Under the pieces are notes generated by a model. The model searched no databases. It saw only the letters and a program-made list of their open reading frames with translations, and had not been told where the DNA came from. Source: Algoriphagus limi (GTDB lineage: Bacteria; Bacteroidota; Bacteroidia; Cytophagales; Cyclobacteriaceae). From it: a DNA stretch of 64,000 nucleotides. Position 1 is the first letter of the stretch; each line of letters begins with the position of its first letter. This document shows, in pieces, positions 1-64,000 of the stretch. A program made the translations under genes and the position numbers. Location of the stretch: contig NZ_JANWGH010000002.1 in the NCBI RefSeq assembly GCF_024919275.1, forward strand, positions 620,001-684,000, read 5' to 3'.

Positions 1-105
1 TCTGAAAAAGAAGTATTTTTTTCTATTTATTTGGAATAAGGTAAATTATTTAATTTATAATGTAATTAAATTTTAACTTTCGACTTTTTTTCCAATTAAT
101 ATTTG

Positions 106-149
106 TGATGCATGCATAACTTTTTTACTAAAATAGTATGCATGCATAC
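106..149. promoter_or_regulatory. Pair of identical palindromes, candidate MarR operators
   Basis: The self-complementary 10-mer ATGCATGCAT occurs at 108-117 and again at 138-147. The second copy extends to a perfect 14-bp palindrome (136-149). Centre-to-centre spacing is 30 bp, about three helical turns, so both would face the same side of DNA. They lie 50-90 bp upstream of the MarR start. MarR dimers bind short palindromes and usually control their own operon, so autoregulation of the beta-oxidation operon is a reasonable inference, not shown. Confidence 0.5.
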
Positions 150-198
150 AAAATTTCTCTAAATTAGGTACGCTTAAAATGACAGAAGTACCTATTAC

Positions 199-660
199 AT
201 GAAGCGTGAAGAAACGGTAGATTATCACATTAAGAGCGCTTGGCATGCGATTTCTAGAATGTACAACCAACGAGCTGCAGCTGAAGGATTCACTACAGCT
301 ATTGGTTTTGTATTGATTAATATCAATTCGAAGGAAGGAACGCCCGCAACCAAGATTGCTCCCATGATTGGATTGGAAACTCGGAGTTTGACGAGGATGC
401 TCAAGACCATGGAAGAAAAGGGCTTGATCTATAAAAAGCAGGATCCATCAGATAAGCGTTCCGTACGCATTTTTTTAACTGAAGAAGGAAAGCGTAAAAA
501 GGAAGCATCCGTTCAAACCATCAAAGAATTCAATGAGCAGGTACGAGAAGTCATTTCTGAAGAAGAATTGAAAAACTTCTTCCAAGTTTTTGAAAAGCTG
601 CAATTGGTGATTGATCAATTCAGTGGAGCTACAGTGAATAAACCCATATTTGAATTATAA
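199..660 (+). CDS. MarR-family transcriptional regulator
   Basis: This 153-residue protein has the usual MarR length and layout: N-terminal dimerisation helices, a winged helix-turn-helix at about residues 50-100 (recognition region around LETRSLTRMLKTMEEKGLI, wing with DPSDKRSVRIFLTEEG), and a C-terminal helix. The DxRxxR-type wing (DKRSVRI) is characteristic. The gene is 26 bp upstream of a hydroxyacyl-CoA dehydrogenase/enoyl-CoA hydratase gene on the same strand, so it probably regulates fatty-acid degradation, perhaps sensing an acyl-CoA. Two palindromes upstream are candidate operators. The family call is secure; the ligand is unknown. Confidence 0.9.
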   Translation: MKREETVDYHIKSAWHAISRMYNQRAAAEGFTTAIGFVLININSKEGTPATKIAPMIGLETRSLTRMLKTMEEKGLIYKKQDPSDKRSVRIFLTEEGKRKKEASVQTIKEFNEQVREVISEEELKNFFQVFEKLQLVIDQFSGATVNKPIFEL

Positions 661-686
661 ACCTCAGACTACCAAAACCCAAAAAA

Positions 687-3092
687 ATGAACAAAACCAT
701 TCGAAAAGTAGCCATTTTAGGTTCAGGCGTGATGGGGTCCAGAATTGCCTGCCACTTCGCAAATATCGGAGTGGAAGTATTGTTACTGGATATTGTGCCA
801 TTTGAACTCACCGAGGATGAGCAGAAAAAGGGATTGACAAAAGAACACCCTGCTGTCAGAAATCGGATTGTTAACACAGCACTTCAAAACACCCTAAAAG
901 CAAAGCCTTCTCCGATTTATGATAAGAGCTTTGCAAGTCGTATAACCACAGGAAATTTTGATGATGACCTACCTAAAATCAAGGATGTTGATTGGATTAT
1001 GGAAGTGGTTGTGGAGCGTTTGGATATCAAACAGCAATTATTTGAAAAAGTAGAGAAATTTAGAAAGTCAGGTACGCTCATTACTTCAAACACTTCCGGG
1101 ATTCCTATGCACATGATGTGTGAAGGAAGATCAGAGGATTTTCAGGTAAATTTTGCCGGAACACACTTTTTCAACCCGCCTCGATATTTGCGCTTATTGG
1201 AAATCATTCCAGGTCCAAAGACCAAGCCCGAAATCGTGGATTTCTTGATGGATTACGGAGATCGATTTTTGGGTAAAGAAACAGTCCTTTGTAAGGATAC
1301 CCCTGCATTTATTGCAAATCGAATAGGCGTTTATGCGATCATTTCCGGAATGCATACTATTGAAAAAATGGGCCTTGGCGTTTCGGAAGTAGATAAACTT
1401 ACGGGTCCAGTAATTGGTCGAGCAAAATCTGCAACTTTCCGAACCATGGATGTGGTAGGTCTAGATACCACCGTCAATGTGGCTAATAATCTTTACAAAG
1501 CTCTACCTCATGATGAGTCTAGAGACAAGTTCAAGCTTCCGAAAATTGTAGAAGTACTTTATGAAAACAAGTGGTTTGGAGACAAGACTGGACAGGGTTA
1601 TTTCAAAATGATTCGCCATAAGGATGGCCGAAAAGAACTGAAAGAATTAGACTTCAACACATTTGAATATAAGGATGTAGAAAAGCCAAAATTCAAAGCC
1701 TTAGAAGCATCCAAGGAAATTGATGACCTCAAAAAAAGAATCAAATTCTTGGTCAATTTTGAGGATAAGGCTGGGGAGTTTTACCGAGCTTCATTCTATG
1801 ATTTGTTCAAATACGTTTCACATCGAATTCCCGAAATTTCTGATGAGCTCTATCGAATAGACCAAGCTGTATCAGCCGGTTTTGGATGGGAATTGGGACC
1901 ATTTGAGACATGGGATGTTCTGGGTGTAAAAGAGACCGTTGAGAAAATGGAAGCTGCTGGGGAAAAAGCCGCAGCTTGGGTTCATGAAATGTTAGATGCT
2001 GGAAATGAATCTTTTTATAAAGTAGAAGACGGTAAAAAGAAATACTACGATATCCCAACCAAATCTTATGTAGAAATCCCTGGAACAAGTGATTTCATCA
2101 TTTTGGATACGCTCAAAGCAGCCGATAAAAAGATCTGGGGCAATGCTGGTGCTTCCATTTACGATATGGGAGATGATGTAATCGGTTTGGAATTCCACAC
2201 CAAAATGAATTCCATGGGGGCAGAAGTGATCGAAGGGATTAATACTGCTATTTCCATGGCAGAGAAATCTTACAAAGGATTGGTAATTGGTAATGAAGGA
2301 GGAAACTTCTCTGCAGGAGCCAATCTAGCTATGCTTTTCATGTTTGCGGGAGATCAGGATTTTGATGAAATCAATCTGATGATAGCCCAATTCCAGAAGA
2401 CCATGATGCGGGCTCGTTATTCTTCTGTACCAGTCGTTGTTGCTCCTCATAATATGGCACTGGGAGGTGGATGCGAACTTTCACTTCATGCAGATCATAT
2501 TCAAGCTCATGCGGAATTGTACATGGGTTTGGTTGAAGTAGGTGTAGGTTTGATTCCGGCTGGTGGAGGTACAAAAGAAATGACTCGAAGATTTTCCAAT
2601 CGAGTGATTCCTGGAGATGTGGAATTAAATCACTTGCAAGAGTATTTCATGAATATCGCCATGGCAAAGGTCTCTACCTCTGCTGAGGAAGCTCGAGCTT
2701 TAGGATACCTAAGACCTCAAGATGGAATAACCCTCAACCGCAAGCGACAACTAGCAGAAGCAAAGGCCAAAGTGATTGCCCTTTCAGATGCTGGATATAC
2801 CCAACCTTTGGAACAAACCAATATCCGAGTACTTGGAAAAACTTCCTTGGCACTATTTGAGGCTGGAATTACGGGAATGATCTATGGTAATTATATCTCT
2901 GAGCATGATGCCAAAATTGCAAGAAAACTTGCTTGGGTTATGTCAGGCGGTGATTTGTCTGCTCCGACTGAAGTTTCAGAGCAGTACTTGCTCGATCTTG
3001 AGCGGGAAGCATTTTTGAGTTTGACAGGTGAAAAGAAAACGCTGGAACGAATTCATAGCATTCTTTTCAAAGGAAAACCACTTAGAAATTAA
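687..3092 (+). CDS. 3-hydroxyacyl-CoA dehydrogenase / enoyl-CoA hydratase fusion
   Basis: This 801-residue protein should carry out the hydration and NAD-dependent dehydrogenation steps of beta-oxidation in the cytoplasm. The dehydrogenase comes first: a Rossmann motif (AILGSGVMGSRIACHFA, residues about 9-25), followed by the helical C-terminal half with the GQGYF signature. A crotonase-type hydratase domain occupies roughly residues 480-720 (NFSAGANLAMLF and ALGGGCELSLHADH, with the oxyanion-hole glycines). This order is the reverse of E. coli FadB/FadJ, where the hydratase is N-terminal, and is common in Bacteroidota and actinobacteria. It sits between marR and a thiolase gene on the same strand. 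The symbol fadJ/fadB is avoided because of the domain order. Confidence 0.92.
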   Translation: MNKTIRKVAILGSGVMGSRIACHFANIGVEVLLLDIVPFELTEDEQKKGLTKEHPAVRNRIVNTALQNTLKAKPSPIYDKSFASRITTGNFDDDLPKIKDVDWIMEVVVERLDIKQQLFEKVEKFRKSGTLITSNTSGIPMHMMCEGRSEDFQVNFAGTHFFNPPRYLRLLEIIPGPKTKPEIVDFLMDYGDRFLGKETVLCKDTPAFIANRIGVYAIISGMHTIEKMGLGVSEVDKLTGPVIGRAKSATFRTMDVVGLDTTVNVANNLYKALPHDESRDKFKLPKIVEVLYENKWFGDKTGQGYFKMIRHKDGRKELKELDFNTFEYKDVEKPKFKALEASKEIDDLKKRIKFLVNFEDKAGEFYRASFYDLFKYVSHRIPEISDELYRIDQAVSAGFGWELGPFETWDVLGVKETVEKMEAAGEKAAAWVHEMLDAGNESFYKVEDGKKKYYDIPTKSYVEIPGTSDFIILDTLKAADKKIWGNAGASIYDMGDDVIGLEFHTKMNSMGAEVIEGINTAISMAEKSYKGLVIGNEGGNFSAGANLAMLFMFAGDQDFDEINLMIAQFQKTMMRARYSSVPVVVAPHNMALGGGCELSLHADHIQAHAELYMGLVEVGVGLIPAGGGTKEMTRRFSNRVIPGDVELNHLQEYFMNIAMAKVSTSAEEARALGYLRPQDGITLNRKRQLAEAKAKVIALSDAGYTQPLEQTNIRVLGKTSLALFEAGITGMIYGNYISEHDAKIARKLAWVMSGGDLSAPTEVSEQYLLDLEREAFLSLTGEKKTLERIHSILFKGKPLRN

Positions 3093-3135
3093 GAACTAAG
3101 TCACTCCAAAACCTTAAACAAAAAACGAATTAATA

Positions 3136-4311
3136 ATGGACGCATATATAATTAACGGATATAGATCAGCTGTAGGTAAAGCCAAAAAAGGAGGGTTTCG
3201 ATTTTATAGACCAGATGATTTGGCAGCCGATGTAATTAAATACTTGGTAGCAAATACTCCCGGCTTGGAAGCGAGTATGGTCGATGACCTGATTGTTGGA
3301 AATGCTATTCCCGAAGCAGAACAAGGAATGCAAATGGGAAGAATGATTTCCTTGCTTGCATTGGGTATTGATAATCCTGGTTTTGTGATGAACCGATACT
3401 GCGGTTCTGGTTTGGAAGCGGTTGCTCTTGCTGTCGGAAAAATAAAAGCGGGAATGGCTGATTGTATTATCGCTGGAGGTACAGAATCCATGTCGCTACT
3501 GCCGATGATGGGATATAAGACCGCACTCAACTGGAAGATTGCCTCTCAGACACCTAGCTATTATCTGAGCATGGGATTGACAGCCGAAGAATTGGCCAAA
3601 GATTATAATATCACTCGAGAAGAAGCAGATGCTTTTTCAGTAAGATCCCATGAACGTGCTTTGGCAGCCATTCAAGCCGGAAAATTCAAGGATGAGATCG
3701 TTCCAGTAGAAGTGGAGGAAACCTATCTGGATGAAAAAGGAAAACGGAAAACCCGAAAATTCGTGGTTGACACGGATGAAGGACCGCGTGCAGGAACAAC
3801 CAAAGAAGTCTTGGCTAATTTAAAGCCAGCCTTCAAAATGGGTGGACAAGTGACCGCAGGTAATTCTTCTCAAACTTCCGATGGAGCAGCCTTTGTTGTC
3901 GTCATGTCTGAGCGCTTGATGAAATCATTGAATTTGGAACCGGTGGCTCGAATGATGTCCTACAGCGTGGCAGGTGTGGATCCTAGAATTATGGGAATTG
4001 GCCCGAAAGAAGCTGTTCCTAAGGCTCTGAAGCAAGCAGGCCTCTCTTTGAATGATATTGATCTCATTGAATTAAATGAAGCTTTTGCCGCACAGGCACT
4101 AGCTGTGATCAAAGCGTTGGATCTGAATGAAGACATTGTGAATGTGAACGGTGGTGCCGTGGCATTGGGTCACCCGCTAGGTTGTACAGGTGCCAAGCTT
4201 TCCGTTCAGCTTTTCAATGAATTAAGAAGAAGAAACAAAAAGTATGGAATGGTGACCGCTTGTGTAGGTGGTGGACAGGGTGTCGCCGGTATTTACGAGT
4301 TACTGAAGTGA
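3136..4311 (+). CDS. Acetyl-CoA acyltransferase (thiolase)
   Basis: This 391-residue protein has normal thiolase length and would cleave 3-ketoacyl-CoA with CoA in the last beta-oxidation step. The nucleophilic cysteine is Cys89 in [11 protein letters not shown]. The C-terminal signatures follow: [18 protein letters not shown] (His346) and CVGGGQG (Cys376, the general base). It follows the dehydrogenase/hydratase gene by 43 bp and precedes acyl-CoA dehydrogenase, matching a three-gene beta-oxidation operon. A biosynthetic acetyl-CoA acetyltransferase cannot be excluded from motifs alone, but the neighbours favour degradation. Confidence 0.93.
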
Positions 4312-4350
4312 TTTACTTCGGTGTTTGTAATTCATCATTCGGTGTTCAGT

Positions 4351-4390
4351 ATTAAATATCGAATGAAGGACATTAAATATCGAATAATGA
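4351..4390. repeat. Tandem direct repeat in an intergenic spacer
   Basis: The 14-mer ATTAAATATCGAAT occurs at 4351-4364 and 4372-4385, a 21-bp period, in the 101-bp gap between the thiolase and acyl-CoA dehydrogenase genes. The flanking text (ATTCATCATTCGGTGTTC) has the same flavour of short AT-rich units. Such spacers are familiar between Bacteroidota genes and may be a dispersed intergenic repeat. I cannot search for other copies. Confidence 0.5.
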
Positions 4391-4412
4391 AGAAATCTAA
4401 AAACAAGAAATA

Positions 4413-6206
4413 ATGACCACAATTTCAAAATCAATCCAAGGAGGAGAGTTCCTCATTCGGGAGACAGACGCACAGGACGTTTTCATTCCGGAGCAGTTTA
4501 CAGAAGAGCAAAAAATGATGGCTCAGGCCTGTCAAGACTTCATTGATACCGAGATTACCCCCAACATCGAGGAAATCGACAGCATGAAAAATCCGGATTT
4601 GGTTCCGTCCATTTTCAAGAAGGCTGGAGAACTGGGTCTTTTGGGTGTAGCCGTTCCTGAAGAATATGGAGGCTTGGGAATGAGCTTCAATACTTCCATG
4701 TTGATCGCTGATATTATTGGAGCAGCTGGATCTTTTTCGACTACTTATGGGGCACATACCGGAATAGGTACCTTGCCGATTTTGTATTACGGCACCGAAG
4801 AACAAAAGCAAAAATACCTTCCAAAACTAGCTACTGGTGAGTGGGCTGCTTGTTATTGCTTGACTGAGCCAGATGCAGGCTCTGATGCCAACAGTGGAAA
4901 AACTAAAGCAACCCTTTCTGCAGATGGAAAACATTACCTGATCAATGGCCAGAAAATGTGGATTTCCAATGCTGGATTTGCAGACCTATTCATTGTATTC
5001 GCCAAGATTGAGGATGACAAAAACCTGACAGCATTCATCGTCGAAAAGACCTTTGGTGGAATCACCATGAATGAGGAAGAGCGCAAAATGGGTATAAAAG
5101 GTTCTTCTACCCGTCAAGTATTCTTCAATGATTGCCCAGTTCCTGTGGAAAACATGCTTTCTGAAAGACAAAATGGGTTCAAGATTGCTGTGAATATCCT
5201 CAATATCGGACGGGTGAAGTTAGGTGCTGGTGTATTGGGAGGTGTTCGAACGGTAACTTCCCATGCCATCAAGTATTCTACTGAGCGAAAGCAATTTGGA
5301 ACGAGCATCAATTCATTTGGTGCCGTAAAACGAATGCTTGCTGAAATGGCAATCCGATCTTACGTTTCAGAATCACTTTGCTATCGAGCAGGGCAAGATA
5401 TAGAAGACCGTATGGATGCTTTGGCTGCTGAAGGAATGTCTGATGCAGATGCTAAATTGAAAGCATTGGAGCAGTTTGCAATTGAAGCAGCAATTGCAAA
5501 AGTTCACGGTTCCGAGGTTTTAGACTATGTGGTTGACCAGGGAGTTCAGGTTTATGGTGGAATGGGTTATTCCGCAGAAGCACCGATGGAGAGAGCTTAT
5601 CGTGATGCTCGAATTGCCAGAATCTATGAAGGAACGAATGAAATCAACCGCATGCTGATGGTTGGTATGTTGCTGAAAAGAGCCATGAAAGGCGAAATCA
5701 ATTTGTTTGAGCCGGCTATGGCAGTTGCCAATGAGTTGACAGCCGTTCCATCCTTTGACACTGTAGATACTTCTGAACTTTTTGCCGCTGAAAAAGAGGT
5801 CTTGAAAAAGTTGAAGAAGGTATTCTTGATGGTCGGGGGAAAAGCAGCGATGGCTCTCCAAGATCGAATTGAAGATGAGCAAGAAGTGATGATGAATTTG
5901 GCTGATGTGATGATTGAGATCTACGCAGCTGAGTCGGCTATTCTTCGAACAGAAAAGCTGGTAAGCATTAAAGGAGAAGAAGCATGTAAGCATCAGATTG
6001 CGATGTCTCAGGTTTATCTTTCCGAAGCAGTAGACAAAATCAATGCTGCCGCGAAGGAAGCCATTGCTTCTTTCACAAAAGGAGATGAGCAGAAAGTGAT
6101 GCTGATGGGATTGAAGAGATTTACAAAAATGGATCTGATCAATACCAAAGAACTTCGAAGACAAATCGCAGATTTCATGATCGAGCAAGGAAAATATCCT
6201 TTTTAA
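4413..6206 (+). CDS. Acyl-CoA dehydrogenase (long, VLCAD-like form)
   Basis: This 597-residue flavoprotein would make the first double bond in beta-oxidation, passing electrons to an electron-transfer flavoprotein. The catalytic core spans about residues 30-420: FAD/substrate motifs CYCLTEPDAGSDANSG and MWISNAGFADLF, and the family signature QVYGGMGYSAEAPMERAYRD followed by RIYEGTNEINRM. The extra C-terminal domain of about 170 residues is typical of the VLCAD/ACAD9-like group rather than short-chain enzymes of about 380 residues. It is the last gene of the operon and is followed by a strong hairpin terminator. Chain-length preference is not readable from the sequence. Confidence 0.93.
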   Translation: MTTISKSIQGGEFLIRETDAQDVFIPEQFTEEQKMMAQACQDFIDTEITPNIEEIDSMKNPDLVPSIFKKAGELGLLGVAVPEEYGGLGMSFNTSMLIADIIGAAGSFSTTYGAHTGIGTLPILYYGTEEQKQKYLPKLATGEWAACYCLTEPDAGSDANSGKTKATLSADGKHYLINGQKMWISNAGFADLFIVFAKIEDDKNLTAFIVEKTFGGITMNEEERKMGIKGSSTRQVFFNDCPVPVENMLSERQNGFKIAVNILNIGRVKLGAGVLGGVRTVTSHAIKYSTERKQFGTSINSFGAVKRMLAEMAIRSYVSESLCYRAGQDIEDRMDALAAEGMSDADAKLKALEQFAIEAAIAKVHGSEVLDYVVDQGVQVYGGMGYSAEAPMERAYRDARIARIYEGTNEINRMLMVGMLLKRAMKGEINLFEPAMAVANELTAVPSFDTVDTSELFAAEKEVLKKLKKVFLMVGGKAAMALQDRIEDEQEVMMNLADVMIEIYAAESAILRTEKLVSIKGEEACKHQIAMSQVYLSEAVDKINAAAKEAIASFTKGDEQKVMLMGLKRFTKMDLINTKELRRQIADFMIEQGKYPF

Positions 6207-6230
6207 ATCCTGAAGTTTGAGAAAATAATA

Positions 6231-6262
6231 AAGGACTCCGATATCATTTGGAGTCCTTTTTT
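6231..6262. terminator. Intrinsic terminator, probably bidirectional
   Basis: A perfect 9-bp stem (AAGGACTCC at 6231-6239, GGAGTCCTT at 6250-6258) with a 10-nt loop is followed by a T-run on the plus strand. It lies 25 bp after the acyl-CoA dehydrogenase stop and just before the stop of the convergent patatin gene, and the AAGG/CCTT ends also give a T-rich tail in the other direction. Confidence 0.88.
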
Positions 6263-6277
6263 GATTTTAAGCCATCG

Positions 6278-8053
6278 TTATTTCTTTATCCAAAAGCGTT
6301 CGTCCTCAGGCAAAGAATCCAAATAATCCACCATTTGGTCGTAACCTTTCTTCAGGATTTGTTTCCACTTTTTATCATCCATAAAACCCACCCCTTTCAG
6401 ATTCAATTCAAAATAATGAGATACCTTTTGTTTGGTAACCTCTTGCTTTTGAAGGCTATTAAGTGTTAATGAGTTTATAATCAGAGAACCTACAGAAGGG
6501 ATTTTATAGCGTTTTTTCCTTAGGATTTTATCCCAAAGAAGACCCCATCCAGAGGGAGCTTCTTCATAGTTTACTTTTCGCTCAGGTAATCCAGATAGTG
6601 ATACGGCAATGATTTTGGAGACTGGAAATCGATACATAGGTTCGATAGGTAAGTTATCCATTACGGCCCCATCCACATGGAGATATTGATCAATGACCAC
6701 AGGAGGGAAAACACCAGGTATGGCCATACTTGCAGCTAATTGCTTCCAAAGGAGACCGTGATCATGGATTTTCATTGCTGCTTTGGAAAAATTGGTAGAA
6801 ACACAATATGAATTCACCCAGATGTCATCCATATGACTGCTGCCATACAATTCTTTGATAAATCGAATGACTTTCTTTCCTGATAAAAAAGAAACCAAAG
6901 GAAGCGTGAGATCATTGGATGTCAATTGTGCTTTAACGGAGTCGGAAATGCTTTTTTCGATTTTTTTGAAATCAAAATCAAAGAAACTCATGGTTACACC
7001 ATAAATAGCTCCGGCACTTGTTCCTCCCAAGAAATCAATTTCGATTCCCCGCTCTTGAATTGCCTTGACTACCCCAATATGCGCATAGCCCTTGGCACCG
7101 CCACCACCTAATACAAGCCCGATAGCTTGATTAGTAATTATTCGGCAAAATCTAGCAGTATCTTTTTCATGCCCTTTTCGAAGATGAATATGAAGCTGGA
7201 TGGAGCGGTTTTTAAACCATTTCTCCGTTCCGGATGGCATGGGAGGATCTTCATCGTGAAGCAAAAGAAGGTAAATCTTCTTGTTCAAGATATTCCGTTC
7301 ATAAAGCTTCAATTCTTTTTCAATCGGCCGAATTTTTTTGCTTGAATCAAAAGGGGTTGCCAAAATGACCAAATCCGCATAGACTAGGCATTGATGAGAC
7401 CAATTTGGTTGCTCATCATCACAAACTAGAATATTTAAACCTTCGTGTTCTTCGAGGGAATCGAAAAACTCCTCATCGTGAAGTTCAGATTGAGATTCAA
7501 AATCATAAACGCGAACAGGAACTTTCATCTCATCAAAATAAGCCTGCATGCCATTTGTCCATGGACTGAGGTCCAAGTCGGATTGCAGGTTTATTAATGC
7601 GATATTTTTTGGAGGAGCAGTTTTATTCTGTTGAAAAGTATTCCGCCTTAATCGCTGAATGACAAAATTGGTCAAGGAGGTAGCTAAAGCGGGATTTTTA
7701 GAAACCAAAATTTGGTATTCCTCTTGTGTAAACTCTAAAACTGTGGATTTTCTGATGGCTAAGACTGAAGCCATTCGAGGTTCATTTGTAAAAAGAGCAA
7801 ATTCTCCTACGGGCTCCCCTTGACCAATATCTCCCAAAATTCGGGTTTCATTAGGGTCTTCTTTTATAGCACGGAGTCTGCCGGACAGGACGATGTAAAG
7901 TACATTTTGGGCTTCTCCTTGATGAAAAAGATATTCACCAGTGTTTAATACTTTTTTAGTCCCTATTTCAAAAATCTGATCCAGCATGGAGTCATCCATT
8001 CCCCCGAAAAGCCGATGAAAAAGGTTATGATATTGGGCATTGAAATTTTGCAT
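6278..8053 (-). CDS. Cyclic-nucleotide-binding / patatin-like phospholipase (NTE-like)
   Basis: This 591-residue protein combines a Crp-type cyclic-nucleotide-binding beta-roll (about residues 20-140, with GEPVGEFALFTNEPRMASV as the phosphate-binding-cassette region) and a C-terminal patatin lipase domain (about 310-480). The patatin catalytic pieces are present: oxyanion loop LVLGGGGAKGYAH (residues about 313-325), nucleophile Ser346 in GGTSAGAIYG, and Asp461 in DGAVMDNLP. The architecture matches bacterial neuropathy-target-esterase homologs such as the Mycobacterium Rv3239c/Rv3728 group. It probably hydrolyses (lyso)phospholipids; nucleotide binding is not certain because the cassette is divergent. 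It converges on the beta-oxidation operon and has no obvious operon partner. Confidence 0.88.
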   Translation of the reverse strand: MQNFNAQYHNLFHRLFGGMDDSMLDQIFEIGTKKVLNTGEYLFHQGEAQNVLYIVLSGRLRAIKEDPNETRILGDIGQGEPVGEFALFTNEPRMASVLAIRKSTVLEFTQEEYQILVSKNPALATSLTNFVIQRLRRNTFQQNKTAPPKNIALINLQSDLDLSPWTNGMQAYFDEMKVPVRVYDFESQSELHDEEFFDSLEEHEGLNILVCDDEQPNWSHQCLVYADLVILATPFDSSKKIRPIEKELKLYERNILNKKIYLLLLHDEDPPMPSGTEKWFKNRSIQLHIHLRKGHEKDTARFCRIITNQAIGLVLGGGGAKGYAHIGVVKAIQERGIEIDFLGGTSAGAIYGVTMSFFDFDFKKIEKSISDSVKAQLTSNDLTLPLVSFLSGKKVIRFIKELYGSSHMDDIWVNSYCVSTNFSKAAMKIHDHGLLWKQLAASMAIPGVFPPVVIDQYLHVDGAVMDNLPIEPMYRFPVSKIIAVSLSGLPERKVNYEEAPSGWGLLWDKILRKKRYKIPSVGSLIINSLTLNSLQKQEVTKQKVSHYFELNLKGVGFMDDKKWKQILKKGYDQMVDYLDSLPEDERFWIKK

Positions 8054-8137
8054 CCGTTGAATTTAGATTAGAAAAAGAAAGCAGGGTTTGTGGTTTACCT
8101 TTTTTCAATTTGAAATTCGTCGCGCTTATTAATGATC

Positions 8138-8158
8138 TGAAAAAAACTTCGTTTTTCA
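8138..8158 (-). terminator. A/T-rich hairpin, candidate terminator
   Basis: On the minus strand TGAAAAAC is separated by GAA from GTTTTTTTCA, a tight stem-loop 49 bp past the stop of the peptidase gene. The stem is almost all A-T and no T-run follows outside it, so this is tentative. The rest of the 153-bp gap shows nothing else clear. Confidence 0.35.
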
Positions 8159-8206
8159 AAAAGAAAGTTAGGGATAGGTTTACAAAGTGGATTAATGATG
8201 GAAAAA

Positions 8207-9331
8207 TTATTGCTTATTAATCCATTCCAACACCTGCTTTTTGGGTAAAGCTTCAACAGTTCGACCTTGTTTTCCTTCCATAGTTTCCGCTGCAAAAAGG
8301 GAATTGATTATCGCTTCTTCTGTTGCTTCTATGACAGCCATGAAAAGAGCACTCATGTCATCATTTCGTAGAATTTCAGCATGTTCCAATTCCCCGGACT
8401 TAGCTGAATAGGCTGAGCGAAGCGATTCGGCTGTCGAGAAAGAAATCACATAATCTCCCGAACCATTCGAAGCAATTCCCCCAGTCTTAGCCAATCCCAT
8501 CATGGCTCTTTTGGCCATTCGCTCCAAATTTCTTGATAAAACAGGGGCATCGGTAGCTACCACAATCATGCAGCTTCCATCCGCTTTTTCGATTGCATTT
8601 CGGAAGGGATATTTCTCTAGGTTTTCACCTACTGGAACTCCGCCAATTTGAAGGTTTCCACCAAAATTGCTTTGTACCAAAACACCTACTGTGTAGCCTC
8701 CAAGTGATTCGGGTAGTTTTCTAGAAGCTGTTCCTATCCCTCCTTTCCAACCAAAACAAATAGTACCTGTTCCAGCTCCTACATTTCCTTCTTGGACAGG
8801 TCCATCTTGGGCAGCTTGAATGGTTGCAATGACATCTTCTGGAGAAATGTGCATTCCCCGAATATCATTTAGAAAGCCATCATTAGTTTCTCCCACTAAA
8901 GCATTCACGGATTGCACCGACTCATTTCCGGGTTGATTTAGTGTATAGCGTACGGCGCCTTCAATTCCCGCGGCAACAGATAAGGTATTGGTTAGAATTA
9001 TTGGACTTTCCAGCAATCCCAATTCCTGTACTTGAGTGATGCCTGCGAGCTTTCCAAACCCATTTCCCACGTAGATTGCTGCAGGCACTTTTTCCTGAAA
9101 AATATTTCCTCCATGAGCTAAAATGGCCGTCACTCCCGTTCGGATGGAGTCTCCTTCGATCTTTGTGAAATGCCCTACTTTCACTCCAGCCACATCTGTG
9201 ATGGCATTTAATTTTCCAGGGGCTAAAACGCCAAAAGGAACCCCCAGTTCTCTCGGTCTTTCTTGTCCTTTAACTGTTTGCAAAGAGACTAGAACTAGAA
9301 AAAGAAAGCAAAAGGATAAAAGATTTTTCAT
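8207..9331 (-). CDS. P1-family (DmpA/BapA-type) peptidase, secreted
   Basis: Starting at the ATG at 9331 gives a 374-residue protein with a clean signal peptide (MKNLLSFCFLFLVLVSLQTV, then KGQ). An upstream in-frame start at 9418 would bury this signal behind 29 charged residues and is rejected. The body has P1 family features: an N-terminal GKLNAITDVAGVKVGHFT, GAGTGTICFGWKGGIGTASR in the middle, and the autoprocessing/nucleophile region NGSGDYVISF, where the family self-cleaves before serine. Members are N-terminal nucleophile aminopeptidases acting on D-amino-acid or beta-peptides; the substrate here is unknown. It is divergent from nth. Confidence 0.87.
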   Translation of the reverse strand: MKNLLSFCFLFLVLVSLQTVKGQERPRELGVPFGVLAPGKLNAITDVAGVKVGHFTKIEGDSIRTGVTAILAHGGNIFQEKVPAAIYVGNGFGKLAGITQVQELGLLESPIILTNTLSVAAGIEGAVRYTLNQPGNESVQSVNALVGETNDGFLNDIRGMHISPEDVIATIQAAQDGPVQEGNVGAGTGTICFGWKGGIGTASRKLPESLGGYTVGVLVQSNFGGNLQIGGVPVGENLEKYPFRNAIEKADGSCMIVVATDAPVLSRNLERMAKRAMMGLAKTGGIASNGSGDYVISFSTAESLRSAYSAKSGELEHAEILRNDDMSALFMAVIEATEEAIINSLFAAETMEGKQGRTVEALPKKQVLEWINKQ

Positions 9332-9429
9332 AGGGATAGAGAGCTTTTGATCAGAGGATTTTTCCATTTTTCGACGCTTGAATCCTTTAATATTAATTAT
9401 CTTCATCTCCCAATCCAAGTTTAAAGTTC

Positions 9430-10101
9430 ATGCTTAAAAAAGAGCGCTATCAAGCCTTTATCGATTACTTTTCCAAAAATATGCCGGTGGCAGAAACCGA
9501 GCTTGAGTATGAGAATCCTTTCCAATTACTCATAGCGGTAGTCCTTTCTGCACAATGCACCGATAAGCGGATCAACATGGTGACTCCTGCCTTGTTTCGG
9601 GACTTTCCTACCCCTGAACATTTGGCCGCATCAAATTTTGATGAGCTTTTTCCTTACATCAAATCCGTCTCTTATCCCAATAACAAAACCAAACATTTGC
9701 TCGGGTTGGGAAAGATGTTGGTGGAAGATTTCAATTCTGAAGTTCCTGATACGGTAACGGATTTAATCAAACTTCCGGGAGTAGGTCGAAAAACAGCCAA
9801 CGTGATTACCTCCGTAGTTTGGCAGCAGCCGAATATGGCAGTGGATACCCATGTATTCCGTGTCTCTAAGCGCTTGGGTCTTGTTCCTATGTCAGCCAAA
9901 ACGCCATTAGAAGTTGAGAAGCAATTGGTCAAGCATATTCCAAAAGAATATATTCATCAAGCTCATCATTGGTTGATTCTTCATGGACGCTATACTTGCT
10001 TAGCTCGAAAGCCAAAATGTGAAGAATGTAAGATTTCTTATTTCTGCCGATATTATGAAAAGCAGCACGGTCTGAAACCGGTTAAAAAATCCAAGAGCTA
10101 A
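9430..10101 (+). CDS. nth: Endonuclease III, DNA glycosylase/AP lyase
   Basis: This 223-residue protein matches endonuclease III closely in length and motifs. The helix-hairpin-helix LPGVGRKTANVI carries the catalytic Lys121, and Asp139 is in VDTHVFRVSKRLG. The C-terminal [4Fe-4S] cluster has the family spacing C-x6-C-x2-C-x5-C at Cys190, 197, 200 and 206. It excises oxidised pyrimidines in base excision repair. The stop codon shares one base with the start of the following asparagine synthetase-like gene (TAATG), so the two are probably co-transcribed. Confidence 0.96.
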   Translation: MLKKERYQAFIDYFSKNMPVAETELEYENPFQLLIAVVLSAQCTDKRINMVTPALFRDFPTPEHLAASNFDELFPYIKSVSYPNNKTKHLLGLGKMLVEDFNSEVPDTVTDLIKLPGVGRKTANVITSVVWQQPNMAVDTHVFRVSKRLGLVPMSAKTPLEVEKQLVKHIPKEYIHQAHHWLILHGRYTCLARKPKCEECKISYFCRYYEKQHGLKPVKKSKS

Positions 10102-11876
10102 TGTGCGGAATCCACGTTGTTTGGGGAAAGGGAGCCAATGAAGAGGCTTTGAACGTCCTGATGGATAGTGCCAAGCACCGTGGCCCTGACCAAGAGGACA
10201 AATTAAGTCCTTGGCCCGGGATTTGGATTGGAGTAAATCGACTTAAAATCCTTCATCCTGGTCCCGAAGCGGATCAGCCATTTTGGTCTCCGGATGGGAA
10301 TCACCTTCTAATCTGGAATGGGGAAATCTACAATTATCAAGATCTACGAAATCTCCTTCTAAAAATGGGAGTGGAATTTTTCACTCAATCCGACACGGAA
10401 GTACTCCTTCATTGGCTAAAGATTTTTGGGACTGCAGGTTTGGAGAAGCTTCAGGGAATGTTTGCTTTGGTTTTTGTGGATTTGCCTGCACAAAATATTC
10501 TGGTAGCTAGGGATAAAAACGGCGAAAAACCTCTCTATTATCACCAAACGCATGATTCACTTTTTATTTCTTCAGAGAGCAGAGGAATCGCCAAGTTGAT
10601 AGGTTCTGCTGTGGATATGGTGCAGGTGGAATATTTTCATTACCTCCGTACCCCACAGCCTGGCAAAACTTTTTTCAAAGGAGTTAAAGAATGGAAACCA
10701 GCACGTTTTAGCCTCATTCGGGATCAATCTGCCTTTCGGTGGGATGATATTCCAAAGAAAAAAAAGTTAGAAAAAGAAAAAACCCAAAGCCGGTTTACCG
10801 AATTGCTAAAAGATGCGGTTTTGAAACAGTTTCATGCCGATGTCCCAATTGGAATGCTCCTAAGTGGAGGCTCGGATAGCACCTTGTTGTATGCTCTTTG
10901 GTATTATGAAACAGGAGTTCCTCTTCCTGCTTTTACTGCCCAATTTGAACCGGCAGTCCAAAAGAACTACGACGATTGTTTAGCTGTAAAAAGGCTTCAC
11001 AAAAAGATTCCTTTTGATCAAGTTTCTGTGGATGTTAATCAATCAATTTTTCGTGACAACTGGGAAGATTATCTCCAAAACCTTGATTATCCTGTTGGGG
11101 ATTCAGCGAGTTTCTTGGTTTGGTTGATCGGAAAAAAGGCCAAAGAATCTGTAAAAGTACTGATTTCCGGTGCTGGGGCTGATGAACTTTGGGGTGGGTA
11201 TCAGCGGCACAAGGCGTTTCATACTTACTTGAATAATAAAGAGCTTTTGTTAAAGATTTCTCCCTTTGTGGGAAAATTACCTATTGGGAGAAATTGGAAT
11301 AAGTTTTTCTCTGGAATCGATTCTGATCCAAGGAAGACTTTTTTGAATTTTTCAGCTTTGGAAACTCTTTCTTCAGATTTGTTTGAAGACTATGAAAGGG
11401 TTTTCCGGAAAAAACTTCCCCTCTACAAGCAGATGCTGGACTTTGATCGACAAATCTACTTGGTGCAGGATATTCTGAAAATTCAAGACAATGCATTGAT
11501 GGCTCATGGAATTGAAGGTAGATCTCCTTATCTGGATCAGGAGATGATGAATTTTTGGGAGCAAATTGAAAATGAGGAGGACTTGATCGGGAAAAAGTGG
11601 ATTCGTCAAAGTTTGCAGGATTTGGAATTGGGTTGGGTAGCCGATCGCAAAAAATTGGGATTTGGACTTCCGCTCTTGGAGTGGCTGAGCGAGAAAAATG
11701 AGTTTTCATCTTGGGTCTTTTCCATTGTTCAGGAATTTGGAATTACCTATCAAAAGGAGTTGCCAGAGGTGACGAAAACCATTTTGTCCAGACCTCAGGA
11801 CTTTGTGAAAACGCACTTTTTGACCATCTATAATTTCTTTCTTTTGGCCGAATGGCTGAAATTGCAAAAGCCATGA
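10101..11876 (+). CDS. Asparagine synthetase (glutamine-hydrolysing)-like
   Basis: This 591-residue protein has the class II glutamine amidotransferase domain with the catalytic Cys2 (MCGIHVVWGKG), KHRGPDQ and WNGEIYNY motifs, followed by the synthetase domain with the ATP-pyrophosphatase loop LLSGGSDSTLL and GAGADELWGGYQRH. It would convert aspartate to asparagine, or amidate another carboxylate, using glutamine and ATP. The gene overlaps nth by one base and the next glycosyltransferase by four (ATGA). AsnB-like proteins of polysaccharide loci often amidate sugar acids or amino-acid substituents, so a role in exopolysaccharide decoration is possible. A housekeeping asnB role cannot be excluded. 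Confidence 0.88.
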   Translation: MCGIHVVWGKGANEEALNVLMDSAKHRGPDQEDKLSPWPGIWIGVNRLKILHPGPEADQPFWSPDGNHLLIWNGEIYNYQDLRNLLLKMGVEFFTQSDTEVLLHWLKIFGTAGLEKLQGMFALVFVDLPAQNILVARDKNGEKPLYYHQTHDSLFISSESRGIAKLIGSAVDMVQVEYFHYLRTPQPGKTFFKGVKEWKPARFSLIRDQSAFRWDDIPKKKKLEKEKTQSRFTELLKDAVLKQFHADVPIGMLLSGGSDSTLLYALWYYETGVPLPAFTAQFEPAVQKNYDDCLAVKRLHKKIPFDQVSVDVNQSIFRDNWEDYLQNLDYPVGDSASFLVWLIGKKAKESVKVLISGAGADELWGGYQRHKAFHTYLNNKELLLKISPFVGKLPIGRNWNKFFSGIDSDPRKTFLNFSALETLSSDLFEDYERVFRKKLPLYKQMLDFDRQIYLVQDILKIQDNALMAHGIEGRSPYLDQEMMNFWEQIENEEDLIGKKWIRQSLQDLELGWVADRKKLGFGLPLLEWLSEKNEFSSWVFSIVQEFGITYQKELPEVTKTILSRPQDFVKTHFLTIYNFFLLAEWLKLQKP

Positions 11877-13096
11877 GGATCTTTTATATCCACCAATATT
11901 TTCGCACCCCTGATGAAGGTGGGGCTGTACGCTCTTACCATCTGGCAAAAGGATTGGCAGAGGCAGGTATTCAGGTCGAAGTCATCAGTGGGAAGAATAT
12001 TCGACATTACGATCAGCAATGGATCGATGGCTTTAAAGTCCATTATTTGCCCGTTCCTTATGATCAGCGTTTTGGTTTTTTTCGAAGGGTTTTGGCCTTC
12101 CTCGAGTTTGTCAGGAAATCCCGTCGATTATTGAAGAAACTTGGTCGAGCAGACCTTCTGTACGTGAGCTCGACTCCTTTGACTACTGGCTTGATTGGAC
12201 TTTGGGCAAAGAAGCGATTGGCTACGCCCTATATTTTCGAGATTCGGGATATTTGGCCGGAAGCACCTATCCAAGTGGGTGCTATTAGAAACCCCCTTTT
12301 GATTCGAATGCTTCGCAAATTTGAAAAGAAGGTTTATGATCAGTCCCTATCTCTCGTGGCCCTTTCACCGGGAATTGCCAAACATGTCAGGCAGGTAAGT
12401 CCTCAAAAGAAGACGAGCATCATTCCCAATTTTTCAGATTTGGATCGATTCTTTCCCCAGGAAAAATCCAAAAATCTTCTTCAACAGTGGGGTTTAAAGG
12501 ACCAATTAACGATTGCTTATGCGGGTGCATTAGGTCAGGTAAATGGAGTCGAGGAATTATTGGATTTGGCAGAGCTGGCAAAGGGAAAACAAAAAAACTG
12601 GCAATTCCTGATTATGGGAGAAGGAAGTCATCGGGAATTATTGATTCAGAATGCTGAGCAAAGGGGCTTGGATCAGGTCCGTTTTTTTCCTTTTGGGTCT
12701 AAAGAAAATGTAAATGAATTGCTTTCTTTGGCAGATTTCGCTTGGATTTCCTTTGCGCATTTGCCGGTTTTAAAAACGAATAGCCCAAACAAATTTTTTG
12801 ATGCTTTGGCAGCTGGTAAGGCCATTTTGGTGAATCATAAGGGATGGGTTTTCCAATTGGTGAAGCAACATCAGCTTGGAATTAGTTGCCTTCCAGGAAA
12901 GATGGATCAGTGTTTTCAGGAATTGGAAAAACTGGAAGATGATAGGACTGCTATTCTCCAGATGCAAAAAAATGCCCGAAAATTGGCTGAGAACTATTTC
13001 CGAAAAGAATTGGCTGTCAAGCGGCTTTTATCAGTCATCCAACCTGAAAAGCATCCTCCTATGCAGGGGGACGAGGTCTATATCCTGACTGCCTGA
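11873..13096 (+). CDS. Glycosyltransferase family 4 (WbuB-like)
   Basis: The ATG at 11873 overlaps the preceding stop as ATGA and begins MRIFYIHQYFRTPDEGG, the standard N-terminus of this family, giving 407 residues; an ATG 21 bp upstream adds only seven residues. The protein shows the GT-B fold: N-terminal domain with PYIFEIRDIWPE, then IPNFSDLDRF, AYAGALGQVNGVEEL and a C-terminal FDALAAGKAILVNHKG donor-site region with the glutamate replaced by aspartate in the usual F-[ED]-x-LAAGKP motif. It probably transfers a nucleotide-sugar (often a fucosamine or N-acetylated sugar) to a lipid-linked glycan. Its 3' end overlaps convergent gldB by 38 bp. Confidence 0.87.
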   Translation: MRIFYIHQYFRTPDEGGAVRSYHLAKGLAEAGIQVEVISGKNIRHYDQQWIDGFKVHYLPVPYDQRFGFFRRVLAFLEFVRKSRRLLKKLGRADLLYVSSTPLTTGLIGLWAKKRLATPYIFEIRDIWPEAPIQVGAIRNPLLIRMLRKFEKKVYDQSLSLVALSPGIAKHVRQVSPQKKTSIIPNFSDLDRFFPQEKSKNLLQQWGLKDQLTIAYAGALGQVNGVEELLDLAELAKGKQKNWQFLIMGEGSHRELLIQNAEQRGLDQVRFFPFGSKENVNELLSLADFAWISFAHLPVLKTNSPNKFFDALAAGKAILVNHKGWVFQLVKQHQLGISCLPGKMDQCFQELEKLEDDRTAILQMQKNARKLAENYFRKELAVKRLLSVIQPEKHPPMQGDEVYILTA

Positions 13097-14063
13097 AAAT
13101 TTCCTCAGCATTACTATTTCGCATCAAGTCAGGCAATGGGACTTCTTGATTAAAAACATAATCATCTACGATATTCCAACCTAGCCAACGCCCCAATCGA
13201 CCCGGCGCGGCAGTACTAATTGCATCTGTGAATGGTGCTTCACCCATGTATTTTCTTATCTCAAAGGGGTTGGTTTCATAGAGCAATTCATTTTCTACAA
13301 AATGAGCCCAAATGTATTCCTCGTTTGCAAATGACTCGGCAATCTGATCCGGAGTATAGCCAATTATAAACTGGTCTGAAGTGCAGGGAAGTATTGCTTT
13401 GGTGAAATGGTAGGATTTTCCATAGTAAATCATTTCTGCCAGCATGGAATTATCTCGTGGATCCGTCTGATTGTATCGAGAGGATATGGCCGTCACAATC
13501 ATGGGAACTATGTAGGCCTTCTCATAGCGCTCTGCCATGTAGCGTGGCAATTCAGGTTGGAACGAATGACTAGCCGGCAAGAAATAGTCCAAACCGATGA
13601 CAATTAATTCCTCTGTAACAAGCAGATCTGAATTGAAACCAGAGACGAAAGTATAGACTTTCGGTGCCTGAAAATCCGGGAAATAATGTCGGATGTACTT
13701 AAAGGCATTTTCCAACTCTTCTTCCACATCGGAGAAATCCTCAAAAACAACCTGAACAGAATCATTCAATACCTGCATCGCCGAATCTTGATGGATTTCC
13801 AGCAAATCCGAAGTCAAGGAATCCATGGAATTATACAGGTCAGCTTGAAGATAAATTTTGGTGAACTCAGGATACTTTTCCAGTAGATATTGAAAATCTT
13901 CTTTTGTATCAGCTCTAAAAAACTCCTGCTCTAAGCGAACTACCTCTACCTCTAAATCTTGAGAAAGAATGTCCGAATCCAGTTCGCAGGTTTCGTTTTT
14001 GCTTCCACATGAAAAGAGAAGCAGCAGCATGCATCCGATTCCAAGAAGTGATAGTTTGTTCAT
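13059..14063 (-). CDS. gldB: Gliding motility lipoprotein GldB
   Basis: Starting at 14063 gives 334 residues with a lipoprotein signal (MNKLSLLGIGCMLLLLFSC, lipid-attachment Cys19). An upstream in-frame start at 14108 adds 15 residues in front of the signal and is unlikely. The mature protein matches GldB as I know it: the VSGFNSDLLVTEELIVIGLDYFL segment with its DYFLPAS loop, the PRYMAERYEKAYIVP helix, the QFIIGYTPDQIAESFANEE region and the TAAPGRLGRWLGWNIV C-terminus. GldB is a periplasmic/outer-membrane-associated lipoprotein needed for type IX-linked gliding in Flavobacterium. It interrupts the exopolysaccharide locus on the opposite strand. Confidence 0.86.
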   Translation of the reverse strand: MNKLSLLGIGCMLLLLFSCGSKNETCELDSDILSQDLEVEVVRLEQEFFRADTKEDFQYLLEKYPEFTKIYLQADLYNSMDSLTSDLLEIHQDSAMQVLNDSVQVVFEDFSDVEEELENAFKYIRHYFPDFQAPKVYTFVSGFNSDLLVTEELIVIGLDYFLPASHSFQPELPRYMAERYEKAYIVPMIVTAISSRYNQTDPRDNSMLAEMIYYGKSYHFTKAILPCTSDQFIIGYTPDQIAESFANEEYIWAHFVENELLYETNPFEIRKYMGEAPFTDAISTAAPGRLGRWLGWNIVDDYVFNQEVPLPDLMRNSNAEEIFRQSGYRPRPPA

Positions 14064-14175
14064 AATTGGAAAGTTTGATTCAAAAGTAAGGATTTCAGGC
14101 TTTTTCAAAGGAACGCGAGTACCTACTTTTAAGTATACCTTTGGCGCTTCGTTTTAGAATGATTTATTTTCTGTT

Positions 14176-15180
14176 GTGAAAAATCAGATCCTGACTGCTT
14201 TTGCCTTTTTTCGACTTCTCACCTGGACTAAGGTCTGGAATATTTTTCTTTTAGGCACTTCTTTTCAAATCAGTAGAATTCTTAAGAGGCCTATTGTATG
14301 GGGTAAACCAACTACCCTGAGTATAGAGCCCACGACGAGCTGTAATTTACGCTGTCCGGAATGTCCTTCAGGCTTACGGTCATTTACACGTCCAATAGGT
14401 ATGCTTCAGACAGAGCTTTTCCAATCGGTTATTCATCAGGTAAAGGACCATCTAACTTGGCTGCATTTATACTTTCAGGGGGAGCCTTTTTTACATCCGC
14501 AATTTTTGGACTTGGTCTCTTTTGCTCATTCGCAAGGAATTTTCACCTCTACTTCTACCAATGCACATTACCTGGATGAAAAGCGAGTGGATAATCTTCT
14601 CAAAAGCGGGTTACGTCAGTTGATCGTTTCTATGGATGGAATTACTCAGGAAGTTTACGAGCAATATCGAGTTGGAGGAAAACTTGAAAAAGTAGAACAA
14701 GGCCTCCGACTTTTACTTCAAAAGCGAAAAGAATTCGGTCAAAAATTCCCGCGAGTAGTCCTTCAGTTTTTGGTGACAGGACAAAATGAGCATCAAATTC
14801 CTGCTTTGAAAAAATGGGTAAAAGAATTAGGCGTAGATGAATTGCAATTAAAAACCACCCAGATTTATGACTTTGAAAATGGATCTGAGTTGATTCCTTC
14901 GGAATTGGGCTATTCCCGATATGTACCGGATGGAAAGGGAAAATGGAAGCTGAAGAAAAAGATTAAAAATAAATGTTGGCGCATGTGGCAAGGAGCAGTG
15001 GTAACCTGGGATGGAAAAGTCGTACCCTGTTGCTTTGACAAGGATGCCCAGCATGTGATGGGAAACTTCAGTTCGGAGACTATGGATCAAATTTGGAAAT
15101 CAGCTCCTTATCAAGCATTTCGAGGGCAATTGCTAAAGGATAGGACACAAATTGAAATTTGTAAAAACTGTACAGAGTAA
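14176..15180 (+). CDS. Radical SAM / SPASM domain protein
   Basis: This 334-residue protein has a canonical radical SAM cysteine motif C-x3-C-x2-C at Cys56, 60 and 63 (TTSCNLRCPECPSG), a GEPFLHPQF segment, and a C-terminal SPASM-type cysteine set (CWRMWQGAV, VVPCCFDKD, ICKNC) that would bind auxiliary iron-sulfur clusters. The start is a GTG at 14176; the nearby ATG at 14159 is out of frame and closes quickly. It lies between the glycosyltransferase and the Wza-like gene, so it may modify a sugar or peptide substituent of the polysaccharide. Substrate and product are not readable from sequence. Confidence 0.87.
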   Translation: MKNQILTAFAFFRLLTWTKVWNIFLLGTSFQISRILKRPIVWGKPTTLSIEPTTSCNLRCPECPSGLRSFTRPIGMLQTELFQSVIHQVKDHLTWLHLYFQGEPFLHPQFLDLVSFAHSQGIFTSTSTNAHYLDEKRVDNLLKSGLRQLIVSMDGITQEVYEQYRVGGKLEKVEQGLRLLLQKRKEFGQKFPRVVLQFLVTGQNEHQIPALKKWVKELGVDELQLKTTQIYDFENGSELIPSELGYSRYVPDGKGKWKLKKKIKNKCWRMWQGAVVTWDGKVVPCCFDKDAQHVMGNFSSETMDQIWKSAPYQAFRGQLLKDRTQIEICKNCTE

Positions 15181-15294
15181 GGTAAGAAGCCCTCAAATCA
15201 CTAGCTTTTTGTAACTATTTTTGGTTTAAAGAGGAATTTCATGGATTTTTAAGTCGCATATTTGCTTGAAATTCACCCAGGTCTGCATTTTCAC

Positions 15295-17880
15295 ATGAGG
15301 ATAACTTTACGCTTTTCTTATTTTTTCCTGCTTTTTGCCCTTTTGGTTTTTGGGACTGTTTCCACAACAACGGCGCAGGAGAACGTTGACATTCGCACCA
15401 TTCAAGTGGATGAACTTTCGGATCAGCAGATTCAAGAGCTGATTCGCAGAGCAAATGAAGCAGGGCTTAGCACTTTGCAATTTCTTCAGATGGCAGAAAT
15501 GCAGGGCATGCCATCCGCTCAAGTAGATAAGCTTCGGCGAAGATTGGAAGAACTGGATATGAGTAGCACAAGCGGCCGACAAAGTATTGCTTCGAAGAGA
15601 GCTCCAAGACAGCAAGTTGATTTCAATGAAATAACCCGAGGAATCTATGAGCCTCAGGAGTTGATCAAATCCGAAAATCCGGAATCCAATATTTTCGGAG
15701 CAGATCTTTTTTATCAAAAAAACCGAAGATTAAGCTTTGAGCCCAGTCTGAATCAGGCCACTCCAAAAAACTATGTTTTAGGGGCCGGGGATATGGTTTA
15801 TGTGGATATCTATGGAGAATCCGAGCAATACTACGAAGCCACTGTTAACCCAGATGGATTTGTTCTGCTAGATAATATTGGTCCGGTTGCCGTTTCAGGT
15901 AAGACTATAGAGGAAGCGACCGCAATTATCAAAAATCGAGTAGGTCGCTATTATCCAAGCTTGGTGAGTTCCAATCCCACCACTTTTTTACAGGTGACCT
16001 TAGGTAATGTTCGAACTATCAAGGTGCATATTCTTGGGGAAGTTCGACTGCCAGGAACGTTTACCCTTAGTGCCTTTTCTACGGTATTCAATGCACTCTA
16101 TGCTGCAGGGGGTCCAAATGATAATGGAACCATGCGTGGAATTAAGGTGGTGAGAAATAACCGTCAGATTTCCGAAGTCGATGTTTATGATTTATTGATT
16201 GATGGGACGGCAGGATTGAATCTTCAGCTTCAAGATCAGGACGTTATTTTGGTTACTCCCTACGTTTCAAGAGTTGAAATTTTCGGAGAGGTAAAGAGGC
16301 CATTGATTTTTGAGATGAAGGAAGGGGAAACTTTAGAAGAATTACTACGCTACGCAGGAGGATTTACAGATGAAGCTTTTCAAAACCGAGTAGCGATTTC
16401 CAGAATTACTGATAATCAGCGATCCGTATCAGATGTATACCAAAACCAATTCGGGATGTTCCTTCTTCAAGGAGGTGATCGAATTACCGTTGGAAGAGTT
16501 TTGGATCGATATAGCAACCGCGTTCAAATCAAAGGCGCTGTATACAGAGAAGGAATTTATGCACTAGCAGAGGGGTTGACACTTTCCCAATTGGTTAAGA
16601 ATGCTGAGGGTTTACGAGGAGATGCTTATTTGGAGCAGGCAAGTATCCTGCGAACCAAAAATGACTTGAGTACCCAAATGATTCAGGTTAATCTGCGAGA
16701 AATTTTAAATGGAACGGCACCAGATATTGCATTGCAGCGGGAAGATGTGGTTCGAATTTCCAGCATATATGATATACAAACGGAGCAATATGTTCAGGTT
16801 TTGGGAGAAGTGATGAAACCTGGAGTTTATCCGTATTCTGAATCCATGACGGTCGAGGAGTTGCTTATTTTGGCAGGGGGACTCGAGGAATCTGCAAACC
16901 CCAATGACATTGAAATTGCAAGGAGACTGGAAGATTCAGACTTAGGAACGTTGTCTGATATTATTCCCGTGAAGGTAAATCCTGATTTATCTCCTTTAAG
17001 TACACCACAAACTTTACAGCCATTTGATCAGGTGATCGTGCGGAAGAAAGCTGCCTTTACCATGCAAAAGCTTGTCGCAGTCGAAGGACAGGTTTACTCT
17101 CCTGGAATATTTGCAATTCAAAGTGCTGGAGAGCGGATTTCAGATTTGGTGAAAAGAGCTGGAGGTCTCAATCAATTTGCCTATGCAAAAGGTGCTACTT
17201 TAATCCGTAGAACAGAATTTTTTAATACGGAATCCGAACAGATTCGAAGACGGAGAAATCTGGAATCTCTTCGTCTGCAATTATTAAAAGACCCGAACAA
17301 CTCAGAGGCACAGGAAGAATTATTGCAGCGATTATTCTCGGATTTGTCCATGGATGAGAATCCTGTGGATACCCTAATTGCTCAGACCAAAAAGGAATCC
17401 TTGGATCAGATCGCTTCTGAAACGCCGGGATTCGCTGTGAAAATAAAGGAGACTGAAGCAGTAGCCATAGATTTGGAAACCATTTTAAAAAACCCGGGAT
17501 CAGAAGATGATTTGATTTTGGAAGAAGGAGATATTTTATCGGTTCCAAAATTATTGCAAACTGTTCGGATGCGGGGAGATGTGGTATATCCGACCACCCT
17601 TCGATTCGAAAGAGGAAAAAACCTGAAGCACTACATCAATGGAGCCGGTGGATTTGAAAGACGGGCAAACAGGAAACAAACCTACGTGGTCTATGCCAAT
17701 GGGGCTGTAAAACGAACCAAGGGATTTCTTGGTATTCGAAGCTTTCCATCAGTAGAGCCAGGAGCAGAAGTAATTGTTCCTACCAAAGGTCCTAAACCTC
17801 CTCTTCGCCTAGGTGATGTAGTTGGAATCACTACTGGATTAGCGACTTTGGTTTTGGTTGTTTCACAAATCAACTTGTGA
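15295..17880 (+). CDS. Polysaccharide export outer-membrane protein, Wza-like, multi-SLBB
   Basis: The ATG at 15295 starts a signal peptide (MRITLRFSYFFLLFALLVFG, cleavage near TTAQE); the upstream TTG start at 15262 is rejected. The 861-residue protein has an N-terminal coiled region, a poly-export domain (about residues 155-240, YVLGAGDMVYVDIYGES and VNPDGFVLLDNIGPVAVSGKT), and several consecutive SLBB repeats, each recognisable from a VxGEVxxPGxY-like strand (VHILGEVRLPGTF, VEIFGEVKRPLIF, VQIKGAVYREGIY, VQVLGEVMKPGVY, VAVEGQVYSPGIF, VRMRGDVVYPTTL). It ends with a hydrophobic segment. It should form the export channel for the capsule or exopolysaccharide. The length, more than twice E. coli Wza, is common in Bacteroidota. 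Confidence 0.9.
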   Translation: MRITLRFSYFFLLFALLVFGTVSTTTAQENVDIRTIQVDELSDQQIQELIRRANEAGLSTLQFLQMAEMQGMPSAQVDKLRRRLEELDMSSTSGRQSIASKRAPRQQVDFNEITRGIYEPQELIKSENPESNIFGADLFYQKNRRLSFEPSLNQATPKNYVLGAGDMVYVDIYGESEQYYEATVNPDGFVLLDNIGPVAVSGKTIEEATAIIKNRVGRYYPSLVSSNPTTFLQVTLGNVRTIKVHILGEVRLPGTFTLSAFSTVFNALYAAGGPNDNGTMRGIKVVRNNRQISEVDVYDLLIDGTAGLNLQLQDQDVILVTPYVSRVEIFGEVKRPLIFEMKEGETLEELLRYAGGFTDEAFQNRVAISRITDNQRSVSDVYQNQFGMFLLQGGDRITVGRVLDRYSNRVQIKGAVYREGIYALAEGLTLSQLVKNAEGLRGDAYLEQASILRTKNDLSTQMIQVNLREILNGTAPDIALQREDVVRISSIYDIQTEQYVQVLGEVMKPGVYPYSESMTVEELLILAGGLEESANPNDIEIARRLEDSDLGTLSDIIPVKVNPDLSPLSTPQTLQPFDQVIVRKKAAFTMQKLVAVEGQVYSPGIFAIQSAGERISDLVKRAGGLNQFAYAKGATLIRRTEFFNTESEQIRRRRNLESLRLQLLKDPNNSEAQEELLQRLFSDLSMDENPVDTLIAQTKKESLDQIASETPGFAVKIKETEAVAIDLETILKNPGSEDDLILEEGDILSVPKLLQTVRMRGDVVYPTTLRFERGKNLKHYINGAGGFERRANRKQTYVVYANGAVKRTKGFLGIRSFPSVEPGAEVIVPTKGPKPPLRLGDVVGITTGLATLVLVVSQINL

Positions 17881-18947
17881 TGAATTCAAATAAGCATTTT
17901 TCGGATAATCAGTTTACCCTGAAGGAAGTCATTCAAAATCTTCGTGAGTGGCTGCTTTTTTTCATTTCCAAATGGAAAACCCTTGTTATAGCAGGCGTAA
18001 TTGGGCTGGTTTTAGGTGCTTTGGTTTCCATTTTCAAGAAACCGGTATTTCATGCTGAGACTTCTTTTGTTTTGGAAGAAAGTGATGGAGCTAGCCTTAG
18101 CCAAATGTCTGGATTGGCTTCATTGGTAGGAGTTAATTTGGGTTCTTTGGGAAGTACGAGTGGATTGTTTCAAGGAGACAATATCATGGAGCTTTATCGC
18201 TCAGACCGGATGTTGGGTGAGACCCTTTTGAGTCCTTTTTCTCAGGATCAGCTGTTGATTGATCGCTATGTGGAGTTTGAAGAATTGGATAAGAAATGGG
18301 CTTCCAAAGTCGATATTCCTTCTATGGATTTTTCAATTCCTCGAGATCAATTTTCGGTTGCTCAGGATTCGGTGGTACAGCAGGTTTCCAAACGAATCAG
18401 GGAGAATCAGCTTTCTGTAGCTAAGCCGGATCGTAAGCTCAGTATCATTCAAGTAAGTATTTCTTCCAAAGACGAACTCTTTGCGAAGGTTTTCAATGAA
18501 ACGTTGGTAGAAAAAGTCAATACATTCTATCTCGAAACCAAAACCAAGAAAACGGGCGAAAATCTGGAAATCCTTCAAACCCAAGCGGATTCGGTCCGGG
18601 CTATTTTGGATGAAAGTATCGCTGAATATGCCTCAGCCACAGATGCGGTTCCTAATGTAAACCCACTTCTAAATACCGCTCAGGTAGAAAGCCGCAAGCG
18701 ACAAATCGATGTGCAGGCAACGGCTGCTGTATATCAGGAAATTGTCAAAAATCTGGAAATCGCCAAGGTCAATCACCGTAACAATTCACCTTTGATTCAG
18801 ATTATTGATTCGCCACGTTTGCCATTGAAGCGAAGTGAAATTCGGCTAGTCAAGGGCATGGTTTTGGGAGCGATTATTTTGGGCTTGCTGACCTTATTTT
18901 ATCTTTATTTCCGTCGCTTGTACCAAAAACATGTGCAGGAAAGCTAA
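17880..18947 (+). CDS. Wzz-type chain-length determinant / polysaccharide co-polymerase
   Basis: The ATG at 17880 overlaps the preceding stop by one base (TGATG), giving 355 residues. The protein has a cytoplasmic N-terminus, a first membrane segment (about residues 35-54, TLVIAGVIGLVLGALVSIF), a large periplasmic coiled domain and a second membrane segment near the C-terminus (GMVLGAIILGLLTLFYLYF). This is the Wzz/PCP fold. There is no Walker-type tyrosine-kinase domain, so it is a PCP-1-like rather than a Wzc-like protein. Its tight linkage to the exporter suggests it sets chain length of the same polymer. Confidence 0.88.
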   Translation: MNSNKHFSDNQFTLKEVIQNLREWLLFFISKWKTLVIAGVIGLVLGALVSIFKKPVFHAETSFVLEESDGASLSQMSGLASLVGVNLGSLGSTSGLFQGDNIMELYRSDRMLGETLLSPFSQDQLLIDRYVEFEELDKKWASKVDIPSMDFSIPRDQFSVAQDSVVQQVSKRIRENQLSVAKPDRKLSIIQVSISSKDELFAKVFNETLVEKVNTFYLETKTKKTGENLEILQTQADSVRAILDESIAEYASATDAVPNVNPLLNTAQVESRKRQIDVQATAAVYQEIVKNLEIAKVNHRNNSPLIQIIDSPRLPLKRSEIRLVKGMVLGAIILGLLTLFYLYFRRLYQKHVQES

Positions 18948-18960
18948 AACCTAGGCTGCC

Positions 18961-20250
18961 ATGTTTGAAAAACTAGCACTTCTTCCGCTTAGTAATTTTA
19001 TCCGCAATAAGTCTATTCAGAACTTTTTGTTTTTGGCGGTGATTCAGTCTTCTAATGTGCTGATTTCGATTATTTCAATGCCTCTGCTGATACAGAGTAT
19101 AGGTGTAGATCAATTTGGATTAGTAAACCTAGCGCTGTCTGTTATCATCCTGCTAAATATTCTGGTAGGCTTTGGATACAACCTCAGTGCTCCCCGGGAA
19201 GTTGCCGTCAACCAAAATGATAAAACGGCCTTATCTCATTTGGTCTCCAATGTTTTCTCTGCGAAATCAATTTTAGCAGCCATTGCTACGGTATTGATAT
19301 TGGTTGGAGCTTTTGGGTTTAATTTATTTCAGGAGTATCGGATGATTCTGGGTTTTTCATCTCTTCTGCTCTTTTCTGAAGCCACCTTACCGCTTTGGTT
19401 TTTTCAGGGAATGGAAAAAATGAAGTTGGTTTCAATCGCCAATATTTTCTCCAAATTGCTCTTTTTGATGGGGATTGTCCTCTTTATCCATTCTCCTGAG
19501 CAAAGTAAATGGGTCAACTTCATGATGGGTTTTTTCGGGCTTTCGATCAATTTGCTCTTATTGATTTATATCCATTCCTTTTTGGGAATTCGTTTCTACA
19601 GACCGGAGTTTTCAGCTATTTGGAAAAGTTGGAAAGACAATTTGCTCCTTTTCTTTTCCAATCTGGCCAGTCATATTTCCATCAATGGAGGCTTGATTAT
19701 TTTGAGTTTTTTCTCTGTTGCAGAAACCCTTGGAATGTACAGTTTGGCCGAGCGGGTAGTGATGGTTTTGCGTCTTTTCCCTGCCCTGATTATTCAGGCC
19801 ATTTTTCCTAATGCTTCCAAACTTCACAAAGAGGATCCTCCTCGCTTTTTTAGCTTTTTGAAGAAAGTATATCTCAGAGTACTATTGGCGGGAGCAGTTA
19901 TTGCCGCAGGGGCTCATTTTTCTGCTCCATGGATTATTCAAGTACTTTCAAAATCTAAGCTAGAGGAGTCAATTCTCTATCTAAAAATATTAGCGGCAGT
20001 TCCTTTTTTGGCCTGTCTGAATGTTGGAAACATCACCTTGCTTTTGGTTGCAGACCTAAAAGAGTTGCTTTTCAAGGCGAGTTGGATGATGTGTGTCTAC
20101 ATGCTGATTGTATCCACGCTACTTACCAGCATAATGGGAGGGATAGGCCTTTGTATCGGTATCATTTCGACTGAAGTGATCGTGTTTTTGATTTGCTTGG
20201 TGCTTTTATTCCGACATAAACGTGAATTAGTCCGGGGATTTTATGCCTAG
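18961..20250 (+). CDS. Polysaccharide flippase (Wzx-like, MOP superfamily)
   Basis: This 429-residue integral membrane protein has about twelve hydrophobic helices and the Wzx hallmarks IRNKSIQNFLFLAVIQSSN at the N-terminus, an early MPLLIQSIGVDQFGLVNLAL segment and GYNLSAPREVAVNQ. It should move the lipid-linked repeat unit across the inner membrane. It begins 13 bp after the Wzz-like gene and overlaps the following glycosyltransferase gene by 8 bp, so it is in the same operon. Confidence 0.9.
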   Translation: MFEKLALLPLSNFIRNKSIQNFLFLAVIQSSNVLISIISMPLLIQSIGVDQFGLVNLALSVIILLNILVGFGYNLSAPREVAVNQNDKTALSHLVSNVFSAKSILAAIATVLILVGAFGFNLFQEYRMILGFSSLLLFSEATLPLWFFQGMEKMKLVSIANIFSKLLFLMGIVLFIHSPEQSKWVNFMMGFFGLSINLLLLIYIHSFLGIRFYRPEFSAIWKSWKDNLLLFFSNLASHISINGGLIILSFFSVAETLGMYSLAERVVMVLRLFPALIIQAIFPNASKLHKEDPPRFFSFLKKVYLRVLLAGAVIAAGAHFSAPWIIQVLSKSKLEESILYLKILAAVPFLACLNVGNITLLLVADLKELLFKASWMMCVYMLIVSTLLTSIMGGIGLCIGIISTEVIVFLICLVLLFRHKRELVRGFYA

Positions 20251-21166
20251 TCCATCTGTTGCCATCATTTTAGTCAATTGGAACGGGATTTCTTTCACCC
20301 GAGCGTGTTTGCAGTCTTTGCAATCTTTGGATTATCCCAACCATGAAATTTTTGTGGTTGATAATGGTTCTGAAAACCCAGAAGGTGCTCAATTGAAAGA
20401 GGAGTTTCCACACATTCACCTTCTTGAAACTGGGAAAAATCTAGGTTTTTCTGGAGGGAATAATGTGGGAATTCGGAAAGGTCTAGAATTGGGGTTTAGC
20501 CATATTTTATTACTCAACAATGACACGGAGGTGGAGGCAGATTTCTTGGGAAAAATGATGCATCAGTTTTCTCAAAACCCCAAACTTGGAGTTCTTCAAC
20601 CTCTAATTTGTTTTTTGCATGAGAAGCAAAAAATCTGGAGCGCAGGAGGTAAATGGCAAAAAACACTTGGAAGAGCTATCACCTTGGGAGATCGGCAAAA
20701 CATCCAAGATTACTTGATAAAAACGGAGCAATTGGATTGGGCGACGGGTTGTTGTATGCTTGTCAAGCGAGAAGCGATTTTGGAAACGGGACTGCTAAAT
20801 GAGCAGTATTTTGCCTATTTCGAAGATGTGGAATGGTCTTTACGGATTCGCGAAAAAGGATTTGAAATTGGCTTGGTTGCGGATGCTAAGATTTATCATG
20901 AAGCAGGTGCCAGTTCCAAGAAAAAGCATGAGGAGGGAGTGTTGAGTCCGCAGGTATTTTATTATCACGTTCGAAATCAGTTTTTCCTTCTTCGTTCTAA
21001 TAATTCCCTCCAAACGCTTCTAGGGTTTATTTATCATTTTGGAAGATTTACGCTTTGGCTGATATATTTTTTGCTGAGAGGCAGGTTCAAAAAGCTGAAG
21101 GCTGTTGCAAAGGGAATACGAGATGGGTTGAATGTCAAACTTAAACCTGCACCCACATGGCCTTAA
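20243..21166 (+). CDS. Glycosyltransferase family 2
   Basis: This 307-residue protein has the GT-A fold signatures of family 2: VAIILVNWNGISFTRACLQS at the N-terminus, FVVDNGSEN, the LGFSGGNNVGIRKGLELG segment, the metal-binding LLLNNDTEVE and, downstream, YFAYFEDVEWSLRIREKGF with the usual ED acceptor-site pair. This matches the rhamnosyl-type subfamily in form, though donor and acceptor are unknown. It overlaps the flippase gene by 8 bp and the following polymerase gene by 10 bp. Confidence 0.91.
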   Translation: MPSPSVAIILVNWNGISFTRACLQSLQSLDYPNHEIFVVDNGSENPEGAQLKEEFPHIHLLETGKNLGFSGGNNVGIRKGLELGFSHILLLNNDTEVEADFLGKMMHQFSQNPKLGVLQPLICFLHEKQKIWSAGGKWQKTLGRAITLGDRQNIQDYLIKTEQLDWATGCCMLVKREAILETGLLNEQYFAYFEDVEWSLRIREKGFEIGLVADAKIYHEAGASSKKKHEEGVLSPQVFYYHVRNQFFLLRSNNSLQTLLGFIYHFGRFTLWLIYFLLRGRFKKLKAVAKGIRDGLNVKLKPAPTWP

Positions 21167-22563
21167 TATTTTTCATAGTAATGGCCTTGGCTGTTGGGGC
21201 TGGGTTTCTTTGGGTTTTGCAGGAGATGCTTTTCAAAGGAAAGTGGAATTATTTCATCTATTTTCTAGCTGGATTTTTACCCTTTTATATCACCACGCTT
21301 AGTGTGGTCTATTTGGTTACCCGGTCCACAGAGGCGGTTGCAATATTTCAGGTTCTAAAAGAATTGGTGGTCATTATTGCGGTATTGGTTTTTGTGCTTT
21401 ATCAACGAAAGCCAGCCCAATATCCTATTCGTTTACTTTCTACTGACTGCATGTTTTTGGGCTTCCTGGCTTTAGCCTTTCTGTATTTGTTTCTGCCTTT
21501 GGGAGAAGCATCATTTATGAATAAGCTACTGTATTTTAAGACTATGCTTATTCCAGGCCTGGTCTATTTTTTAGGGAGAAATACACGTTTTGATTGGGTA
21601 GAAATTCGCCGATTATTCCAGATAATTTTCATTGTGGCAATAGGAGCTTTTCTTGTAAACTTGGTTGAAAACTTTCTTTTAAACGCCCACTTGCAGCAGT
21701 TTACGGGCTATGCTCTGTATAATCAAGCAATCAATGATATTGACCCAACCGGTAATTTTGGATTGACATGGACTTTCGAAACTCAGGCAGTCACAAAGCG
21801 ATTGGCTAGTTTTTTTTCGGACCCATTGGAAATGGCAAGTTCGGTTTTGATGGGTTTCGCAGCGGGATTAATCTGGTTTTTGACCAATAAAAAAGAAACC
21901 AACTGGCTCTATTTGTTGGTGATGGCTTGCTCCCTGGGAAGTTTGATTTTCTCTGCCTCGAGAGCTGCTTTTGGAGCCTTTTTCGTGATGATCTTTTTCA
22001 TTGCTTTAGTCTTTCGATTATATAAACTCATCGGTTTAGGGTTTTTGAGTTTGGTAGGTTTTGGGATTTATGTGGTCTTTTTTGCATCTGAGGATTTTTA
22101 CTATTTCGTAGTCGATACGCTAACTTTTGAAAATACATCCAGTATTGGTCACGTGGTGGAATGGCTCCTTGCCTTAGATTCTATGATCGCCAATCCATTC
22201 GGAATAGGTCTGGCAATGAGCGGAAATGTGGGTAGCGTGACTGATGATTTACGAGTAGGAGGCGAAAATCAATTTTTGATTTATGGGGTCCAATTGGGTT
22301 GGCTTGGGATGTTTTTATACCTACTTACATTGGCCACTGGTGTAGTTTTGAGTCTGCGGGTTTTCTATCAAACGGATGACACCATGACAGCCCGAATCGC
22401 ATTTGTGGGTGCAGTAACTAAAGTAGGGTTACTACTTCCCCTTTTCACCGCAAATGCAGAAATGTACACTTATGTGGCTTGGTTGACTTGGTGGATGCTT
22501 GGTTACAGTGTTAGAGAATACAGTGCTATTTCTTCCAATAGCTTGAAACTGCAGGCTGAATAG
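21157..22563 (+). CDS. O-antigen polymerase/ligase-like membrane protein (Wzy-like)
   Basis: This 468-residue protein has about twelve membrane segments and a large periplasmic loop in the middle (after about residue 170). The C-terminal half contains the Wzy_C/O-antigen-ligase pattern: SASRAAFGAFFVMIFF, then NPFGIGLAMSGNVG and GGENQFLIYGVQLGWLGMF, which resemble the conserved G-x-N-x-[FL] region of ligases and polymerases. It ends the operon and converges on the GH13 gene with a 4-bp gap. Polymerase and ligase cannot be told apart here, but the flippase and Wzz-like gene favour polymerase. Confidence 0.82.
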   Translation: MALIFFIVMALAVGAGFLWVLQEMLFKGKWNYFIYFLAGFLPFYITTLSVVYLVTRSTEAVAIFQVLKELVVIIAVLVFVLYQRKPAQYPIRLLSTDCMFLGFLALAFLYLFLPLGEASFMNKLLYFKTMLIPGLVYFLGRNTRFDWVEIRRLFQIIFIVAIGAFLVNLVENFLLNAHLQQFTGYALYNQAINDIDPTGNFGLTWTFETQAVTKRLASFFSDPLEMASSVLMGFAAGLIWFLTNKKETNWLYLLVMACSLGSLIFSASRAAFGAFFVMIFFIALVFRLYKLIGLGFLSLVGFGIYVVFFASEDFYYFVVDTLTFENTSSIGHVVEWLLALDSMIANPFGIGLAMSGNVGSVTDDLRVGGENQFLIYGVQLGWLGMFLYLLTLATGVVLSLRVFYQTDDTMTARIAFVGAVTKVGLLLPLFTANAEMYTYVAWLTWWMLGYSVREYSAISSNSLKLQAE

Positions 22564-22567
22564 GCGT

Positions 22568-24298
22568 TTATTTGATTTTCAAAATGACAGCCTGATAAGG
22601 CTTAAGATTAAACATGGATCCTTCCCGATCGAAAGTATCGTAATTGTCGATGACTGTGTCTACATCTCCAAATTCCGGAAGATCAATGGATGAGGTTTGA
22701 TCTGAAAAATTCAGTAAGACAAGCATTTTTTCTTCACCCAAGGTTCTGGAATAAGCATAAATATTTGGATGTTCCTTTTGGATCAACTCATAATCACCAT
22801 AGACCAAAACAGGGCTTTCTTTCCTCACTTTGGTCATTTTTCGGAAATGGTTCAAAATGCTGTTTGGGTCCGAATCTTGAGCGGCTACATTGATTTCTTT
22901 GTAGTTTTCATTCACCCTTTTCCAGGGAGTTCCGGTCGTAAACCCTGCATTCTCTGAATCATCCCACTGCATGGGTGTACGGCCATTTTCACGGGAACTG
23001 TAATTCAATACTTTCATGAATTCCGTTAAATCCTCCCCATTTGCCACAGCGGTTTTGTATTTGCCAATAGCCTCTACATCCACGTATTCTTCAATGTTTG
23101 GCATATCGATATTGGTCATCCCAATTTCATCCCCATAGTACGTGTAAGGTGTCCCACGCATACTCAATAGGAAGGTGTTTAACATTTGCGTGGAAGGAGT
23201 ACGGAATTCAGGACTTGGGTTTCCAAAGCGATTGACCAACCGGGAATTGTCATGATTGGAAAGGAAAATGGCAATCCAGCCTTTTTCTGAAAAGGCACTA
23301 TCCCATCGACTGAATACATCCTTAAACTGTGATAAGGTATAACCTTCAGGTGTTCGTGACATATCCACTGATTCAAAGTGATAAGCCATTTGTAACTCTT
23401 TCCGTTCAGCATCCACCAAATCATGGGCATCCTGGAAAGTACTTCCTGCTCCCTCTGCCACTGCAAATACATCGTATTTCTCAATTACCTCCTGATTCAT
23501 TTCTTTCAGGTATTCATGTAATTGGGGACGCATTCCATACCATTTGATGAAATCTTTTTCATGTCCTTCGGGAAATTCCGGCCATGTCGTATCCTTACTG
23601 GCAAACTGAAAAGCATCCATCCGGAATCCATCGACCCCTTTTTCAGCCCAAAACTTCATGATATCATAGACTTCCTGGCGAACTTTGGGATTTTCCCAAT
23701 TCAGGTCCGGTTGCTCCTCTGCAAAAGTGTGGAGGTAGTAGGCGTCAGTTAAAGAATCATATTCCCATGCTCCTTCGGGATCAAAAAGACTATGGCGATA
23801 AGGAGGCTCACCTTTTTCTGCTGGCCACCAATGGTAATAATCCCGATAAGGATTATCTCTGGAACTTCTTGATTGTAAAAACCACTCGTGTTGGTCGCTG
23901 CTGTGATTGACTACAACATCCAGGACAAATTTGATCCCGCGCTCATGCATTCCATCTAGCATTCGCTCAAAATCTTCCATTGTGCCATAGCGAGGAAGGA
24001 TGCCTCGGTAATCACTCACATCGTAGCCATTATCTACTAGCGGAGAATCAAAAAAGGGATTCATCCAAACCATTGTTACACCGAGACTTTGGATGTAGTC
24101 CAGTTTTTCAATGACCCCATTTAAATCCCCAAACCCATCTCCATCCGTATCCTTGAAGCTTTGTGGATAGATTTGATAAAGAACTCCTTCCTTCCACCAG
24201 GAGGCTTCTTCTAAAGGGGCAGCTTCTTCTACTACAGGGGCGCTTGTGCAGCTAACTACCAAAAAGGCTATCAGGAGCTGCCAAAGAAATTTCTTCAT
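22568..24298 (-). CDS. GH13 alpha-glucosidase (oligo-1,6-glucosidase-like) lipoprotein
   Basis: This 576-residue protein begins with a lipoprotein signal (lipobox around FLVVSC, Cys17), so it is probably anchored in an outer or inner membrane. All four GH13 conserved regions are present: DVVVNHSS (about 127-134), GFRMDAF with nucleophile Asp228, VAEGAG with acid/base Glu282, and FLSNHDNSR with Asp350. The QIYPQSFKDTDGDGFGDLNG start and length fit oligo-1,6-glucosidase or isomaltase-type enzymes that release glucose from maltodextrin or isomalto-oligosaccharides. No susC/susD pair lies near, so the gene does not belong to a typical polysaccharide-utilisation locus here. Confidence 0.92.
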   Translation of the reverse strand: MKKFLWQLLIAFLVVSCTSAPVVEEAAPLEEASWWKEGVLYQIYPQSFKDTDGDGFGDLNGVIEKLDYIQSLGVTMVWMNPFFDSPLVDNGYDVSDYRGILPRYGTMEDFERMLDGMHERGIKFVLDVVVNHSSDQHEWFLQSRSSRDNPYRDYYHWWPAEKGEPPYRHSLFDPEGAWEYDSLTDAYYLHTFAEEQPDLNWENPKVRQEVYDIMKFWAEKGVDGFRMDAFQFASKDTTWPEFPEGHEKDFIKWYGMRPQLHEYLKEMNQEVIEKYDVFAVAEGAGSTFQDAHDLVDAERKELQMAYHFESVDMSRTPEGYTLSQFKDVFSRWDSAFSEKGWIAIFLSNHDNSRLVNRFGNPSPEFRTPSTQMLNTFLLSMRGTPYTYYGDEIGMTNIDMPNIEEYVDVEAIGKYKTAVANGEDLTEFMKVLNYSSRENGRTPMQWDDSENAGFTTGTPWKRVNENYKEINVAAQDSDPNSILNHFRKMTKVRKESPVLVYGDYELIQKEHPNIYAYSRTLGEEKMLVLLNFSDQTSSIDLPEFGDVDTVIDNYDTFDREGSMFNLKPYQAVILKIK

Positions 24299-24378
24299 AT
24301 GGATTTCTCTTTATGGAGATTGTTGGTTGATTGAAAATATGGAAATCAGTAAACCGAATAATTTATTACTGGGATTCT

Positions 24379-24873
24379 TTATTTGGATTCCTTTTTAGAA
24401 ATGATAAGATCGTAGATTTTCTTCAAGTTGTCTTTATTCCAAAAGCCTAATTCATATTGCTTAATAGATGATAAATTCGCCAAGACAGGCTCTTGATTTT
24501 TAAGTTTAAACTCTAGGGTGTGTTTAGGATATTTTTCCGCAAAGTTTCTATCAAAGTCAATATCAATGGAATCATAGGAGATTTTTATGGGAGGCAGTTC
24601 TTCATCAAATCTAACAATGGAGATAATCAGATGGTCTTCATTGAAACTTATGTTTTGGATATAAAGCTTTGCTTTTTTCAAGCAAATCATAAAAAATACA
24701 ACAAGGCTTATAATCAGGACAAGTTGAAGAAGTATGAACAAATCGACGGAAAAATTTCGTTTGGTAAGAATGAGAATTTCTAAAATCAAGAAAAAAATTA
24801 GACCTAAATACAAACCAGATTGAATAAATAATCTTTGAGCAAATTTGGTCTTATAGGACTTGATTTCATCCAT
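24379..24873 (-). CDS. Hypothetical membrane protein
   Basis: This 164-residue protein has two adjacent hydrophobic helices near the N-terminus (about residues 15-35 and 40-62) and a soluble, charged C-terminal domain of about 100 residues rich in Lys, Asp and Glu. This resembles small bacterial PH-like membrane proteins in layout, but I recognise no motif. It lies alone between the GH13 gene and the HMA-like gene on the same strand. Confidence 0.6.
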   Translation of the reverse strand: MDEIKSYKTKFAQRLFIQSGLYLGLIFFLILEILILTKRNFSVDLFILLQLVLIISLVVFFMICLKKAKLYIQNISFNEDHLIISIVRFDEELPPIKISYDSIDIDFDRNFAEKYPKHTLEFKLKNQEPVLANLSSIKQYELGFWNKDNLKKIYDLIISKKESK

Positions 24874-24905
24874 ACGTTCATTTCAAAGTTAGATTAAACA
24901 GGAAT

Positions 24906-25166
24906 TTAAAGGTCAATCACACCTTTTGGCAATGCATGAAAGCCTTCAGAAATTACGGCTTGTTCGATGTCTTTGATAGGAACCATCTGGGATGTCTGTA
25001 CGGTAAACTCCTTAGGGAAAACCTCTTGATTTAGAGTGACTTTTTCTACTCCTTCCATTGCCAATAATCTATGGCGGATTTGCTCTAAATCTTTGGCTTC
25101 CTTCGCATTTGTTTCAAATACTTTTCCCTGTTTACCCGGAATTACTTTGTCTGATAAAATACTCAT
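24906..25166 (-). CDS. HMA-like (ferredoxin-fold) small protein without CxxC
   Basis: This 86-residue protein has the beta-alpha-beta-beta-alpha-beta spacing of heavy-metal-associated domains (KVFETNAKEAKDLEQIRHRL, then GVEKVTLNQEV, KEFTVQTSQMV, DIEQAVISEGFHALP). The metal-binding CxxC of copper chaperones is absent, so metal transfer by the usual route is unlikely. It may be a structural or regulatory member of the fold. The domain call rests on pattern only. Confidence 0.55.
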   Translation of the reverse strand: MSILSDKVIPGKQGKVFETNAKEAKDLEQIRHRLLAMEGVEKVTLNQEVFPKEFTVQTSQMVPIKDIEQAVISEGFHALPKGVIDL

Positions 25167-25325
25167 GATTTTGAAATTTTATATTCTATTTTTTCCTCTA
25201 TTGAGAAAACAATTTTAGTCTTTTTTAAGTGCAGGATTTTTAAGAATTCATACCCTCAGGACCCTGCATTAACTTTACTTAAGTTAGCATTTTTAGTGGA
25301 ATAATGCGAGGAATTTAGGTTTCCT

Positions 25326-26627
25326 TTATTGCCGTTTTCCCTTTACAGAAATTCCCTTCCAGCCCATCATTACATCATATGATCCTTCCTCATTTGGGAT
25401 AAACTCAAAAGATTCTGGTTCCTTTGGGTTTTCAAAAAAGACGGTGGGAGATTCTGCCTTTAGGCTTCCGATTTTTTCATTGTCCTGAAAAACCGCTATT
25501 CCATTTTCTTCCACTTCTACCCGTAAAATCAATCCATCAAAATCAGCGAAGAAATAGGAGCCAGCATATTTCTCCAGAATATCTGGGGCCACATCTATAG
25601 CAATACGATTAAGTTCCTTTGGAATTTCTACTAATTCAGAATCAAGGATTTTACTGACATCTTCAATGGTTTTGAAAAAAGGCATATCATCAAAATTAGC
25701 CAAAAGGACAAAGCGGAAGCCTTTTTCTAAATCAGTATACACCTGAGCCCGGATACCTTTCGATCCACCATCTTTTGCAATGACACCTGCTTCATTTTTC
25801 ATTGCTGAAGCATAAGGTTCTTTCTCTAGAGCTTTTTGGAATCTGTCCAAATCTGCAGCAGTCGAATAAAAACGAGCTGTTTTAAATTCATCCTCCAGAA
25901 TATTCGGAACTTGAACAAGAGAAGTGTCTTGTAGTACATGATTTTTTGCTGGGTTTTCTAAGCGCTTGTTATTGGTATAAAAATGAGCCCCGCTGTGATC
26001 CATTTTTAAAGGGACAAAGATTTCATCCACAACACATTGAGAGAAAGGCTTGCCGTAAATCTGTGAAATGACTTCATAAAGTAATTCATAACCAACATTC
26101 GAATATTGGGCATCTTCGCCAGGATCAAAAAGTAAGGGTTGCTTTTTGGCAAGTGCTACAATTTCACTAGGCTCTAAATCAAACTCATTCCCTTCCAAAT
26201 CTAGAAGTTCTCTAGGCAAGCCGGAGGAGTGGTCTAATAGCATTTTGACCGTGATCTGATCTCCTTTTGGAAAATCAGGAAAAAAGCGATTGATCGGATC
26301 CTCTTCTGATAGTCTGCCTTCTTCTTCCAGTTTGACAATAAGGTAGTGAGTCATCAGTTTGGCTACCGAATGAATATCAAATTGACTTTCAGTACTCACA
26401 TAGGTACTGCTATTAGGATTTGGAAATAGGTTATAGGCCTTGTCTAAAATAAGGCTATCATTTTTGTAGGCTAGTATTACCCCATTGAACTCCTTGAGGT
26501 CGGTTAATGCCGTGAAATAGGCATCTAAATGTTGGGAAATTGGGTTTTCGGAGACTTCTATTTTTTCGGTTTCGCTAGTACAGGAAGCAATAGCCAAACC
26601 TAAAAACAGCAGAAAAATCTTTCTCAT
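25326..26627 (-). CDS. Serine hydrolase, beta-lactamase/PBP-like lipoprotein
   Basis: This 433-residue protein starts with a lipoprotein signal (GLAIASC, Cys16). The class C beta-lactamase/D-aminopeptidase fold is shown by the SxxK motif Ser87-Val-Ala-Lys90, the YxN motif Tyr175-Ser-Asn177, and a GGSKG segment in the position of the third KxG/HxG box. A C-terminal extension of about 100 residues (from about residue 330) probably forms a lipocalin-like beta domain. It likely acts as a periplasmic esterase or peptidase; beta-lactam resistance is not implied. It stands alone. Confidence 0.87.
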   Translation of the reverse strand: MRKIFLLFLGLAIASCTSETEKIEVSENPISQHLDAYFTALTDLKEFNGVILAYKNDSLILDKAYNLFPNPNSSTYVSTESQFDIHSVAKLMTHYLIVKLEEEGRLSEEDPINRFFPDFPKGDQITVKMLLDHSSGLPRELLDLEGNEFDLEPSEIVALAKKQPLLFDPGEDAQYSNVGYELLYEVISQIYGKPFSQCVVDEIFVPLKMDHSGAHFYTNNKRLENPAKNHVLQDTSLVQVPNILEDEFKTARFYSTAADLDRFQKALEKEPYASAMKNEAGVIAKDGGSKGIRAQVYTDLEKGFRFVLLANFDDMPFFKTIEDVSKILDSELVEIPKELNRIAIDVAPDILEKYAGSYFFADFDGLILRVEVEENGIAVFQDNEKIGSLKAESPTVFFENPKEPESFEFIPNEEGSYDVMMGWKGISVKGKRQ

Positions 26628-26704
26628 TGTTTACTTTCTTCTTTTTCCAAAAGTATAGGAAATTATCGAAAGGAAGCAAAACGAAGGTTTTCCTGTATTT
26701 GTCC

Positions 26705-27622
26705 CTATTCAGCAGTAAGAAATTTATTTACATCTAGCCAGTGGATAAAGGCATCAAACCAACGATTACTAGTCCGGTTAGGGTTTCCAAGGCCGAATCC
26801 ATGACCGCCGTTTTGGTAGAGATGAAACTCAACAGGGATTCCTGCTTTATACCAAGAATCTATTATGCCGAACTGCCCCCTAAAGAGGAAGTCATCGGTA
26901 GCGATAACGTTGAACATGGGAGGGGCCTCTTTCGGAACTTCCACTGGTCCCATTCCTCCATAGATTGGACCAATAAAGGCTAAGTCCATGGTTTTGGAAT
27001 GGAGAGTAGCATGCATGGTAAGGCCGGCTCCTGCTGAGAACCCGATCATTCCTATTCTTTTAGTGTCGACTCCCCATTCTTCGGCTCGTTCAAGAATAAG
27101 AGCAAAAGCAGCTTCGGCATCCTCTAGCTGGTTGGAAAGGTCCACTTGTAAAAGATTATTGCTGGAATTTCCTTGGGAGTTTTCTGAAGGGGCTGGTCGA
27201 GGGCGATTCATCCAAGCCGAGAAATCATCAAGGGATTCAGGTGTCGGGTGAAGGCGGTATTTTAGCACAAATGCGGCAATTCCCTGCTTTGCCAAAGCCT
27301 CCGCAACTTCCCATCCTTCATTTCCCATGGATAGCCATCGGAAACCTCCACCTGGTGCGACTATTACGGCGGCTCCATTTGCGGTACCTGGTTCAGGTAA
27401 AAATGGTGTCAAGGTAGCAGTTGAAATATTTCGTGCCATGGGATCTCCCCATTGGCGAAACCAAGTTTCAGGAGAAGGTTGATCTTCAACACCGCCGGTT
27501 CCAAGCAAAATGGCGTTTGGTTCAGCGGGAGCTTCGAGCGGATATATGGTTCCATCTTGAGCTTGTGCAAATGCTGCAAATGAAAGTAGGGCAGCTAAAA
27601 TTGTTATTTTGGGTAAGTTCAT
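26705..27622 (-). CDS. Secreted alpha/beta hydrolase (esterase-like)
   Basis: This 305-residue protein has an N-terminal signal peptide (MNLPKITILAALLSFAAFAQ, cleavage near AQAQ-D). It shows the oxyanion-loop pattern VIVAPGGGFRWLSMGNEG, nucleophile Ser196 in GFSAGAG, an acidic residue in ATDDFL and the catalytic His in GGHGFGLG. This combination matches the BD-FAE/acetyl-xylan-esterase-like group often annotated as endo-1,4-beta-xylanase B in Bacteroidota. It probably deacylates a polysaccharide or sugar ester; the substrate is not determined. Confidence 0.86.
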   Translation of the reverse strand: MNLPKITILAALLSFAAFAQAQDGTIYPLEAPAEPNAILLGTGGVEDQPSPETWFRQWGDPMARNISTATLTPFLPEPGTANGAAVIVAPGGGFRWLSMGNEGWEVAEALAKQGIAAFVLKYRLHPTPESLDDFSAWMNRPRPAPSENSQGNSSNNLLQVDLSNQLEDAEAAFALILERAEEWGVDTKRIGMIGFSAGAGLTMHATLHSKTMDLAFIGPIYGGMGPVEVPKEAPPMFNVIATDDFLFRGQFGIIDSWYKAGIPVEFHLYQNGGHGFGLGNPNRTSNRWFDAFIHWLDVNKFLTAE

Positions 27623-27729
27623 AGGTGTGTGAGAGTAGTAAATAGCATCAATGATAGAAAGATAAAAATATTTTTTGGTGAGGAAAAAGCTGAAAACTTC
27701 TCGGCCTGAGTATGATTTTCAGTTATTGA

Positions 27730-28461
27730 TTAACCCTTGATAAGAGTTTTCAATAAATGTTGTACCGTTTCTGATCTTCCAAGCGGTTCCAGAAAGCAAG
27801 TATAAATATTGATCCCCACTGCTAGAAAGGTTCCTGGATGTTTCAGCTTTTTAAATTTCCAAGCTGTCAGCAGTGTCAAGCCGATGATAATTGCTTGTGC
27901 GAAATAAACAGGCACCATGATATCAATAATGGGCCAATCATCTATGTTCATCCCAACATATACATTTTGAATTCCGCGTGCCAAGGCTGGCATCATGATT
28001 ATAAATACCGTTGAAATCAACCACCAGGCATGGTCTTCCAGATTTTTTCTTTGGAGTATGCTTTTGATCACAGCGTATCCAAAAGCAATGATCATGGGAA
28101 TTTCCACAGCAGCAACCCCGAAGAAAAACCAGGGCTCAAAAGGCCCAAACAGATCGGTCATTTCTGTAGCTCTTTGGGTAGTTGCGATATCCCTATACAT
28201 CATGCTAAAAGCTGTGATGCAGACGCCTCCAGCTAAAAACATTCCGATGATACCATTTGTCCTATGCTTTTCTAATTGTCCATGGGTGGCATAATAGGGT
28301 TGAATGATCAAATAGAGATACCAAATCGTCCCGGTCCAGTAATGAACATGAACAGACCAGGCATTTTCCGAAAAATCTCCCCAATAGTCCAAAAAAATCC
28401 CAAACTGCATGAATACCATTGGGATAATCATCCATTTATGTAAGTCTTTATATTTCTCCAT
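27730..28461 (-). CDS. Seven-helix membrane protein, family copy A
   Basis: This 243-residue protein has about seven hydrophobic helices. It is clearly homologous to the protein at 36240-36959: both share HKWMIIP/HKWLIIP at the N-terminus, IIQPYYATHG/IIQPYFITRG followed by a KH pair, LFLAGGV-type segments, LEDHAWWLISTVF/FEDHAMWMIATVF, MPALARG/MPALGRF, and PLGRSE/PIGRSE at the end. Histidines at the ends of helices (HKW, HxH near residue 40, KH, EDHA) are conserved between copies, which hints at metal or haem binding. I recognise no characterised family. Confidence 0.8.
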   Translation of the reverse strand: MEKYKDLHKWMIIPMVFMQFGIFLDYWGDFSENAWSVHVHYWTGTIWYLYLIIQPYYATHGQLEKHRTNGIIGMFLAGGVCITAFSMMYRDIATTQRATEMTDLFGPFEPWFFFGVAAVEIPMIIAFGYAVIKSILQRKNLEDHAWWLISTVFIIMMPALARGIQNVYVGMNIDDWPIIDIMVPVYFAQAIIIGLTLLTAWKFKKLKHPGTFLAVGINIYTCFLEPLGRSETVQHLLKTLIKG

Positions 28462-28548
28462 TTTCTTTTGGTTAAAGGTTAAAAGTGAGGTTATTAATAC
28501 TAATCATAGGTACCCTACCATCAGGGTTATTTATTTTGGAGGAATTCG

Positions 28549-29367
28549 TTAATTCCTTAATAGATCTTGTTCTTCTTGAATAAGTTGGATTAACTCCAAG
28601 GCCATTTTTTTGGCGTTTTGGGTCCAGACGCAATGGTAATTCACCTCCAGGGCAAGATATCGTAAATGATGTTCTACGTCCTTTTTTCCTTTTATAATCC
28701 CCAAAGGATCCTCTAAATCAGAGACGTCAAGCGTAAAAATTCCATACTTGTCACGAAAAAAGCGCGTGGTTTCATTTGCCCATTCTTCATGCTCCTCGAT
28801 AGCATACCCTTCCAGCCGTTGGGCTAAATAGCTGTAATAATTCCCAATTTTAGTTTTCAGGTTGGTGTTTTTGATATGAGAGAATGAGCCCGTGGAATAG
28901 AGTTCATTAATTACTGATTTGTTTAAAGAAACGCCACCAAATCCACGGCCCAGCAATTGGAAGGAGAGATTTGTAAAATCTCGATTTACAGTATCTGGGT
29001 AAGGATTTGGCCAAAGCCGGCTTGAAGGATCATTTTTGGATAAATCCACCCAATCAAGCTCTGTAAATCGCTTTGTATTTAATTCTGAGTGCTCTAATAA
29101 GTAAAAGATCCCTCTTAGCCTTGTTTTGTTAAAATTGGTGCTACCATCAAATGAGGCAATGTCATTATTCAAATCATCAATTAAGTTGCTTAAAAAATTC
29201 AGTGTTTCTTTTTGGGTGGTTCGATTTGTATTCCAGTTGTTTATGGAGAGAGCGATCAAAATTCCGATTACAACGAGTAATATTTCCCCAACAGCATATT
29301 TCAAGTACCTGCCGATTTTATTTTCGGAAATCAGATTCTGTCTAATTCTTCGGAGAAATTCAATCAT
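28549..29367 (-). CDS. DUF6090 family membrane protein
   Basis: This 272-residue protein has the hallmark N-terminus of DUF6090: a basic stretch with LISENKIGRYLKYAVGE, then one membrane helix (ILLVVIGILIALSINNW) and NNWNTNRTTQKE. The remaining 220 residues are soluble and probably face the periplasm. The family is abundant in Bacteroidota and has no known function. It is divergent from the DUF1593 gene, with a 177-bp gap. Confidence 0.87.
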   Translation of the reverse strand: MIEFLRRIRQNLISENKIGRYLKYAVGEILLVVIGILIALSINNWNTNRTTQKETLNFLSNLIDDLNNDIASFDGSTNFNKTRLRGIFYLLEHSELNTKRFTELDWVDLSKNDPSSRLWPNPYPDTVNRDFTNLSFQLLGRGFGGVSLNKSVINELYSTGSFSHIKNTNLKTKIGNYYSYLAQRLEGYAIEEHEEWANETTRFFRDKYGIFTLDVSDLEDPLGIIKGKKDVEHHLRYLALEVNYHCVWTQNAKKMALELIQLIQEEQDLLRN

Positions 29368-29544
29368 AAAAAATGCTTGCCGGTTAGATGTAATTTAAAA
29401 AATTATTTGAAAATCAGTGACTTATATTCGGCTTTGATTTTCAAGATCCATGGCTTATTTATCGGAATGTCATTCAATAAGAAGATATTACAAAATGGGA
29501 GTTTCCTGTCATTTTACTATTTTGAAGGCTTTACAACCAAGCCT

Positions 29545-31065
29545 ATGAAATATCTTCTCTTCCTTTTCGCTCTATCATTAGCTCTTTCTTGTCAACCCAA
29601 ACCCGAAACAATTTCAGAACCTGTTTCTGAGCAAAAAACAAAACCCAGAACCATTGTCACGACAGATGGGGAGATTGATGATGTGGATTCATTTATCCGC
29701 ATGCTTCTGTATGCTAATGAATTCAGAATTGAGGGCTTAATTTATTCCTCTTCTATGTGGCATTACAAAGGGGATGGAAAGGGGACCTTATTCACCTCTG
29801 AAATGGAAATGACCAAGCGCATTTATGGGGCAATTCCAGATTTGCGATGGCCGGGGACCGAATGGATGAATCCACTTTTGGATGCTTATGAGGAGGTATA
29901 TCCCAAATTAAGTCAGCATGCGGAGGGCTTTCCAACTGCTGATCATTTGCGTAGCATGGTCCGGGTTGGGAATATTGATTTCGAAGGGGAAATGGAAAAG
30001 GATACTCCCGGTTCCGATTATATCAAAGAAAAGCTCTTAGATGATGATATGGAGCCTATTTACCTTCAGGTTTGGGGTGGTACGAATACTATCGCAAGAG
30101 CTCTTAAATCAATAGAAGATCAGTATAAGACAACCGCAGAATGGGAATCGATTTATCAAAAAATAGTGGACAAGGCTATCATTTATGCGATTTTAGATCA
30201 GGACGCTACCTACGGGAAATACATCGCACCCAATTGGCCTGACATTAAAATTTATTATAACTCCAGCCAGTTTTGGTGCTTTGCCTACCCTTGGAAACAG
30301 GCGGTGCCTGAGTTACAGCATTTCTTGTTTGAAGGAGATTTTATGGGAAATGAAATCATTAACAATCACGGTCCACTGCTTAAGCAATATTACAGTTATG
30401 GAGACGGGCAGAAGCAGGAAGGGGATGATGAACATATACATGGAGACCCAACTAAGTTAGAAAACGCTCAATGGGGGACTTTTGGAATATATGATTTTAT
30501 CTCTGAAGGGGATTCGCCCGCTTATTTGCATCTCATAGATGTAGGTCTAGATAATCTCAATCATCCCGAATGGGGAGGTTGGGGAGGCCGATTGGTTCAA
30601 TCAGTCGAACAACCGAATCGCTGGGAAGATGGAGCCGCTGTTTTAGATTATAATCCATTTACCGATACTCTTGATGCTACTTATCCTCAGATTCGTTGGA
30701 TTCAGGCAATTCAGGAGGATTTTGCGGCGCGAGCAGATTGGTGCGTGATGGACTATGCTGAAGCCAATCATCCTCCAGTGGTTGTGGCCAAAGGATCCAA
30801 TCGAATTCAAAGTCAGCCAGGTGATGAATTGACCATAGAGGTAGAAACTTCCGACCCGGATGGAGATAGCTTGGAAACCAAGTTTTGGATTTACAAAGAG
30901 GTAGGAACTTACACTGGAGATGCAAAACTTTCTCCCCAAGGAAATCAAGTTCAGATTCAGCTAGATGAAGAATCGAAAGGATTTTTACATGTGATTGCTG
31001 AGGTGAAGGATTCTGGTGTGCACCCTATGACTCGATATGCTCGATTTGTCATTGAGGTGAATTAA
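29545..31065 (+). CDS. DUF1593 nucleoside-hydrolase-like lipoprotein
   Basis: The start at 29545 gives a lipoprotein signal (MKYLLFLFALSLALSC) on a 506-residue protein; an in-frame start at 29377 would add 56 residues before it and is rejected. The N-terminal domain has the inosine-uridine hydrolase-like Asp cluster (TTDGEIDDVDSFIRML) of DUF1593, and the C-terminal region (from about residue 410, HPPVVVAKGSNRIQSQPGDE) is an Ig-like domain resembling the Sde182 C-terminal module. Such proteins are linked to plant-polymer use. The substrate is unknown. Confidence 0.85.
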   Translation: MKYLLFLFALSLALSCQPKPETISEPVSEQKTKPRTIVTTDGEIDDVDSFIRMLLYANEFRIEGLIYSSSMWHYKGDGKGTLFTSEMEMTKRIYGAIPDLRWPGTEWMNPLLDAYEEVYPKLSQHAEGFPTADHLRSMVRVGNIDFEGEMEKDTPGSDYIKEKLLDDDMEPIYLQVWGGTNTIARALKSIEDQYKTTAEWESIYQKIVDKAIIYAILDQDATYGKYIAPNWPDIKIYYNSSQFWCFAYPWKQAVPELQHFLFEGDFMGNEIINNHGPLLKQYYSYGDGQKQEGDDEHIHGDPTKLENAQWGTFGIYDFISEGDSPAYLHLIDVGLDNLNHPEWGGWGGRLVQSVEQPNRWEDGAAVLDYNPFTDTLDATYPQIRWIQAIQEDFAARADWCVMDYAEANHPPVVVAKGSNRIQSQPGDELTIEVETSDPDGDSLETKFWIYKEVGTYTGDAKLSPQGNQVQIQLDEESKGFLHVIAEVKDSGVHPMTRYARFVIEVN

Positions 31066-31079
31066 TATTCTGGTAATAA

Positions 31080-31106
31080 CTAAGCATGGGCTTCGACTTC
31101 GCTTAG
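31080..31106. repeat. Short intergenic palindromic unit
   Basis: CTAAGC (31080-31085) pairs with GCTTAG (31101-31106) around GGGCTTCGACTTC. The core, read as GCTTCGACTTCGCTTAGCC, looks like a short intergenic unit (CTTCGACTCCGCTCAG-like) that I remember as widespread in Bacteroidota genomes. Other copies in this window were not found by eye. Confidence 0.4.
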
Positions 31107-31113
31107 CCTAACA

Positions 31114-31143
31114 AGACAATTGTTTTGAAACAGTCTTTTTTTT
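31114..31143 (+). terminator. Intrinsic terminator after the DUF1593 gene
   Basis: AGAC at 31114-31117 pairs with GTCT at 31133-31136, and inside it TGTTT pairs with AAACA around a short loop, leaving a small bulge; a run of eight T follows. It lies 48 bp after the stop. Confidence 0.7.
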
Positions 31144-31166
31144 CTTTTCTAGAGCGAGGAAAATAC

Positions 31167-32138
31167 CTATTGAGTTATCTCGAAAACTTTCAGGAGCTTT
31201 TTCCCGGAGGTATTCGGTACTTCGGAAATGAAAGCATATTGGCCTGGGACTAGTTGGGCTGAAAAATAACCAGTTTCACCTGCAGGCATATCGTTGACTC
31301 CGCCTAGGAAAATCACTCCTTCCGGGGCGGGTTCTATCAATCCTTTCGGATCTCTCCAGTCCATCCATGCCTCCAAATCTTGAAGGTTGGCGTCATCCTG
31401 CAGTCTCACCAGATTCAGGTCATGACTGACAAAGTTTTCATGAATCATTTGATCCGAAAAATGGACTCCAAAGGTATAATTTCCCGGAACAGAAGGAGGA
31501 TCCACCGTAATTCCTGATTCGCCAGAAAGGTTAATAGTAATATCTGCTTTTGGCTCTGATAAAGATGAAACTTCTTCCGAAACCACCAATTTTTTAATCA
31601 TTCCCATATTGGTATGGAACATTCCGGTATTCATTTTTACATAACATTCCACGAAGTAGGTCCCCGGATCCAATTTTAGAGTTGATTCTGTGGTTACTTC
31701 TGGAGAAACCAATCCTACTCCCCCTCGCCATACCACTTCTGAAAACCAAGAAGGGAGGTTAGCAAATTCGGCAAATCCCTCATCGGTGTTTCCTTCATTG
31801 AGTAGTGTCATCCCATTTCCAAAAACCGGCAGAACCCGTGCTTTGATAGAATCTAAGGTAATTCCATCCGGGTAGTCATCAATCAGGATGAAATGGGTTT
31901 GATTGGAGTTATTGTGATACCTCCAGGTATACCAACCCGAGGGAATGGTATCCGGCATTTGAAAATCCATGGTTTCTGTAACTATCTCCATGATTGGAGG
32001 AGCTGGAGCCTCTTCTTCAGAAGCTGTAGTCTCTGTTTGAGTGCTAGAACTGCAGGACTGGATTCCTAAAAAAGCGATGAATAGGGCTGGGTAAATGATG
32101 GCCTTCAATGAGCGGGACAGTGTTTGGGTGGATTTCAT
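31167..32138 (-). CDS. Tandem cupredoxin-like lipoprotein
   Basis: This 323-residue protein starts with a lipoprotein signal (lipobox LGIQSC) and a Glu/Pro-rich linker. The first half looks like a type-1 copper domain: the early histidine in NNSNQTHFILID and a late CYVKMNTGMFHTNMGM stretch, which fits the C-x9-H-x2-3-M ligand pattern of plastocyanin-like domains. The second half repeats the fold (NFVSHDLNLV to YAFISEVPNTSG), but the Cys/His/Met cluster is missing, so it probably binds no copper. It may carry electrons or store copper in the periplasm. Confidence 0.65.
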   Translation of the reverse strand: MKSTQTLSRSLKAIIYPALFIAFLGIQSCSSSTQTETTASEEEAPAPPIMEIVTETMDFQMPDTIPSGWYTWRYHNNSNQTHFILIDDYPDGITLDSIKARVLPVFGNGMTLLNEGNTDEGFAEFANLPSWFSEVVWRGGVGLVSPEVTTESTLKLDPGTYFVECYVKMNTGMFHTNMGMIKKLVVSEEVSSLSEPKADITINLSGESGITVDPPSVPGNYTFGVHFSDQMIHENFVSHDLNLVRLQDDANLQDLEAWMDWRDPKGLIEPAPEGVIFLGGVNDMPAGETGYFSAQLVPGQYAFISEVPNTSGKKLLKVFEITQ

Positions 32139-32283
32139 AATTGCATGGGTTAAGTTAAAAATCTAATTAGCCAAAGAATAAAACCGACGTTTAACTAATA
32201 GCAGCATTTAAGTGCTTAGAGATCAGTTCTTCTGAAAATACAAAAATCAATTAAAAAAGTCTAATTATAATCCTTTCAATATT

Positions 32284-32649
32284 TTACTCTGATCGTAAAA
32301 TCTTTTCCATTTTCTTTCCCTTTGCTAACTCATCTACCAATTTGTCGAGGTATCTGACTTGTTTGGTCAGTGCATTGTCAATTTCTTCAATTCGATAGCC
32401 GCAAATTACTCCTGTAATCAGTTCAGCATTCGGGTTCAATTTTGCCTTTTGAAAAAATGTCTCAAAAGTTGCTTGCTCTTGAATAAGCTCATTCAATTTT
32501 CCCTCGTCAAATCCGGTAAGCCATTCTATCACCTTGAGAAGTTCTTCTTTTGTTCTTCCCTTCTTTTCCACTTTTGAGAGATAGTGGGGATAAACAGAAC
32601 CGAATTTCATATTTGCGATTCGTTCATTGTGTTCTGGGGTAACCTTCAT
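32284..32649 (-). CDS. DUF2200 family protein
   Basis: This 121-residue soluble protein matches DUF2200 over its full length: MKFGSVYPHYLSKVEKKGRT, then VIEWLTGFDEGKL, a TFETFFQKAKLNPNA segment, and GVICGYRIEEIDNALTKQVR. The family is small and its function is unknown; earlier literature describes a structure but not a reaction, as far as I recall. It is a single gene with no clear partner. Confidence 0.85.
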   Translation of the reverse strand: MKVTPEHNERIANMKFGSVYPHYLSKVEKKGRTKEELLKVIEWLTGFDEGKLNELIQEQATFETFFQKAKLNPNAELITGVICGYRIEEIDNALTKQVRYLDKLVDELAKGKKMEKILRSE

Positions 32650-32698
32650 AAAAAGAGGTGTTTTGTCCTTTCAAATTGATTTTTTTATAGTGTTTTTA

Positions 32699-33739
32699 TC
32701 AATCTTCCTCATCAAATTCCAGATAGAAATCAAAGAAGGGAAGCATTTGATTGGGGATGCGGCCGTCTTTGGTATATATGTTATTTACATGTGTTCCTAT
32801 GTATTCTTCAGCAAAATGTTTGATACCAACATTTTCTAACCGTTGGCTGAACATTTCACATTGAATGGTAAAGCGATCTCCTGCATTTCTTCCCCAATCC
32901 ATTTTTATAGCCTTAAGCTTTTGGAGGTTTTCCAGGTTTTCATCGATCATATGTAGGGGCATATTATCATACCATTTTTGTAATACATCTTGATGGACGA
33001 TGAGTTTATCTCCTTGATATTCAAAAGGGAAATCGCAGAAAAATGGAGCTTTATCTGGATTAGGTGACCAAGCACGACCAAATGCAAGCATGACTTTTCC
33101 AAAATAGGTTTGGTTCAATTCTTCAATTGTGGAAGATGCGGACACTTCCCTAAAGGTGTCGCTATTTGGGCCATATTCTCTGACAATAGTCAATGCACCG
33201 GGGCTCAAAGCATAGACGGTACTAAAGATATCAGGATGATGCATAGCGATTTTTAGTGCACCATATCCTCCCATGCTATGCCCGGTTATTCCCCTACTTT
33301 CACTTTTTGGGATTGTTCGGAAATTGGAATCCACATATTCTACTAAATCAAAAGCAGTGAAGTCCTCCCAGTTACCAAATAGTTCACTATTGCTATAAAA
33401 GCTTCCTTCATAGGTGGTTTTTTGGTCAGGGACAACCAGTATAAACGGACGTATTTTGTTTGTTTCAATAGCAAAATCTAGGATTTCTGACATAAAACCC
33501 AGCATACGATTATCACCTGTAAATCCATGTAAAAAATAAATCACTGGGTAAGATTGATCACTTTCATGATAGCCCGGTGGAAGATATACAGAAACTGCCC
33601 GATTGGGATTTTCTCCATATTCATTTTCGAGGTTTTTGGAATAGATTGTATCTGTTACAACTTCTCCCTTTTTACTTTGAGAAAGAACAAAAGAGGTAAA
33701 GCTTAAAAATAGGAAAGTAAGGACTAGAAGTTTTTTCAT
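32699..33739 (-). CDS. Secreted esterase (esterase D / Fes-like alpha/beta hydrolase)
   Basis: The ATG at 33739 begins a signal peptide (MKKLLVLTFLFLSFTSFVLS); a TTG two codons earlier is rejected. The 346-residue protein has the esterase-D-type PVIYFLHGFTGDNRML oxyanion region and the nucleophile Ser155 in GHSMGGYGALKIAMHHPD. The catalytic His is probably in the C-terminal AEEYIGTHVNNIY. Related enzymes act on acetyl-, feruloyl- or S-formylglutathione esters; secretion argues for an extracellular ester. Confidence 0.87.
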   Translation of the reverse strand: MKKLLVLTFLFLSFTSFVLSQSKKGEVVTDTIYSKNLENEYGENPNRAVSVYLPPGYHESDQSYPVIYFLHGFTGDNRMLGFMSEILDFAIETNKIRPFILVVPDQKTTYEGSFYSNSELFGNWEDFTAFDLVEYVDSNFRTIPKSESRGITGHSMGGYGALKIAMHHPDIFSTVYALSPGALTIVREYGPNSDTFREVSASSTIEELNQTYFGKVMLAFGRAWSPNPDKAPFFCDFPFEYQGDKLIVHQDVLQKWYDNMPLHMIDENLENLQKLKAIKMDWGRNAGDRFTIQCEMFSQRLENVGIKHFAEEYIGTHVNNIYTKDGRIPNQMLPFFDFYLEFDEED

Positions 33740-33860
33740 GATCAAGGTTTATGGCTACTTGGTTATCAATAAAACAAAACAGGAATTTTATGGATGGGTA
33801 TTTTGCTTAAGAGACCGTTAAAATTTAATTGGGTTTTTTAAATACTATAATTATTTCTTA

Positions 33861-34595
33861 TCACCTTAATCCTAGAAACTCTATAATAGACCTGTCTAAT
33901 TGATATTCTATCCCTAACGTTATAAGCGGAATGATAAAAATTAGTATTAGCAAAATGATTATTGAGATCAGATATAATCTCCTATACCTAATCAGGTCAT
34001 AAATTATCAAGGAAATAGGAATCAGGAAAAGAAATATGATAAAGTTTAGAGCCGGATGGAATTCTTCAAGATTGAATGGACGCATGAAACGATCTAAAGC
34101 AGGGGCTAATAGGAAAACACAAGCACCAAATAATGCTCTCTTGTGAACATTGGGATTTTTTCGTTTGATATACCCAATGAGAATCAAAATGGCTGAGCTG
34201 AGGTTAAGGTACAAGTTTCCGAGAATCAATCGGCCCGTATTTTTAACTGTCCTAACAACTCCATAATATGATTCTTTTCCATCAATTACTTCCCCAGACA
34301 TCCTAATCAGCACATTAAAATTTGCTAGTGCAACTAGGAAAGCCAGGATAAACCAGCCTATGCCATTCTTTTTATGGTTAATCAATTTCCCTTTTGCAAT
34401 CAGAAAGTTTTGATGGAAAAAGCCTAAAAACCAGAGAAGCATTAGAGCCCCGTGTAGTATGAAATATGAAGGAATTCCAGTTTCTTTAAATAGAGGCCTA
34501 AGTAAGAAGCTGGGAATAAAACCGATAATTGTAATTAATAAGAAAAGTGAGCTCCAGATAAAAAAGAAATTAAATCTACTTTTTCGGAAGGTCAT
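33861..34595 (-). CDS. Seven-helix membrane protein, distant family copy C
   Basis: This 244-residue protein has about seven hydrophobic helices. It resembles the proteins at 27730 and 36240 in topology and in spaced features: LHGALMLLWFLGFFHQNFLI, then GKLINHKKNG, and NVHKRALFGACVFLLAPALDRF near helix five, matching the KH, DHA and PALxR positions of the other copies. The similarity is weaker than between the other two, so homology is probable, not certain. Function unknown. Confidence 0.65.
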   Translation of the reverse strand: MTFRKSRFNFFFIWSSLFLLITIIGFIPSFLLRPLFKETGIPSYFILHGALMLLWFLGFFHQNFLIAKGKLINHKKNGIGWFILAFLVALANFNVLIRMSGEVIDGKESYYGVVRTVKNTGRLILGNLYLNLSSAILILIGYIKRKNPNVHKRALFGACVFLLAPALDRFMRPFNLEEFHPALNFIIFLFLIPISLIIYDLIRYRRLYLISIIILLILIFIIPLITLGIEYQLDRSIIEFLGLR

Positions 34596-34815
34596 TTTAT
34601 TTGAGGTTTGATATAAATTCAGCTAATCAATTCTTGAATGGGGTTAAATATCAAGGAAGGTTTACCTCCATATTGATCTTCATTTAAGAAAAAAGCTGAT
34701 ACCTGAGCTTTCGCAATAGCTTTGGATTGATACTATTATCCCCTCTCCCCTTTGCCTTTTAGGGGTATTCGGGTTCGGATTGAAGAATCAATTTATTTTA
34801 GCCTAAATATTTAAA

Positions 34816-35088
34816 TTACTCGGCTGTTGTTGGGTCAATAATAGTGGAAACCCTACTGACTTTATTCGCGGGAAACCCTCCTTGTTTTGCATGCTCACGG
34901 ACCATTTCTTCATTTGGAGCATTATAAATACAATAGATTTTATCATCAGCCACATAACTGTGAACCCATTGAATTTGAGGCCCCATTTGGTTTAAAACAC
35001 CACAAGATGTTTGTGATATACCTTTTAATTGGTCAGGAGTCAATTTCCCTGCTCCCGGAACTTCTCTTTCGATTACATACTTTGGCAT
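34816..35088 (-). CDS. DUF4242 (SCO4226-like nickel-binding) protein
   Basis: This 90-residue protein matches DUF4242: it starts MPKYVIEREVPGAGKL, has a SYVADDKIYCIYNAPNEEMVREHA core with the conserved Cys and His, and ends with GGFPANKVSRVSTIIDP. Streptomyces SCO4226, which binds nickel, is the best-known relative. The metal is inferred. The 220 bp upstream, before 34596, contain only a weak C/G repeat (CCCCT / AGGGG at 34741-34765). Confidence 0.82.
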   Translation of the reverse strand: MPKYVIEREVPGAGKLTPDQLKGISQTSCGVLNQMGPQIQWVHSYVADDKIYCIYNAPNEEMVREHAKQGGFPANKVSRVSTIIDPTTAE

Positions 35089-35500
35089 AATTGAAAATTT
35101 ATTTGAAGCTTACTCTGTTCGGTTTTCAGCATCCCCGTTTACTTGTCTATGTAGGTCTATTACTTATATGTATGGTTAGCTTCATAACCCTCCATTTATT
35201 GGTTTGAAGGATTGAGTTCTCCTAGGGCATACATAAAGATTATATTACAGTTATTGCTACTCTGATAGCCAAGGAGTCCTAGTATTAAACTTAAAATCTT
35301 TCTCCCCTTTCAAATAAAAAGGAGTTTTCAGAGTGCACTTGGTAAATGCCAGGATTCTTGGGTTCTTTAAGATACTTCACAAAAAGTGACTGTTTATCAG
35401 AAAGTTAACCCTAATCAATTTAAAAAAAATATTGTAAAAACCTATTAATCGAATCCAAATCCCTTTAGGATGGCATCAAAAGACGCAGATACTCAACAAT
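35089..35500. other. 412-bp spacer with no supported gene
   Basis: Neither strand holds an open frame with recognisable content, and no hairpin plus T-run stands out. The base composition is AT-rich and repeats are absent by eye. A promoter for the gene at 34816-35088 presumably lies at its left end. Confidence 0.6.
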
Positions 35501-35935
35501 TCAAAACCTATGAAGAATCTTATTTGAAATAGCCTTCCTAATTAGCAGCAACAAGAGTAAAGAAATAAATCCTCCTATAAGTGTTCCATAAATATCCTTC
35601 CAATCAAAGACACCTCGAGGTAAATAGGGTTGGGCAATTTCATAGAGGATATAGCCAATCACAATGAACCAGATCACATGGAAAGCTTTCTTTCCGGGGG
35701 AGTTTAAAACCGCCAATGTGAAAAAAATCTGTACGATTACTCCACCGGAATTGCCAATACTGTCCGCAATTCCAAAATCATCAATTTGATTGGAGTAGAT
35801 AAAGGGTCGGTAAATATTCCTTCCAATTTCGGTCAAAAAGAAGAAAAAGACTGCTATTCCGAAATAAATAACCCGAAACCGATCAATGGTTTTAATAGAT
35901 TCTTTATCCGTAAATAGGTTCTTTTTCTCGGTCAT
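35501..35935 (-). CDS. VanZ-like membrane protein
   Basis: This 144-residue protein has about four hydrophobic helices and a YEIAQPYLPRGVFDWKDIYGTLIGG segment that matches the VanZ-like core (E-x2-Q followed by a basic residue, D-W-x-D, and G-x3-G). VanZ-like proteins are often next to regulators or teicoplanin-resistance genes; nothing here points to glycopeptides. It is a lone gene. Confidence 0.6.
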   Translation of the reverse strand: MTEKKNLFTDKESIKTIDRFRVIYFGIAVFFFFLTEIGRNIYRPFIYSNQIDDFGIADSIGNSGGVIVQIFFTLAVLNSPGKKAFHVIWFIVIGYILYEIAQPYLPRGVFDWKDIYGTLIGGFISLLLLLLIRKAISNKILHRF

Positions 35936-36239
35936 TTTTTGTTTTTAAGCAAGTTGCCAAATAATTAGTAATTCAAACTTATTAGCCTGAAATTTTCTTT
36001 ATGGCGGTATCTGTTAAGACTATGGAATCATTCTGAATAACAATTGAAGGGCTTTGGATATAGATATGGCAATATATACCAGTGATTTTTCAACCTTATC
36101 AATGGTAGAATATTCATACGAGAATACTTTTTTCACCAATTCTAAGACTTGGCTAAAAATTAACCTTAGCCTTCAAGGAGGTGATAGGTATAGAAGTGTC
36201 ATATAAATGCCTTATCTTCTGTTCATTAAGATAAGTTCA
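35936..36239. other. 304-bp divergent spacer with no supported gene
   Basis: This gap separates the VanZ-like gene from the plus-strand membrane protein. It is AT-rich and should contain two divergent promoters, but I could not match the Bacteroidota consensus (TTTG around -33, TAnnTTTG around -7) with confidence. Confidence 0.5.
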
Positions 36240-36959
36240 ATGACACTAGCAGACTTTAAAAACGCCCACAAATGGTTGATTATCCCCCTAATCATTGCCA
36301 TAATTGGATTTTCAAGAGGTTATTTTCTCAGATTATCTGATGCCTCATGGCATCAACATATGCATGGCTTATCAGCAATCTTATGGTATATCATGGTAAT
36401 TATTCAACCTTATTTTATTACTAGAGGAAAGGTTTATAAACATAAGTTATTTGGAACGTTTTCACTTTTCCTAGCTGGAGGAGTGACGTTTTCAGCCATT
36501 ACGATAATTCCGCAGAATTTAAAAGGAATAGCAGATTTGGAACCTAATCCCATTGTTTCAGCAGACTTTTTTTATGGTGTTTCCTTTACTGACATTATAA
36601 CGATTATCGGGTTTGCTTTTAGTGTTTTGATAGCCATATACAAGGTGAAAAATTTCGAAGATCATGCTATGTGGATGATAGCTACTGTCTTTTGGGCATT
36701 AATGCCGGCTTTGGGTCGATTTGCTTTGATACCAACCATTCTAATTTTTGGCTTTCCTCCTCCCTACGACTTTATTGATGTGCTTTTTTTCTCTACGCTT
36801 CTTTGCATTGTCCCCATCCTTATTATTTGTTGGAGGTTAAGAAGCTGGCATCCAGCTTTACTTATTGTTGCAGCAGCAAACCTTTTATACCTTTTTATAG
36901 GTCCTATTGGAAGAAGCGAGTATTGGCGATCTATTGCAAACGAATTGTTCAAATACTAG
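36240..36959 (+). CDS. Seven-helix membrane protein, family copy B
   Basis: The start at 36240 aligns with the paralog's N-terminus (MTLADFKNAHKWLIIP) and gives 239 residues; a start at 36207 adds 11 residues with no match. It shares with the protein at 27730 the HKWLIIP start, an IIQPYFITRGKVYKHKL segment, LFLAGGVTFSA, FEDHAMWMIATVFWALMPALGRF and GPIGRSE. About seven membrane helices are predicted by eye. Its last 11 bp overlap the convergent gene at 36949. Confidence 0.8.
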   Translation: MTLADFKNAHKWLIIPLIIAIIGFSRGYFLRLSDASWHQHMHGLSAILWYIMVIIQPYFITRGKVYKHKLFGTFSLFLAGGVTFSAITIIPQNLKGIADLEPNPIVSADFFYGVSFTDIITIIGFAFSVLIAIYKVKNFEDHAMWMIATVFWALMPALGRFALIPTILIFGFPPPYDFIDVLFFSTLLCIVPILIICWRLRSWHPALLIVAAANLLYLFIGPIGRSEYWRSIANELFKY

Positions 36960-37515
36960 CAGTTGATTCACTAGTTAGCATACCCAATCCGTCTAAATAA
37001 CCCATAACACTCATGAAAATAATCAACACAAACAAAATAATGGCTACTAGGTTGATTGCCCTTTTTTCGAATTTGTAGAATACCCACAGAATTCCAACAA
37101 ATTGGGAGGCCCATAAAAATGCTTCCGGGTAGCCCATTACCTGTTCAGAAATGGGGACATTCGTGTAAATAAATCCGTCTATCGAACCCATTGCAGCTGC
37201 AAAAGTTGAAAATACAGAAAGGCCTAAAATCAAAAGCCATAACTTCAGAAAACCGCGCCTGCCTTCAATGATAACCTGATATATAGGCCATAGCACCAGG
37301 GCCATAATTATTCCTCGAAATAGTTGTAATGCGGGACCTAGAGCAACAATTGGGGTATCCGTTGGCAACATAAAAGTTGAAATTGCGCCTTCAGAAAACC
37401 AGGCCTTATAATCAACAACGAATAGCCCAAAGAGCCCTGCAAAAAAATAGGCAATCGTATGAGAAGCTGTAATTCTCCATATAAATCTGTAGAAACGGGT
37501 ATTCTTACCTGTCAT
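36949..37515 (-). CDS. Hypothetical integral membrane protein
   Basis: This 188-residue protein has about five or six hydrophobic helices (around TIAYFFAGLFGLFVVDY, LFRGIIMALVLWPIYQVI, LKLWLLILGLSVFSTFAAAM and NLVAIILFVLIIFMSVMGY). A GRRGFLKLW loop and AMGSIDGFIY stand out but identify no family for me. It starts 48 bp after the end of the TPP-less PFOR paralog on the same strand, with a 19-bp palindrome in the gap. Confidence 0.6.
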   Translation of the reverse strand: MTGKNTRFYRFIWRITASHTIAYFFAGLFGLFVVDYKAWFSEGAISTFMLPTDTPIVALGPALQLFRGIIMALVLWPIYQVIIEGRRGFLKLWLLILGLSVFSTFAAAMGSIDGFIYTNVPISEQVMGYPEAFLWASQFVGILWVFYKFEKRAINLVAIILFVLIIFMSVMGYLDGLGMLTSESTASI

Positions 37516-37536
37516 GGCTCATAGATAGGAAAAGCT

Positions 37537-37555
37537 GGACGAAATTATTTCGACC
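37537..37555. promoter_or_regulatory. 19-bp near-perfect palindrome
   Basis: GGACGAAAT (37537-37545) and ATTTCGACC (37547-37555) pair with one A-A mismatch around a single central T. It lies 22 bp upstream of the gene starting at 37515 and 9 bp past the end of the ferredoxin-metabolism gene string. It may be an operator or part of a terminator; a T-run is lacking. Confidence 0.45.
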
Positions 37556-37563
37556 TTACTCTA

Positions 37564-39714
37564 TTAATTGAATTTTTCAGCTCGTTTTATCAGCTTATCC
37601 AGATTGGGTTCTTTCGAGTTTAGAGGCGCTCCGGGATGAATACATCCTGCGGGGCATTTCTCCGCTGCTTTTACCAACTCTTCAAAGGTCCCCTTAGAAG
37701 GGTCATCGATGTAGGCTTGTTTGTCCTTATTGTACTTGAAAAGCTTGGGATACTTATCCACACACTCATTACAGGAGGTGCAATTTTCAGTTTCAACCCA
37801 AGGGCCACTGACTTGATTGAAGGTAGTTTCCTCTTTAGTCACAACTTCTTTTTGGATAGCAGGACTTTCCTCTTTCAAGGGCCGCTCTTCGGTTAAAGCC
37901 GCTTCGTTAAACTTGAATTCTTCATCATCCAACAAGACTGAAATCAAGCGTTGAGCCGCCACCGAAATGGCTTCTTCTTGAAGGCTTTTCAATAGTTCCT
38001 GTCGATCAGTTTCGGAGGAAACACCTGGTTCTGCCCCTATTTTAACTTGATCCATTGGAGTAGATTCTCCTCCTATTGCGACCTCAGGTATTCCGGCTAA
38101 TTCTCTTAATTGATTCCAAAAATCCAAGCGCTCTTGGCAGGATACTACCCATACATTAGGCACTGCTGCACGCAACAAATGTCCAGTTTCGTCTTTTACC
38201 CAGATAAAAGGGATTTTGCCATAGAGCTTAGATTCTTCCAATTCTAAATATTCGCTAATTGACACCAAATGCTCAGTGTAATATCTGGAAGGAATAAACA
38301 TCAACTCTTCAGCTTTTTCAGGGAAAATGGCTTTGTAGTCTGCATAGGTAAATGCGGCCTCAATTTTCGTTAAACCATCTGACCCTTTTGCAGATAGGCT
38401 AAAGGTAGGCCAGGCCTTTGATGCTTGGATGTTTTTAGAAAGTTGAAATCTTTTTCCAGAAACACTTCTCTGAGTAGGGTTATAGCTGATTTTTGGAAAA
38501 TACCGACTGGCATTTTCGGCTTTCATAATTAAGCTCGGTGTATTTCCTTCTAACTCCTTTTCATCGGGAAGGGAAAGGTAGCAAATGCTTGGGGAGGTTG
38601 ATTTTAAGCAATCGTGGATTCCTTCCAAGATTAATTCAGGTTCATCCATGCCACTTTGAAAAACAGACACATTTCGATGAGCAATCCCCAGAGTGGCGAT
38701 TTCTTGTTTGTACTGCCGCGAAGCATCTTCCCAAGCTAAATCTTTGTCCGGTGTCGTGATCAGTTCTTGATTTAGGACGAGCACTTTGATAGGTCTATTG
38801 GAAGCTAGAAGCTTTGAAAAAGAAGTCAAATGATCAAATAAATAGCCCTTATCCACAATCAGAATGACTGGGTGAAATAAATTGAGTTCCTCCTGAGATA
38901 ATCGATACCAGGTAAAGTGATCAAAATATTCCTCATGAATTTCTTCTTTGAATTCATCTTTGATCTCCAAAGAAGCAATTCGAAATGCCCTGATCAATTC
39001 AACAAATGATTTTACCTCTTTGCTGAATAGCTCGAGTGTTTCATTAAAAGCATCATTGTTGGTTTCGACTATTTGGGAGTTTTTAAATAACTTCTCTTTG
39101 GAGATAGCCTCTTTCCAGCTTTTTTCAAGTACAACCACACTCTCCTTTTCTTTGTAATGATTTAGGCCTTTTTGAAGAGTGGAAATTACTTCAGTAAGTC
39201 GTTGAAGGCGCTTTTCGGAAAGTTCGGCTTTCTGATTTTTTGGAAGTAGGTTAACCATTTTATCAAAAGCGATCAACTCATCCGCAAAATCAAAGGTGTT
39301 TTTCAGGGATTCCTGTTCTGCCTGACTGTCTTCAATCTGCAAAAGCTTATTTAAGCCCGTAATTAATTCAGACAATTGAGAAGTAAAGGACTTTCGGTTG
39401 CTTACATGGTGCTTGGAAACCAAGTAATCCAAAAATTGAAATGGGGTATTTGAATTTAGGTTTATGCTTCGACTCATGCCATTTTTTTCTGCAATAGTGA
39501 AGGGATAGGAAGAAGCCTCTCCTTCATCCAAATAATCTAAAAGAGCAGAAGTTACATGCATTCTTTTACCATCTTTTGGAAGAATGCATGTTCTATAAAA
39601 ATGCCGTAATTTTTTCCAAAAGGCTTGCATTTCGGCTTCGGGAACCGGATCGCTTTTTTCCCAAATGAGGGGCTGATGATCCACCATTGTGTTATTTTTC
39701 AATTCTTCTTTCAT
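37564..39714 (-). CDS. PFOR-like protein lacking TPP-binding motifs, with C-terminal ferredoxin domain
   Basis: The start at 39714 follows the korB stop by 10 bp with an AAGG just ahead and gives 716 residues; the start at 39765 would overlap korB by 41 bp. Residues from about 264 onward parallel the C-terminal third of the PFOR at 48907-53820: FDHFTWYRLSQEEL against FTYFNWKQFTDEEW, IPFIWVKDETGHLLR against FPFIWAVDRKNQLTR, SCQERLDFWNQLRELAG against SCEERRDFWILLRDLAG. The TPP motif GDG-x4-DIG is VDKG-x3-FDHL here (about 287-295) and the NTGG loop is TTPD. A [4Fe-4S] ferredoxin domain is intact (Cys645, 648, 651, 687). The N-terminal 260 residues are helical and unrecognised. It looks like a catalytically dead subunit or electron-transfer partner. 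Confidence 0.78.
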   Translation of the reverse strand: MKEELKNNTMVDHQPLIWEKSDPVPEAEMQAFWKKLRHFYRTCILPKDGKRMHVTSALLDYLDEGEASSYPFTIAEKNGMSRSINLNSNTPFQFLDYLVSKHHVSNRKSFTSQLSELITGLNKLLQIEDSQAEQESLKNTFDFADELIAFDKMVNLLPKNQKAELSEKRLQRLTEVISTLQKGLNHYKEKESVVVLEKSWKEAISKEKLFKNSQIVETNNDAFNETLELFSKEVKSFVELIRAFRIASLEIKDEFKEEIHEEYFDHFTWYRLSQEELNLFHPVILIVDKGYLFDHLTSFSKLLASNRPIKVLVLNQELITTPDKDLAWEDASRQYKQEIATLGIAHRNVSVFQSGMDEPELILEGIHDCLKSTSPSICYLSLPDEKELEGNTPSLIMKAENASRYFPKISYNPTQRSVSGKRFQLSKNIQASKAWPTFSLSAKGSDGLTKIEAAFTYADYKAIFPEKAEELMFIPSRYYTEHLVSISEYLELEESKLYGKIPFIWVKDETGHLLRAAVPNVWVVSCQERLDFWNQLRELAGIPEVAIGGESTPMDQVKIGAEPGVSSETDRQELLKSLQEEAISVAAQRLISVLLDDEEFKFNEAALTEERPLKEESPAIQKEVVTKEETTFNQVSGPWVETENCTSCNECVDKYPKLFKYNKDKQAYIDDPSKGTFEELVKAAEKCPAGCIHPGAPLNSKEPNLDKLIKRAEKFN

Positions 39715-39724
39715 AGCCTTGGAG

Positions 39725-40687
39725 TTAAATGGCGTATCGATCCATGAGCGTATTGATGGCTCCAATTCGTTCTTCTACTGAAATTCCCAAATTGTGGGCA
39801 CCATATTCATCATATCGGACGGCGTTTTTATTTTGATAAAAGAGTCCAATAGGTGTGGTTTCTTTTACCAATTCGGCCATTTCTCGGGCTTTGAGAAGGT
39901 TGCTTGGATCGTGCTGTTCAATATGGCGGAAAGTGCTTTTAGCTTTTTCATCCAATACGATACCATCCTCATGATCCAACAAGGTTAGAGCATTTGGATC
40001 TTTGACAGTTGGCTCATAGGTGTCCCGCATCCAAATTGGGCAGCGTTGCACAATTCGTACAAAAGCCAATCCGGGATGATCAAAAGCCTTTTTCAGTGTA
40101 GCATTCAGATGCGCTGGTTTCCAATCAATGGTTTGGGCTACAAAAGAGACATTTGCAAAACCCAAGGTTGACTGAATAGGATTGATGGGTGGAATGACAG
40201 ATCCTCTTGGGTGAGTATTGGAATGGGTACCTAAGGGACTGGTTGGAGAAGTTTGTTTTTTTGTCAATCCATAGATTGAATTATCAAAAAGCAAAACCAC
40301 CATTTTCATATTGTAGCGAATGCCATGTACCCAATGACCGGCACCGATAGAGCAGCAGTCCCCATCCCCCGTGATTACAAATACGTTCAGATCGGGTCTT
40401 CGAAATTTCACCCCACTTGCTACAGGGAGAGCTCTACCGTGTAAGCCATGAAAACCATAGGTCTTCATATAGTGAGGAAAGCGGCTGCTACAGCCAATTC
40501 CCGACACAAATACGGTTTTTTCTGGAGGAAGCTGCTCATCCTCACAGAGCTTTTGTACCGAATGCAATATAGTATGAGCGCCGCAGCCAGAGCACCATCT
40601 TGCTTTACTGCTTCCATAATCCTCAATGCTGTAATGCCCTTCTTCCGGAAGTGCGATTTCACAAAAATCTGGTTGAAAAGAAATCAT
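39725..40687 (-). CDS. korB: 2-oxoacid:ferredoxin oxidoreductase, beta subunit (TPP-binding)
   Basis: This 320-residue protein carries the TPP pyrophosphate motif GDGDCCSIGAGH (GDG at 107-109) and, downstream, DNSIYGLTKKQTSPTSP, which is typical of 2-oxoglutarate (Kor) and related beta subunits. Cys32, Cys35 and Cys66 (WCSGCGAH, GIGCSSRF) with a later cysteine would bind the [4Fe-4S] cluster next to TPP. The gene is 3 bp downstream of the alpha-gamma subunit gene. Substrate choice (2-oxoglutarate or pyruvate) is inferred: the YGLTKGQ-like motif favours 2-oxoglutarate, and a separate PFOR is present. Reaction direction cannot be read from sequence. Confidence 0.92.
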   Translation of the reverse strand: MISFQPDFCEIALPEEGHYSIEDYGSSKARWCSGCGAHTILHSVQKLCEDEQLPPEKTVFVSGIGCSSRFPHYMKTYGFHGLHGRALPVASGVKFRRPDLNVFVITGDGDCCSIGAGHWVHGIRYNMKMVVLLFDNSIYGLTKKQTSPTSPLGTHSNTHPRGSVIPPINPIQSTLGFANVSFVAQTIDWKPAHLNATLKKAFDHPGLAFVRIVQRCPIWMRDTYEPTVKDPNALTLLDHEDGIVLDEKAKSTFRHIEQHDPSNLLKAREMAELVKETTPIGLFYQNKNAVRYDEYGAHNLGISVEERIGAINTLMDRYAI

Positions 40688-40690
40688 GGT

Positions 40691-42583
40691 CTAGTCGATT
40701 AAGGTTAAGTTGAGTTCTTTCTCGAGCCTTTGTAAAATCTGAATCGGGCTCATGGGTTGTCCGTAAACATTGCTTAAGCAATCAATGTCAGTAAGCGTCT
40801 GCGCTCTCAGGTACCAAGCCAATTGGGAATAGCGCCTGTTTTCTACTGTGATCAAAGGATTTCCAACGGTATCGCTGTAATTGATTTCTACCGTCATCAC
40901 TTTTTTAAACTTGTCGAAGATGTTCTTCAGTCCAGGTTCCATAGGACTTAGAAAACGGAGGTGAATACTACTCACTTTTGCTCCTTTTTCTTTGGCTCTT
41001 TCTGCCGCTTCTTCTATAGCTCCCCGGGTTGATCCCCAACCTACCAATAATAGGTCGCCTTCCTCATCGCCATGGATAGTAGGTGGCTTCAGCGTTTCTC
41101 GCAGAGCAGCCAATTTGCGGCTTCTGCTTTCCACAGCCCGTTGGTTGATGGCAGGGTCGTATGCGACATGACTATCTTCATCATGTGCTAGTCCGGTTAA
41201 GGTATACATTCCGCCTTTCTGTCCCGGAATTGGTCTTTTGCTAATTCCTGTGTGTTTGTCCCAATCATAGACTTTGACCCCTTCTTTCCAAGGGCTTTGG
41301 TCCAAAGGTTCAGGAAACCATTCGGCTTTGATTTTTGGACGAGGGAAGGGCTGTACGCCTGTGGCTAAATTGGCATCTGTCAGCACAAAAACTGGAGTTC
41401 TAAATGATTCTGCCAGCTTCCTGGCCAAAATGACAAAATGGAAGCACTCCTCTATGGTAGATGGGGCAAGTACTACCTTCGGTGCATCACCGGGGGCACC
41501 ATACAGTACAGCCAATAAGTCTCCCTGCTCCACCTTGGTTGGTAAGCCAGTAGATGGTCCTCCCCGTTGCACATCGATGATGACTAAAGGGATTTCCGCC
41601 ATAATGGCTAAACCAATAAATTCTGTTTTAAGCGCGATGCCTGGCCCTGAAGTAATGGTAACGGCCGTTTTCCCGGCATAGGAGGCACCTACCGCAAAAC
41701 CAATTGCAGCAATTTCATCTTCAGCTTGGTGGATAATTCCCCCTGCCGATTCGATGGTTTCTGCCATCGCATGGGTAGCAGATGTGGCTGGAGTGATGGG
41801 ATACATGGAACATACTTCAATTCCTGCCGCCATGACCCCAAGGCTTATCGCCTCATTCCCGTTCATTACCACATAGTCTTCCTCACTCAGTTTGCTTGGA
41901 ATGGTGAAATGCATGGGGAAGTTATCATTGGCATACTCATACCCGGCATAGAGTAATTCGAGGTTGCTTTGAATAATCTTCTCATCCTTTTTTCGGAAGA
42001 TATACTTGACTTGATTTGCTGCGATTTCCAGATCTCGATCATAGAGGTTGCAAAGCAGGCCGAGCACCCACATATTTTTGCCTTTTTTGGCATCACTTAC
42101 ATGCTTCAGGCATTCCTTTTCCATAGGAATTTCAAAGATGTTGTATCCCAATTCTTTGAAGTGCTCTATGGATTCTTTGTAGGCGATCGCTGTTTCCTCC
42201 GTATGCGTAGCCCATTTATTTTCGATGAGAAGGTAAGTTCCCGGCTTATAAGCATTTTGGTCTATGCGTCCATAAAGGACTTGCTCATTGAGAGCAACCA
42301 CCAAATCGGCATGGTCACCCATGTTGGTGATTTTGTTACTGCCCATCCTTACCCTGATTCCAGATGCACCTGCTTTGGATCGGGCTGGAGGTTGGATTTC
42401 TGCCGGAATAATTTCAACTGTCCATACACCATTTCCCATTTTTGCGGAAATGGCTCCCAAGCTTTGTCCACATTTTTGTGCGCCTTCGCCTGAGTCACTG
42501 ACAATCTCAATTACGGCTTCTTTGATTTTGGTCCTTTCAAATCGATTCGTTTCGGAAGGTTGACTGGCTGGATTACTGATCAT
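40691..42583 (-). CDS. korA: 2-oxoacid:ferredoxin oxidoreductase, fused gamma-alpha subunit
   Basis: This 630-residue protein fuses two subunits that are separate in many archaea. The N-terminal gamma domain (about residues 20-190) has VSDSGEGAQKCGQSLGAI, and the alpha domain follows, with VMNGNEAISLGVMAAG, the YPITPATSATHAMAE motif and EDEIAAIGFAVGASYAG; TSGPGIALKTEFIGLA and DVQRGGPSTGLPTKVEQGDLL are the usual alpha motifs. It pairs with the beta subunit downstream to form a two-protein enzyme. The gap to rnfB (159 bp) is the largest inside this gene string and may contain its own promoter. Confidence 0.92.
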   Translation of the reverse strand: MISNPASQPSETNRFERTKIKEAVIEIVSDSGEGAQKCGQSLGAISAKMGNGVWTVEIIPAEIQPPARSKAGASGIRVRMGSNKITNMGDHADLVVALNEQVLYGRIDQNAYKPGTYLLIENKWATHTEETAIAYKESIEHFKELGYNIFEIPMEKECLKHVSDAKKGKNMWVLGLLCNLYDRDLEIAANQVKYIFRKKDEKIIQSNLELLYAGYEYANDNFPMHFTIPSKLSEEDYVVMNGNEAISLGVMAAGIEVCSMYPITPATSATHAMAETIESAGGIIHQAEDEIAAIGFAVGASYAGKTAVTITSGPGIALKTEFIGLAIMAEIPLVIIDVQRGGPSTGLPTKVEQGDLLAVLYGAPGDAPKVVLAPSTIEECFHFVILARKLAESFRTPVFVLTDANLATGVQPFPRPKIKAEWFPEPLDQSPWKEGVKVYDWDKHTGISKRPIPGQKGGMYTLTGLAHDEDSHVAYDPAINQRAVESRSRKLAALRETLKPPTIHGDEEGDLLLVGWGSTRGAIEEAAERAKEKGAKVSSIHLRFLSPMEPGLKNIFDKFKKVMTVEINYSDTVGNPLITVENRRYSQLAWYLRAQTLTDIDCLSNVYGQPMSPIQILQRLEKELNLTLID

Positions 42584-42664
42584 GGCCTAGAGTTTTATGC
42601 ATAGTAAGTACCAAAAAATTATCCTAGATTTTATTGACCGAAATCAGCTAATGGCTAGATAAAA

Positions 42665-42691
42665 GTCAGGTTTCAAGAATGCAGTCCTGAC
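42665..42691 (-). terminator. Weak hairpin between rnfB and korA
   Basis: GTCAGG and CCTGAC form a 6-bp stem with a 15-nt loop; on the minus strand it is followed by CTTTTATC. It sits 52 bp after the rnfB stop and could partly terminate the rnf transcript ahead of korA. The stem is short and the T-run poor. Confidence 0.35.
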
Positions 42692-42742
42692 AACTAAGCG
42701 CTTGAAAATCAAGAATTGAAAGCGAAAAATTTGTAGGATTAT

Positions 42743-43609
42743 TTAGGAAAAACCAGGCTCTCTATCACCTTTACGGATGATTTTCGCACTTTCTTTTCCT
42801 TTTACTATTCCCAATTTTGGATCAAGCCAAACGATTGCTCCGGTCGGGCATCGCTGAATTGGGTCTTGGGTTTGGTGGGCCAGTGAATAGTTGATAACTG
42901 GCAGGTTATTTTCAATCACAATAAGGTCTCCCGGCGCATCCATAGCACATCGACCGCAAGCGGTACAGGCTACTTGGCAGTCTTCCAGAATCTCATCTCC
43001 TTTTTCCAGATTTTTGCAGTTTACCCAAAGTTGGTGGCTGATAGGTTGAAGAGAAAACAAGTCCTTTGGACACACTTCTACACAATCTCCGCAAGCGGTA
43101 CATTTATCAAGATCTACGACTGGCAAGGAATGCTCATTCATATGAATGGCGTCGAAATCACATACTTTTTGACAGTCTCCCAGACCCAGGCAACCCCAAA
43201 AACACCCTTTTCCCCCGCCACTCACCAAAGCGGCTGCTTGACAACTCTCAAGCCCCTCATATTTGGCTTTATTTCGAGCCACATTCGTACCGCCTCCACA
43301 AGCTAATCGGGCCACTTTCTTTTCTTCATCCCCTACGGAAATACCAAGGAACTCTCCGATAGCCTCCCTGCCTTCAGGTGAACTGACTGTACAATTGCTG
43401 GGTAGGACTTTTCCAGAAACCAAGGCTTCCGCAAAGGGTCTACAACCCGGAAAACCACAGGCACCGCAATTCGCATGTGGCAGCATATCTTCCACCACAT
43501 TGATACGCTCATCCTCATAGACATAAAGTTTCTTATTAGCCACTACTAATAAGATGGCCAGGGCTAGGGTGAGTCCACCAAGTGCTAAAACTGCGATGAC
43601 TATTGACAT
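42743..43609 (-). CDS. rnfB: Electron transport complex subunit RnfB
   Basis: This 288-residue protein is the iron-sulfur entry subunit of the Rnf complex. It has one N-terminal membrane helix (about residues 3-24), the RnfB cluster motif with Cys48, 51, 56 and 73 (NCGACGFPGCRPFAEAL), then a long cysteine-rich region: Cys136, 140, 146, 150, a ferredoxin set Cys170, 173, 176, 180 (CTACGDCVEVCP) and CTACGRCAMDAPGD near 215-226. There are 20 cysteines in total, enough for up to five [4Fe-4S] clusters. It is separated from rnfA by two extra genes, unlike the usual contiguous order. It probably accepts electrons from ferredoxin. Confidence 0.93.
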   Translation of the reverse strand: MSIVIAVLALGGLTLALAILLVVANKKLYVYEDERINVVEDMLPHANCGACGFPGCRPFAEALVSGKVLPSNCTVSSPEGREAIGEFLGISVGDEEKKVARLACGGGTNVARNKAKYEGLESCQAAALVSGGGKGCFWGCLGLGDCQKVCDFDAIHMNEHSLPVVDLDKCTACGDCVEVCPKDLFSLQPISHQLWVNCKNLEKGDEILEDCQVACTACGRCAMDAPGDLIVIENNLPVINYSLAHQTQDPIQRCPTGAIVWLDPKLGIVKGKESAKIIRKGDREPGFS

Positions 43610-43620
43610 TTCCTTTTTCG

Positions 43621-44478
43621 CTAGTAGATGATTTCAGCCCATTTTTTACCTGCGATAAGTTCCGCTTTTCTGGTTTCCCATTTTTCCTCAGAACCCATCA
43701 ATTTGCTAAATACCTCATCCAACCCTTCCTTCACTTTTTCATGTCCGGCTACATAGATGTAGGTGTTAAGACTGGAAAGCATTTCTATTATTTCTTCTGA
43801 TCGGTCTTCAATGGATTGATTTAAGGTCATGACATCGTTCCACAAAGGTCTTGGGCTCAAAGCATGAATGGCTTGAAAAGTCTTTTGATCGTAATAACTG
43901 GTCAGGTCATTATCCAACTCATTTTGGTATAGCAATTCGAGCCCTGTCTTGGCTCCGTAGAAAAGCCGTATTCTTCCTCTCCAATCGCTGATGTGGGTGT
44001 AAATGTGCTTGATAAATGCTCTAAAAGGAGCGATACCTGTACCCATTCCGATCAAAATTAAATTGGCTTCATGGTCTTCAGGGACTTTAAAGGGAAGGCC
44101 AAACGGACCGGTGATGGTAATTTCATCTCCTACTTTTCGATCACAGAGGTAATTGGAAGCAATCCCATATTCGAGTTCTCCGCTGAATGGATCCACATAA
44201 TTACAGCGCTTCACCAAAAGCGTGACTCTTGTTTTGCCTTTTACTTTTTCGGGCAAATCAGCCACACTGTACAAGCGATGGTGCATGGTGTTTCCGAAAT
44301 CATCCTTTGTTTGGATCAAAACCCCAAAACTTTGATCAACTTCACAATGAAATGAAGGATCTTTCACTTCCAAAATCAATTCCCGGACTTCTTCCGTGTC
44401 TTCAGGAGTTAACCTTCGTGTCTTTTTAACAGTGGCAGCATATTGCCTTCGGGTGTCAAAATCTGATAAATGTGCCAT
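43621..44478 (-). CDS. Plant-type ferredoxin-NADP reductase-like flavoprotein
   Basis: Starting at 44478, 4 bp after the preceding gene, gives 285 residues; a start at 44610 would overlap that gene by 128 bp. The FAD domain shows RLYS at 68-71, GPFGLPF near 124-130, and the NADP-domain motif GMGTGIAPFRAF (144-155), FYGAKTG and a YVAGHEKVKEGLD segment. The chain ends W-x-x-I-I-Y, whose aromatic terminus matches FNRs where the last Tyr stacks on FAD. It should exchange electrons between ferredoxin or flavodoxin and NADP(H). Its position between rnfA and rnfB is unusual. Confidence 0.87.
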   Translation of the reverse strand: MAHLSDFDTRRQYAATVKKTRRLTPEDTEEVRELILEVKDPSFHCEVDQSFGVLIQTKDDFGNTMHHRLYSVADLPEKVKGKTRVTLLVKRCNYVDPFSGELEYGIASNYLCDRKVGDEITITGPFGLPFKVPEDHEANLILIGMGTGIAPFRAFIKHIYTHISDWRGRIRLFYGAKTGLELLYQNELDNDLTSYYDQKTFQAIHALSPRPLWNDVMTLNQSIEDRSEEIIEMLSSLNTYIYVAGHEKVKEGLDEVFSKLMGSEEKWETRKAELIAGKKWAEIIY

Positions 44479-44482
44479 TTTC

Positions 44483-44671
44483 TTATTCTTTAGTAGTTTT
44501 TCTTTGACATACCGTGCCACAACCGCAATTGCCACAATCCCCTCTTCCGGCAAGCACGTCTTCTGATGAGTGTTTATCCATAAAAGCCAATCGCCATAGG
44601 TATTGAACAATAACCCAGGCCAGCATTAAGCCCGTTATTCCAAGTATTCCGATTAGGTATTTGACCATCAT
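44483..44671 (-). CDS. Small Cys-rich single-pass membrane protein, NqrM-like in layout
   Basis: This 62-residue protein has one N-terminal membrane helix (about residues 4-29) followed by a short tail with four cysteines in the pattern C-x2-C-x-C-x3-C (Cys46, 49, 51, 55 in GDCGNCGCGTVCQ). It begins 12 bp after rnfA. Its shape recalls NqrM, the small Cys protein that assists iron-sulfur maturation of the Na+-NQR, an Rnf relative; the sequence itself is not clearly NqrM. A maturation role for the membrane iron centre of RnfA/RnfE is an inference. Confidence 0.7.
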   Translation of the reverse strand: MMVKYLIGILGITGLMLAWVIVQYLWRLAFMDKHSSEDVLAGRGDCGNCGCGTVCQRKTTKE

Positions 44672-44683
44672 TGTAATTGCTCT

Positions 44684-45265
44684 TTAACTTCCCAATCCTG
44701 AAAATCCCATAAATGCGAGGGATAAAATCCCTGCTGCTACCAAGGTCAAGACGGTACCTCTGATGACTTTGGGTACTTCCGCAAAATCAAGTTGCTCACG
44801 TAACCCGGCCATCAACAGGAGGGCTAGTGTAAATCCTGTTCCGGCACCGAATGCATAGGTGACGCTTTGGAAGAAATCGTATCCCTTATTGGTTTGAAAT
44901 AAGGCCAAGCCCAAGATGGCACAGTTAGTCGTGATCAAGGGAAGGAAGATTCCCAAGGCTTGGAATAGTGCAGGACTCATTTTCTTCACGAACATTTCCA
45001 CCAATTGTACTGTGGAGGCGATGACCACGATATAGCTGATCAATTGGAGGAACGGCGCGTCAATTGCCTCCAAAAAGGCATGAATTCCATAGGCACACAT
45101 GGAGCTAATGAGCATCACAAAGGTTACGGCTCCTCCCATTTTTCCAGCGGTATTAATTTTCCCCGAAACTCCCAAAAAGGGACATATTCCAAGAAAATAG
45201 GCCAACACAAAGTTGTTTACCAAGGCGGCATTGATGAATATTTGGCTGAATGATTCCTGATTCAT
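44684..45265 (-). CDS. rnfA: Electron transport complex subunit RnfA
   Basis: This 193-residue protein has six predicted membrane helices and the RnfA/NqrE pattern. Cys28 (FLGICPFLGVS) and Cys115 (TTNCAILGLAL) are the conserved ligands that, with the matching cysteines of RnfE, hold the membrane-embedded iron-sulfur centre in the NQR/Rnf family. The start overlaps the rnfE stop by 4 bp (ATGA). Its location right before a Cys-rich small gene is notable. Confidence 0.94.
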   Translation of the reverse strand: MNQESFSQIFINAALVNNFVLAYFLGICPFLGVSGKINTAGKMGGAVTFVMLISSMCAYGIHAFLEAIDAPFLQLISYIVVIASTVQLVEMFVKKMSPALFQALGIFLPLITTNCAILGLALFQTNKGYDFFQSVTYAFGAGTGFTLALLLMAGLREQLDFAEVPKVIRGTVLTLVAAGILSLAFMGFSGLGS

Positions 45266-45891
45266 AATGCGTTGCGTTTTTGTTTATACAAGTTGAAAAC
45301 CAATAACCAGGCTGCCAATGTGAAGAAGCCTCCGGCAGGAAGAATCATAATAACCCATTCCTGAAAGGTATCAGGAAGAATAGCGATTCCGAATATTGAT
45401 CCACTTCCCAAAATCTCTCTCACCATACCAAGACTAACCAAACCGAGGGTGAAGCCTAAGCCCATGCCCAAGGCATCCATTATAGATTTTGTTAAGGTAT
45501 TTTTTGATGCAAAAGCCTCGGCGCGGCTGAGGATAAGACAGTTCACTACTATAAGAGAGATGAATGCGCCAAGATTCTTGTGAAGGTCTACACTAATGGC
45601 TTGGATTGCATAGTCAATCATGGTCACGAAAGTGGCGATGATGAGAATGTAGGATGCGATGCGCACCTCTTTTGGGATAAAATTGCGCAGCATTGAAACT
45701 AAACTATTGGACATTATCAGTACAAAAGCGGTTGCTAATCCCATAGCAAGCGCATTGACTGCCGTATTCGAAACTGCCAATACCGGACACATCCCCAAGA
45801 CTTGGACAAAAACCGGGTTCTCTTTCCACAAGCCTTTGATAAACTCATCGGTCGTGTTAGGTGCCGTCGCTTTAGTTATCTCATTGTTCAT
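45262..45891 (-). CDS. rnfE: Electron transport complex subunit RnfE
   Basis: Starting at 45891 (MNNEITKATAPNTTDEF) gives 209 residues, the family norm, with an 11-bp overlap of rnfG; a start at 45951 would overlap rnfG by 71 bp and is rejected. The protein has about six membrane helices and the paired ligand cysteines Cys35 (GMCPVLAVS) and Cys118 (VVNCLILSRAEAF), equivalent to those in RnfA. It is a paralog of RnfA and of NqrD. Confidence 0.93.
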   Translation of the reverse strand: MNNEITKATAPNTTDEFIKGLWKENPVFVQVLGMCPVLAVSNTAVNALAMGLATAFVLIMSNSLVSMLRNFIPKEVRIASYILIIATFVTMIDYAIQAISVDLHKNLGAFISLIVVNCLILSRAEAFASKNTLTKSIMDALGMGLGFTLGLVSLGMVREILGSGSIFGIAILPDTFQEWVIMILPAGGFFTLAAWLLVFNLYKQKRNAL

Positions 45892-46561
45892 TTTCGAGGG
45901 AATTAAAAGCTGTCTTGTTTTTGTAAATAAGCGGTGCCCACTCTGAAGCACTTGCGTTAATTATTTCTCCAATAGCACGAGAGGAAATGGTTGCGCCACT
46001 GATACCGTCTACTTCCCAAGCATTGGTTTTTGTACCTTTTTTGACAGTGACAACCCGGTTCTGTAAAGTCGATTGGTCATCGTTAAGATCTACATCCAAG
46101 GCTGTGAAATTTTCAAGGAAGGTGGGATCTTTCTCAATTTTATCTCCTAATCCCGGAGTTTCTTTGCTTTCCAAGACGTAGAATCCAACCACTGTCTGAT
46201 TTTCCGGGTCATATCCATAAATGATCTTGATTTGATCAGCATAGCCTTGCCCACTTGCTACAATAGCAATCCCCTTGAAATTTCCTTCGCTGTCATACCC
46301 GGCATAGACTACGTCTGTATCCGTTTCTTCTGCAGGAACAAAAGCATTGTTTTTATATGCATAGGGCTGCATTTCGGTGATTCCAGGAAGTACCTTAAAG
46401 ATCGCCTCTTTGAGGGCTTCTGCTCTCAGAAATTCAATTCGTGGCAAGGTTCCTTCATAGGTGAATACGATCAGTATCCCACAAATAATACCGATGCCAG
46501 CCATGGCACGCAGCATTTTAAAGCTATTGGAAGGAGGTGCTATGGTCTTTGAATCTGTCAT
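45881..46561 (-). CDS. rnfG: Electron transport complex subunit RnfG (covalent FMN)
   Basis: This 226-residue protein has one N-terminal membrane helix (about residues 17-34) and a periplasmic FMN-binding domain with ESKETPGLGDKI and the flavinylation motif SGATISS, where Thr191 should receive FMN from ApbE. It overlaps rnfD by 4 bp and rnfE by 11 bp. No apbE gene is visible in the window, so the flavin transferase must be elsewhere. Confidence 0.93.
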   Translation of the reverse strand: MTDSKTIAPPSNSFKMLRAMAGIGIICGILIVFTYEGTLPRIEFLRAEALKEAIFKVLPGITEMQPYAYKNNAFVPAEETDTDVVYAGYDSEGNFKGIAIVASGQGYADQIKIIYGYDPENQTVVGFYVLESKETPGLGDKIEKDPTFLENFTALDVDLNDDQSTLQNRVVTVKKGTKTNAWEVDGISGATISSRAIGEIINASASEWAPLIYKNKTAFNSLENEQ

Positions 46562-47571
46562 GATGATTTTAATGAAGTTCCATAAACCCGATAGCGAATC
46601 AATCGATCGATATGAGGTGAAATAGCATTCCCTAACAAGATGGCATACATAACTCCTTCAGGAAGTCCACCCCAAATCCGTATTACCACGATTAGTGTTC
46701 CGATAATGGCTCCGTAAAGGATGACTCCCCATTTGGTGATGGGTGAAGCCACCATGTCGGTTGCCATAAAGACTGCACCGAGCATCAGTCCTCCTGAAAA
46801 GAGCATAAATAAAGGAGAGGGATACTTGGAAGGATCTATCCAATAGAATATGCCGCTCAAAATAAAGACTGTCGCAAGGATGGAGACTGGAATTCTCCAA
46901 TTCATAAAGTTTCTCAAGGCCAGATAAACTCCTCCCAAAAGAATCAAAATGGCACTTGTTTCTCCAGCAGACCCGCTTACAAAACCAAAAGCCAAATCTG
47001 CTGTGTCGGTGACAACCCCGTCAAACTTAAAAGCTGAAAGAGGTGTGGCACCCGATACTCCGTCAACCATCGGTTTCATAAATGGGGCTGCAAACAGCGA
47101 ACTGTTGATAGTAGTAAATCGATCTGCCGCAAATCCGTCATACCAAGTGGTAATGGCAACAGGGAATGCTCCCTGAAGTACAGCTCTTCCAACTAAGGCT
47201 GGGTTAAAAACATTATAGCCCAAGCCTCCAAAAAGGAATTTACCAACGCTTATGGCGATAACACCGCCTAAGAAGGTCATCCAAAGTGGAAAAGTGGGAG
47301 GTAAGGTTAGACCTAATAGTAATCCTGTGATGATTGCCGACCAATCGGAGACAGTACTTCTTTTCTTTGATAATCGGCAAAGCACATGTTCGGTTAATAC
47401 ACAGGATAAAGTGGACGTAATCAATACCAAGGCAGCATTCCAGCCGAAGACATATACTGAAAATGCGGCCGCAGGTAACATAGCCCAAACCACATTGCGC
47501 ATAATGATCTCCACACTAGTTCCTTTGACCAAATGTGGTGAGGTGCTGATATGTAATGTTTGCTTAAACAT
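46558..47571 (-). CDS. rnfD: Electron transport complex subunit RnfD (covalent FMN)
   Basis: The start at 47571 gives 337 residues beginning MFKQTLHISTSPHLVKG, the conserved RnfD N-terminus, overlapping rnfC by 8 bp; a start at 47670 is too far into rnfC. The protein has about nine to ten membrane helices. The flavinylation motif SGATPLSA carries Thr176. The NVFNPALVGRA segment is typical. RnfD is an ion-translocating subunit and homolog of NqrB. Confidence 0.94.
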   Translation of the reverse strand: MFKQTLHISTSPHLVKGTSVEIIMRNVVWAMLPAAAFSVYVFGWNAALVLITSTLSCVLTEHVLCRLSKKRSTVSDWSAIITGLLLGLTLPPTFPLWMTFLGGVIAISVGKFLFGGLGYNVFNPALVGRAVLQGAFPVAITTWYDGFAADRFTTINSSLFAAPFMKPMVDGVSGATPLSAFKFDGVVTDTADLAFGFVSGSAGETSAILILLGGVYLALRNFMNWRIPVSILATVFILSGIFYWIDPSKYPSPLFMLFSGGLMLGAVFMATDMVASPITKWGVILYGAIIGTLIVVIRIWGGLPEGVMYAILLGNAISPHIDRLIRYRVYGTSLKSS

Positions 47572-48901
47572 TCTTTGATTTTCTTTTGCGGACAATGGAT
47601 TTGGAAAGTCTGAAGTACTGAACCAATGGAATATGAGATGGGCAGACGAAAGAGCAGGAGCCACATTCAAAGCAGTCCATCAGATTATATTCTTCAGCCA
47701 TTTTATCATAGCTTTCAAATTTGGCTAGGATGCCCAATTTGGAAGGGTTGAGTGAAAGTGGACAGGCATCTACACAAGCGCCGCATTTGATACATGGGTA
47801 CACTTGTGCGGAGCGATGCACTTGCTTTTGGTTGAAAACCACAATTCCTGAGGTGCCTTTGACAATGGAAATGTCCAAATTTCCTACAGCCACTCCCATC
47901 ATGGGTCCTCCCATGTACACCTCGCTAATGCTTTCATCTACTCCCACTTGTTCCAATACATATCGGAGCGGAGTACCAATAGGAATGAGATAATTTCCCT
48001 TCTTCTTGACTCCAGGACCAGTGATAGTAATCACTCGCTCTTGAATACCTCGACCATGGGGTAACAGACGCCCGATTTCTGCTGTTGTTGCTACATTGAC
48101 CACAACGGCATGCACATCGATTGGCAAGCCTCCAGACGGAACTTCCTTGCCCATTAGTGCGGTAATCAGCATTTTCTCGGCACCTTGAGGATATTTTACA
48201 GGAACAACCTGAACAGAGATGGGCTCTTTTCCGGTAAGTTTGCTCGCTAGGAATTCGGCAGCATCTTGCTTATTTGCCTCTATTCCAATGATCGTCTGTT
48301 TCGCACCCGTCGCTTTCATCAGGTATCTAATCCCCATGAAAATATCATCCGGTTGCTCTAGCATCACCCGATGGTCAGTCGTCAGGTAAGGTTCGCATTC
48401 AATTCCATTGATGATGAGGGTTTCGCAGTGCTTTCCTTCTGGAATTTTCAATTTGGCATGAGTAGGAAATGCTGCTCCTCCCAATCCAACAATCCCTGCT
48501 TCCTGAATTCCCAAGAGAATTTCTTCAGGTGTGGCAGTTTCCAAATCTATCGGATCGCCTTCCAGTATTTCCTGAGTGGAGGAAGGAAAAGGTTCCAGGT
48601 AGATTCCGGTTGTCATTTTTCCCGAAAGGGTGGGAACATTGGCAATTTTGCGAATGATTCCACTGGCGGGAGAATGAAGAGGCACAGACAAAAACCCGTC
48701 AGATTCTGCTAATTTTTGTCCCCTAACTACTTCCTGTCCCTCCCGAATGATGATTTTGGAAGGCTTTCCTATGTGCTGGGCAACAGGAAGTATAATTAGC
48801 GGGGCAAAGGAAAACTGCCGAATGGGTAGGCCATTGGTTTCATCTTTATTTTCAGGCGGATGAATACCATGCTTAAAGGTATGTCTGTTGATGGTTAGCA
48901 T
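47564..48901 (-). CDS. rnfC: Electron transport complex subunit RnfC
   Basis: This 445-residue cytoplasmic subunit has the NADH-dehydrogenase-like fold with the FMN/NADH region GIVGLGGAAFPTHAKL, and two [4Fe-4S] ferredoxin motifs near the C-terminus: Cys370-x2-Cys373-x2-Cys376-x3-Cys380 (CIKCGACVDACP) and Cys410-x2-Cys413-x2-Cys416-x3-Cys420 (CFECGSCSFVCP). It exchanges electrons with NAD(H). It starts only 5 bp after the PFOR stop and overlaps rnfD, so pfor and rnf are one transcription unit. The gene order C-D-G-E-A then B is that of clostridial Rnf. Confidence 0.94.
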   Translation of the reverse strand: MLTINRHTFKHGIHPPENKDETNGLPIRQFSFAPLIILPVAQHIGKPSKIIIREGQEVVRGQKLAESDGFLSVPLHSPASGIIRKIANVPTLSGKMTTGIYLEPFPSSTQEILEGDPIDLETATPEEILLGIQEAGIVGLGGAAFPTHAKLKIPEGKHCETLIINGIECEPYLTTDHRVMLEQPDDIFMGIRYLMKATGAKQTIIGIEANKQDAAEFLASKLTGKEPISVQVVPVKYPQGAEKMLITALMGKEVPSGGLPIDVHAVVVNVATTAEIGRLLPHGRGIQERVITITGPGVKKKGNYLIPIGTPLRYVLEQVGVDESISEVYMGGPMMGVAVGNLDISIVKGTSGIVVFNQKQVHRSAQVYPCIKCGACVDACPLSLNPSKLGILAKFESYDKMAEEYNLMDCFECGSCSFVCPSHIPLVQYFRLSKSIVRKRKSKNV

Positions 48902-48906
48902 ATCCT

Positions 48907-51900
48907 TTAATTGTATTTCTCGGCCCTTTTAATCCATTTTTCAATGTCCTTTCCTGTCTTGTCAGCTGGCAATCCTGGATGGATTACTTGGGCTGTACAT
49001 TTTTCGGCAGCTAGAACGAGGTCCTGATAGGGTCCTGCCTGTGCGTCTTTGATATAGGCTTTTTTATCTTGATTGTATGCAAATATTTTAGGATTCAGAT
49101 TGATGCACTCATTACAGGAGGTGCATTCATCTGTCTCGATCCAAGCTGAAGATTCAGTTTGGGTAGTAGGGGCTTGCTCCTGAGTAGTTGCAGGCTGCTC
49201 GGCAGGGCTTGCCTGCATCATGGAGGAAGATAGATCGATTCCATTTCCACCGGCAAGTTGTGCGAGTTTTCTGGCAATCTTCCCGACAATCTCCGCTCTG
49301 ATTTTGCTTTCTAGATCCTCTTCAGCAGCGGCCTCAGTTTTCGTGCCCGCCAAATCCCGTAGCAAAATCCAGAAGTCTCTTCGTTCCTCGCAAGACTCGA
49401 CAATGGTTTTCGCTACGATTACCCGAGTCAATTGATTTTTTCTGTCTACTGCCCAGATGAATGGGAATTTACCTTCCCGATCCTCCTCGCTCATTTCCAA
49501 GAATTCAGTAAGCAGGATCATATTTTCATTCCAGGTATTTCGAGGAGCATTTCGGAAATGCTTTCTAAATCGGCCTTCAGTCAAGGCGAAGTCCGCAAAG
49601 GTCATTGGAACCTCCATGGATTTTTCAACCCCATTTTCAACATATTTTAATTGATATGTAGGCCAATCCTGATCGATAGCAGGGTTTCCTGATATATCCA
49701 AAGCTTCCTGGATTTTTACACTCAAATCAGGATTGTATCGGAATATTGGATAAGCTCTGGACTCTACAGCCAATTTTGCCTGATGAGATCCTAAATCATC
49801 GGCTACTCCATGCTCAGGTTGACATGTCGTATACAGGTTGAATAAGGCAGGTCGCTTGGTCATCAAACCATCGATAAAGCCTTCTATCATGTGGCTGGTG
49901 TTTGCCAACGTTCCTTGCATCACATAGGTGTTGCGGTGTGCCATGGCAATCAAGCCAATTTCCTTTCGAGGTTCTGGTTTACCTTTCCACACCTTGCCGT
50001 ATTGCGCCATGTCAGATACCTGACCGATGAAGCCTGAGGTACATGCCTGTCCACCAGTGTTGGAGTACACTTGAGTGTCCACGACAATTACTTTGATTGG
50101 TTTTCCGGAAGCCATCATTCTGGAGAGGTTTTGGAAGCCGATGTCATACATGGCACCATCACCACCCAAGGCTACGACAGGAGGACAAAGCAACCATTCT
50201 TCATCTGTGAATTGCTTCCAATTGAAGTAGGTAAAGAAATCTTTGTGTTCTTCTGCTTTGTACTTGCCTTCGAGAATCAAATTTGCTTTTCGAATAGCCT
50301 TGAATCCATCTGCCATCTTAGACATGTGACCCTCAAAGATCCCCATCGCCATGGATGGTGAATCCTGGAAGAGATGGTTTGCCCAAGGGAATGGGTATGG
50401 ATTGTAAGGGTAAGTACTACCCCAAACAGAGGTACATCCTGTGGCATTGGTCATACCCATAGCAGATCGACCTCGGCCCGTTGTTCCTTCTGTGTATTTC
50501 CATTTCAGTTTTCTGAGTTCTGAAATCAGATGGCTAGTTTCTTTTAGCCATTCCTGGTCAATCGGTTTGGTTCCGCTTACTGCTTCCAATTTGCTGGCAA
50601 TGCCAGACATGGTTAGATCAGTGTTTCGAGACTCGTTGAGAATCCTTTCTATCGCATCTGTATCCTTGATATTGATGGATTCCAGAAGTCGGGATTGAAT
50701 GTGTTGCTCTAGTTTTTGGATAAGTTCATCCAACTGATCGATATGCTTCTTAATGCGGGGTTGCATCAAGGATTCTACCGTCGCAATGAATAAATGCACC
50801 ACTGATTTTTCGGAGCAGCCAAGACAGGCACCATCCCCACTCACAAAGTGCTGGTAAGCATCCTTATTTAATAAGATGGTTTCCAGCGGTCCAATTTTTT
50901 CCTCTAAACTGTCAATTCGATTGAATATTTCAGGAGTGGTAGGAAGGTCTGACCACAAATCCCAGTCTTTTCTCAATCGGGCAATCGAACCTTCTGTCTG
51001 AATCACGGATACTAAGGCATCATCTTCGCAGACCTTGATACATTCATTACAGCCTTTACAGGTATTTGGATTGACAGTGATGCTGAACAAGCCCCCGCTG
51101 TTCGGGGATTTTTTTTCATGCAAATCGTAGTAAGGACGGGTCAAAGCAAATTTGAAGTCTCCCAGTTCTTCTTTGAACCAGCCGAGCTCATTCACCATAT
51201 CTGCATTGTCCTTGTTTTCCTCAGTCAATTGGTCGATTCCAATGTGGATCAATTGATTTACAGTTTGGTCTTCCGCTGCGTCCTTAAACAATGCTCTAAC
51301 CTTACTTTCCAGTGTACGGACTGCTTTGGTCAAATGCGTGACGTTATCATGATTCTTTTTGACCCGCTTTACGACTGTTTCAAGTACATCTTTCAAATCA
51401 CTCACCAAGCCTGGAATTGCTGTGTCAGGACAGACTGTGTAGCATTTGCCGCAGGCGGTACAATTATTCGGAATCCATTCAGGGTGCTCAAAGCGGATGC
51501 CTGACATATCACGGAAAACCGCCGTAGTGGCAGGCATCAAACTCAAACCGATAAATGGATCGGTGAGGTTGTCATTTCCCATTCCTTGCGCATAGAAATT
51601 ACCTGTTTGCTCCCAGAATCGGTGGATATCACTCAATTTGGATTGGCTCTGAGGTAATTCCTTCAGCATTTTTGGCAGCGGAATACCTACACTTTGGGCT
51701 GCTTGTCCGTTGGTGCCGGTTTGAATCTCTTTAGTTAGAATTTCATGCACCTCAGTAAATCCGCGCTTCACCACCCGCATGTTATCATCTACCACTCGCT
51801 GACCTTTGGCACCAAACTTATGCTGTAGCTGGTCTTCGATGGCTTTGAGTAATTCTTTTTCATTTAATCCTGCACTTTCCATCAAAGGAGAGGCCGCAAA

Positions 51901-53820
51901 GAATGCCCCTTGGAAGGCGATCCCTTGCATACGCAATTGCAACTCAGGATCTGTGGCCTCTTCACGGGCGATTTTAAATCCATCGATATAGAATACCCGT
52001 ATCTTGTTGTCGATGATGATTTTTTGGTATCGCTTTGGAATGTCAGCCCAAACTTCATCAGGAGAGGTTTTCTCGCTTTGAATGATAAAGCATCCGCCTT
52101 CCTTCAAGCCTGCCAATGCATTCGTGTGCTTAAAGACATTCGGGTCTGGAGAAAGCACTACGTCCACAAAATAAAACTCACAGTTCATCCGAATAGGCTC
52201 GGGTGCAGCTGCTAGGTAGTAGGTGGTAGGCTGACCTTTCTTTTCAGATCCATACTTGGGATTTGCTTTGATATCAAAACCCAAAAGATCATAAAGCGTC
52301 ATCGCTAAGTTTTTCCCGGTCGTAATTGCTCCCCATCCCCCAATGGAGTGAAAGCGAACCGTCGTCGCCCCTTTAGGCATGAGGTTTGGATTTTCCGATC
52401 CACGGATTCCTAAATCCTTGATATTGGGATAGGCCTCGAGGATAGTTTCCTGATAGGCCCGTTGTTTAGGGGTAAAGGCATTCTCCCGGATAAAGTCGAT
52501 GGAAAGGTAGAAGTGCTTTTTATGTTTTCCTTCGGGCAACATGTTTTCCACAGCCCCGATAATTCCTTCAGCTTGTAAGTCACGGCTACCCATTCCAAAT
52601 GAACCAGAGTAAAGCCTAGGTACGTCCTTGGCCTGATGATAAGATTCTATATCTGGATAGGGCTTTTGTCCGTCTGATAATCCGTTTTCCAAACATTTGG
52701 AAATCACAGCTCGCAACTCTCTCGCGATGGGAAGATCTTCTGCCAACGGCTGGTCAAGTCGTTCTAGAACGACAACTCCTTTTTTGCCTTTGATGACTTT
52801 AGAAAGAAGATCAGAAGGGAAAGGTCGGAACATGACCAGATTGACTACCCCAACTTTTATTTTTCGGGTGGCTCTTAGGTAATCAGCTACTGCTTCAGCA
52901 CTTGGAATCAAGCTTCCCTGACCTAAAATCAAATAATCGGCATCTTCTGCCTTGTAAGTCATGACCCGTTGATATTGTCTTCCGGTTAGTTCGGCATATT
53001 CATCAAATGCCTTGTCAGCGATGGCTTTAATATGATCAAAAAAGAAAGGGCGCTGGGCTGCCACACTTTGCATGTAGGAATCCTGATTTTGCACGATACC
53101 CGCCATTAGAGGATTATCCACATCCCAGAGTTCTGGAATTCTTCTTCGCTTTTCTCCATAAATAATCCGCTGGGCTGGAGTAGGAGTATCAATGATATCG
53201 TCCGGTCTGCCGAGAAATTCCTTGATCAGTTCCCTCTCAGGTACATACAAACTTTCAATTAGGTGAGTGGTCAAGAAACCATCCTGAGCAATAATCCCCG
53301 GTGTAAGTGCGAGCTCAGCAATATGGTGTGCCAGCACGTTTAAATCTGCCACATGTTGGGCATTTTTGGCAAACATCTGGAAAAAGCCCGTGTCATCCAC
53401 TGCATGATAATCATCATGTCCTGCGTGCACATTCAAGGTGGATTTTGTCATGGCTCTCGCACCTATGTTCAATACATAAGTAAGGCGTTTACCTACGGCT
53501 GCATACAAGGATTCGTGCATGTAAGCTATACCTTGCCCGGATGAAAAATTAGCGGCTCGCTGACCCGTCATGGAAAGGCCAGCGGTCACCGCTGCTGCTG
53601 CATGTTCCCCTTCAGGCTCAATAAAGATGAGCGGCTTGTCGGAAATATTAAGGTGTCCTTTAGCAGCTTCTTCAGCCCAATATTCACCCATTTGGGTGGA
53701 GGGGGTGATAGGATAAGCTCCTGCTGCATCTGAGGATTCTCTTTCGCACATAATGGCGGCTGTATTTCCGTCAAGGGCTGCCCGAATCCCAGGGTATTTG
53801 GGGTTAGTTTTATTGCTCAT
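48907..53820 (-). CDS. Pyruvate:ferredoxin (flavodoxin) oxidoreductase, extended form
   Basis: At 1637 residues this is about 450 longer than typical PFOR. Domain order is normal: alpha (YPITPSTQMGEYWAE, 36-50), domain II, gamma (GGWGAITTGKNLA, about 494-506), a ferredoxin domain with Cys787/790/793/797 and Cys921/924/927/931, and the TPP domain with Cys999/1002, GGDGAMYDIG (1219-1228), NTGGQ (1254-1258), NATGC1129 and Cys1333. Two charged helical insertions expand it: about 800-910 inside the ferredoxin domain and about 1010-1105 inside the cluster loop. A Pro/Gln/Thr-rich linker then leads to an extra [4Fe-4S] domain (Cys1566, 1569, 1572, 1608). It interconverts pyruvate and acetyl-CoA plus CO2 using ferredoxin. 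Confidence 0.93.
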   Translation of the reverse strand: MSNKTNPKYPGIRAALDGNTAAIMCERESSDAAGAYPITPSTQMGEYWAEEAAKGHLNISDKPLIFIEPEGEHAAAAVTAGLSMTGQRAANFSSGQGIAYMHESLYAAVGKRLTYVLNIGARAMTKSTLNVHAGHDDYHAVDDTGFFQMFAKNAQHVADLNVLAHHIAELALTPGIIAQDGFLTTHLIESLYVPERELIKEFLGRPDDIIDTPTPAQRIIYGEKRRRIPELWDVDNPLMAGIVQNQDSYMQSVAAQRPFFFDHIKAIADKAFDEYAELTGRQYQRVMTYKAEDADYLILGQGSLIPSAEAVADYLRATRKIKVGVVNLVMFRPFPSDLLSKVIKGKKGVVVLERLDQPLAEDLPIARELRAVISKCLENGLSDGQKPYPDIESYHQAKDVPRLYSGSFGMGSRDLQAEGIIGAVENMLPEGKHKKHFYLSIDFIRENAFTPKQRAYQETILEAYPNIKDLGIRGSENPNLMPKGATTVRFHSIGGWGAITTGKNLAMTLYDLLGFDIKANPKYGSEKKGQPTTYYLAAAPEPIRMNCEFYFVDVVLSPDPNVFKHTNALAGLKEGGCFIIQSEKTSPDEVWADIPKRYQKIIIDNKIRVFYIDGFKIAREEATDPELQLRMQGIAFQGAFFAASPLMESAGLNEKELLKAIEDQLQHKFGAKGQRVVDDNMRVVKRGFTEVHEILTKEIQTGTNGQAAQSVGIPLPKMLKELPQSQSKLSDIHRFWEQTGNFYAQGMGNDNLTDPFIGLSLMPATTAVFRDMSGIRFEHPEWIPNNCTACGKCYTVCPDTAIPGLVSDLKDVLETVVKRVKKNHDNVTHLTKAVRTLESKVRALFKDAAEDQTVNQLIHIGIDQLTEENKDNADMVNELGWFKEELGDFKFALTRPYYDLHEKKSPNSGGLFSITVNPNTCKGCNECIKVCEDDALVSVIQTEGSIARLRKDWDLWSDLPTTPEIFNRIDSLEEKIGPLETILLNKDAYQHFVSGDGACLGCSEKSVVHLFIATVESLMQPRIKKHIDQLDELIQKLEQHIQSRLLESINIKDTDAIERILNESRNTDLTMSGIASKLEAVSGTKPIDQEWLKETSHLISELRKLKWKYTEGTTGRGRSAMGMTNATGCTSVWGSTYPYNPYPFPWANHLFQDSPSMAMGIFEGHMSKMADGFKAIRKANLILEGKYKAEEHKDFFTYFNWKQFTDEEWLLCPPVVALGGDGAMYDIGFQNLSRMMASGKPIKVIVVDTQVYSNTGGQACTSGFIGQVSDMAQYGKVWKGKPEPRKEIGLIAMAHRNTYVMQGTLANTSHMIEGFIDGLMTKRPALFNLYTTCQPEHGVADDLGSHQAKLAVESRAYPIFRYNPDLSVKIQEALDISGNPAIDQDWPTYQLKYVENGVEKSMEVPMTFADFALTEGRFRKHFRNAPRNTWNENMILLTEFLEMSEEDREGKFPFIWAVDRKNQLTRVIVAKTIVESCEERRDFWILLRDLAGTKTEAAAEEDLESKIRAEIVGKIARKLAQLAGGNGIDLSSSMMQASPAEQPATTQEQAPTTQTESSAWIETDECTSCNECINLNPKIFAYNQDKKAYIKDAQAGPYQDLVLAAEKCTAQVIHPGLPADKTGKDIEKWIKRAEKYN

Positions 53821-53841
53821 AAGAAGGAGGATTGCTAGTGA

Positions 53842-54201
53842 TTAATTACCCGATACTACTTTGCGGGTATTTTCAGCCATGATGATAAAATCATTCGCCA
53901 TGTCAATATTCATCCAAGGATCCTCAGTATCAGCTCTGCGATACATGGGGGAAATATGTAAGCTGTTGAACTTGTCATCAATGGCTCTGCACTGTTTCAA
54001 GAGATCGTCAACTTGATCTTTTTCCTGGAACTCAACACCATGCTCATCTAGGAAGCTACCGAGGTAATTTACGACGGCATAATAGGCGTTTCGGCACACG
54101 CTGTAGGCTACTACGTCCTCTTCGGGTCTGCATAATTCATCTTTCGCAGCATAAAAAAAGTTGTCTGCCTTGTCCAGGATTGGGTTTTTTAGATTTTCCA
54201 T
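53842..54201 (-). CDS. HEPN-like small protein upstream of PFOR
   Basis: This 119-residue, all-helical, acidic protein looks like a HEPN-type four-helix bundle: VVAYSVCRNAYYAVVNYLGSF in helix two and MYRRADTEDPWMNIDMANDFI toward the end. The RNase motif of toxin HEPN proteins (R-x4-6-H) is not present, so RNA cleavage is not implied. It ends 21 bp before the PFOR start on the same strand, so it is probably the first gene of the operon. An accessory or assembly role for PFOR is possible; the fold call itself is by pattern only. Confidence 0.6.
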   Translation of the reverse strand: MENLKNPILDKADNFFYAAKDELCRPEEDVVAYSVCRNAYYAVVNYLGSFLDEHGVEFQEKDQVDDLLKQCRAIDDKFNSLHISPMYRRADTEDPWMNIDMANDFIIMAENTRKVVSGN

Positions 54202-54393
54202 GACAGTAGAGTTAGGTTAGTGAGATCAAGTTATCTCCTGCATGGATATGAAAACATGATAATTGTCAGCCACTTACCTGATAAAAATAAAGGGGGTCGG
54301 GAGGGGGCTTGCTTGGGGTATTAAATGAGAAGTAAAAAATGGACGGTTTAAAAATGATTAATAATATAAAGAAGAAGAAATCATTTCTTTCCT
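54202..54393. other. Spacer upstream of the PFOR/rnf gene string
   Basis: This gap should hold the promoter for the minus-strand operon. I found no perfect TAnnTTTG box. It contains a G-rich tract (listed separately) and a weak inverted repeat, AAATGATT (54352-54359) with AAATCATTT (54378-54386). Confidence 0.5.
54292..54318 (+). promoter_or_regulatory. Four-tract G-rich motif, candidate G-quadruplex
   Basis: Four G-runs of 5, 3, 5 and 4 bases occur at 54292-54296, 54299-54301, 54303-54307 and 54315-54318, with loops of 2, 1 and 7 nt. This satisfies the usual G3+N1-7 quadruplex pattern in an otherwise AT-rich region. It lies about 90-120 bp upstream of the first gene of the PFOR/rnf operon, on the template strand for that operon. 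Confidence 0.5.
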
Positions 54394-54669
54394 TTAAATC
54401 ATTTTAGGTCCACACCAAAGCCAATTAGAGATAAGATCAAATTTTTTTAAAAGTCTTGCTCCGTCTGACTACCTTCCTCCACCTTGGCTACAAACTGTTA
54501 CAAATGGAAAAGCTCTTGTCAAGTTTTAAAATACTTTCTTTCAGGTCTTGAAGAGAAATGTTCAGTGCAGGCGGAATTTGTCCTCGCTAATACTCCTCTT
54601 TATTTTTTAAATCAATGATTTGAATTTTTTGTCATTATAAATGACCTCTTTCACTTCTTCTACTTCAAT
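54394..54669 (-). pseudogene. Rhodanese-like sulfurtransferase pseudogene
   Basis: Translating the minus strand in pieces gives a rhodanese domain: IEVEEVKEVIYNDKKF, then after a one-base loss IIDLKNKEEY, a TAG, RGQIPPALNISLQDLKES and ILKLDKSF, then after a one-base gain VTVCSQGGGR, a TAG, and SDGARLLKKFDLISNW to a final stop at 54394. The active-site Cys in VCSQGGGR is still readable. At least two frameshifts and two in-frame stops make it non-functional. It overlaps the stop of the MFS gene, so the two were probably translationally coupled. Confidence 0.8.
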
Positions 54670-55886
54670 ACATTGTTCCTTATTTGTTCTGGCATCCGGA
54701 ATTTAATTATTAGTGAGGAGGTTAATGTGAGTCCTCCTATTAAAAATATTGCGTAATCAATTCCGAATAGGTCTGCAGTAATTCCTGAAATTAACGCTCC
54801 AAACGCGTATCCTAAATCTCGCCATAGCCTAAAAGAACCAATACTTTCAGCTCGTTGCTTGGGACTTGTAGCTTCAGCAATGGTGGAAAGGAATGTTGGG
54901 TAGACCAATGCTGTCCCTAAACCTAAAATTGCTGAAATAGAAACCAATACATAAAATTCACTACTAAAAGGAATCAGTAAAATAGCTAAGCCCTGTAAAA
55001 ACATACCCCAAAAAAGCATGGCCTTTTTGGAGTAATTATCTGACATTTTTCCTGTAAATAATTGACCTATTCCCCAAACTGTTGGGTAAATAGCCGTTAT
55101 TATTCCGATATTTTCATTATTGTAGTTGAGAGATAAAAGTACGATTGGAAGTAAACCCCAAATCATACCGTCATTAAGGTTATTTACAAGCCCAGCTTGG
55201 GTAACGGAACTCAAAGTCTTATTCTTAAAAGTTGTTTCTAAAAACACATTATCAAGCTCTGTAGTATTGTCTATCTTGCTTTCTTTGTGTACGAATATTC
55301 TGGTGTCTTTAACCCAAAAGGCAGTCACAAGGAACCCAACAATCGAAATAAAAACTCCAATATAAAAAGGACAGGGTGTGATGCCGTAGGTTTCGGCAAT
55401 AAATCCGGTCAAAAATGCGACTATTCCAACTGCAAAATATCCAGCAAATTCATTTAAGCCCATAGCAAAACCACGGTTTTTTTCGCCAACAAGGTCAATT
55501 TTCATAACAACGGTGCTACTCCAAGTTAGCCCTTGGCTAACTCCTAAAAGCACATTAGCAAAAATTACCCAATTCCAATTGGGAGCATAAATGAGTATAA
55601 AGGGAATAGGAATAGCAATTAGCCATCCAAACAGGAGCAAAGTTTTCCGACCGAACTTATTGGCAAGTCTGCCTGTGAAGTAATTAGCTATGGCTTTTGT
55701 AATACCAAAAGCTGTGATGAAAGAAAGTATGGCGGTTTTAGAAGATATGCCAAATCCCGATTCGGCAAACTGAGGAAAGATAGATCGTTCCATTCCAATC
55801 ATTCCTCCCACCAAAGCATTTACGGTTACCAAAATAGTAAACTGTTTCCAGTTTTCTCTTAATCCAAGTTTCAGATTTCCTGCCAT
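54660..55886 (-). CDS. Major facilitator superfamily transporter
   Basis: This 408-residue protein has twelve predicted membrane helices. The MFS motif A appears as GRLANKFGRKTLL after helix two and again as GKMSDNYSKKAML in the second half. Helix six and the central loop contain the KESKIDNTTELDN stretch. The substrate is unknown; the adjacent broken rhodanese and copper-ATPase genes hint at a sulfur- or metal-related function. A pair of palindromes lies 40-80 bp upstream of its start. Confidence 0.85.
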   Translation of the reverse strand: MAGNLKLGLRENWKQFTILVTVNALVGGMIGMERSIFPQFAESGFGISSKTAILSFITAFGITKAIANYFTGRLANKFGRKTLLLFGWLIAIPIPFILIYAPNWNWVIFANVLLGVSQGLTWSSTVVMKIDLVGEKNRGFAMGLNEFAGYFAVGIVAFLTGFIAETYGITPCPFYIGVFISIVGFLVTAFWVKDTRIFVHKESKIDNTTELDNVFLETTFKNKTLSSVTQAGLVNNLNDGMIWGLLPIVLLSLNYNNENIGIITAIYPTVWGIGQLFTGKMSDNYSKKAMLFWGMFLQGLAILLIPFSSEFYVLVSISAILGLGTALVYPTFLSTIAEATSPKQRAESIGSFRLWRDLGYAFGALISGITADLFGIDYAIFLIGGLTLTSSLIIKFRMPEQIRNNVLK

Positions 55887-55925
55887 GTAGATTTTCGCAA
55901 ATTTCTATCTTATGGAGTTCCTAGT

Positions 55926-55965
55926 TTGTTACAAGGGTCACTTTGTTTTGTAATATTTTTACAAA
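55926..55965. promoter_or_regulatory. Tandem TTGTnACAA-type palindromes upstream of the MFS gene
   Basis: TTTGTAA (55947-55953) and TTACAAA (55959-55965) form a perfect inverted repeat with a 5-bp spacer; a related compact palindrome, TTGTTACAA, is at 55926-55934. Both are 40-80 bp upstream of the MFS start (55886), a usual place for a repressor or CRP/FNR-type site. The binding protein is unknown. Confidence 0.5.
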
Positions 55966-56134
55966 CTCCAAACTTGGATTTAATGGACATATTTGGTACA
56001 TCTCATTTTGAGATAGTCTGGACATATAGGTGGATCTTTGGCTTAGTGTAGTATTTAAACTTTTACCAGTTGAAAATTTTTTCCCACTACTCTTTGATCT
56101 AAAATGCTGAAGTAAAGCTCGATTTGCCTTAGGA

Positions 56135-58138
56135 TTAATTCATGGATTTTTTGAGTAGTTGCGCATTGACAGCAACAATTACAGTACTAAGACTCATTAA
56201 AACCGCTCCTATTGCAGGGCTAAGGATAAATCCAGTGCTGGCTAATACTCCAGCTGCTAGGGGGATTGCAATAATATTATATCCTGCTGCCCACCAAAGA
56301 TTTTGCATCATTTTTTTATAGGTCGCAGCTCCGAATAGAATCAAATTAGCAATGTCCTTGGGGCTACTATTGACCAATACAATGTCAGCAGTTTCCGCGG
56401 CAACATCGGTTCCTGATCCCACAGCTATTCCTACATCTGCCTGGGCGAGGGCTGGAGCATCATTTACACCATCTCCTGTCATAGCCACAAACTCCCCTTT
56501 TCCTTGAAGCTCTTTGATAATTTTCTGTTAATCTTCCGGCAGAACTTCTGCATAATAATCGTTTAGGGAAAGATAATCACTAACTGCTTTTGCCACTCGC
56601 TGATTGTCGCCTGTTGCCATTAGTATTTTAATCCCCCTTTTTTTCAGTGTTCTGATTGCCTCTTTTGATTCTGGCCTTATTTCATCGGCAAGTGCTATAT
56701 AACCCACTAATCTTTTATTCAATAAAACAAACACTACAGTTTCATCTTCTGATTTAAATGCATTTGAAGGAGGTGTTATTTCCAGTTCTTCCAACATTCC
56801 CGGACTTACAATTTTGACTTCCTCTCCATTCAAATTTGCCTTAATTCCCTTTCCAGTAATGTTTTGGAATTTCTTTGCTTGGTCCAATTCCAAATCTTCG
56901 CTTTTTGCTTTACGAACAATACCGGCAGCAATTGGATGTTCGGAACTATTTTCAATGGATGCTGCTATTCGAAGTAGGTCAGAATCTGACACTTCATCAT
57001 AAGTGCTCTTATATCGTGTAACCCCAAATTCACCCTTAGTCAAGGTGCCTGTTTTGTCAAAGATTATAGCCGATATTTTTCTTGAATTTTCAAAGGCGGT
57101 TCTGTTTCTAATGAGCAAGCCGTTTTTGGCTGAAACAGCAGTGGAAATTGCAACGACTAGTGGAATTGCCAAGCCTAATGCATGAGGACAGGATATAATC
57201 ATCACAGTAACCATCCGCTCCAATGCATATTCAAAGTCCTTTCCAAGGCTTAGCCACACAGCTAATGTCAAAATTCCCGCCCCTAATGCAATGTAAAAAA
57301 GCCAGGCAGCCGCTTTGTCAGCTAGGTTTTGAGTTTTGGACTTGCTTTGCTGAGCTTCCCTAACCATCCCAATAACTTTTGACAAATAAGAGTCTTCACC
57401 CGTATGCTTTACTTTTATTTTAAGGGTACCATTGTCGTTTACTGAGCCACCAATTACCAGATCGTCCTGTTTTTTTGAAATAGGTTTTGACTCCCCCGTT
57501 AGCATGGATTCATTAACGTGGCTTTCTCCTTCTACAATTACTCCATCAGCAGGCACTTTTTCTCCTGGCCTTACTAAAATGATGTCATTGCTTTTCAAAT
57601 CTGAAATAGGGATATCTTCATCTTTTCCACCTTCTTTAACTCTACGAGCTGTTGAAGGCATCATTTTAGCCAATTCTTCAAGGGCATTTGAGGCACCCAT
57701 CACTGATTTCATTTCAATCCAATGGCCCAATAACATGATGACAATTAGGCTTGCCAACTCCCAAAAGAAGATTTTTCCTTCAACTCCAAAAACCACTGCT
57801 GAGCTATAGATATATGCCACTGAAATTGCTAATGCGATCAGAGTCATCATTCCTGGAGCCTTCTTTTTGATTTCATCCCAAAGTCCATTTAAAAATGGCC
57901 ATCCACCATAAAAGAAGATGATAGATGAAAGTGCAAATTGGAAATAACGATCACCTTTGAATCGCAATTCGAAACCAATTAATTCCTGAATCATTGGGGC
58001 GAGCACGATAATAGGTATGGTGATGAAAAGTGAAACCCAAAACCGCTTTCTAAAATCTTCAATCATATGGGCATGATGGTCGCTATGCGAGCCATGCTTA
58101 TGAGCAGAGTGTTTATGTTCCTTTTTGTGGTTTTTCAT
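56135..58138 (-). pseudogene. CopB-type copper-translocating P-type ATPase, interrupted by one in-frame stop
   Basis: Reading straight through, the minus strand encodes a full-length P1B ATPase of about 667 residues in one frame, broken only by a TAA at 56528-56530 (codon 537). The flanking reading PED[17 protein letters not shown] shows that the usual Lys/Arg codon after PED changed to a stop. Features before it: a His-rich N-terminus (about residues 4-25), TGES (214-217), the metal-site CPH (317-319, CopB type), DKTGT (Asp361) and SEHPIA. After it: [20 protein letters not shown] and the last two membrane helices. Without the C-terminal hinge aspartates the truncated product should be inactive. 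A sequencing error is the main alternative. Confidence 0.88.
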
Positions 58139-58465
58139 AGTGTTTTATTCTATTTTGAATAAACACCAGCAAGTCAAAGGTTACTTAAAACAGGATTTAA
58201 TATTGCTGTTCAATTTCCATTTTCAATGACCATTTTTACGGTCTACATTGAGGACTTAAGGAATTGTTAGGGCTTAGGTAAATATGGATAAGGTATCTGA
58301 GAATTTGCTGGTGTATTGCCCCAAAATTCTCATAAACAGTAATTTAAAAATTCTTGGCTCGAAATGCGAATTTCCGTCATCAAAAATGGCTAATTGTGAT
58401 TTTGAAGATGGCTTTAAAGAAAGTCCTATTTGTGCTTATTCTTAATCTAAAAAAACTATCCTATT
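58139..58465. other. 327-bp spacer upstream of copB
   Basis: No supported gene is present. The right end adjoins a small membrane protein gene and the left end holds the inverted repeat listed separately. A minus-strand promoter for copB should be here but I could not place it. Confidence 0.5.
58140..58166. promoter_or_regulatory. Inverted repeat directly upstream of the copper ATPase start
   Basis: GTGTTTTATTC (58140-58150) and GAATAAACAC (58157-58166) pair with one bulged T around TATTTT, only 1-28 bp upstream of the ATPase start codon. The placement suggests a leader hairpin or a repressor site. It does not match the CopY consensus I know. Confidence 0.4.
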
Positions 58466-58708
58466 CTAATTCCGCTTTTTCAGCTCTTGCTTTAGAGCCT
58501 CATATTTCTTCGGTTTCTTCAGAAATATATAAATCAGAAATAAAGGAATAATAGTGACAAGACCCCATGTATTGGAGACCACACTGAAAATTATTATCCC
58601 GATTAGAAAACCAATAAAAAATGCATCGATAATAGGTGATGGCTTGTTGTTTTTTGCAACTTCAAGCAGCTCCTCATCGCTTAATTGAGATAGTTCACTT
58701 TGGTTCAT
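58466..58708 (-). CDS. Small hypothetical membrane protein
   Basis: This 80-residue protein has a charged N-terminal stretch (SELSQLSDEELLEVAKNNKPS), two closely spaced hydrophobic helices (about residues 27-45 and 48-64) and a basic C-terminus (KKPKKYEALKQELKKRN). It lies 76 bp after dabA on the same strand. I recognise no family. Confidence 0.6.
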   Translation of the reverse strand: MNQSELSQLSDEELLEVAKNNKPSPIIDAFFIGFLIGIIIFSVVSNTWGLVTIIPLFLIYIFLKKPKKYEALKQELKKRN

Positions 58709-58784
58709 GTTGTCAGGTTATAGATTTCAACTAAAGCAATTTAAAAATTTCTTATCAAACCTGTCTATACATCCAAAACCCTGA

Positions 58785-61229
58785 TTATAAAACAGATTCC
58801 ACTACCTGAGCAGCAACTTTTTCTTCAACTTTCCACTGCAAGTTTTTGTGATAGGTATGACTTATTTTTCCCTGCTCATTCATGCAGTGAAGATAGATCC
58901 ATTCATTATCGAATAGTTGTTTGAGATGATCGTGCTTTTCTAAAACACAGTTGATGGCCTCAATTGGAGCTTCTACTACGACATTGAGTCGGATAGGCAT
59001 GTGTTCGAATTTTTCACCATTATGCACTGACTGTAGTGGAAGTCCAATGCGCAAATCCCCACTTGATCCTTCCAAGACGCCTAAGCCTGAAGTGATATTA
59101 TGTAGGGTTTTGTTTCCAGCACCCAATCGTTGATTGTCAGTAGTGCTAGCATAATACTGAAGGTTGATCCAGCTCGTTACGACCATGGGAGCAGTCATGA
59201 TGGTTTCCAAAACCTTAAATTCAGAATCCTCTTTCCAATTGTAATTGTGGAGGAATGACTTTCCATCCAGCTTTAATCCTTTGGATCGATCCCGTGGAGC
59301 CACAATAAAGGAGTTGCACCCTGCTAAGCCCCACTCAGGTCTAATCTGTGCCCAGTCTTCGGCCCGAGCTTTTATTTGCTTCTCGATTTGACTGTCTGAT
59401 TTTCCTTCGACATTCAAGCGAATGGTGCGCTCCAATCGTGTATGTTTGCTCGTAAGCTGAAGGGATTGCTTAAGTTCTTCCAAGTCTTGTCGACGGGATT
59501 CCGGAATAATGCTGTCATTCACAAAACTTATTTCATCCGTGGTAGTGTCGTGAAGACAGGCCAAGAAGATGGTTTCTTTTGGAATGGTGATGCCTTGTTC
59601 TTTGAGTTTATTTCGAACCTCCGGATTATTAAATACATACTGAGCAGTCAAGGCATTGACTTCCCCGGAATGTCCACCACAAGCTCCACAATCCAATCCC
59701 GAAGCATGTGGATTGTTGACTGAAGAAGAGCCGTGCCCAGTTATCAAAACAAAAGGTGCCAAATTATCCTTGATACCCATTCCAGTCAAAGATGATGCTG
59801 CCATTGCCACTTTATCGGCCAGACTGATAGCAGACAAATCAAGCATCTTTCCCTGCTTTTGCCATTTTCCGATTCCATCCTGTTTCGGGTCTTTATTGGG
59901 CCGTGTGATGTGAAAAGAGTTGAGCAAAATTTTCGGTAAAAAGGATAAGCCGATCGGGCTTACAAAACCAAAGGAAGTGATGGCTCCGGATTTGAATTTT
60001 TTCCAGGTTTTGCCAATCTGATGATCTGAAATCCTTTTTTTAGCCGCATGCTTTTGATCCGTGCAGGCTTCTTTAACCAAAGCAGAAGATGGAATTAGAA
60101 CTGGACATTGGTTTTTGCCATCCTCATGTCCCAAAGGCACATAGTTGACAGGAAATCCAAAAAATCCGGCAAAGCCCACCGTCTCAATTTGCGGATTTAC
60201 CAGTTCTAAATTTCGACGGTAAACTTCCGAACGTACATCTATGCAAAATACCATTTGAGCTTTTGCTTCAGCCTTTGAGTCCAAAGGCTTTTGCTTTTGG
60301 AATACCGATTTCAATTCTCTTTGAGAGGCAAAATCAAGTGCATCCTGAAAAATAAGCGCAAGTTTGAGTGATTCGTTTTGGGAAGAAAGAGGTTCTCCCG
60401 TATTCCATTTTTGATACCAAATAGCTTTTATTTCCTGTTTTTGCGGGGAATGGTTGAGGAAGTAATTTTCCCAAGTCAACAAGACTGCGAGGAATTCTGT
60501 AAGGTTCGATTTATTTCCGTCATACAGGCTATTGTGAAAATCGAGTCCCGAGATATATGAAGACCAACCCAGCACTTTTAATAGCAATGCATGTAAATAA
60601 GCCTTCGTTTCCTCTTCATCTAATCCAAGTTGAGAAAGGAAGGCATCTATAAATTCCAGAGGATTGTTCGGGAGTTGCTTGATGGCGGAGCGAAATCCCG
60701 GTAATCCCATGATTTCAGTAGTTCGATCGATTTGTGCCTCTAGTTTCCAGGCTTGATAGAGATTTTTCCCGGAGCTTTTGGTTTTCCATACGCTTACATC
60801 TTGGTCAAAATGTGCTGCTGCCCAAAAAGAAACTCGGTCTATCAAAAGCTCATTCCAGTCCTTCAGTTCTATCCTTGAAGCCACATCCAGGAGATTGTAA
60901 TCTGAACCACTTTGCGGGTTTCCTTTTTGTATTTTTTGTGCTTTTCCGAGAATGGCATCTACCGAAGTATTCCCCATTCCAGCTTTTTCCAAAGCTTTTT
61001 GAATGTCCTGTCTTTGAATAGTCCCATCCTTCACCTGTCCTAAGTAAAACGCTAGGGGCATGGTCATGCTAATTCCTGCTCTGGAACCTAGTATTCTGGC
61101 AGTATCTGCGTAGGGGGTGTCTGTGAAACCTGCGTAGGGATTTACCGCCACGAAGTTTTTGAGAGGCCAGGAAGGAGCAATTCGCTTGCTTACTTTTTCC
61201 AGAACTTTTTGGTTGACCGAGGTATGCAT
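58785..61229 (-). CDS. dabA: Inorganic-carbon uptake protein DabA (DUF2309)
   Basis: This 814-residue protein is the soluble, carbonic-anhydrase-like subunit of the Dab energy-coupled inorganic-carbon transporter. The zinc site is complete: Cys329 and Asp331 in MVFCIDVRSE, His499 in LITGHGSSS and Cys514 in GLDCGACGGHSG, matching the Cys/Asp/His/Cys set of the characterised Halothiobacillus protein. It is separated from dabB by 12 bp. It probably traps CO2 as bicarbonate, driven by ion flow through DabB. Confidence 0.93.
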   Translation of the reverse strand: MHTSVNQKVLEKVSKRIAPSWPLKNFVAVNPYAGFTDTPYADTARILGSRAGISMTMPLAFYLGQVKDGTIQRQDIQKALEKAGMGNTSVDAILGKAQKIQKGNPQSGSDYNLLDVASRIELKDWNELLIDRVSFWAAAHFDQDVSVWKTKSSGKNLYQAWKLEAQIDRTTEIMGLPGFRSAIKQLPNNPLEFIDAFLSQLGLDEEETKAYLHALLLKVLGWSSYISGLDFHNSLYDGNKSNLTEFLAVLLTWENYFLNHSPQKQEIKAIWYQKWNTGEPLSSQNESLKLALIFQDALDFASQRELKSVFQKQKPLDSKAEAKAQMVFCIDVRSEVYRRNLELVNPQIETVGFAGFFGFPVNYVPLGHEDGKNQCPVLIPSSALVKEACTDQKHAAKKRISDHQIGKTWKKFKSGAITSFGFVSPIGLSFLPKILLNSFHITRPNKDPKQDGIGKWQKQGKMLDLSAISLADKVAMAASSLTGMGIKDNLAPFVLITGHGSSSVNNPHASGLDCGACGGHSGEVNALTAQYVFNNPEVRNKLKEQGITIPKETIFLACLHDTTTDEISFVNDSIIPESRRQDLEELKQSLQLTSKHTRLERTIRLNVEGKSDSQIEKQIKARAEDWAQIRPEWGLAGCNSFIVAPRDRSKGLKLDGKSFLHNYNWKEDSEFKVLETIMTAPMVVTSWINLQYYASTTDNQRLGAGNKTLHNITSGLGVLEGSSGDLRIGLPLQSVHNGEKFEHMPIRLNVVVEAPIEAINCVLEKHDHLKQLFDNEWIYLHCMNEQGKISHTYHKNLQWKVEEKVAAQVVESVL

Positions 61230-61241
61230 GGGGTTCGAGTT

Positions 61242-62807
61242 TTACTTGATAGGTTTAAGGGTCAAAGAATTCATGAAGCGATTCAGGATGTGATTGAGAT
61301 ACAATCCATTTCTGAAATGAATTTCCATCCGCCGGAAGAAGAGGGAATTTGCAAACTGCGAGAACATGGACTGGCTTAATACGGTCAGGGTGAATAGGAT
61401 CATTAATCCTAGGACGATCCCTTGATCAGTTTCGCTGAGCGTTCGGATACTTGGTATTTGATTCTTAAGCAAAAAGGCAAATGCATGCTCAAATAGGTAG
61501 AAGCAGTTGACTACGAGCAATGAACCAACAATTAGATAAATTATGGAGCGGCCTCCGTTGGTAGAGTCTAAGGTATTTATGTGGAGGGATAGGATGCCCA
61601 GGAAAATAATTCCAGAGATAACCGAAAGTTGAAACTCCATCTCCATGCTGTTTTGCCAGAATGAAGTAATTCCCAAATAGAGCACAACTGAAGTGATCAC
61701 GGCTAAGATTATTCTTCCTATCCGATATGATCGCTTGTAATGGTCCGCTCCGCTAGTTTGCACTTTTTCGATCAGGCTTCCTGAAGAAAGGAAAGAATGG
61801 GCCTTGTAAAAGGAATGAGCTACCAAGTGTAAAAGTGAGGCAGCGTATACTCCCAGACCGCAAACCAGCAAGGTGAATCCCATGTGGCCAATACTTGAAT
61901 AGGCTAGGGAAGTTTTTATCGATGGCTGTGTAATTGCGATGATTGCACCGAACAGGGCACTTAGCCCTCCGATAATGATCAAAACAATGGTAGCCGTAGA
62001 AGTCAGGTCAATCAGATAAGCGAACCTCAAGATCAAAAAAGGACCTGCATTAAGTAATCCTGCGTGTAGTAAGGCTGAAACTGGTGTGGGCGTTTCCATC
62101 ACATCCAAAAGCCAGCCATGGAAAGGGATTTGAACTGATTTGAGACAAGCACTTGCCACCAGAAGTATACCGGCCAATTCCAATTGGAATGGCAAGGTTT
62201 CTCGGGAAAGATTTTGAACCTGTTCGAAAATCTGTGACAAATCAGCCGTTCCCAATTGCAGGTAGATAAGGATAAAAGATGATAAAAGAGTCAAATCTCC
62301 CATTCGGGCAATTATGAACTTTTTGTGTGCTGCCAAGCGTGCTTTTTTCCGCTCTGGATAGAAAAGTAAAAGTTGATGTAGGCCCATGCTAGTGCCAACC
62401 CAGGAAATGAAGAAAATGGCAAGGTTTCCAGAAATCACCAATAGCTGTACAAAGGCGATGGTAGTAGCAAGTCGTGCGATAAATTGCTTGTGGCGTTTTT
62501 CACCATCCAGGTAATTCCTGCTGTAGCGGACCACCACCAATCCGATGATGCCGATCATGGTGTACATCAGGGAACTGAGCGCATCCAAGCGAATCGTCAA
62601 CCCGAAGTCTGCGTATTGGATCAGGCTCGCATGGATAGGTTCGTTGAAATGGGTCCAGACCATAGCTCCTAGACCGAGAATTATTGCCGTATACAAACCG
62701 AATTGTACAAGGTCGTAACTCTTGCGAAGGGAAAGGAATCGGAAATTGGAAAGGGAAAATAAAAGGGCGGGGAAGATAAAGAGACTACTCAAGATCAATG
62801 AATTCAT
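61242..62807 (-). CDS. dabB: Inorganic-carbon uptake protein DabB (NuoL/MrpA-like)
   Basis: Starting at the ATG at 62807 gives 521 residues; an upstream start at 62825 adds six residues and fits less well. The protein is a proton-conducting antiporter-type subunit with about 13-14 membrane helices: the NuoL-like signatures GWLLDVMETPTPVSALLHAG, AYSSIGHMGFTLLVCGLG and HLVAHSFYKAHSFLSSG are clear. It pairs with DabA and is divergent from a LysR regulator gene. Confidence 0.92.
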   Translation of the reverse strand: MNSLILSSLFIFPALLFSLSNFRFLSLRKSYDLVQFGLYTAIILGLGAMVWTHFNEPIHASLIQYADFGLTIRLDALSSLMYTMIGIIGLVVVRYSRNYLDGEKRHKQFIARLATTIAFVQLLVISGNLAIFFISWVGTSMGLHQLLLFYPERKKARLAAHKKFIIARMGDLTLLSSFILIYLQLGTADLSQIFEQVQNLSRETLPFQLELAGILLVASACLKSVQIPFHGWLLDVMETPTPVSALLHAGLLNAGPFLILRFAYLIDLTSTATIVLIIIGGLSALFGAIIAITQPSIKTSLAYSSIGHMGFTLLVCGLGVYAASLLHLVAHSFYKAHSFLSSGSLIEKVQTSGADHYKRSYRIGRIILAVITSVVLYLGITSFWQNSMEMEFQLSVISGIIFLGILSLHINTLDSTNGGRSIIYLIVGSLLVVNCFYLFEHAFAFLLKNQIPSIRTLSETDQGIVLGLMILFTLTVLSQSMFSQFANSLFFRRMEIHFRNGLYLNHILNRFMNSLTLKPIK

Positions 62808-62822
62808 ACTGAGAGTTTTGTG

Positions 62823-62830
62823 CAAATTTA
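62823..62830 (-). promoter_or_regulatory. Candidate -7 box for dabBA
   Basis: The minus strand reads TAAATTTG here, a full match to the Bacteroidota -7 consensus TAnnTTTG, 16 bp ahead of the dabB start. No matching -33 TTTG is present at the expected distance, so only half of the promoter is supported. Confidence 0.4.
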
Positions 62831-62851
62831 TCGGGCTGGGGTCATATATTT

Positions 62852-62867
62852 TTATTTATATTTATAA
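62852..62867. promoter_or_regulatory. Candidate LysR box between dabB and lysR
   Basis: TTAT (62852-62855) and ATAA (62864-62867) flank eight bases in the 81-bp divergent gap, giving the T-N11-A form used by LysR-type regulators. The whole gap is AT-rich, so chance is possible. Confidence 0.4.
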
Positions 62868-62888
62868 TGTAAAGCATAAACAAAATAT

Positions 62889-63782
62889 ATGAATTACACG
62901 ATCAACCAATTGCGGGTATTCTTGAAAGTCATTGAAACAGAGAGTATTACCAAGGCTTCTGAGGAACTCTTTATGACCCAACCTGCCGTGTCTATTCAGC
63001 TAAAAAACTTTCAAAGTCAGTTCAAATTTCCCCTTACCGAGGTGGTAGGTCGCCAACTTTATGTGACGGAATTTGGCTATGAGGTGGCTGAAATTGCCCG
63101 TCGCATCTTTGATGAATTGGAAGCTTTGAAATACAAGACCAAGGAGTACGAGGGTATTTATACTGGTCGGCTTCGTATATCAGTTGCTTCCACAGGAAAG
63201 TATGTGATTCCTTTTTTCCTAACCGATTTTTTGAATACACATACAGGTATAGACTTGGTTTTGGATGTGACGAATAAATCCAAAGTGGTAGAAAGTCTAA
63301 AAAACAATGAAATTGATTTTGCGGTCGTATCGGTTCTTCCGGAAGAAGTGGAGGTGGAAGAGGTTTTGTTGATAGAAAACAAATTGTACTTGGTAGGAAA
63401 CACGGACAATTACTCCAAGAATAAGACCTTGATTTATCGTGAGGAAGGATCTGCTACCCGTCAGGTGATGGAGCAGTATTTTGATAAGAAGGGAAGCAAA
63501 CGGAAGCAGATCGAATTGACCTCCAATGAAGCTGTCAAACAAGCTGTGCTGGCTGGAATTGGCCACTCCATTTTGCCGCTGATTGGGATAAAAAGTGAAT
63601 TGATTGAAGGTTCCTTGAAGATTATCCGCAAGCGTGGGCTTCCTTTGAAAACAGATTGGCGATTGATCTGGCTAAAAGACAAAAAATTATCTCCAGTAGC
63701 CAATGCCTACCTCGAGCATGTCCGCAAGGAGAAAGCAAAAATTCAGAAAAAGTATTTTAAGTGGTATTTAGATTTTGAGTGA
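62889..63782 (+). CDS. LysR-type regulator, divergent from dabBA (CbbR/CmpR-like)
   Basis: This 297-residue protein has the LysR helix-turn-helix at residues about 4-60 (NQLRVFLKVIETESITKASE, MTQPAVSIQLKNFQ) and a C-terminal effector-binding domain of the usual size. Divergent placement next to dabBA, separated by 81 bp, matches CbbR-type regulation of inorganic-carbon genes, so it probably controls dabBA in response to carbon status. The effector is not known. Confidence 0.9.
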   Translation: MNYTINQLRVFLKVIETESITKASEELFMTQPAVSIQLKNFQSQFKFPLTEVVGRQLYVTEFGYEVAEIARRIFDELEALKYKTKEYEGIYTGRLRISVASTGKYVIPFFLTDFLNTHTGIDLVLDVTNKSKVVESLKNNEIDFAVVSVLPEEVEVEEVLLIENKLYLVGNTDNYSKNKTLIYREEGSATRQVMEQYFDKKGSKRKQIELTSNEAVKQAVLAGIGHSILPLIGIKSELIEGSLKIIRKRGLPLKTDWRLIWLKDKKLSPVANAYLEHVRKEKAKIQKKYFKWYLDFE

Positions 63783-63789
63783 TAACCCT

Positions 63790-64000
63790 TTAGATTTTTT
63801 TGTAAACAATCATTCCGAGGAATATCAACACGACCAAAACTGCAAGCAAGGTCACGGTTCGCCAATATAGTTTATCTACGATTTCCTCCATACGGACGAA
63901 CGTCATTTCAATACTTTGATTGGTCAATGCAGTTAAATCTTGAATTGTTGCTTCCCTCTGAATAGTGAGCTGTTCGAATAGTTCAGCTAAAATTATTTCT
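63790..64000 (-). CDS. Partial membrane protein gene, C-terminal end
   Basis: An open frame on the minus strand runs in from beyond the window and stops at 63790, giving the last 69 residues. They show an amphipathic stretch (LAELFEQLTIQREATIQD, MTFVRMEEIVDKLYWR) and one terminal membrane helix (TLLAVLVVLIFLGMIVY). The 5' part is outside the window and the family is not recognised. Confidence 0.7.
   Translation of the reverse strand, partial: EIILAELFEQLTIQREATIQDLTALTNQSIEMTFVRMEEIVDKLYWRTVTLLAVLVVLIFLGMIVYKKI

Follow-up and report, generated by a model that had tools for sequence, protein, structure and literature searches.

A PFOR-derived putative pseudoenzyme with a retained ferredoxin domain encoded behind korAB in Algoriphagus limi

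The main finding obtained in this work is that the gene lying behind korB in Algoriphagus limi, here named psB, encodes a protein that, along almost its entire sequence, is homologous to the C-terminal half of PFOR. Its catalytic inactivity is inferred from the loss of motifs in the sequence, and no activity data are available. We hypothesize, and hold it to be probable but by no means secured, that psB derives from a long PFOR with a ferredoxin tail, of which it represents the C-terminal half in a catalytically dead form, and that it acts as an accessory partner coupling KorAB to Rnf or Nfn; both the contact and the electron transfer are inferred, there being no interaction, expression or biochemical data. 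A previous sequence-only reading of this DNA had suggested a pseudo-enzyme with a retained job rather than a decaying gene, a suggestion now supported by the absence of stops, the conservation of the cysteines and the linkage to korAB. Three observations go beyond it, namely the presence of a second PFOR derivative, psA, in relatives, the correlation of psB with Rnf/Nfn and the loss of the internal and proximal cluster motifs.

The psB gene and its relationship to PFOR

In the window (the whole stretch of 64,000 nucleotides that was analysed), psB occupies positions 37564..39714 of the minus strand and encodes a PFOR-derived protein of 716 amino acids from an ATG start, in a frame without internal stop. 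The korB gene ends at 39725, 10 nt upstream of this ATG, which agrees with the earlier description of psB as full-length, in frame and placed right after korB. The product consists of a degenerate TPP-type domain (approximately residues 221-540), a low-confidence and probably flexible linker (544-647) and a single [4Fe-4S] ferredoxin domain (639-693). At Pfam cut-offs only this C-terminal ferredoxin is detected, by PF13370 (Fer4_13; 36.4 bits against a cut-off of 24.5, E 8.6e-9) and also by PF13459. Fer4_13 is matched at E <= 0.01 in 12 of the 13 members of the psB alignment, the remaining one being presumably the row of G179, in which the contig edge comes before the domain. At the same threshold, no Pfam match to POR_N was found in the window protein or in the 12 other members.

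The GDG...NTGG sequence constitutes the TPP diphosphate/Mg motif of PFOR-type enzymes and is present in the PFOR rows of our alignments, being kept in 7/7 long and 3/3 split PFORs; it is lost in 18/18 psB rows. In the window protein the GDG position reads VDKG and the NTGG loop has either been deleted or cannot be aligned, and CTSCNEC and the fourth cysteine of the terminal ferredoxin are intact. The alignment with PFOR and the motif rows bear out what had been claimed for VDKG and for the cysteines; the claim that NTGG reads TTPD stands as regards the loss, but TTPD lies where the loop is deleted or unalignable. The window protein likewise lacks the motifs of the two internal [4Fe-4S] clusters of PFOR and the CxxC belonging to the proximal cluster, and its sole CxxC is that of the terminal ferredoxin, with none elsewhere in any of the 18 rows. 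Three of these rows are cut by contig ends; L050 lacks the N-terminus and two rows lack the C-terminus. The ferredoxin cysteines are kept in all 16 rows that reach the C-terminus, 15 columns are invariant across 13 rows, and the site of the diphosphate motif varies or is deleted. No stops or frameshifts were found in the 18 rows as fetched; one TAA was counted in the first match of G828, yet its 757-aa frame is open from the start codon. Interrupted homologs or unconserved ferredoxin cysteines, either of which had been named as grounds for giving up the pseudo-enzyme reading, were not encountered.

In a single BLASTP comparison, residues 221-716 of psB matched the window PFOR with 29% identity (E 3e-69). 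The profile of 13 psB rows aligned with that of the long PFORs from column 737 through the last PFOR column (E 4e-81), the N-terminal part of the alignment being gappy and weaker. Since the profile alignment extends over this range, the match is longer than the last 450 residues previously indicated. The AF2 model of psB (mean pLDDT 73.1, pTM 0.66) falls below pLDDT 50 at residues 544-572 and 587-647, which in the prediction probably form a flexible linker between the core and the ferredoxin, and the ferredoxin domain itself is of low confidence (blocks of pLDDT 44-79). A comparison of a structural model with PFOR had been suggested as a check, and it returned the PFOR fold. The best Foldseek matches in the PDB were PFORs (E 7.7e-8), and all 23 matches with E <= 0.001 were pyruvate/2-oxoacid or oxalate oxidoreductases. 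VIA-align gave Z 21.8 against Moorella PFOR (307 residues, rmsd 5.7) and Z 15.3 against 6N2N_B, the beta subunit of Magnetococcus (193 residues, rmsd 3.5). By sequence, phmmer against the PDB retrieved ferredoxins and one chance-level flagellar match, and the psB profile one ferredoxin; in a plasmid collection two records matched the PFOR-type region, each over less than 80% of the psB query. The monophyly of psB is unresolved (32% of bootstrap trees). That psB arose within Algoriphagus by duplication of its own PFOR was rejected, as the tree does not group the two.

Compared with A. kandeliae, dN/dS was 0.137 for psB, 0.013 for korA, 0.018 for korB and 0.019 for PFOR; for more distant pairs the dS values were mostly saturated. 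The psB gene is under purifying selection, much looser than that on its neighbours; its dN/dS is some 8-10-fold higher than the values for korB and korA, which could mean relaxed constraint.

Gene neighbourhood and distribution of psB

On the minus strand of the window the genes are ordered as follows: a long PFOR of 1637 aa (48907..53820), with intact TPP motifs and a C-terminal Fer4_13, which occupies the place taken by psA in relatives; rnfC (47564..48901), rnfD (46558..47670), rnfG (45881..46561), rnfE (45262..45951) and rnfA (44684..45265); an FNR-like gene for a ferredoxin-NADP reductase/PetH-like flavoprotein (43621..44610, below equivalog cut-offs); rnfB (42743..43609), korA (40691..42583), korB (39725..40687) and psB. 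The products of rnfC (TIGR01945), rnfD (TIGR01946), rnfE (TIGR01948), rnfA (TIGR01943) and rnfB (TIGR01944) score over the cut-off of their families, and that of rnfG just below it (TIGR01947, 97.4 bits against 102). The korA gene encodes an alpha subunit of the gamma-alpha fusion type (TIGR03710, 548.5 bits, cut-off 482.75), and korB the beta subunit of a 2-oxoacid:acceptor oxidoreductase (TIGR02177, 226.8 bits, below the cut-off of 261.9). Because KorB retains GDG...N and four conserved cysteines, KorAB looks catalytically complete. In the psB loci it is probably a 2-oxoglutarate:ferredoxin oxidoreductase, the substrate being inferred without substrate data. The E1 component of 2-oxoglutarate dehydrogenase was found in 18 of the 20 genomes examined, four of which were chosen comparison genomes, and was missing in G791 and G803; KorAB is therefore usually an extra route.

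Some further features of these loci were observed. The unusually long PFOR with a single-cluster ferredoxin tail adjoins rnf in six other loci (L026-L031), which also share a conserved 119-aa protein without Pfam match located upstream of it (53842-54201 in the window). The PetH/BoxA-like flavoprotein stands between rnfA and rnfB in PFOR-rnf clusters and is not among the genes observed after rnfA in L023, L113 and L114, which are clusters of the psA type. Positions 58785-63782 encode DabA (PF10070) together with an antiporter protein resembling DabB and a divergent regulator of the LysR type. In L043 psB is directly followed by LysR, dabB and dabA, and in L027 by LysR and dabB, after which the locus ends. 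A bicarbonate pump (Dab) beside PFOR and KorAB would suit reductive carboxylation. The psB-linked KorB proteins read GDGDCCSIG (GDGDCFSIG in G828), the CC being also found in the psB-less genomes G072 and G214, and three unlinked KorB rows read GDGD[AS][LA]SIG.

The psB gene was identified in 19 genomes, distributed among Bacteroidota, three Cohaesibacter and one 'Deltaproteobacteria' MAG; we take Algoriphagus to belong to the Bacteroidota and Cohaesibacter to the Alphaproteobacteria. Besides the last four, they comprise the window genome, A. kandeliae, the MAGs HF-Din22 and HF-Dia38, and G115, G126, G179, G421, G550, G574, G791, G796, G803, G828 and G868; psB is cut at a contig edge in G868 and is an N-terminal fragment at such an edge in G421. 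The gene is rare, occurring in 2/58 relatives, 5/395 genomes of the class (G421 was added later), 4/395 of the phylum, and 5/149 and 2/146 of two other classes, in samples that overlap. Outside Bacteroidota its spread rests on one two-pattern scan and is a lower bound. The MAG label of L045, Candidatus Competibacteraceae, is probably wrong, as contig C39 of G126, which is of equal length and carries the same psB/psA content, is placed in the class of the window genome.

In all 18 loci with visible upstream DNA, korB directly precedes psB, at a distance of -4 to +17 nt in eleven cases (three Cohaesibacter counted as one); in the nineteenth, L050, the contig begins inside psB. The association with korAB across genomes, whose absence was to have counted against the earlier reading, is in this respect well supported. 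No psB was found beside the four PFOR-rnf clusters lacking korAB (C30 of G421, G024, G016 and G044), nor after the other korAB copies of psB genomes (KorA 28-38% identical) where the following DNA was fetched. In G421 psB was missed at first; a korA of the psB type near a contig edge predicted one, and its first 205 aa were then found. Additional matches of about 470-560 aa were rejected as psB: the pieces in G809, G832 and G887 each represent one half of a split PFOR whose TPP motifs are intact, and those in G802, G819, G824, G835 and G839 were taken likewise, on the basis of frame length and matched range. In gene calling, longer antisense frames can mask genes, as for korA and psA in G550 and nfnA in G791. 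In a KorA tree of 18 psB-linked and 11 unlinked rows the linked rows formed one group (89/83, 91% of bootstrap trees); with four psB-less rows added the group of 22 had 76/73. This grouping of psB-linked KorA sequences is only weakly supported.

Two kinds of partner genes accompany korAB-psB. Genes of rnf occur with psB in 11 genomes, on the same contig in eight of them, including L050, which shows only rnfB; the rnf cluster is broken at contig ends in G179, G421 and G868. In the other eight psB genomes (three Cohaesibacter, G574, G791, G796, G803 and G828), NfnA-like and NfnB-like genes directly precede korA without exception, and rnf genes were not observed next to korAB-psB. For the two sets examined, the pair scored over the cut-offs of NF004862 (sulfide/dihydroorotate dehydrogenase-like) and TIGR01316 (NADPH-dependent glutamate synthase), and we infer that it represents Nfn (NADH-dependent ferredoxin:NADP oxidoreductase). 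The genome of Cohaesibacter marisflavi additionally carries an rnfC at another site, and in Cohaesibacter a PFOR lies approximately 7-25 kb from psB. The frame of 971 aa that immediately follows the long Cohaesibacter PFOR contains an NfnB-like stretch (G915:C19:228214-229539).

A search starting from KorA at E <= 1e-120 recovered 12 genomes (9/395 and 5/395, two common to both samples), of which eight carry psB and four (G072, G214, G438 and G722) do not. Seven of the psB-bearing genomes have rnf genes and G574 has the Nfn-like pair; in the psB-less ones no protein exceeded the family cut-off for RnfC, and a search for NfnB-like genes at 1e-60 found none. The presence of psB is associated with that of Rnf/Nfn-like genes (Fisher p 0.002, 12 genomes, kinship uncorrected), in a set whose members are not independent: G072, G214 and G115 belong to one genus, G421 and G438 to another, and G000 and G182 to a third. 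In the tree G072 and G214 are nested with G115, G438 with G421 and G722 with G868, and since these psB-less genomes stand at three places beside psB-bearing ones, we read them as three separate losses. In G072 and G214 an intact korAB of the psB clade is present without psB, which indicates that KorAB can persist in its absence; the co-occurrence anticipated by the earlier reading holds as linkage but fails as a strict rule. The single match of G072 to the psB profile is weak (7.7e-4) and lies in a 1186-aa frame elsewhere. In G438 korA is cut short and korB had no match in the 20 kb fetched. In G722 the first part of korB is fused in frame to the middle of rnfB across the place of psB (L105:5422-5961), an apparent deletion scar such as a deletion removing psB would leave. 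As the loci of G438 and G722 are broken, a KorAB that looks functional remains in just two of the four genomes without psB.

In five genomes (G115, G126, G179, G550 and G868) psA precedes rnfC at the position of PFOR. Its product measures 1224-1372 aa (without a start in G868; 1232 aa in L045), and in 5/5 cases it has lost the TPP motif and the C-terminal ferredoxin and has kept both internal [4Fe-4S] motifs. In the four psA scanned POR_N is weak, with 33.1 and 27.2 bits against a cut-off of 27 in two and scores below it in the others. The gamma region is reduced to 10-12 residues in three psA and comprises 184 in G550 and 171 in G868, that of G550 not being recognised by Pfam. G421 has both arrangements, a PFOR-Rnf cluster as well as korAB-psB and psA-rnfC on contigs broken at psB and at psA. 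Judged by their motifs, psA and psB keep complementary iron-sulfur parts of the long PFOR.

Possible role of psB

The electron partner of two-subunit 2-oxoacid oxidoreductases is usually said to be a free ferredoxin. We propose that the dead PFOR-type core of psB docks on KorAB, whose KorB shares the fold of that core, and that its ferredoxin domain, held on a linker of about 100 low-confidence residues, would carry electrons. The path would connect the single cluster of KorB either to the ferredoxin site of Rnf, next to which PFOR or psA is placed, or to that of an Nfn-type NAD(P)H:ferredoxin enzyme. In this manner psB may supply a tethered ferredoxin that fills the open pocket of the two-subunit KorAB. 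The direction, oxidation of 2-oxoglutarate or reductive carboxylation, remains unsettled within the proposal. According to the portion of the source available, two-subunit oxidoreductases possess one cluster in the beta subunit and no built-in ferredoxin domain, and have a large open pocket at the position that this domain occupies in PFOR (PMC5020499).

A wider form of this hypothesis, which we offer only as a tentative possibility, is that psA and psB both arose from the long PFOR as dead adaptors that complement each other and that, together with KorAB and Rnf, would constitute a direct 2-oxoglutarate-to-Rnf supercomplex whose electrons are never on free ferredoxin, KorAB-psB alternatively plugging into an Nfn-type enzyme. 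If true, psB riding with KorAB and the complementary psA next to rnfC would represent an enzyme family recycled as wiring.

Other explanations have to be considered. A dead catalytic core, linkage to korAB and a single cluster motif would equally be expected if psB were a structural or regulatory pseudo-subunit of KorAB, acting in assembly, stability or activity control, with its cluster as a redox sensor or a relic. We regard this as unlikely, though not negligible, given that the ferredoxin cysteines are kept in 16/16 complete C-termini and that a plain regulator would not predict the absence of psB where Rnf/Nfn is missing yet KorAB is intact (G072 and G214). The linkage to Rnf/Nfn genes favours a conduit over a plain regulator, conduit and scaffold both remaining inferences. 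It is also conceivable that psB partners the neighbouring active PFOR, for instance as the arm of a heterodimer, its place behind korB being historical. As a PFOR relative with a PFOR nearby in Algoriphagus and some 7-25 kb away in Cohaesibacter, psB could have PFOR as its real partner in the window, where an active PFOR adjoins too; but korB is its constant neighbour, the four PFOR-rnf clusters without korAB have no psB alongside, and in G115, G126, G179, G550 and G868 it is psA, not an active PFOR, that adjoins rnfC, so that we give this explanation little credit. Hardly better placed, and to our judgement slightly worse, is the view that psB is catalytically active and that its remodelled TPP-type domain accommodates a different substrate or cofactor: the fold is kept and 15 columns are invariant in 13 rows, but POR_N was not detected, the diphosphate/Mg motif is absent, and the place it would occupy varies or is deleted among the psB rows. 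Finally, the loss of catalytic motifs and an evolution faster than that of the neighbours might recall a decaying PFOR duplicate, an explanation we rejected in view of 0/18 rows with a stop, purifying selection, conserved ferredoxin cysteines, presence in distant lineages and a tree position away from the PFOR of its own genome.

Comparison with known systems

A tethered partner of KorAB, as we propose for psB, can be set against several described systems. With PFOR (Moorella 6CIN, D. africanus 1B0P) psB shares the order of the C-terminal half and the TPP-type fold, and with the long PFOR of the window the same Fer4_13 ferredoxin tail; it differs from PFOR in lacking the POR_N, PFOR_II and gamma domains, the internal cluster motifs, the proximal CxxC and the TPP motifs. 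The two-subunit OFOR/KorAB enzymes (Sulfolobus 5B46-48, Magnetococcus 6N2N) are of the type encoded right before psB, and the core of psB has the fold of their beta subunit. The Sulfolobus OFOR consists, in the part of the publication available, of no subunits other than alpha and beta, and its acceptor is a cognate ferredoxin that forms a separate protein (PMC5020499). The delta subunit of KorABCD/OorDABC is, like psB, an extra iron-sulfur polypeptide next to alpha and beta, and OorD (NF007205) is the best NCBIfam match of psB, with 12.7 bits against a cut-off of 93 over 20 residues; TIGR02179 gave no match at E <= 1. The delta subunit, however, is a dicluster (8Fe) ferredoxin, whereas psB has one CxxCxxC and a PFOR-derived core of approximately 540 residues.

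In our search of the literature no described protein of the psB kind was found, an absence that carries little weight because the search covered open-access literature and few subscription journals. In tubeworm symbionts, KorABCD genes are interspersed with Hdr-Flx and near Rnf, and a direct transfer of electrons between Kor and a second complex has been proposed; the subunits differ from those of korAB-psB, and the accessible part of that report mentions no PFOR-derived pseudoenzyme (PMC6315080). In Riftia symbionts, as far as the available portion of the source goes, a 'PFOR-like' gene falls in expression together with a dimeric korAB (PMC11636981), its identity with psB not being established. 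As regards annotation, 'PFOR-like' genes beside korAB need not be PFORs.
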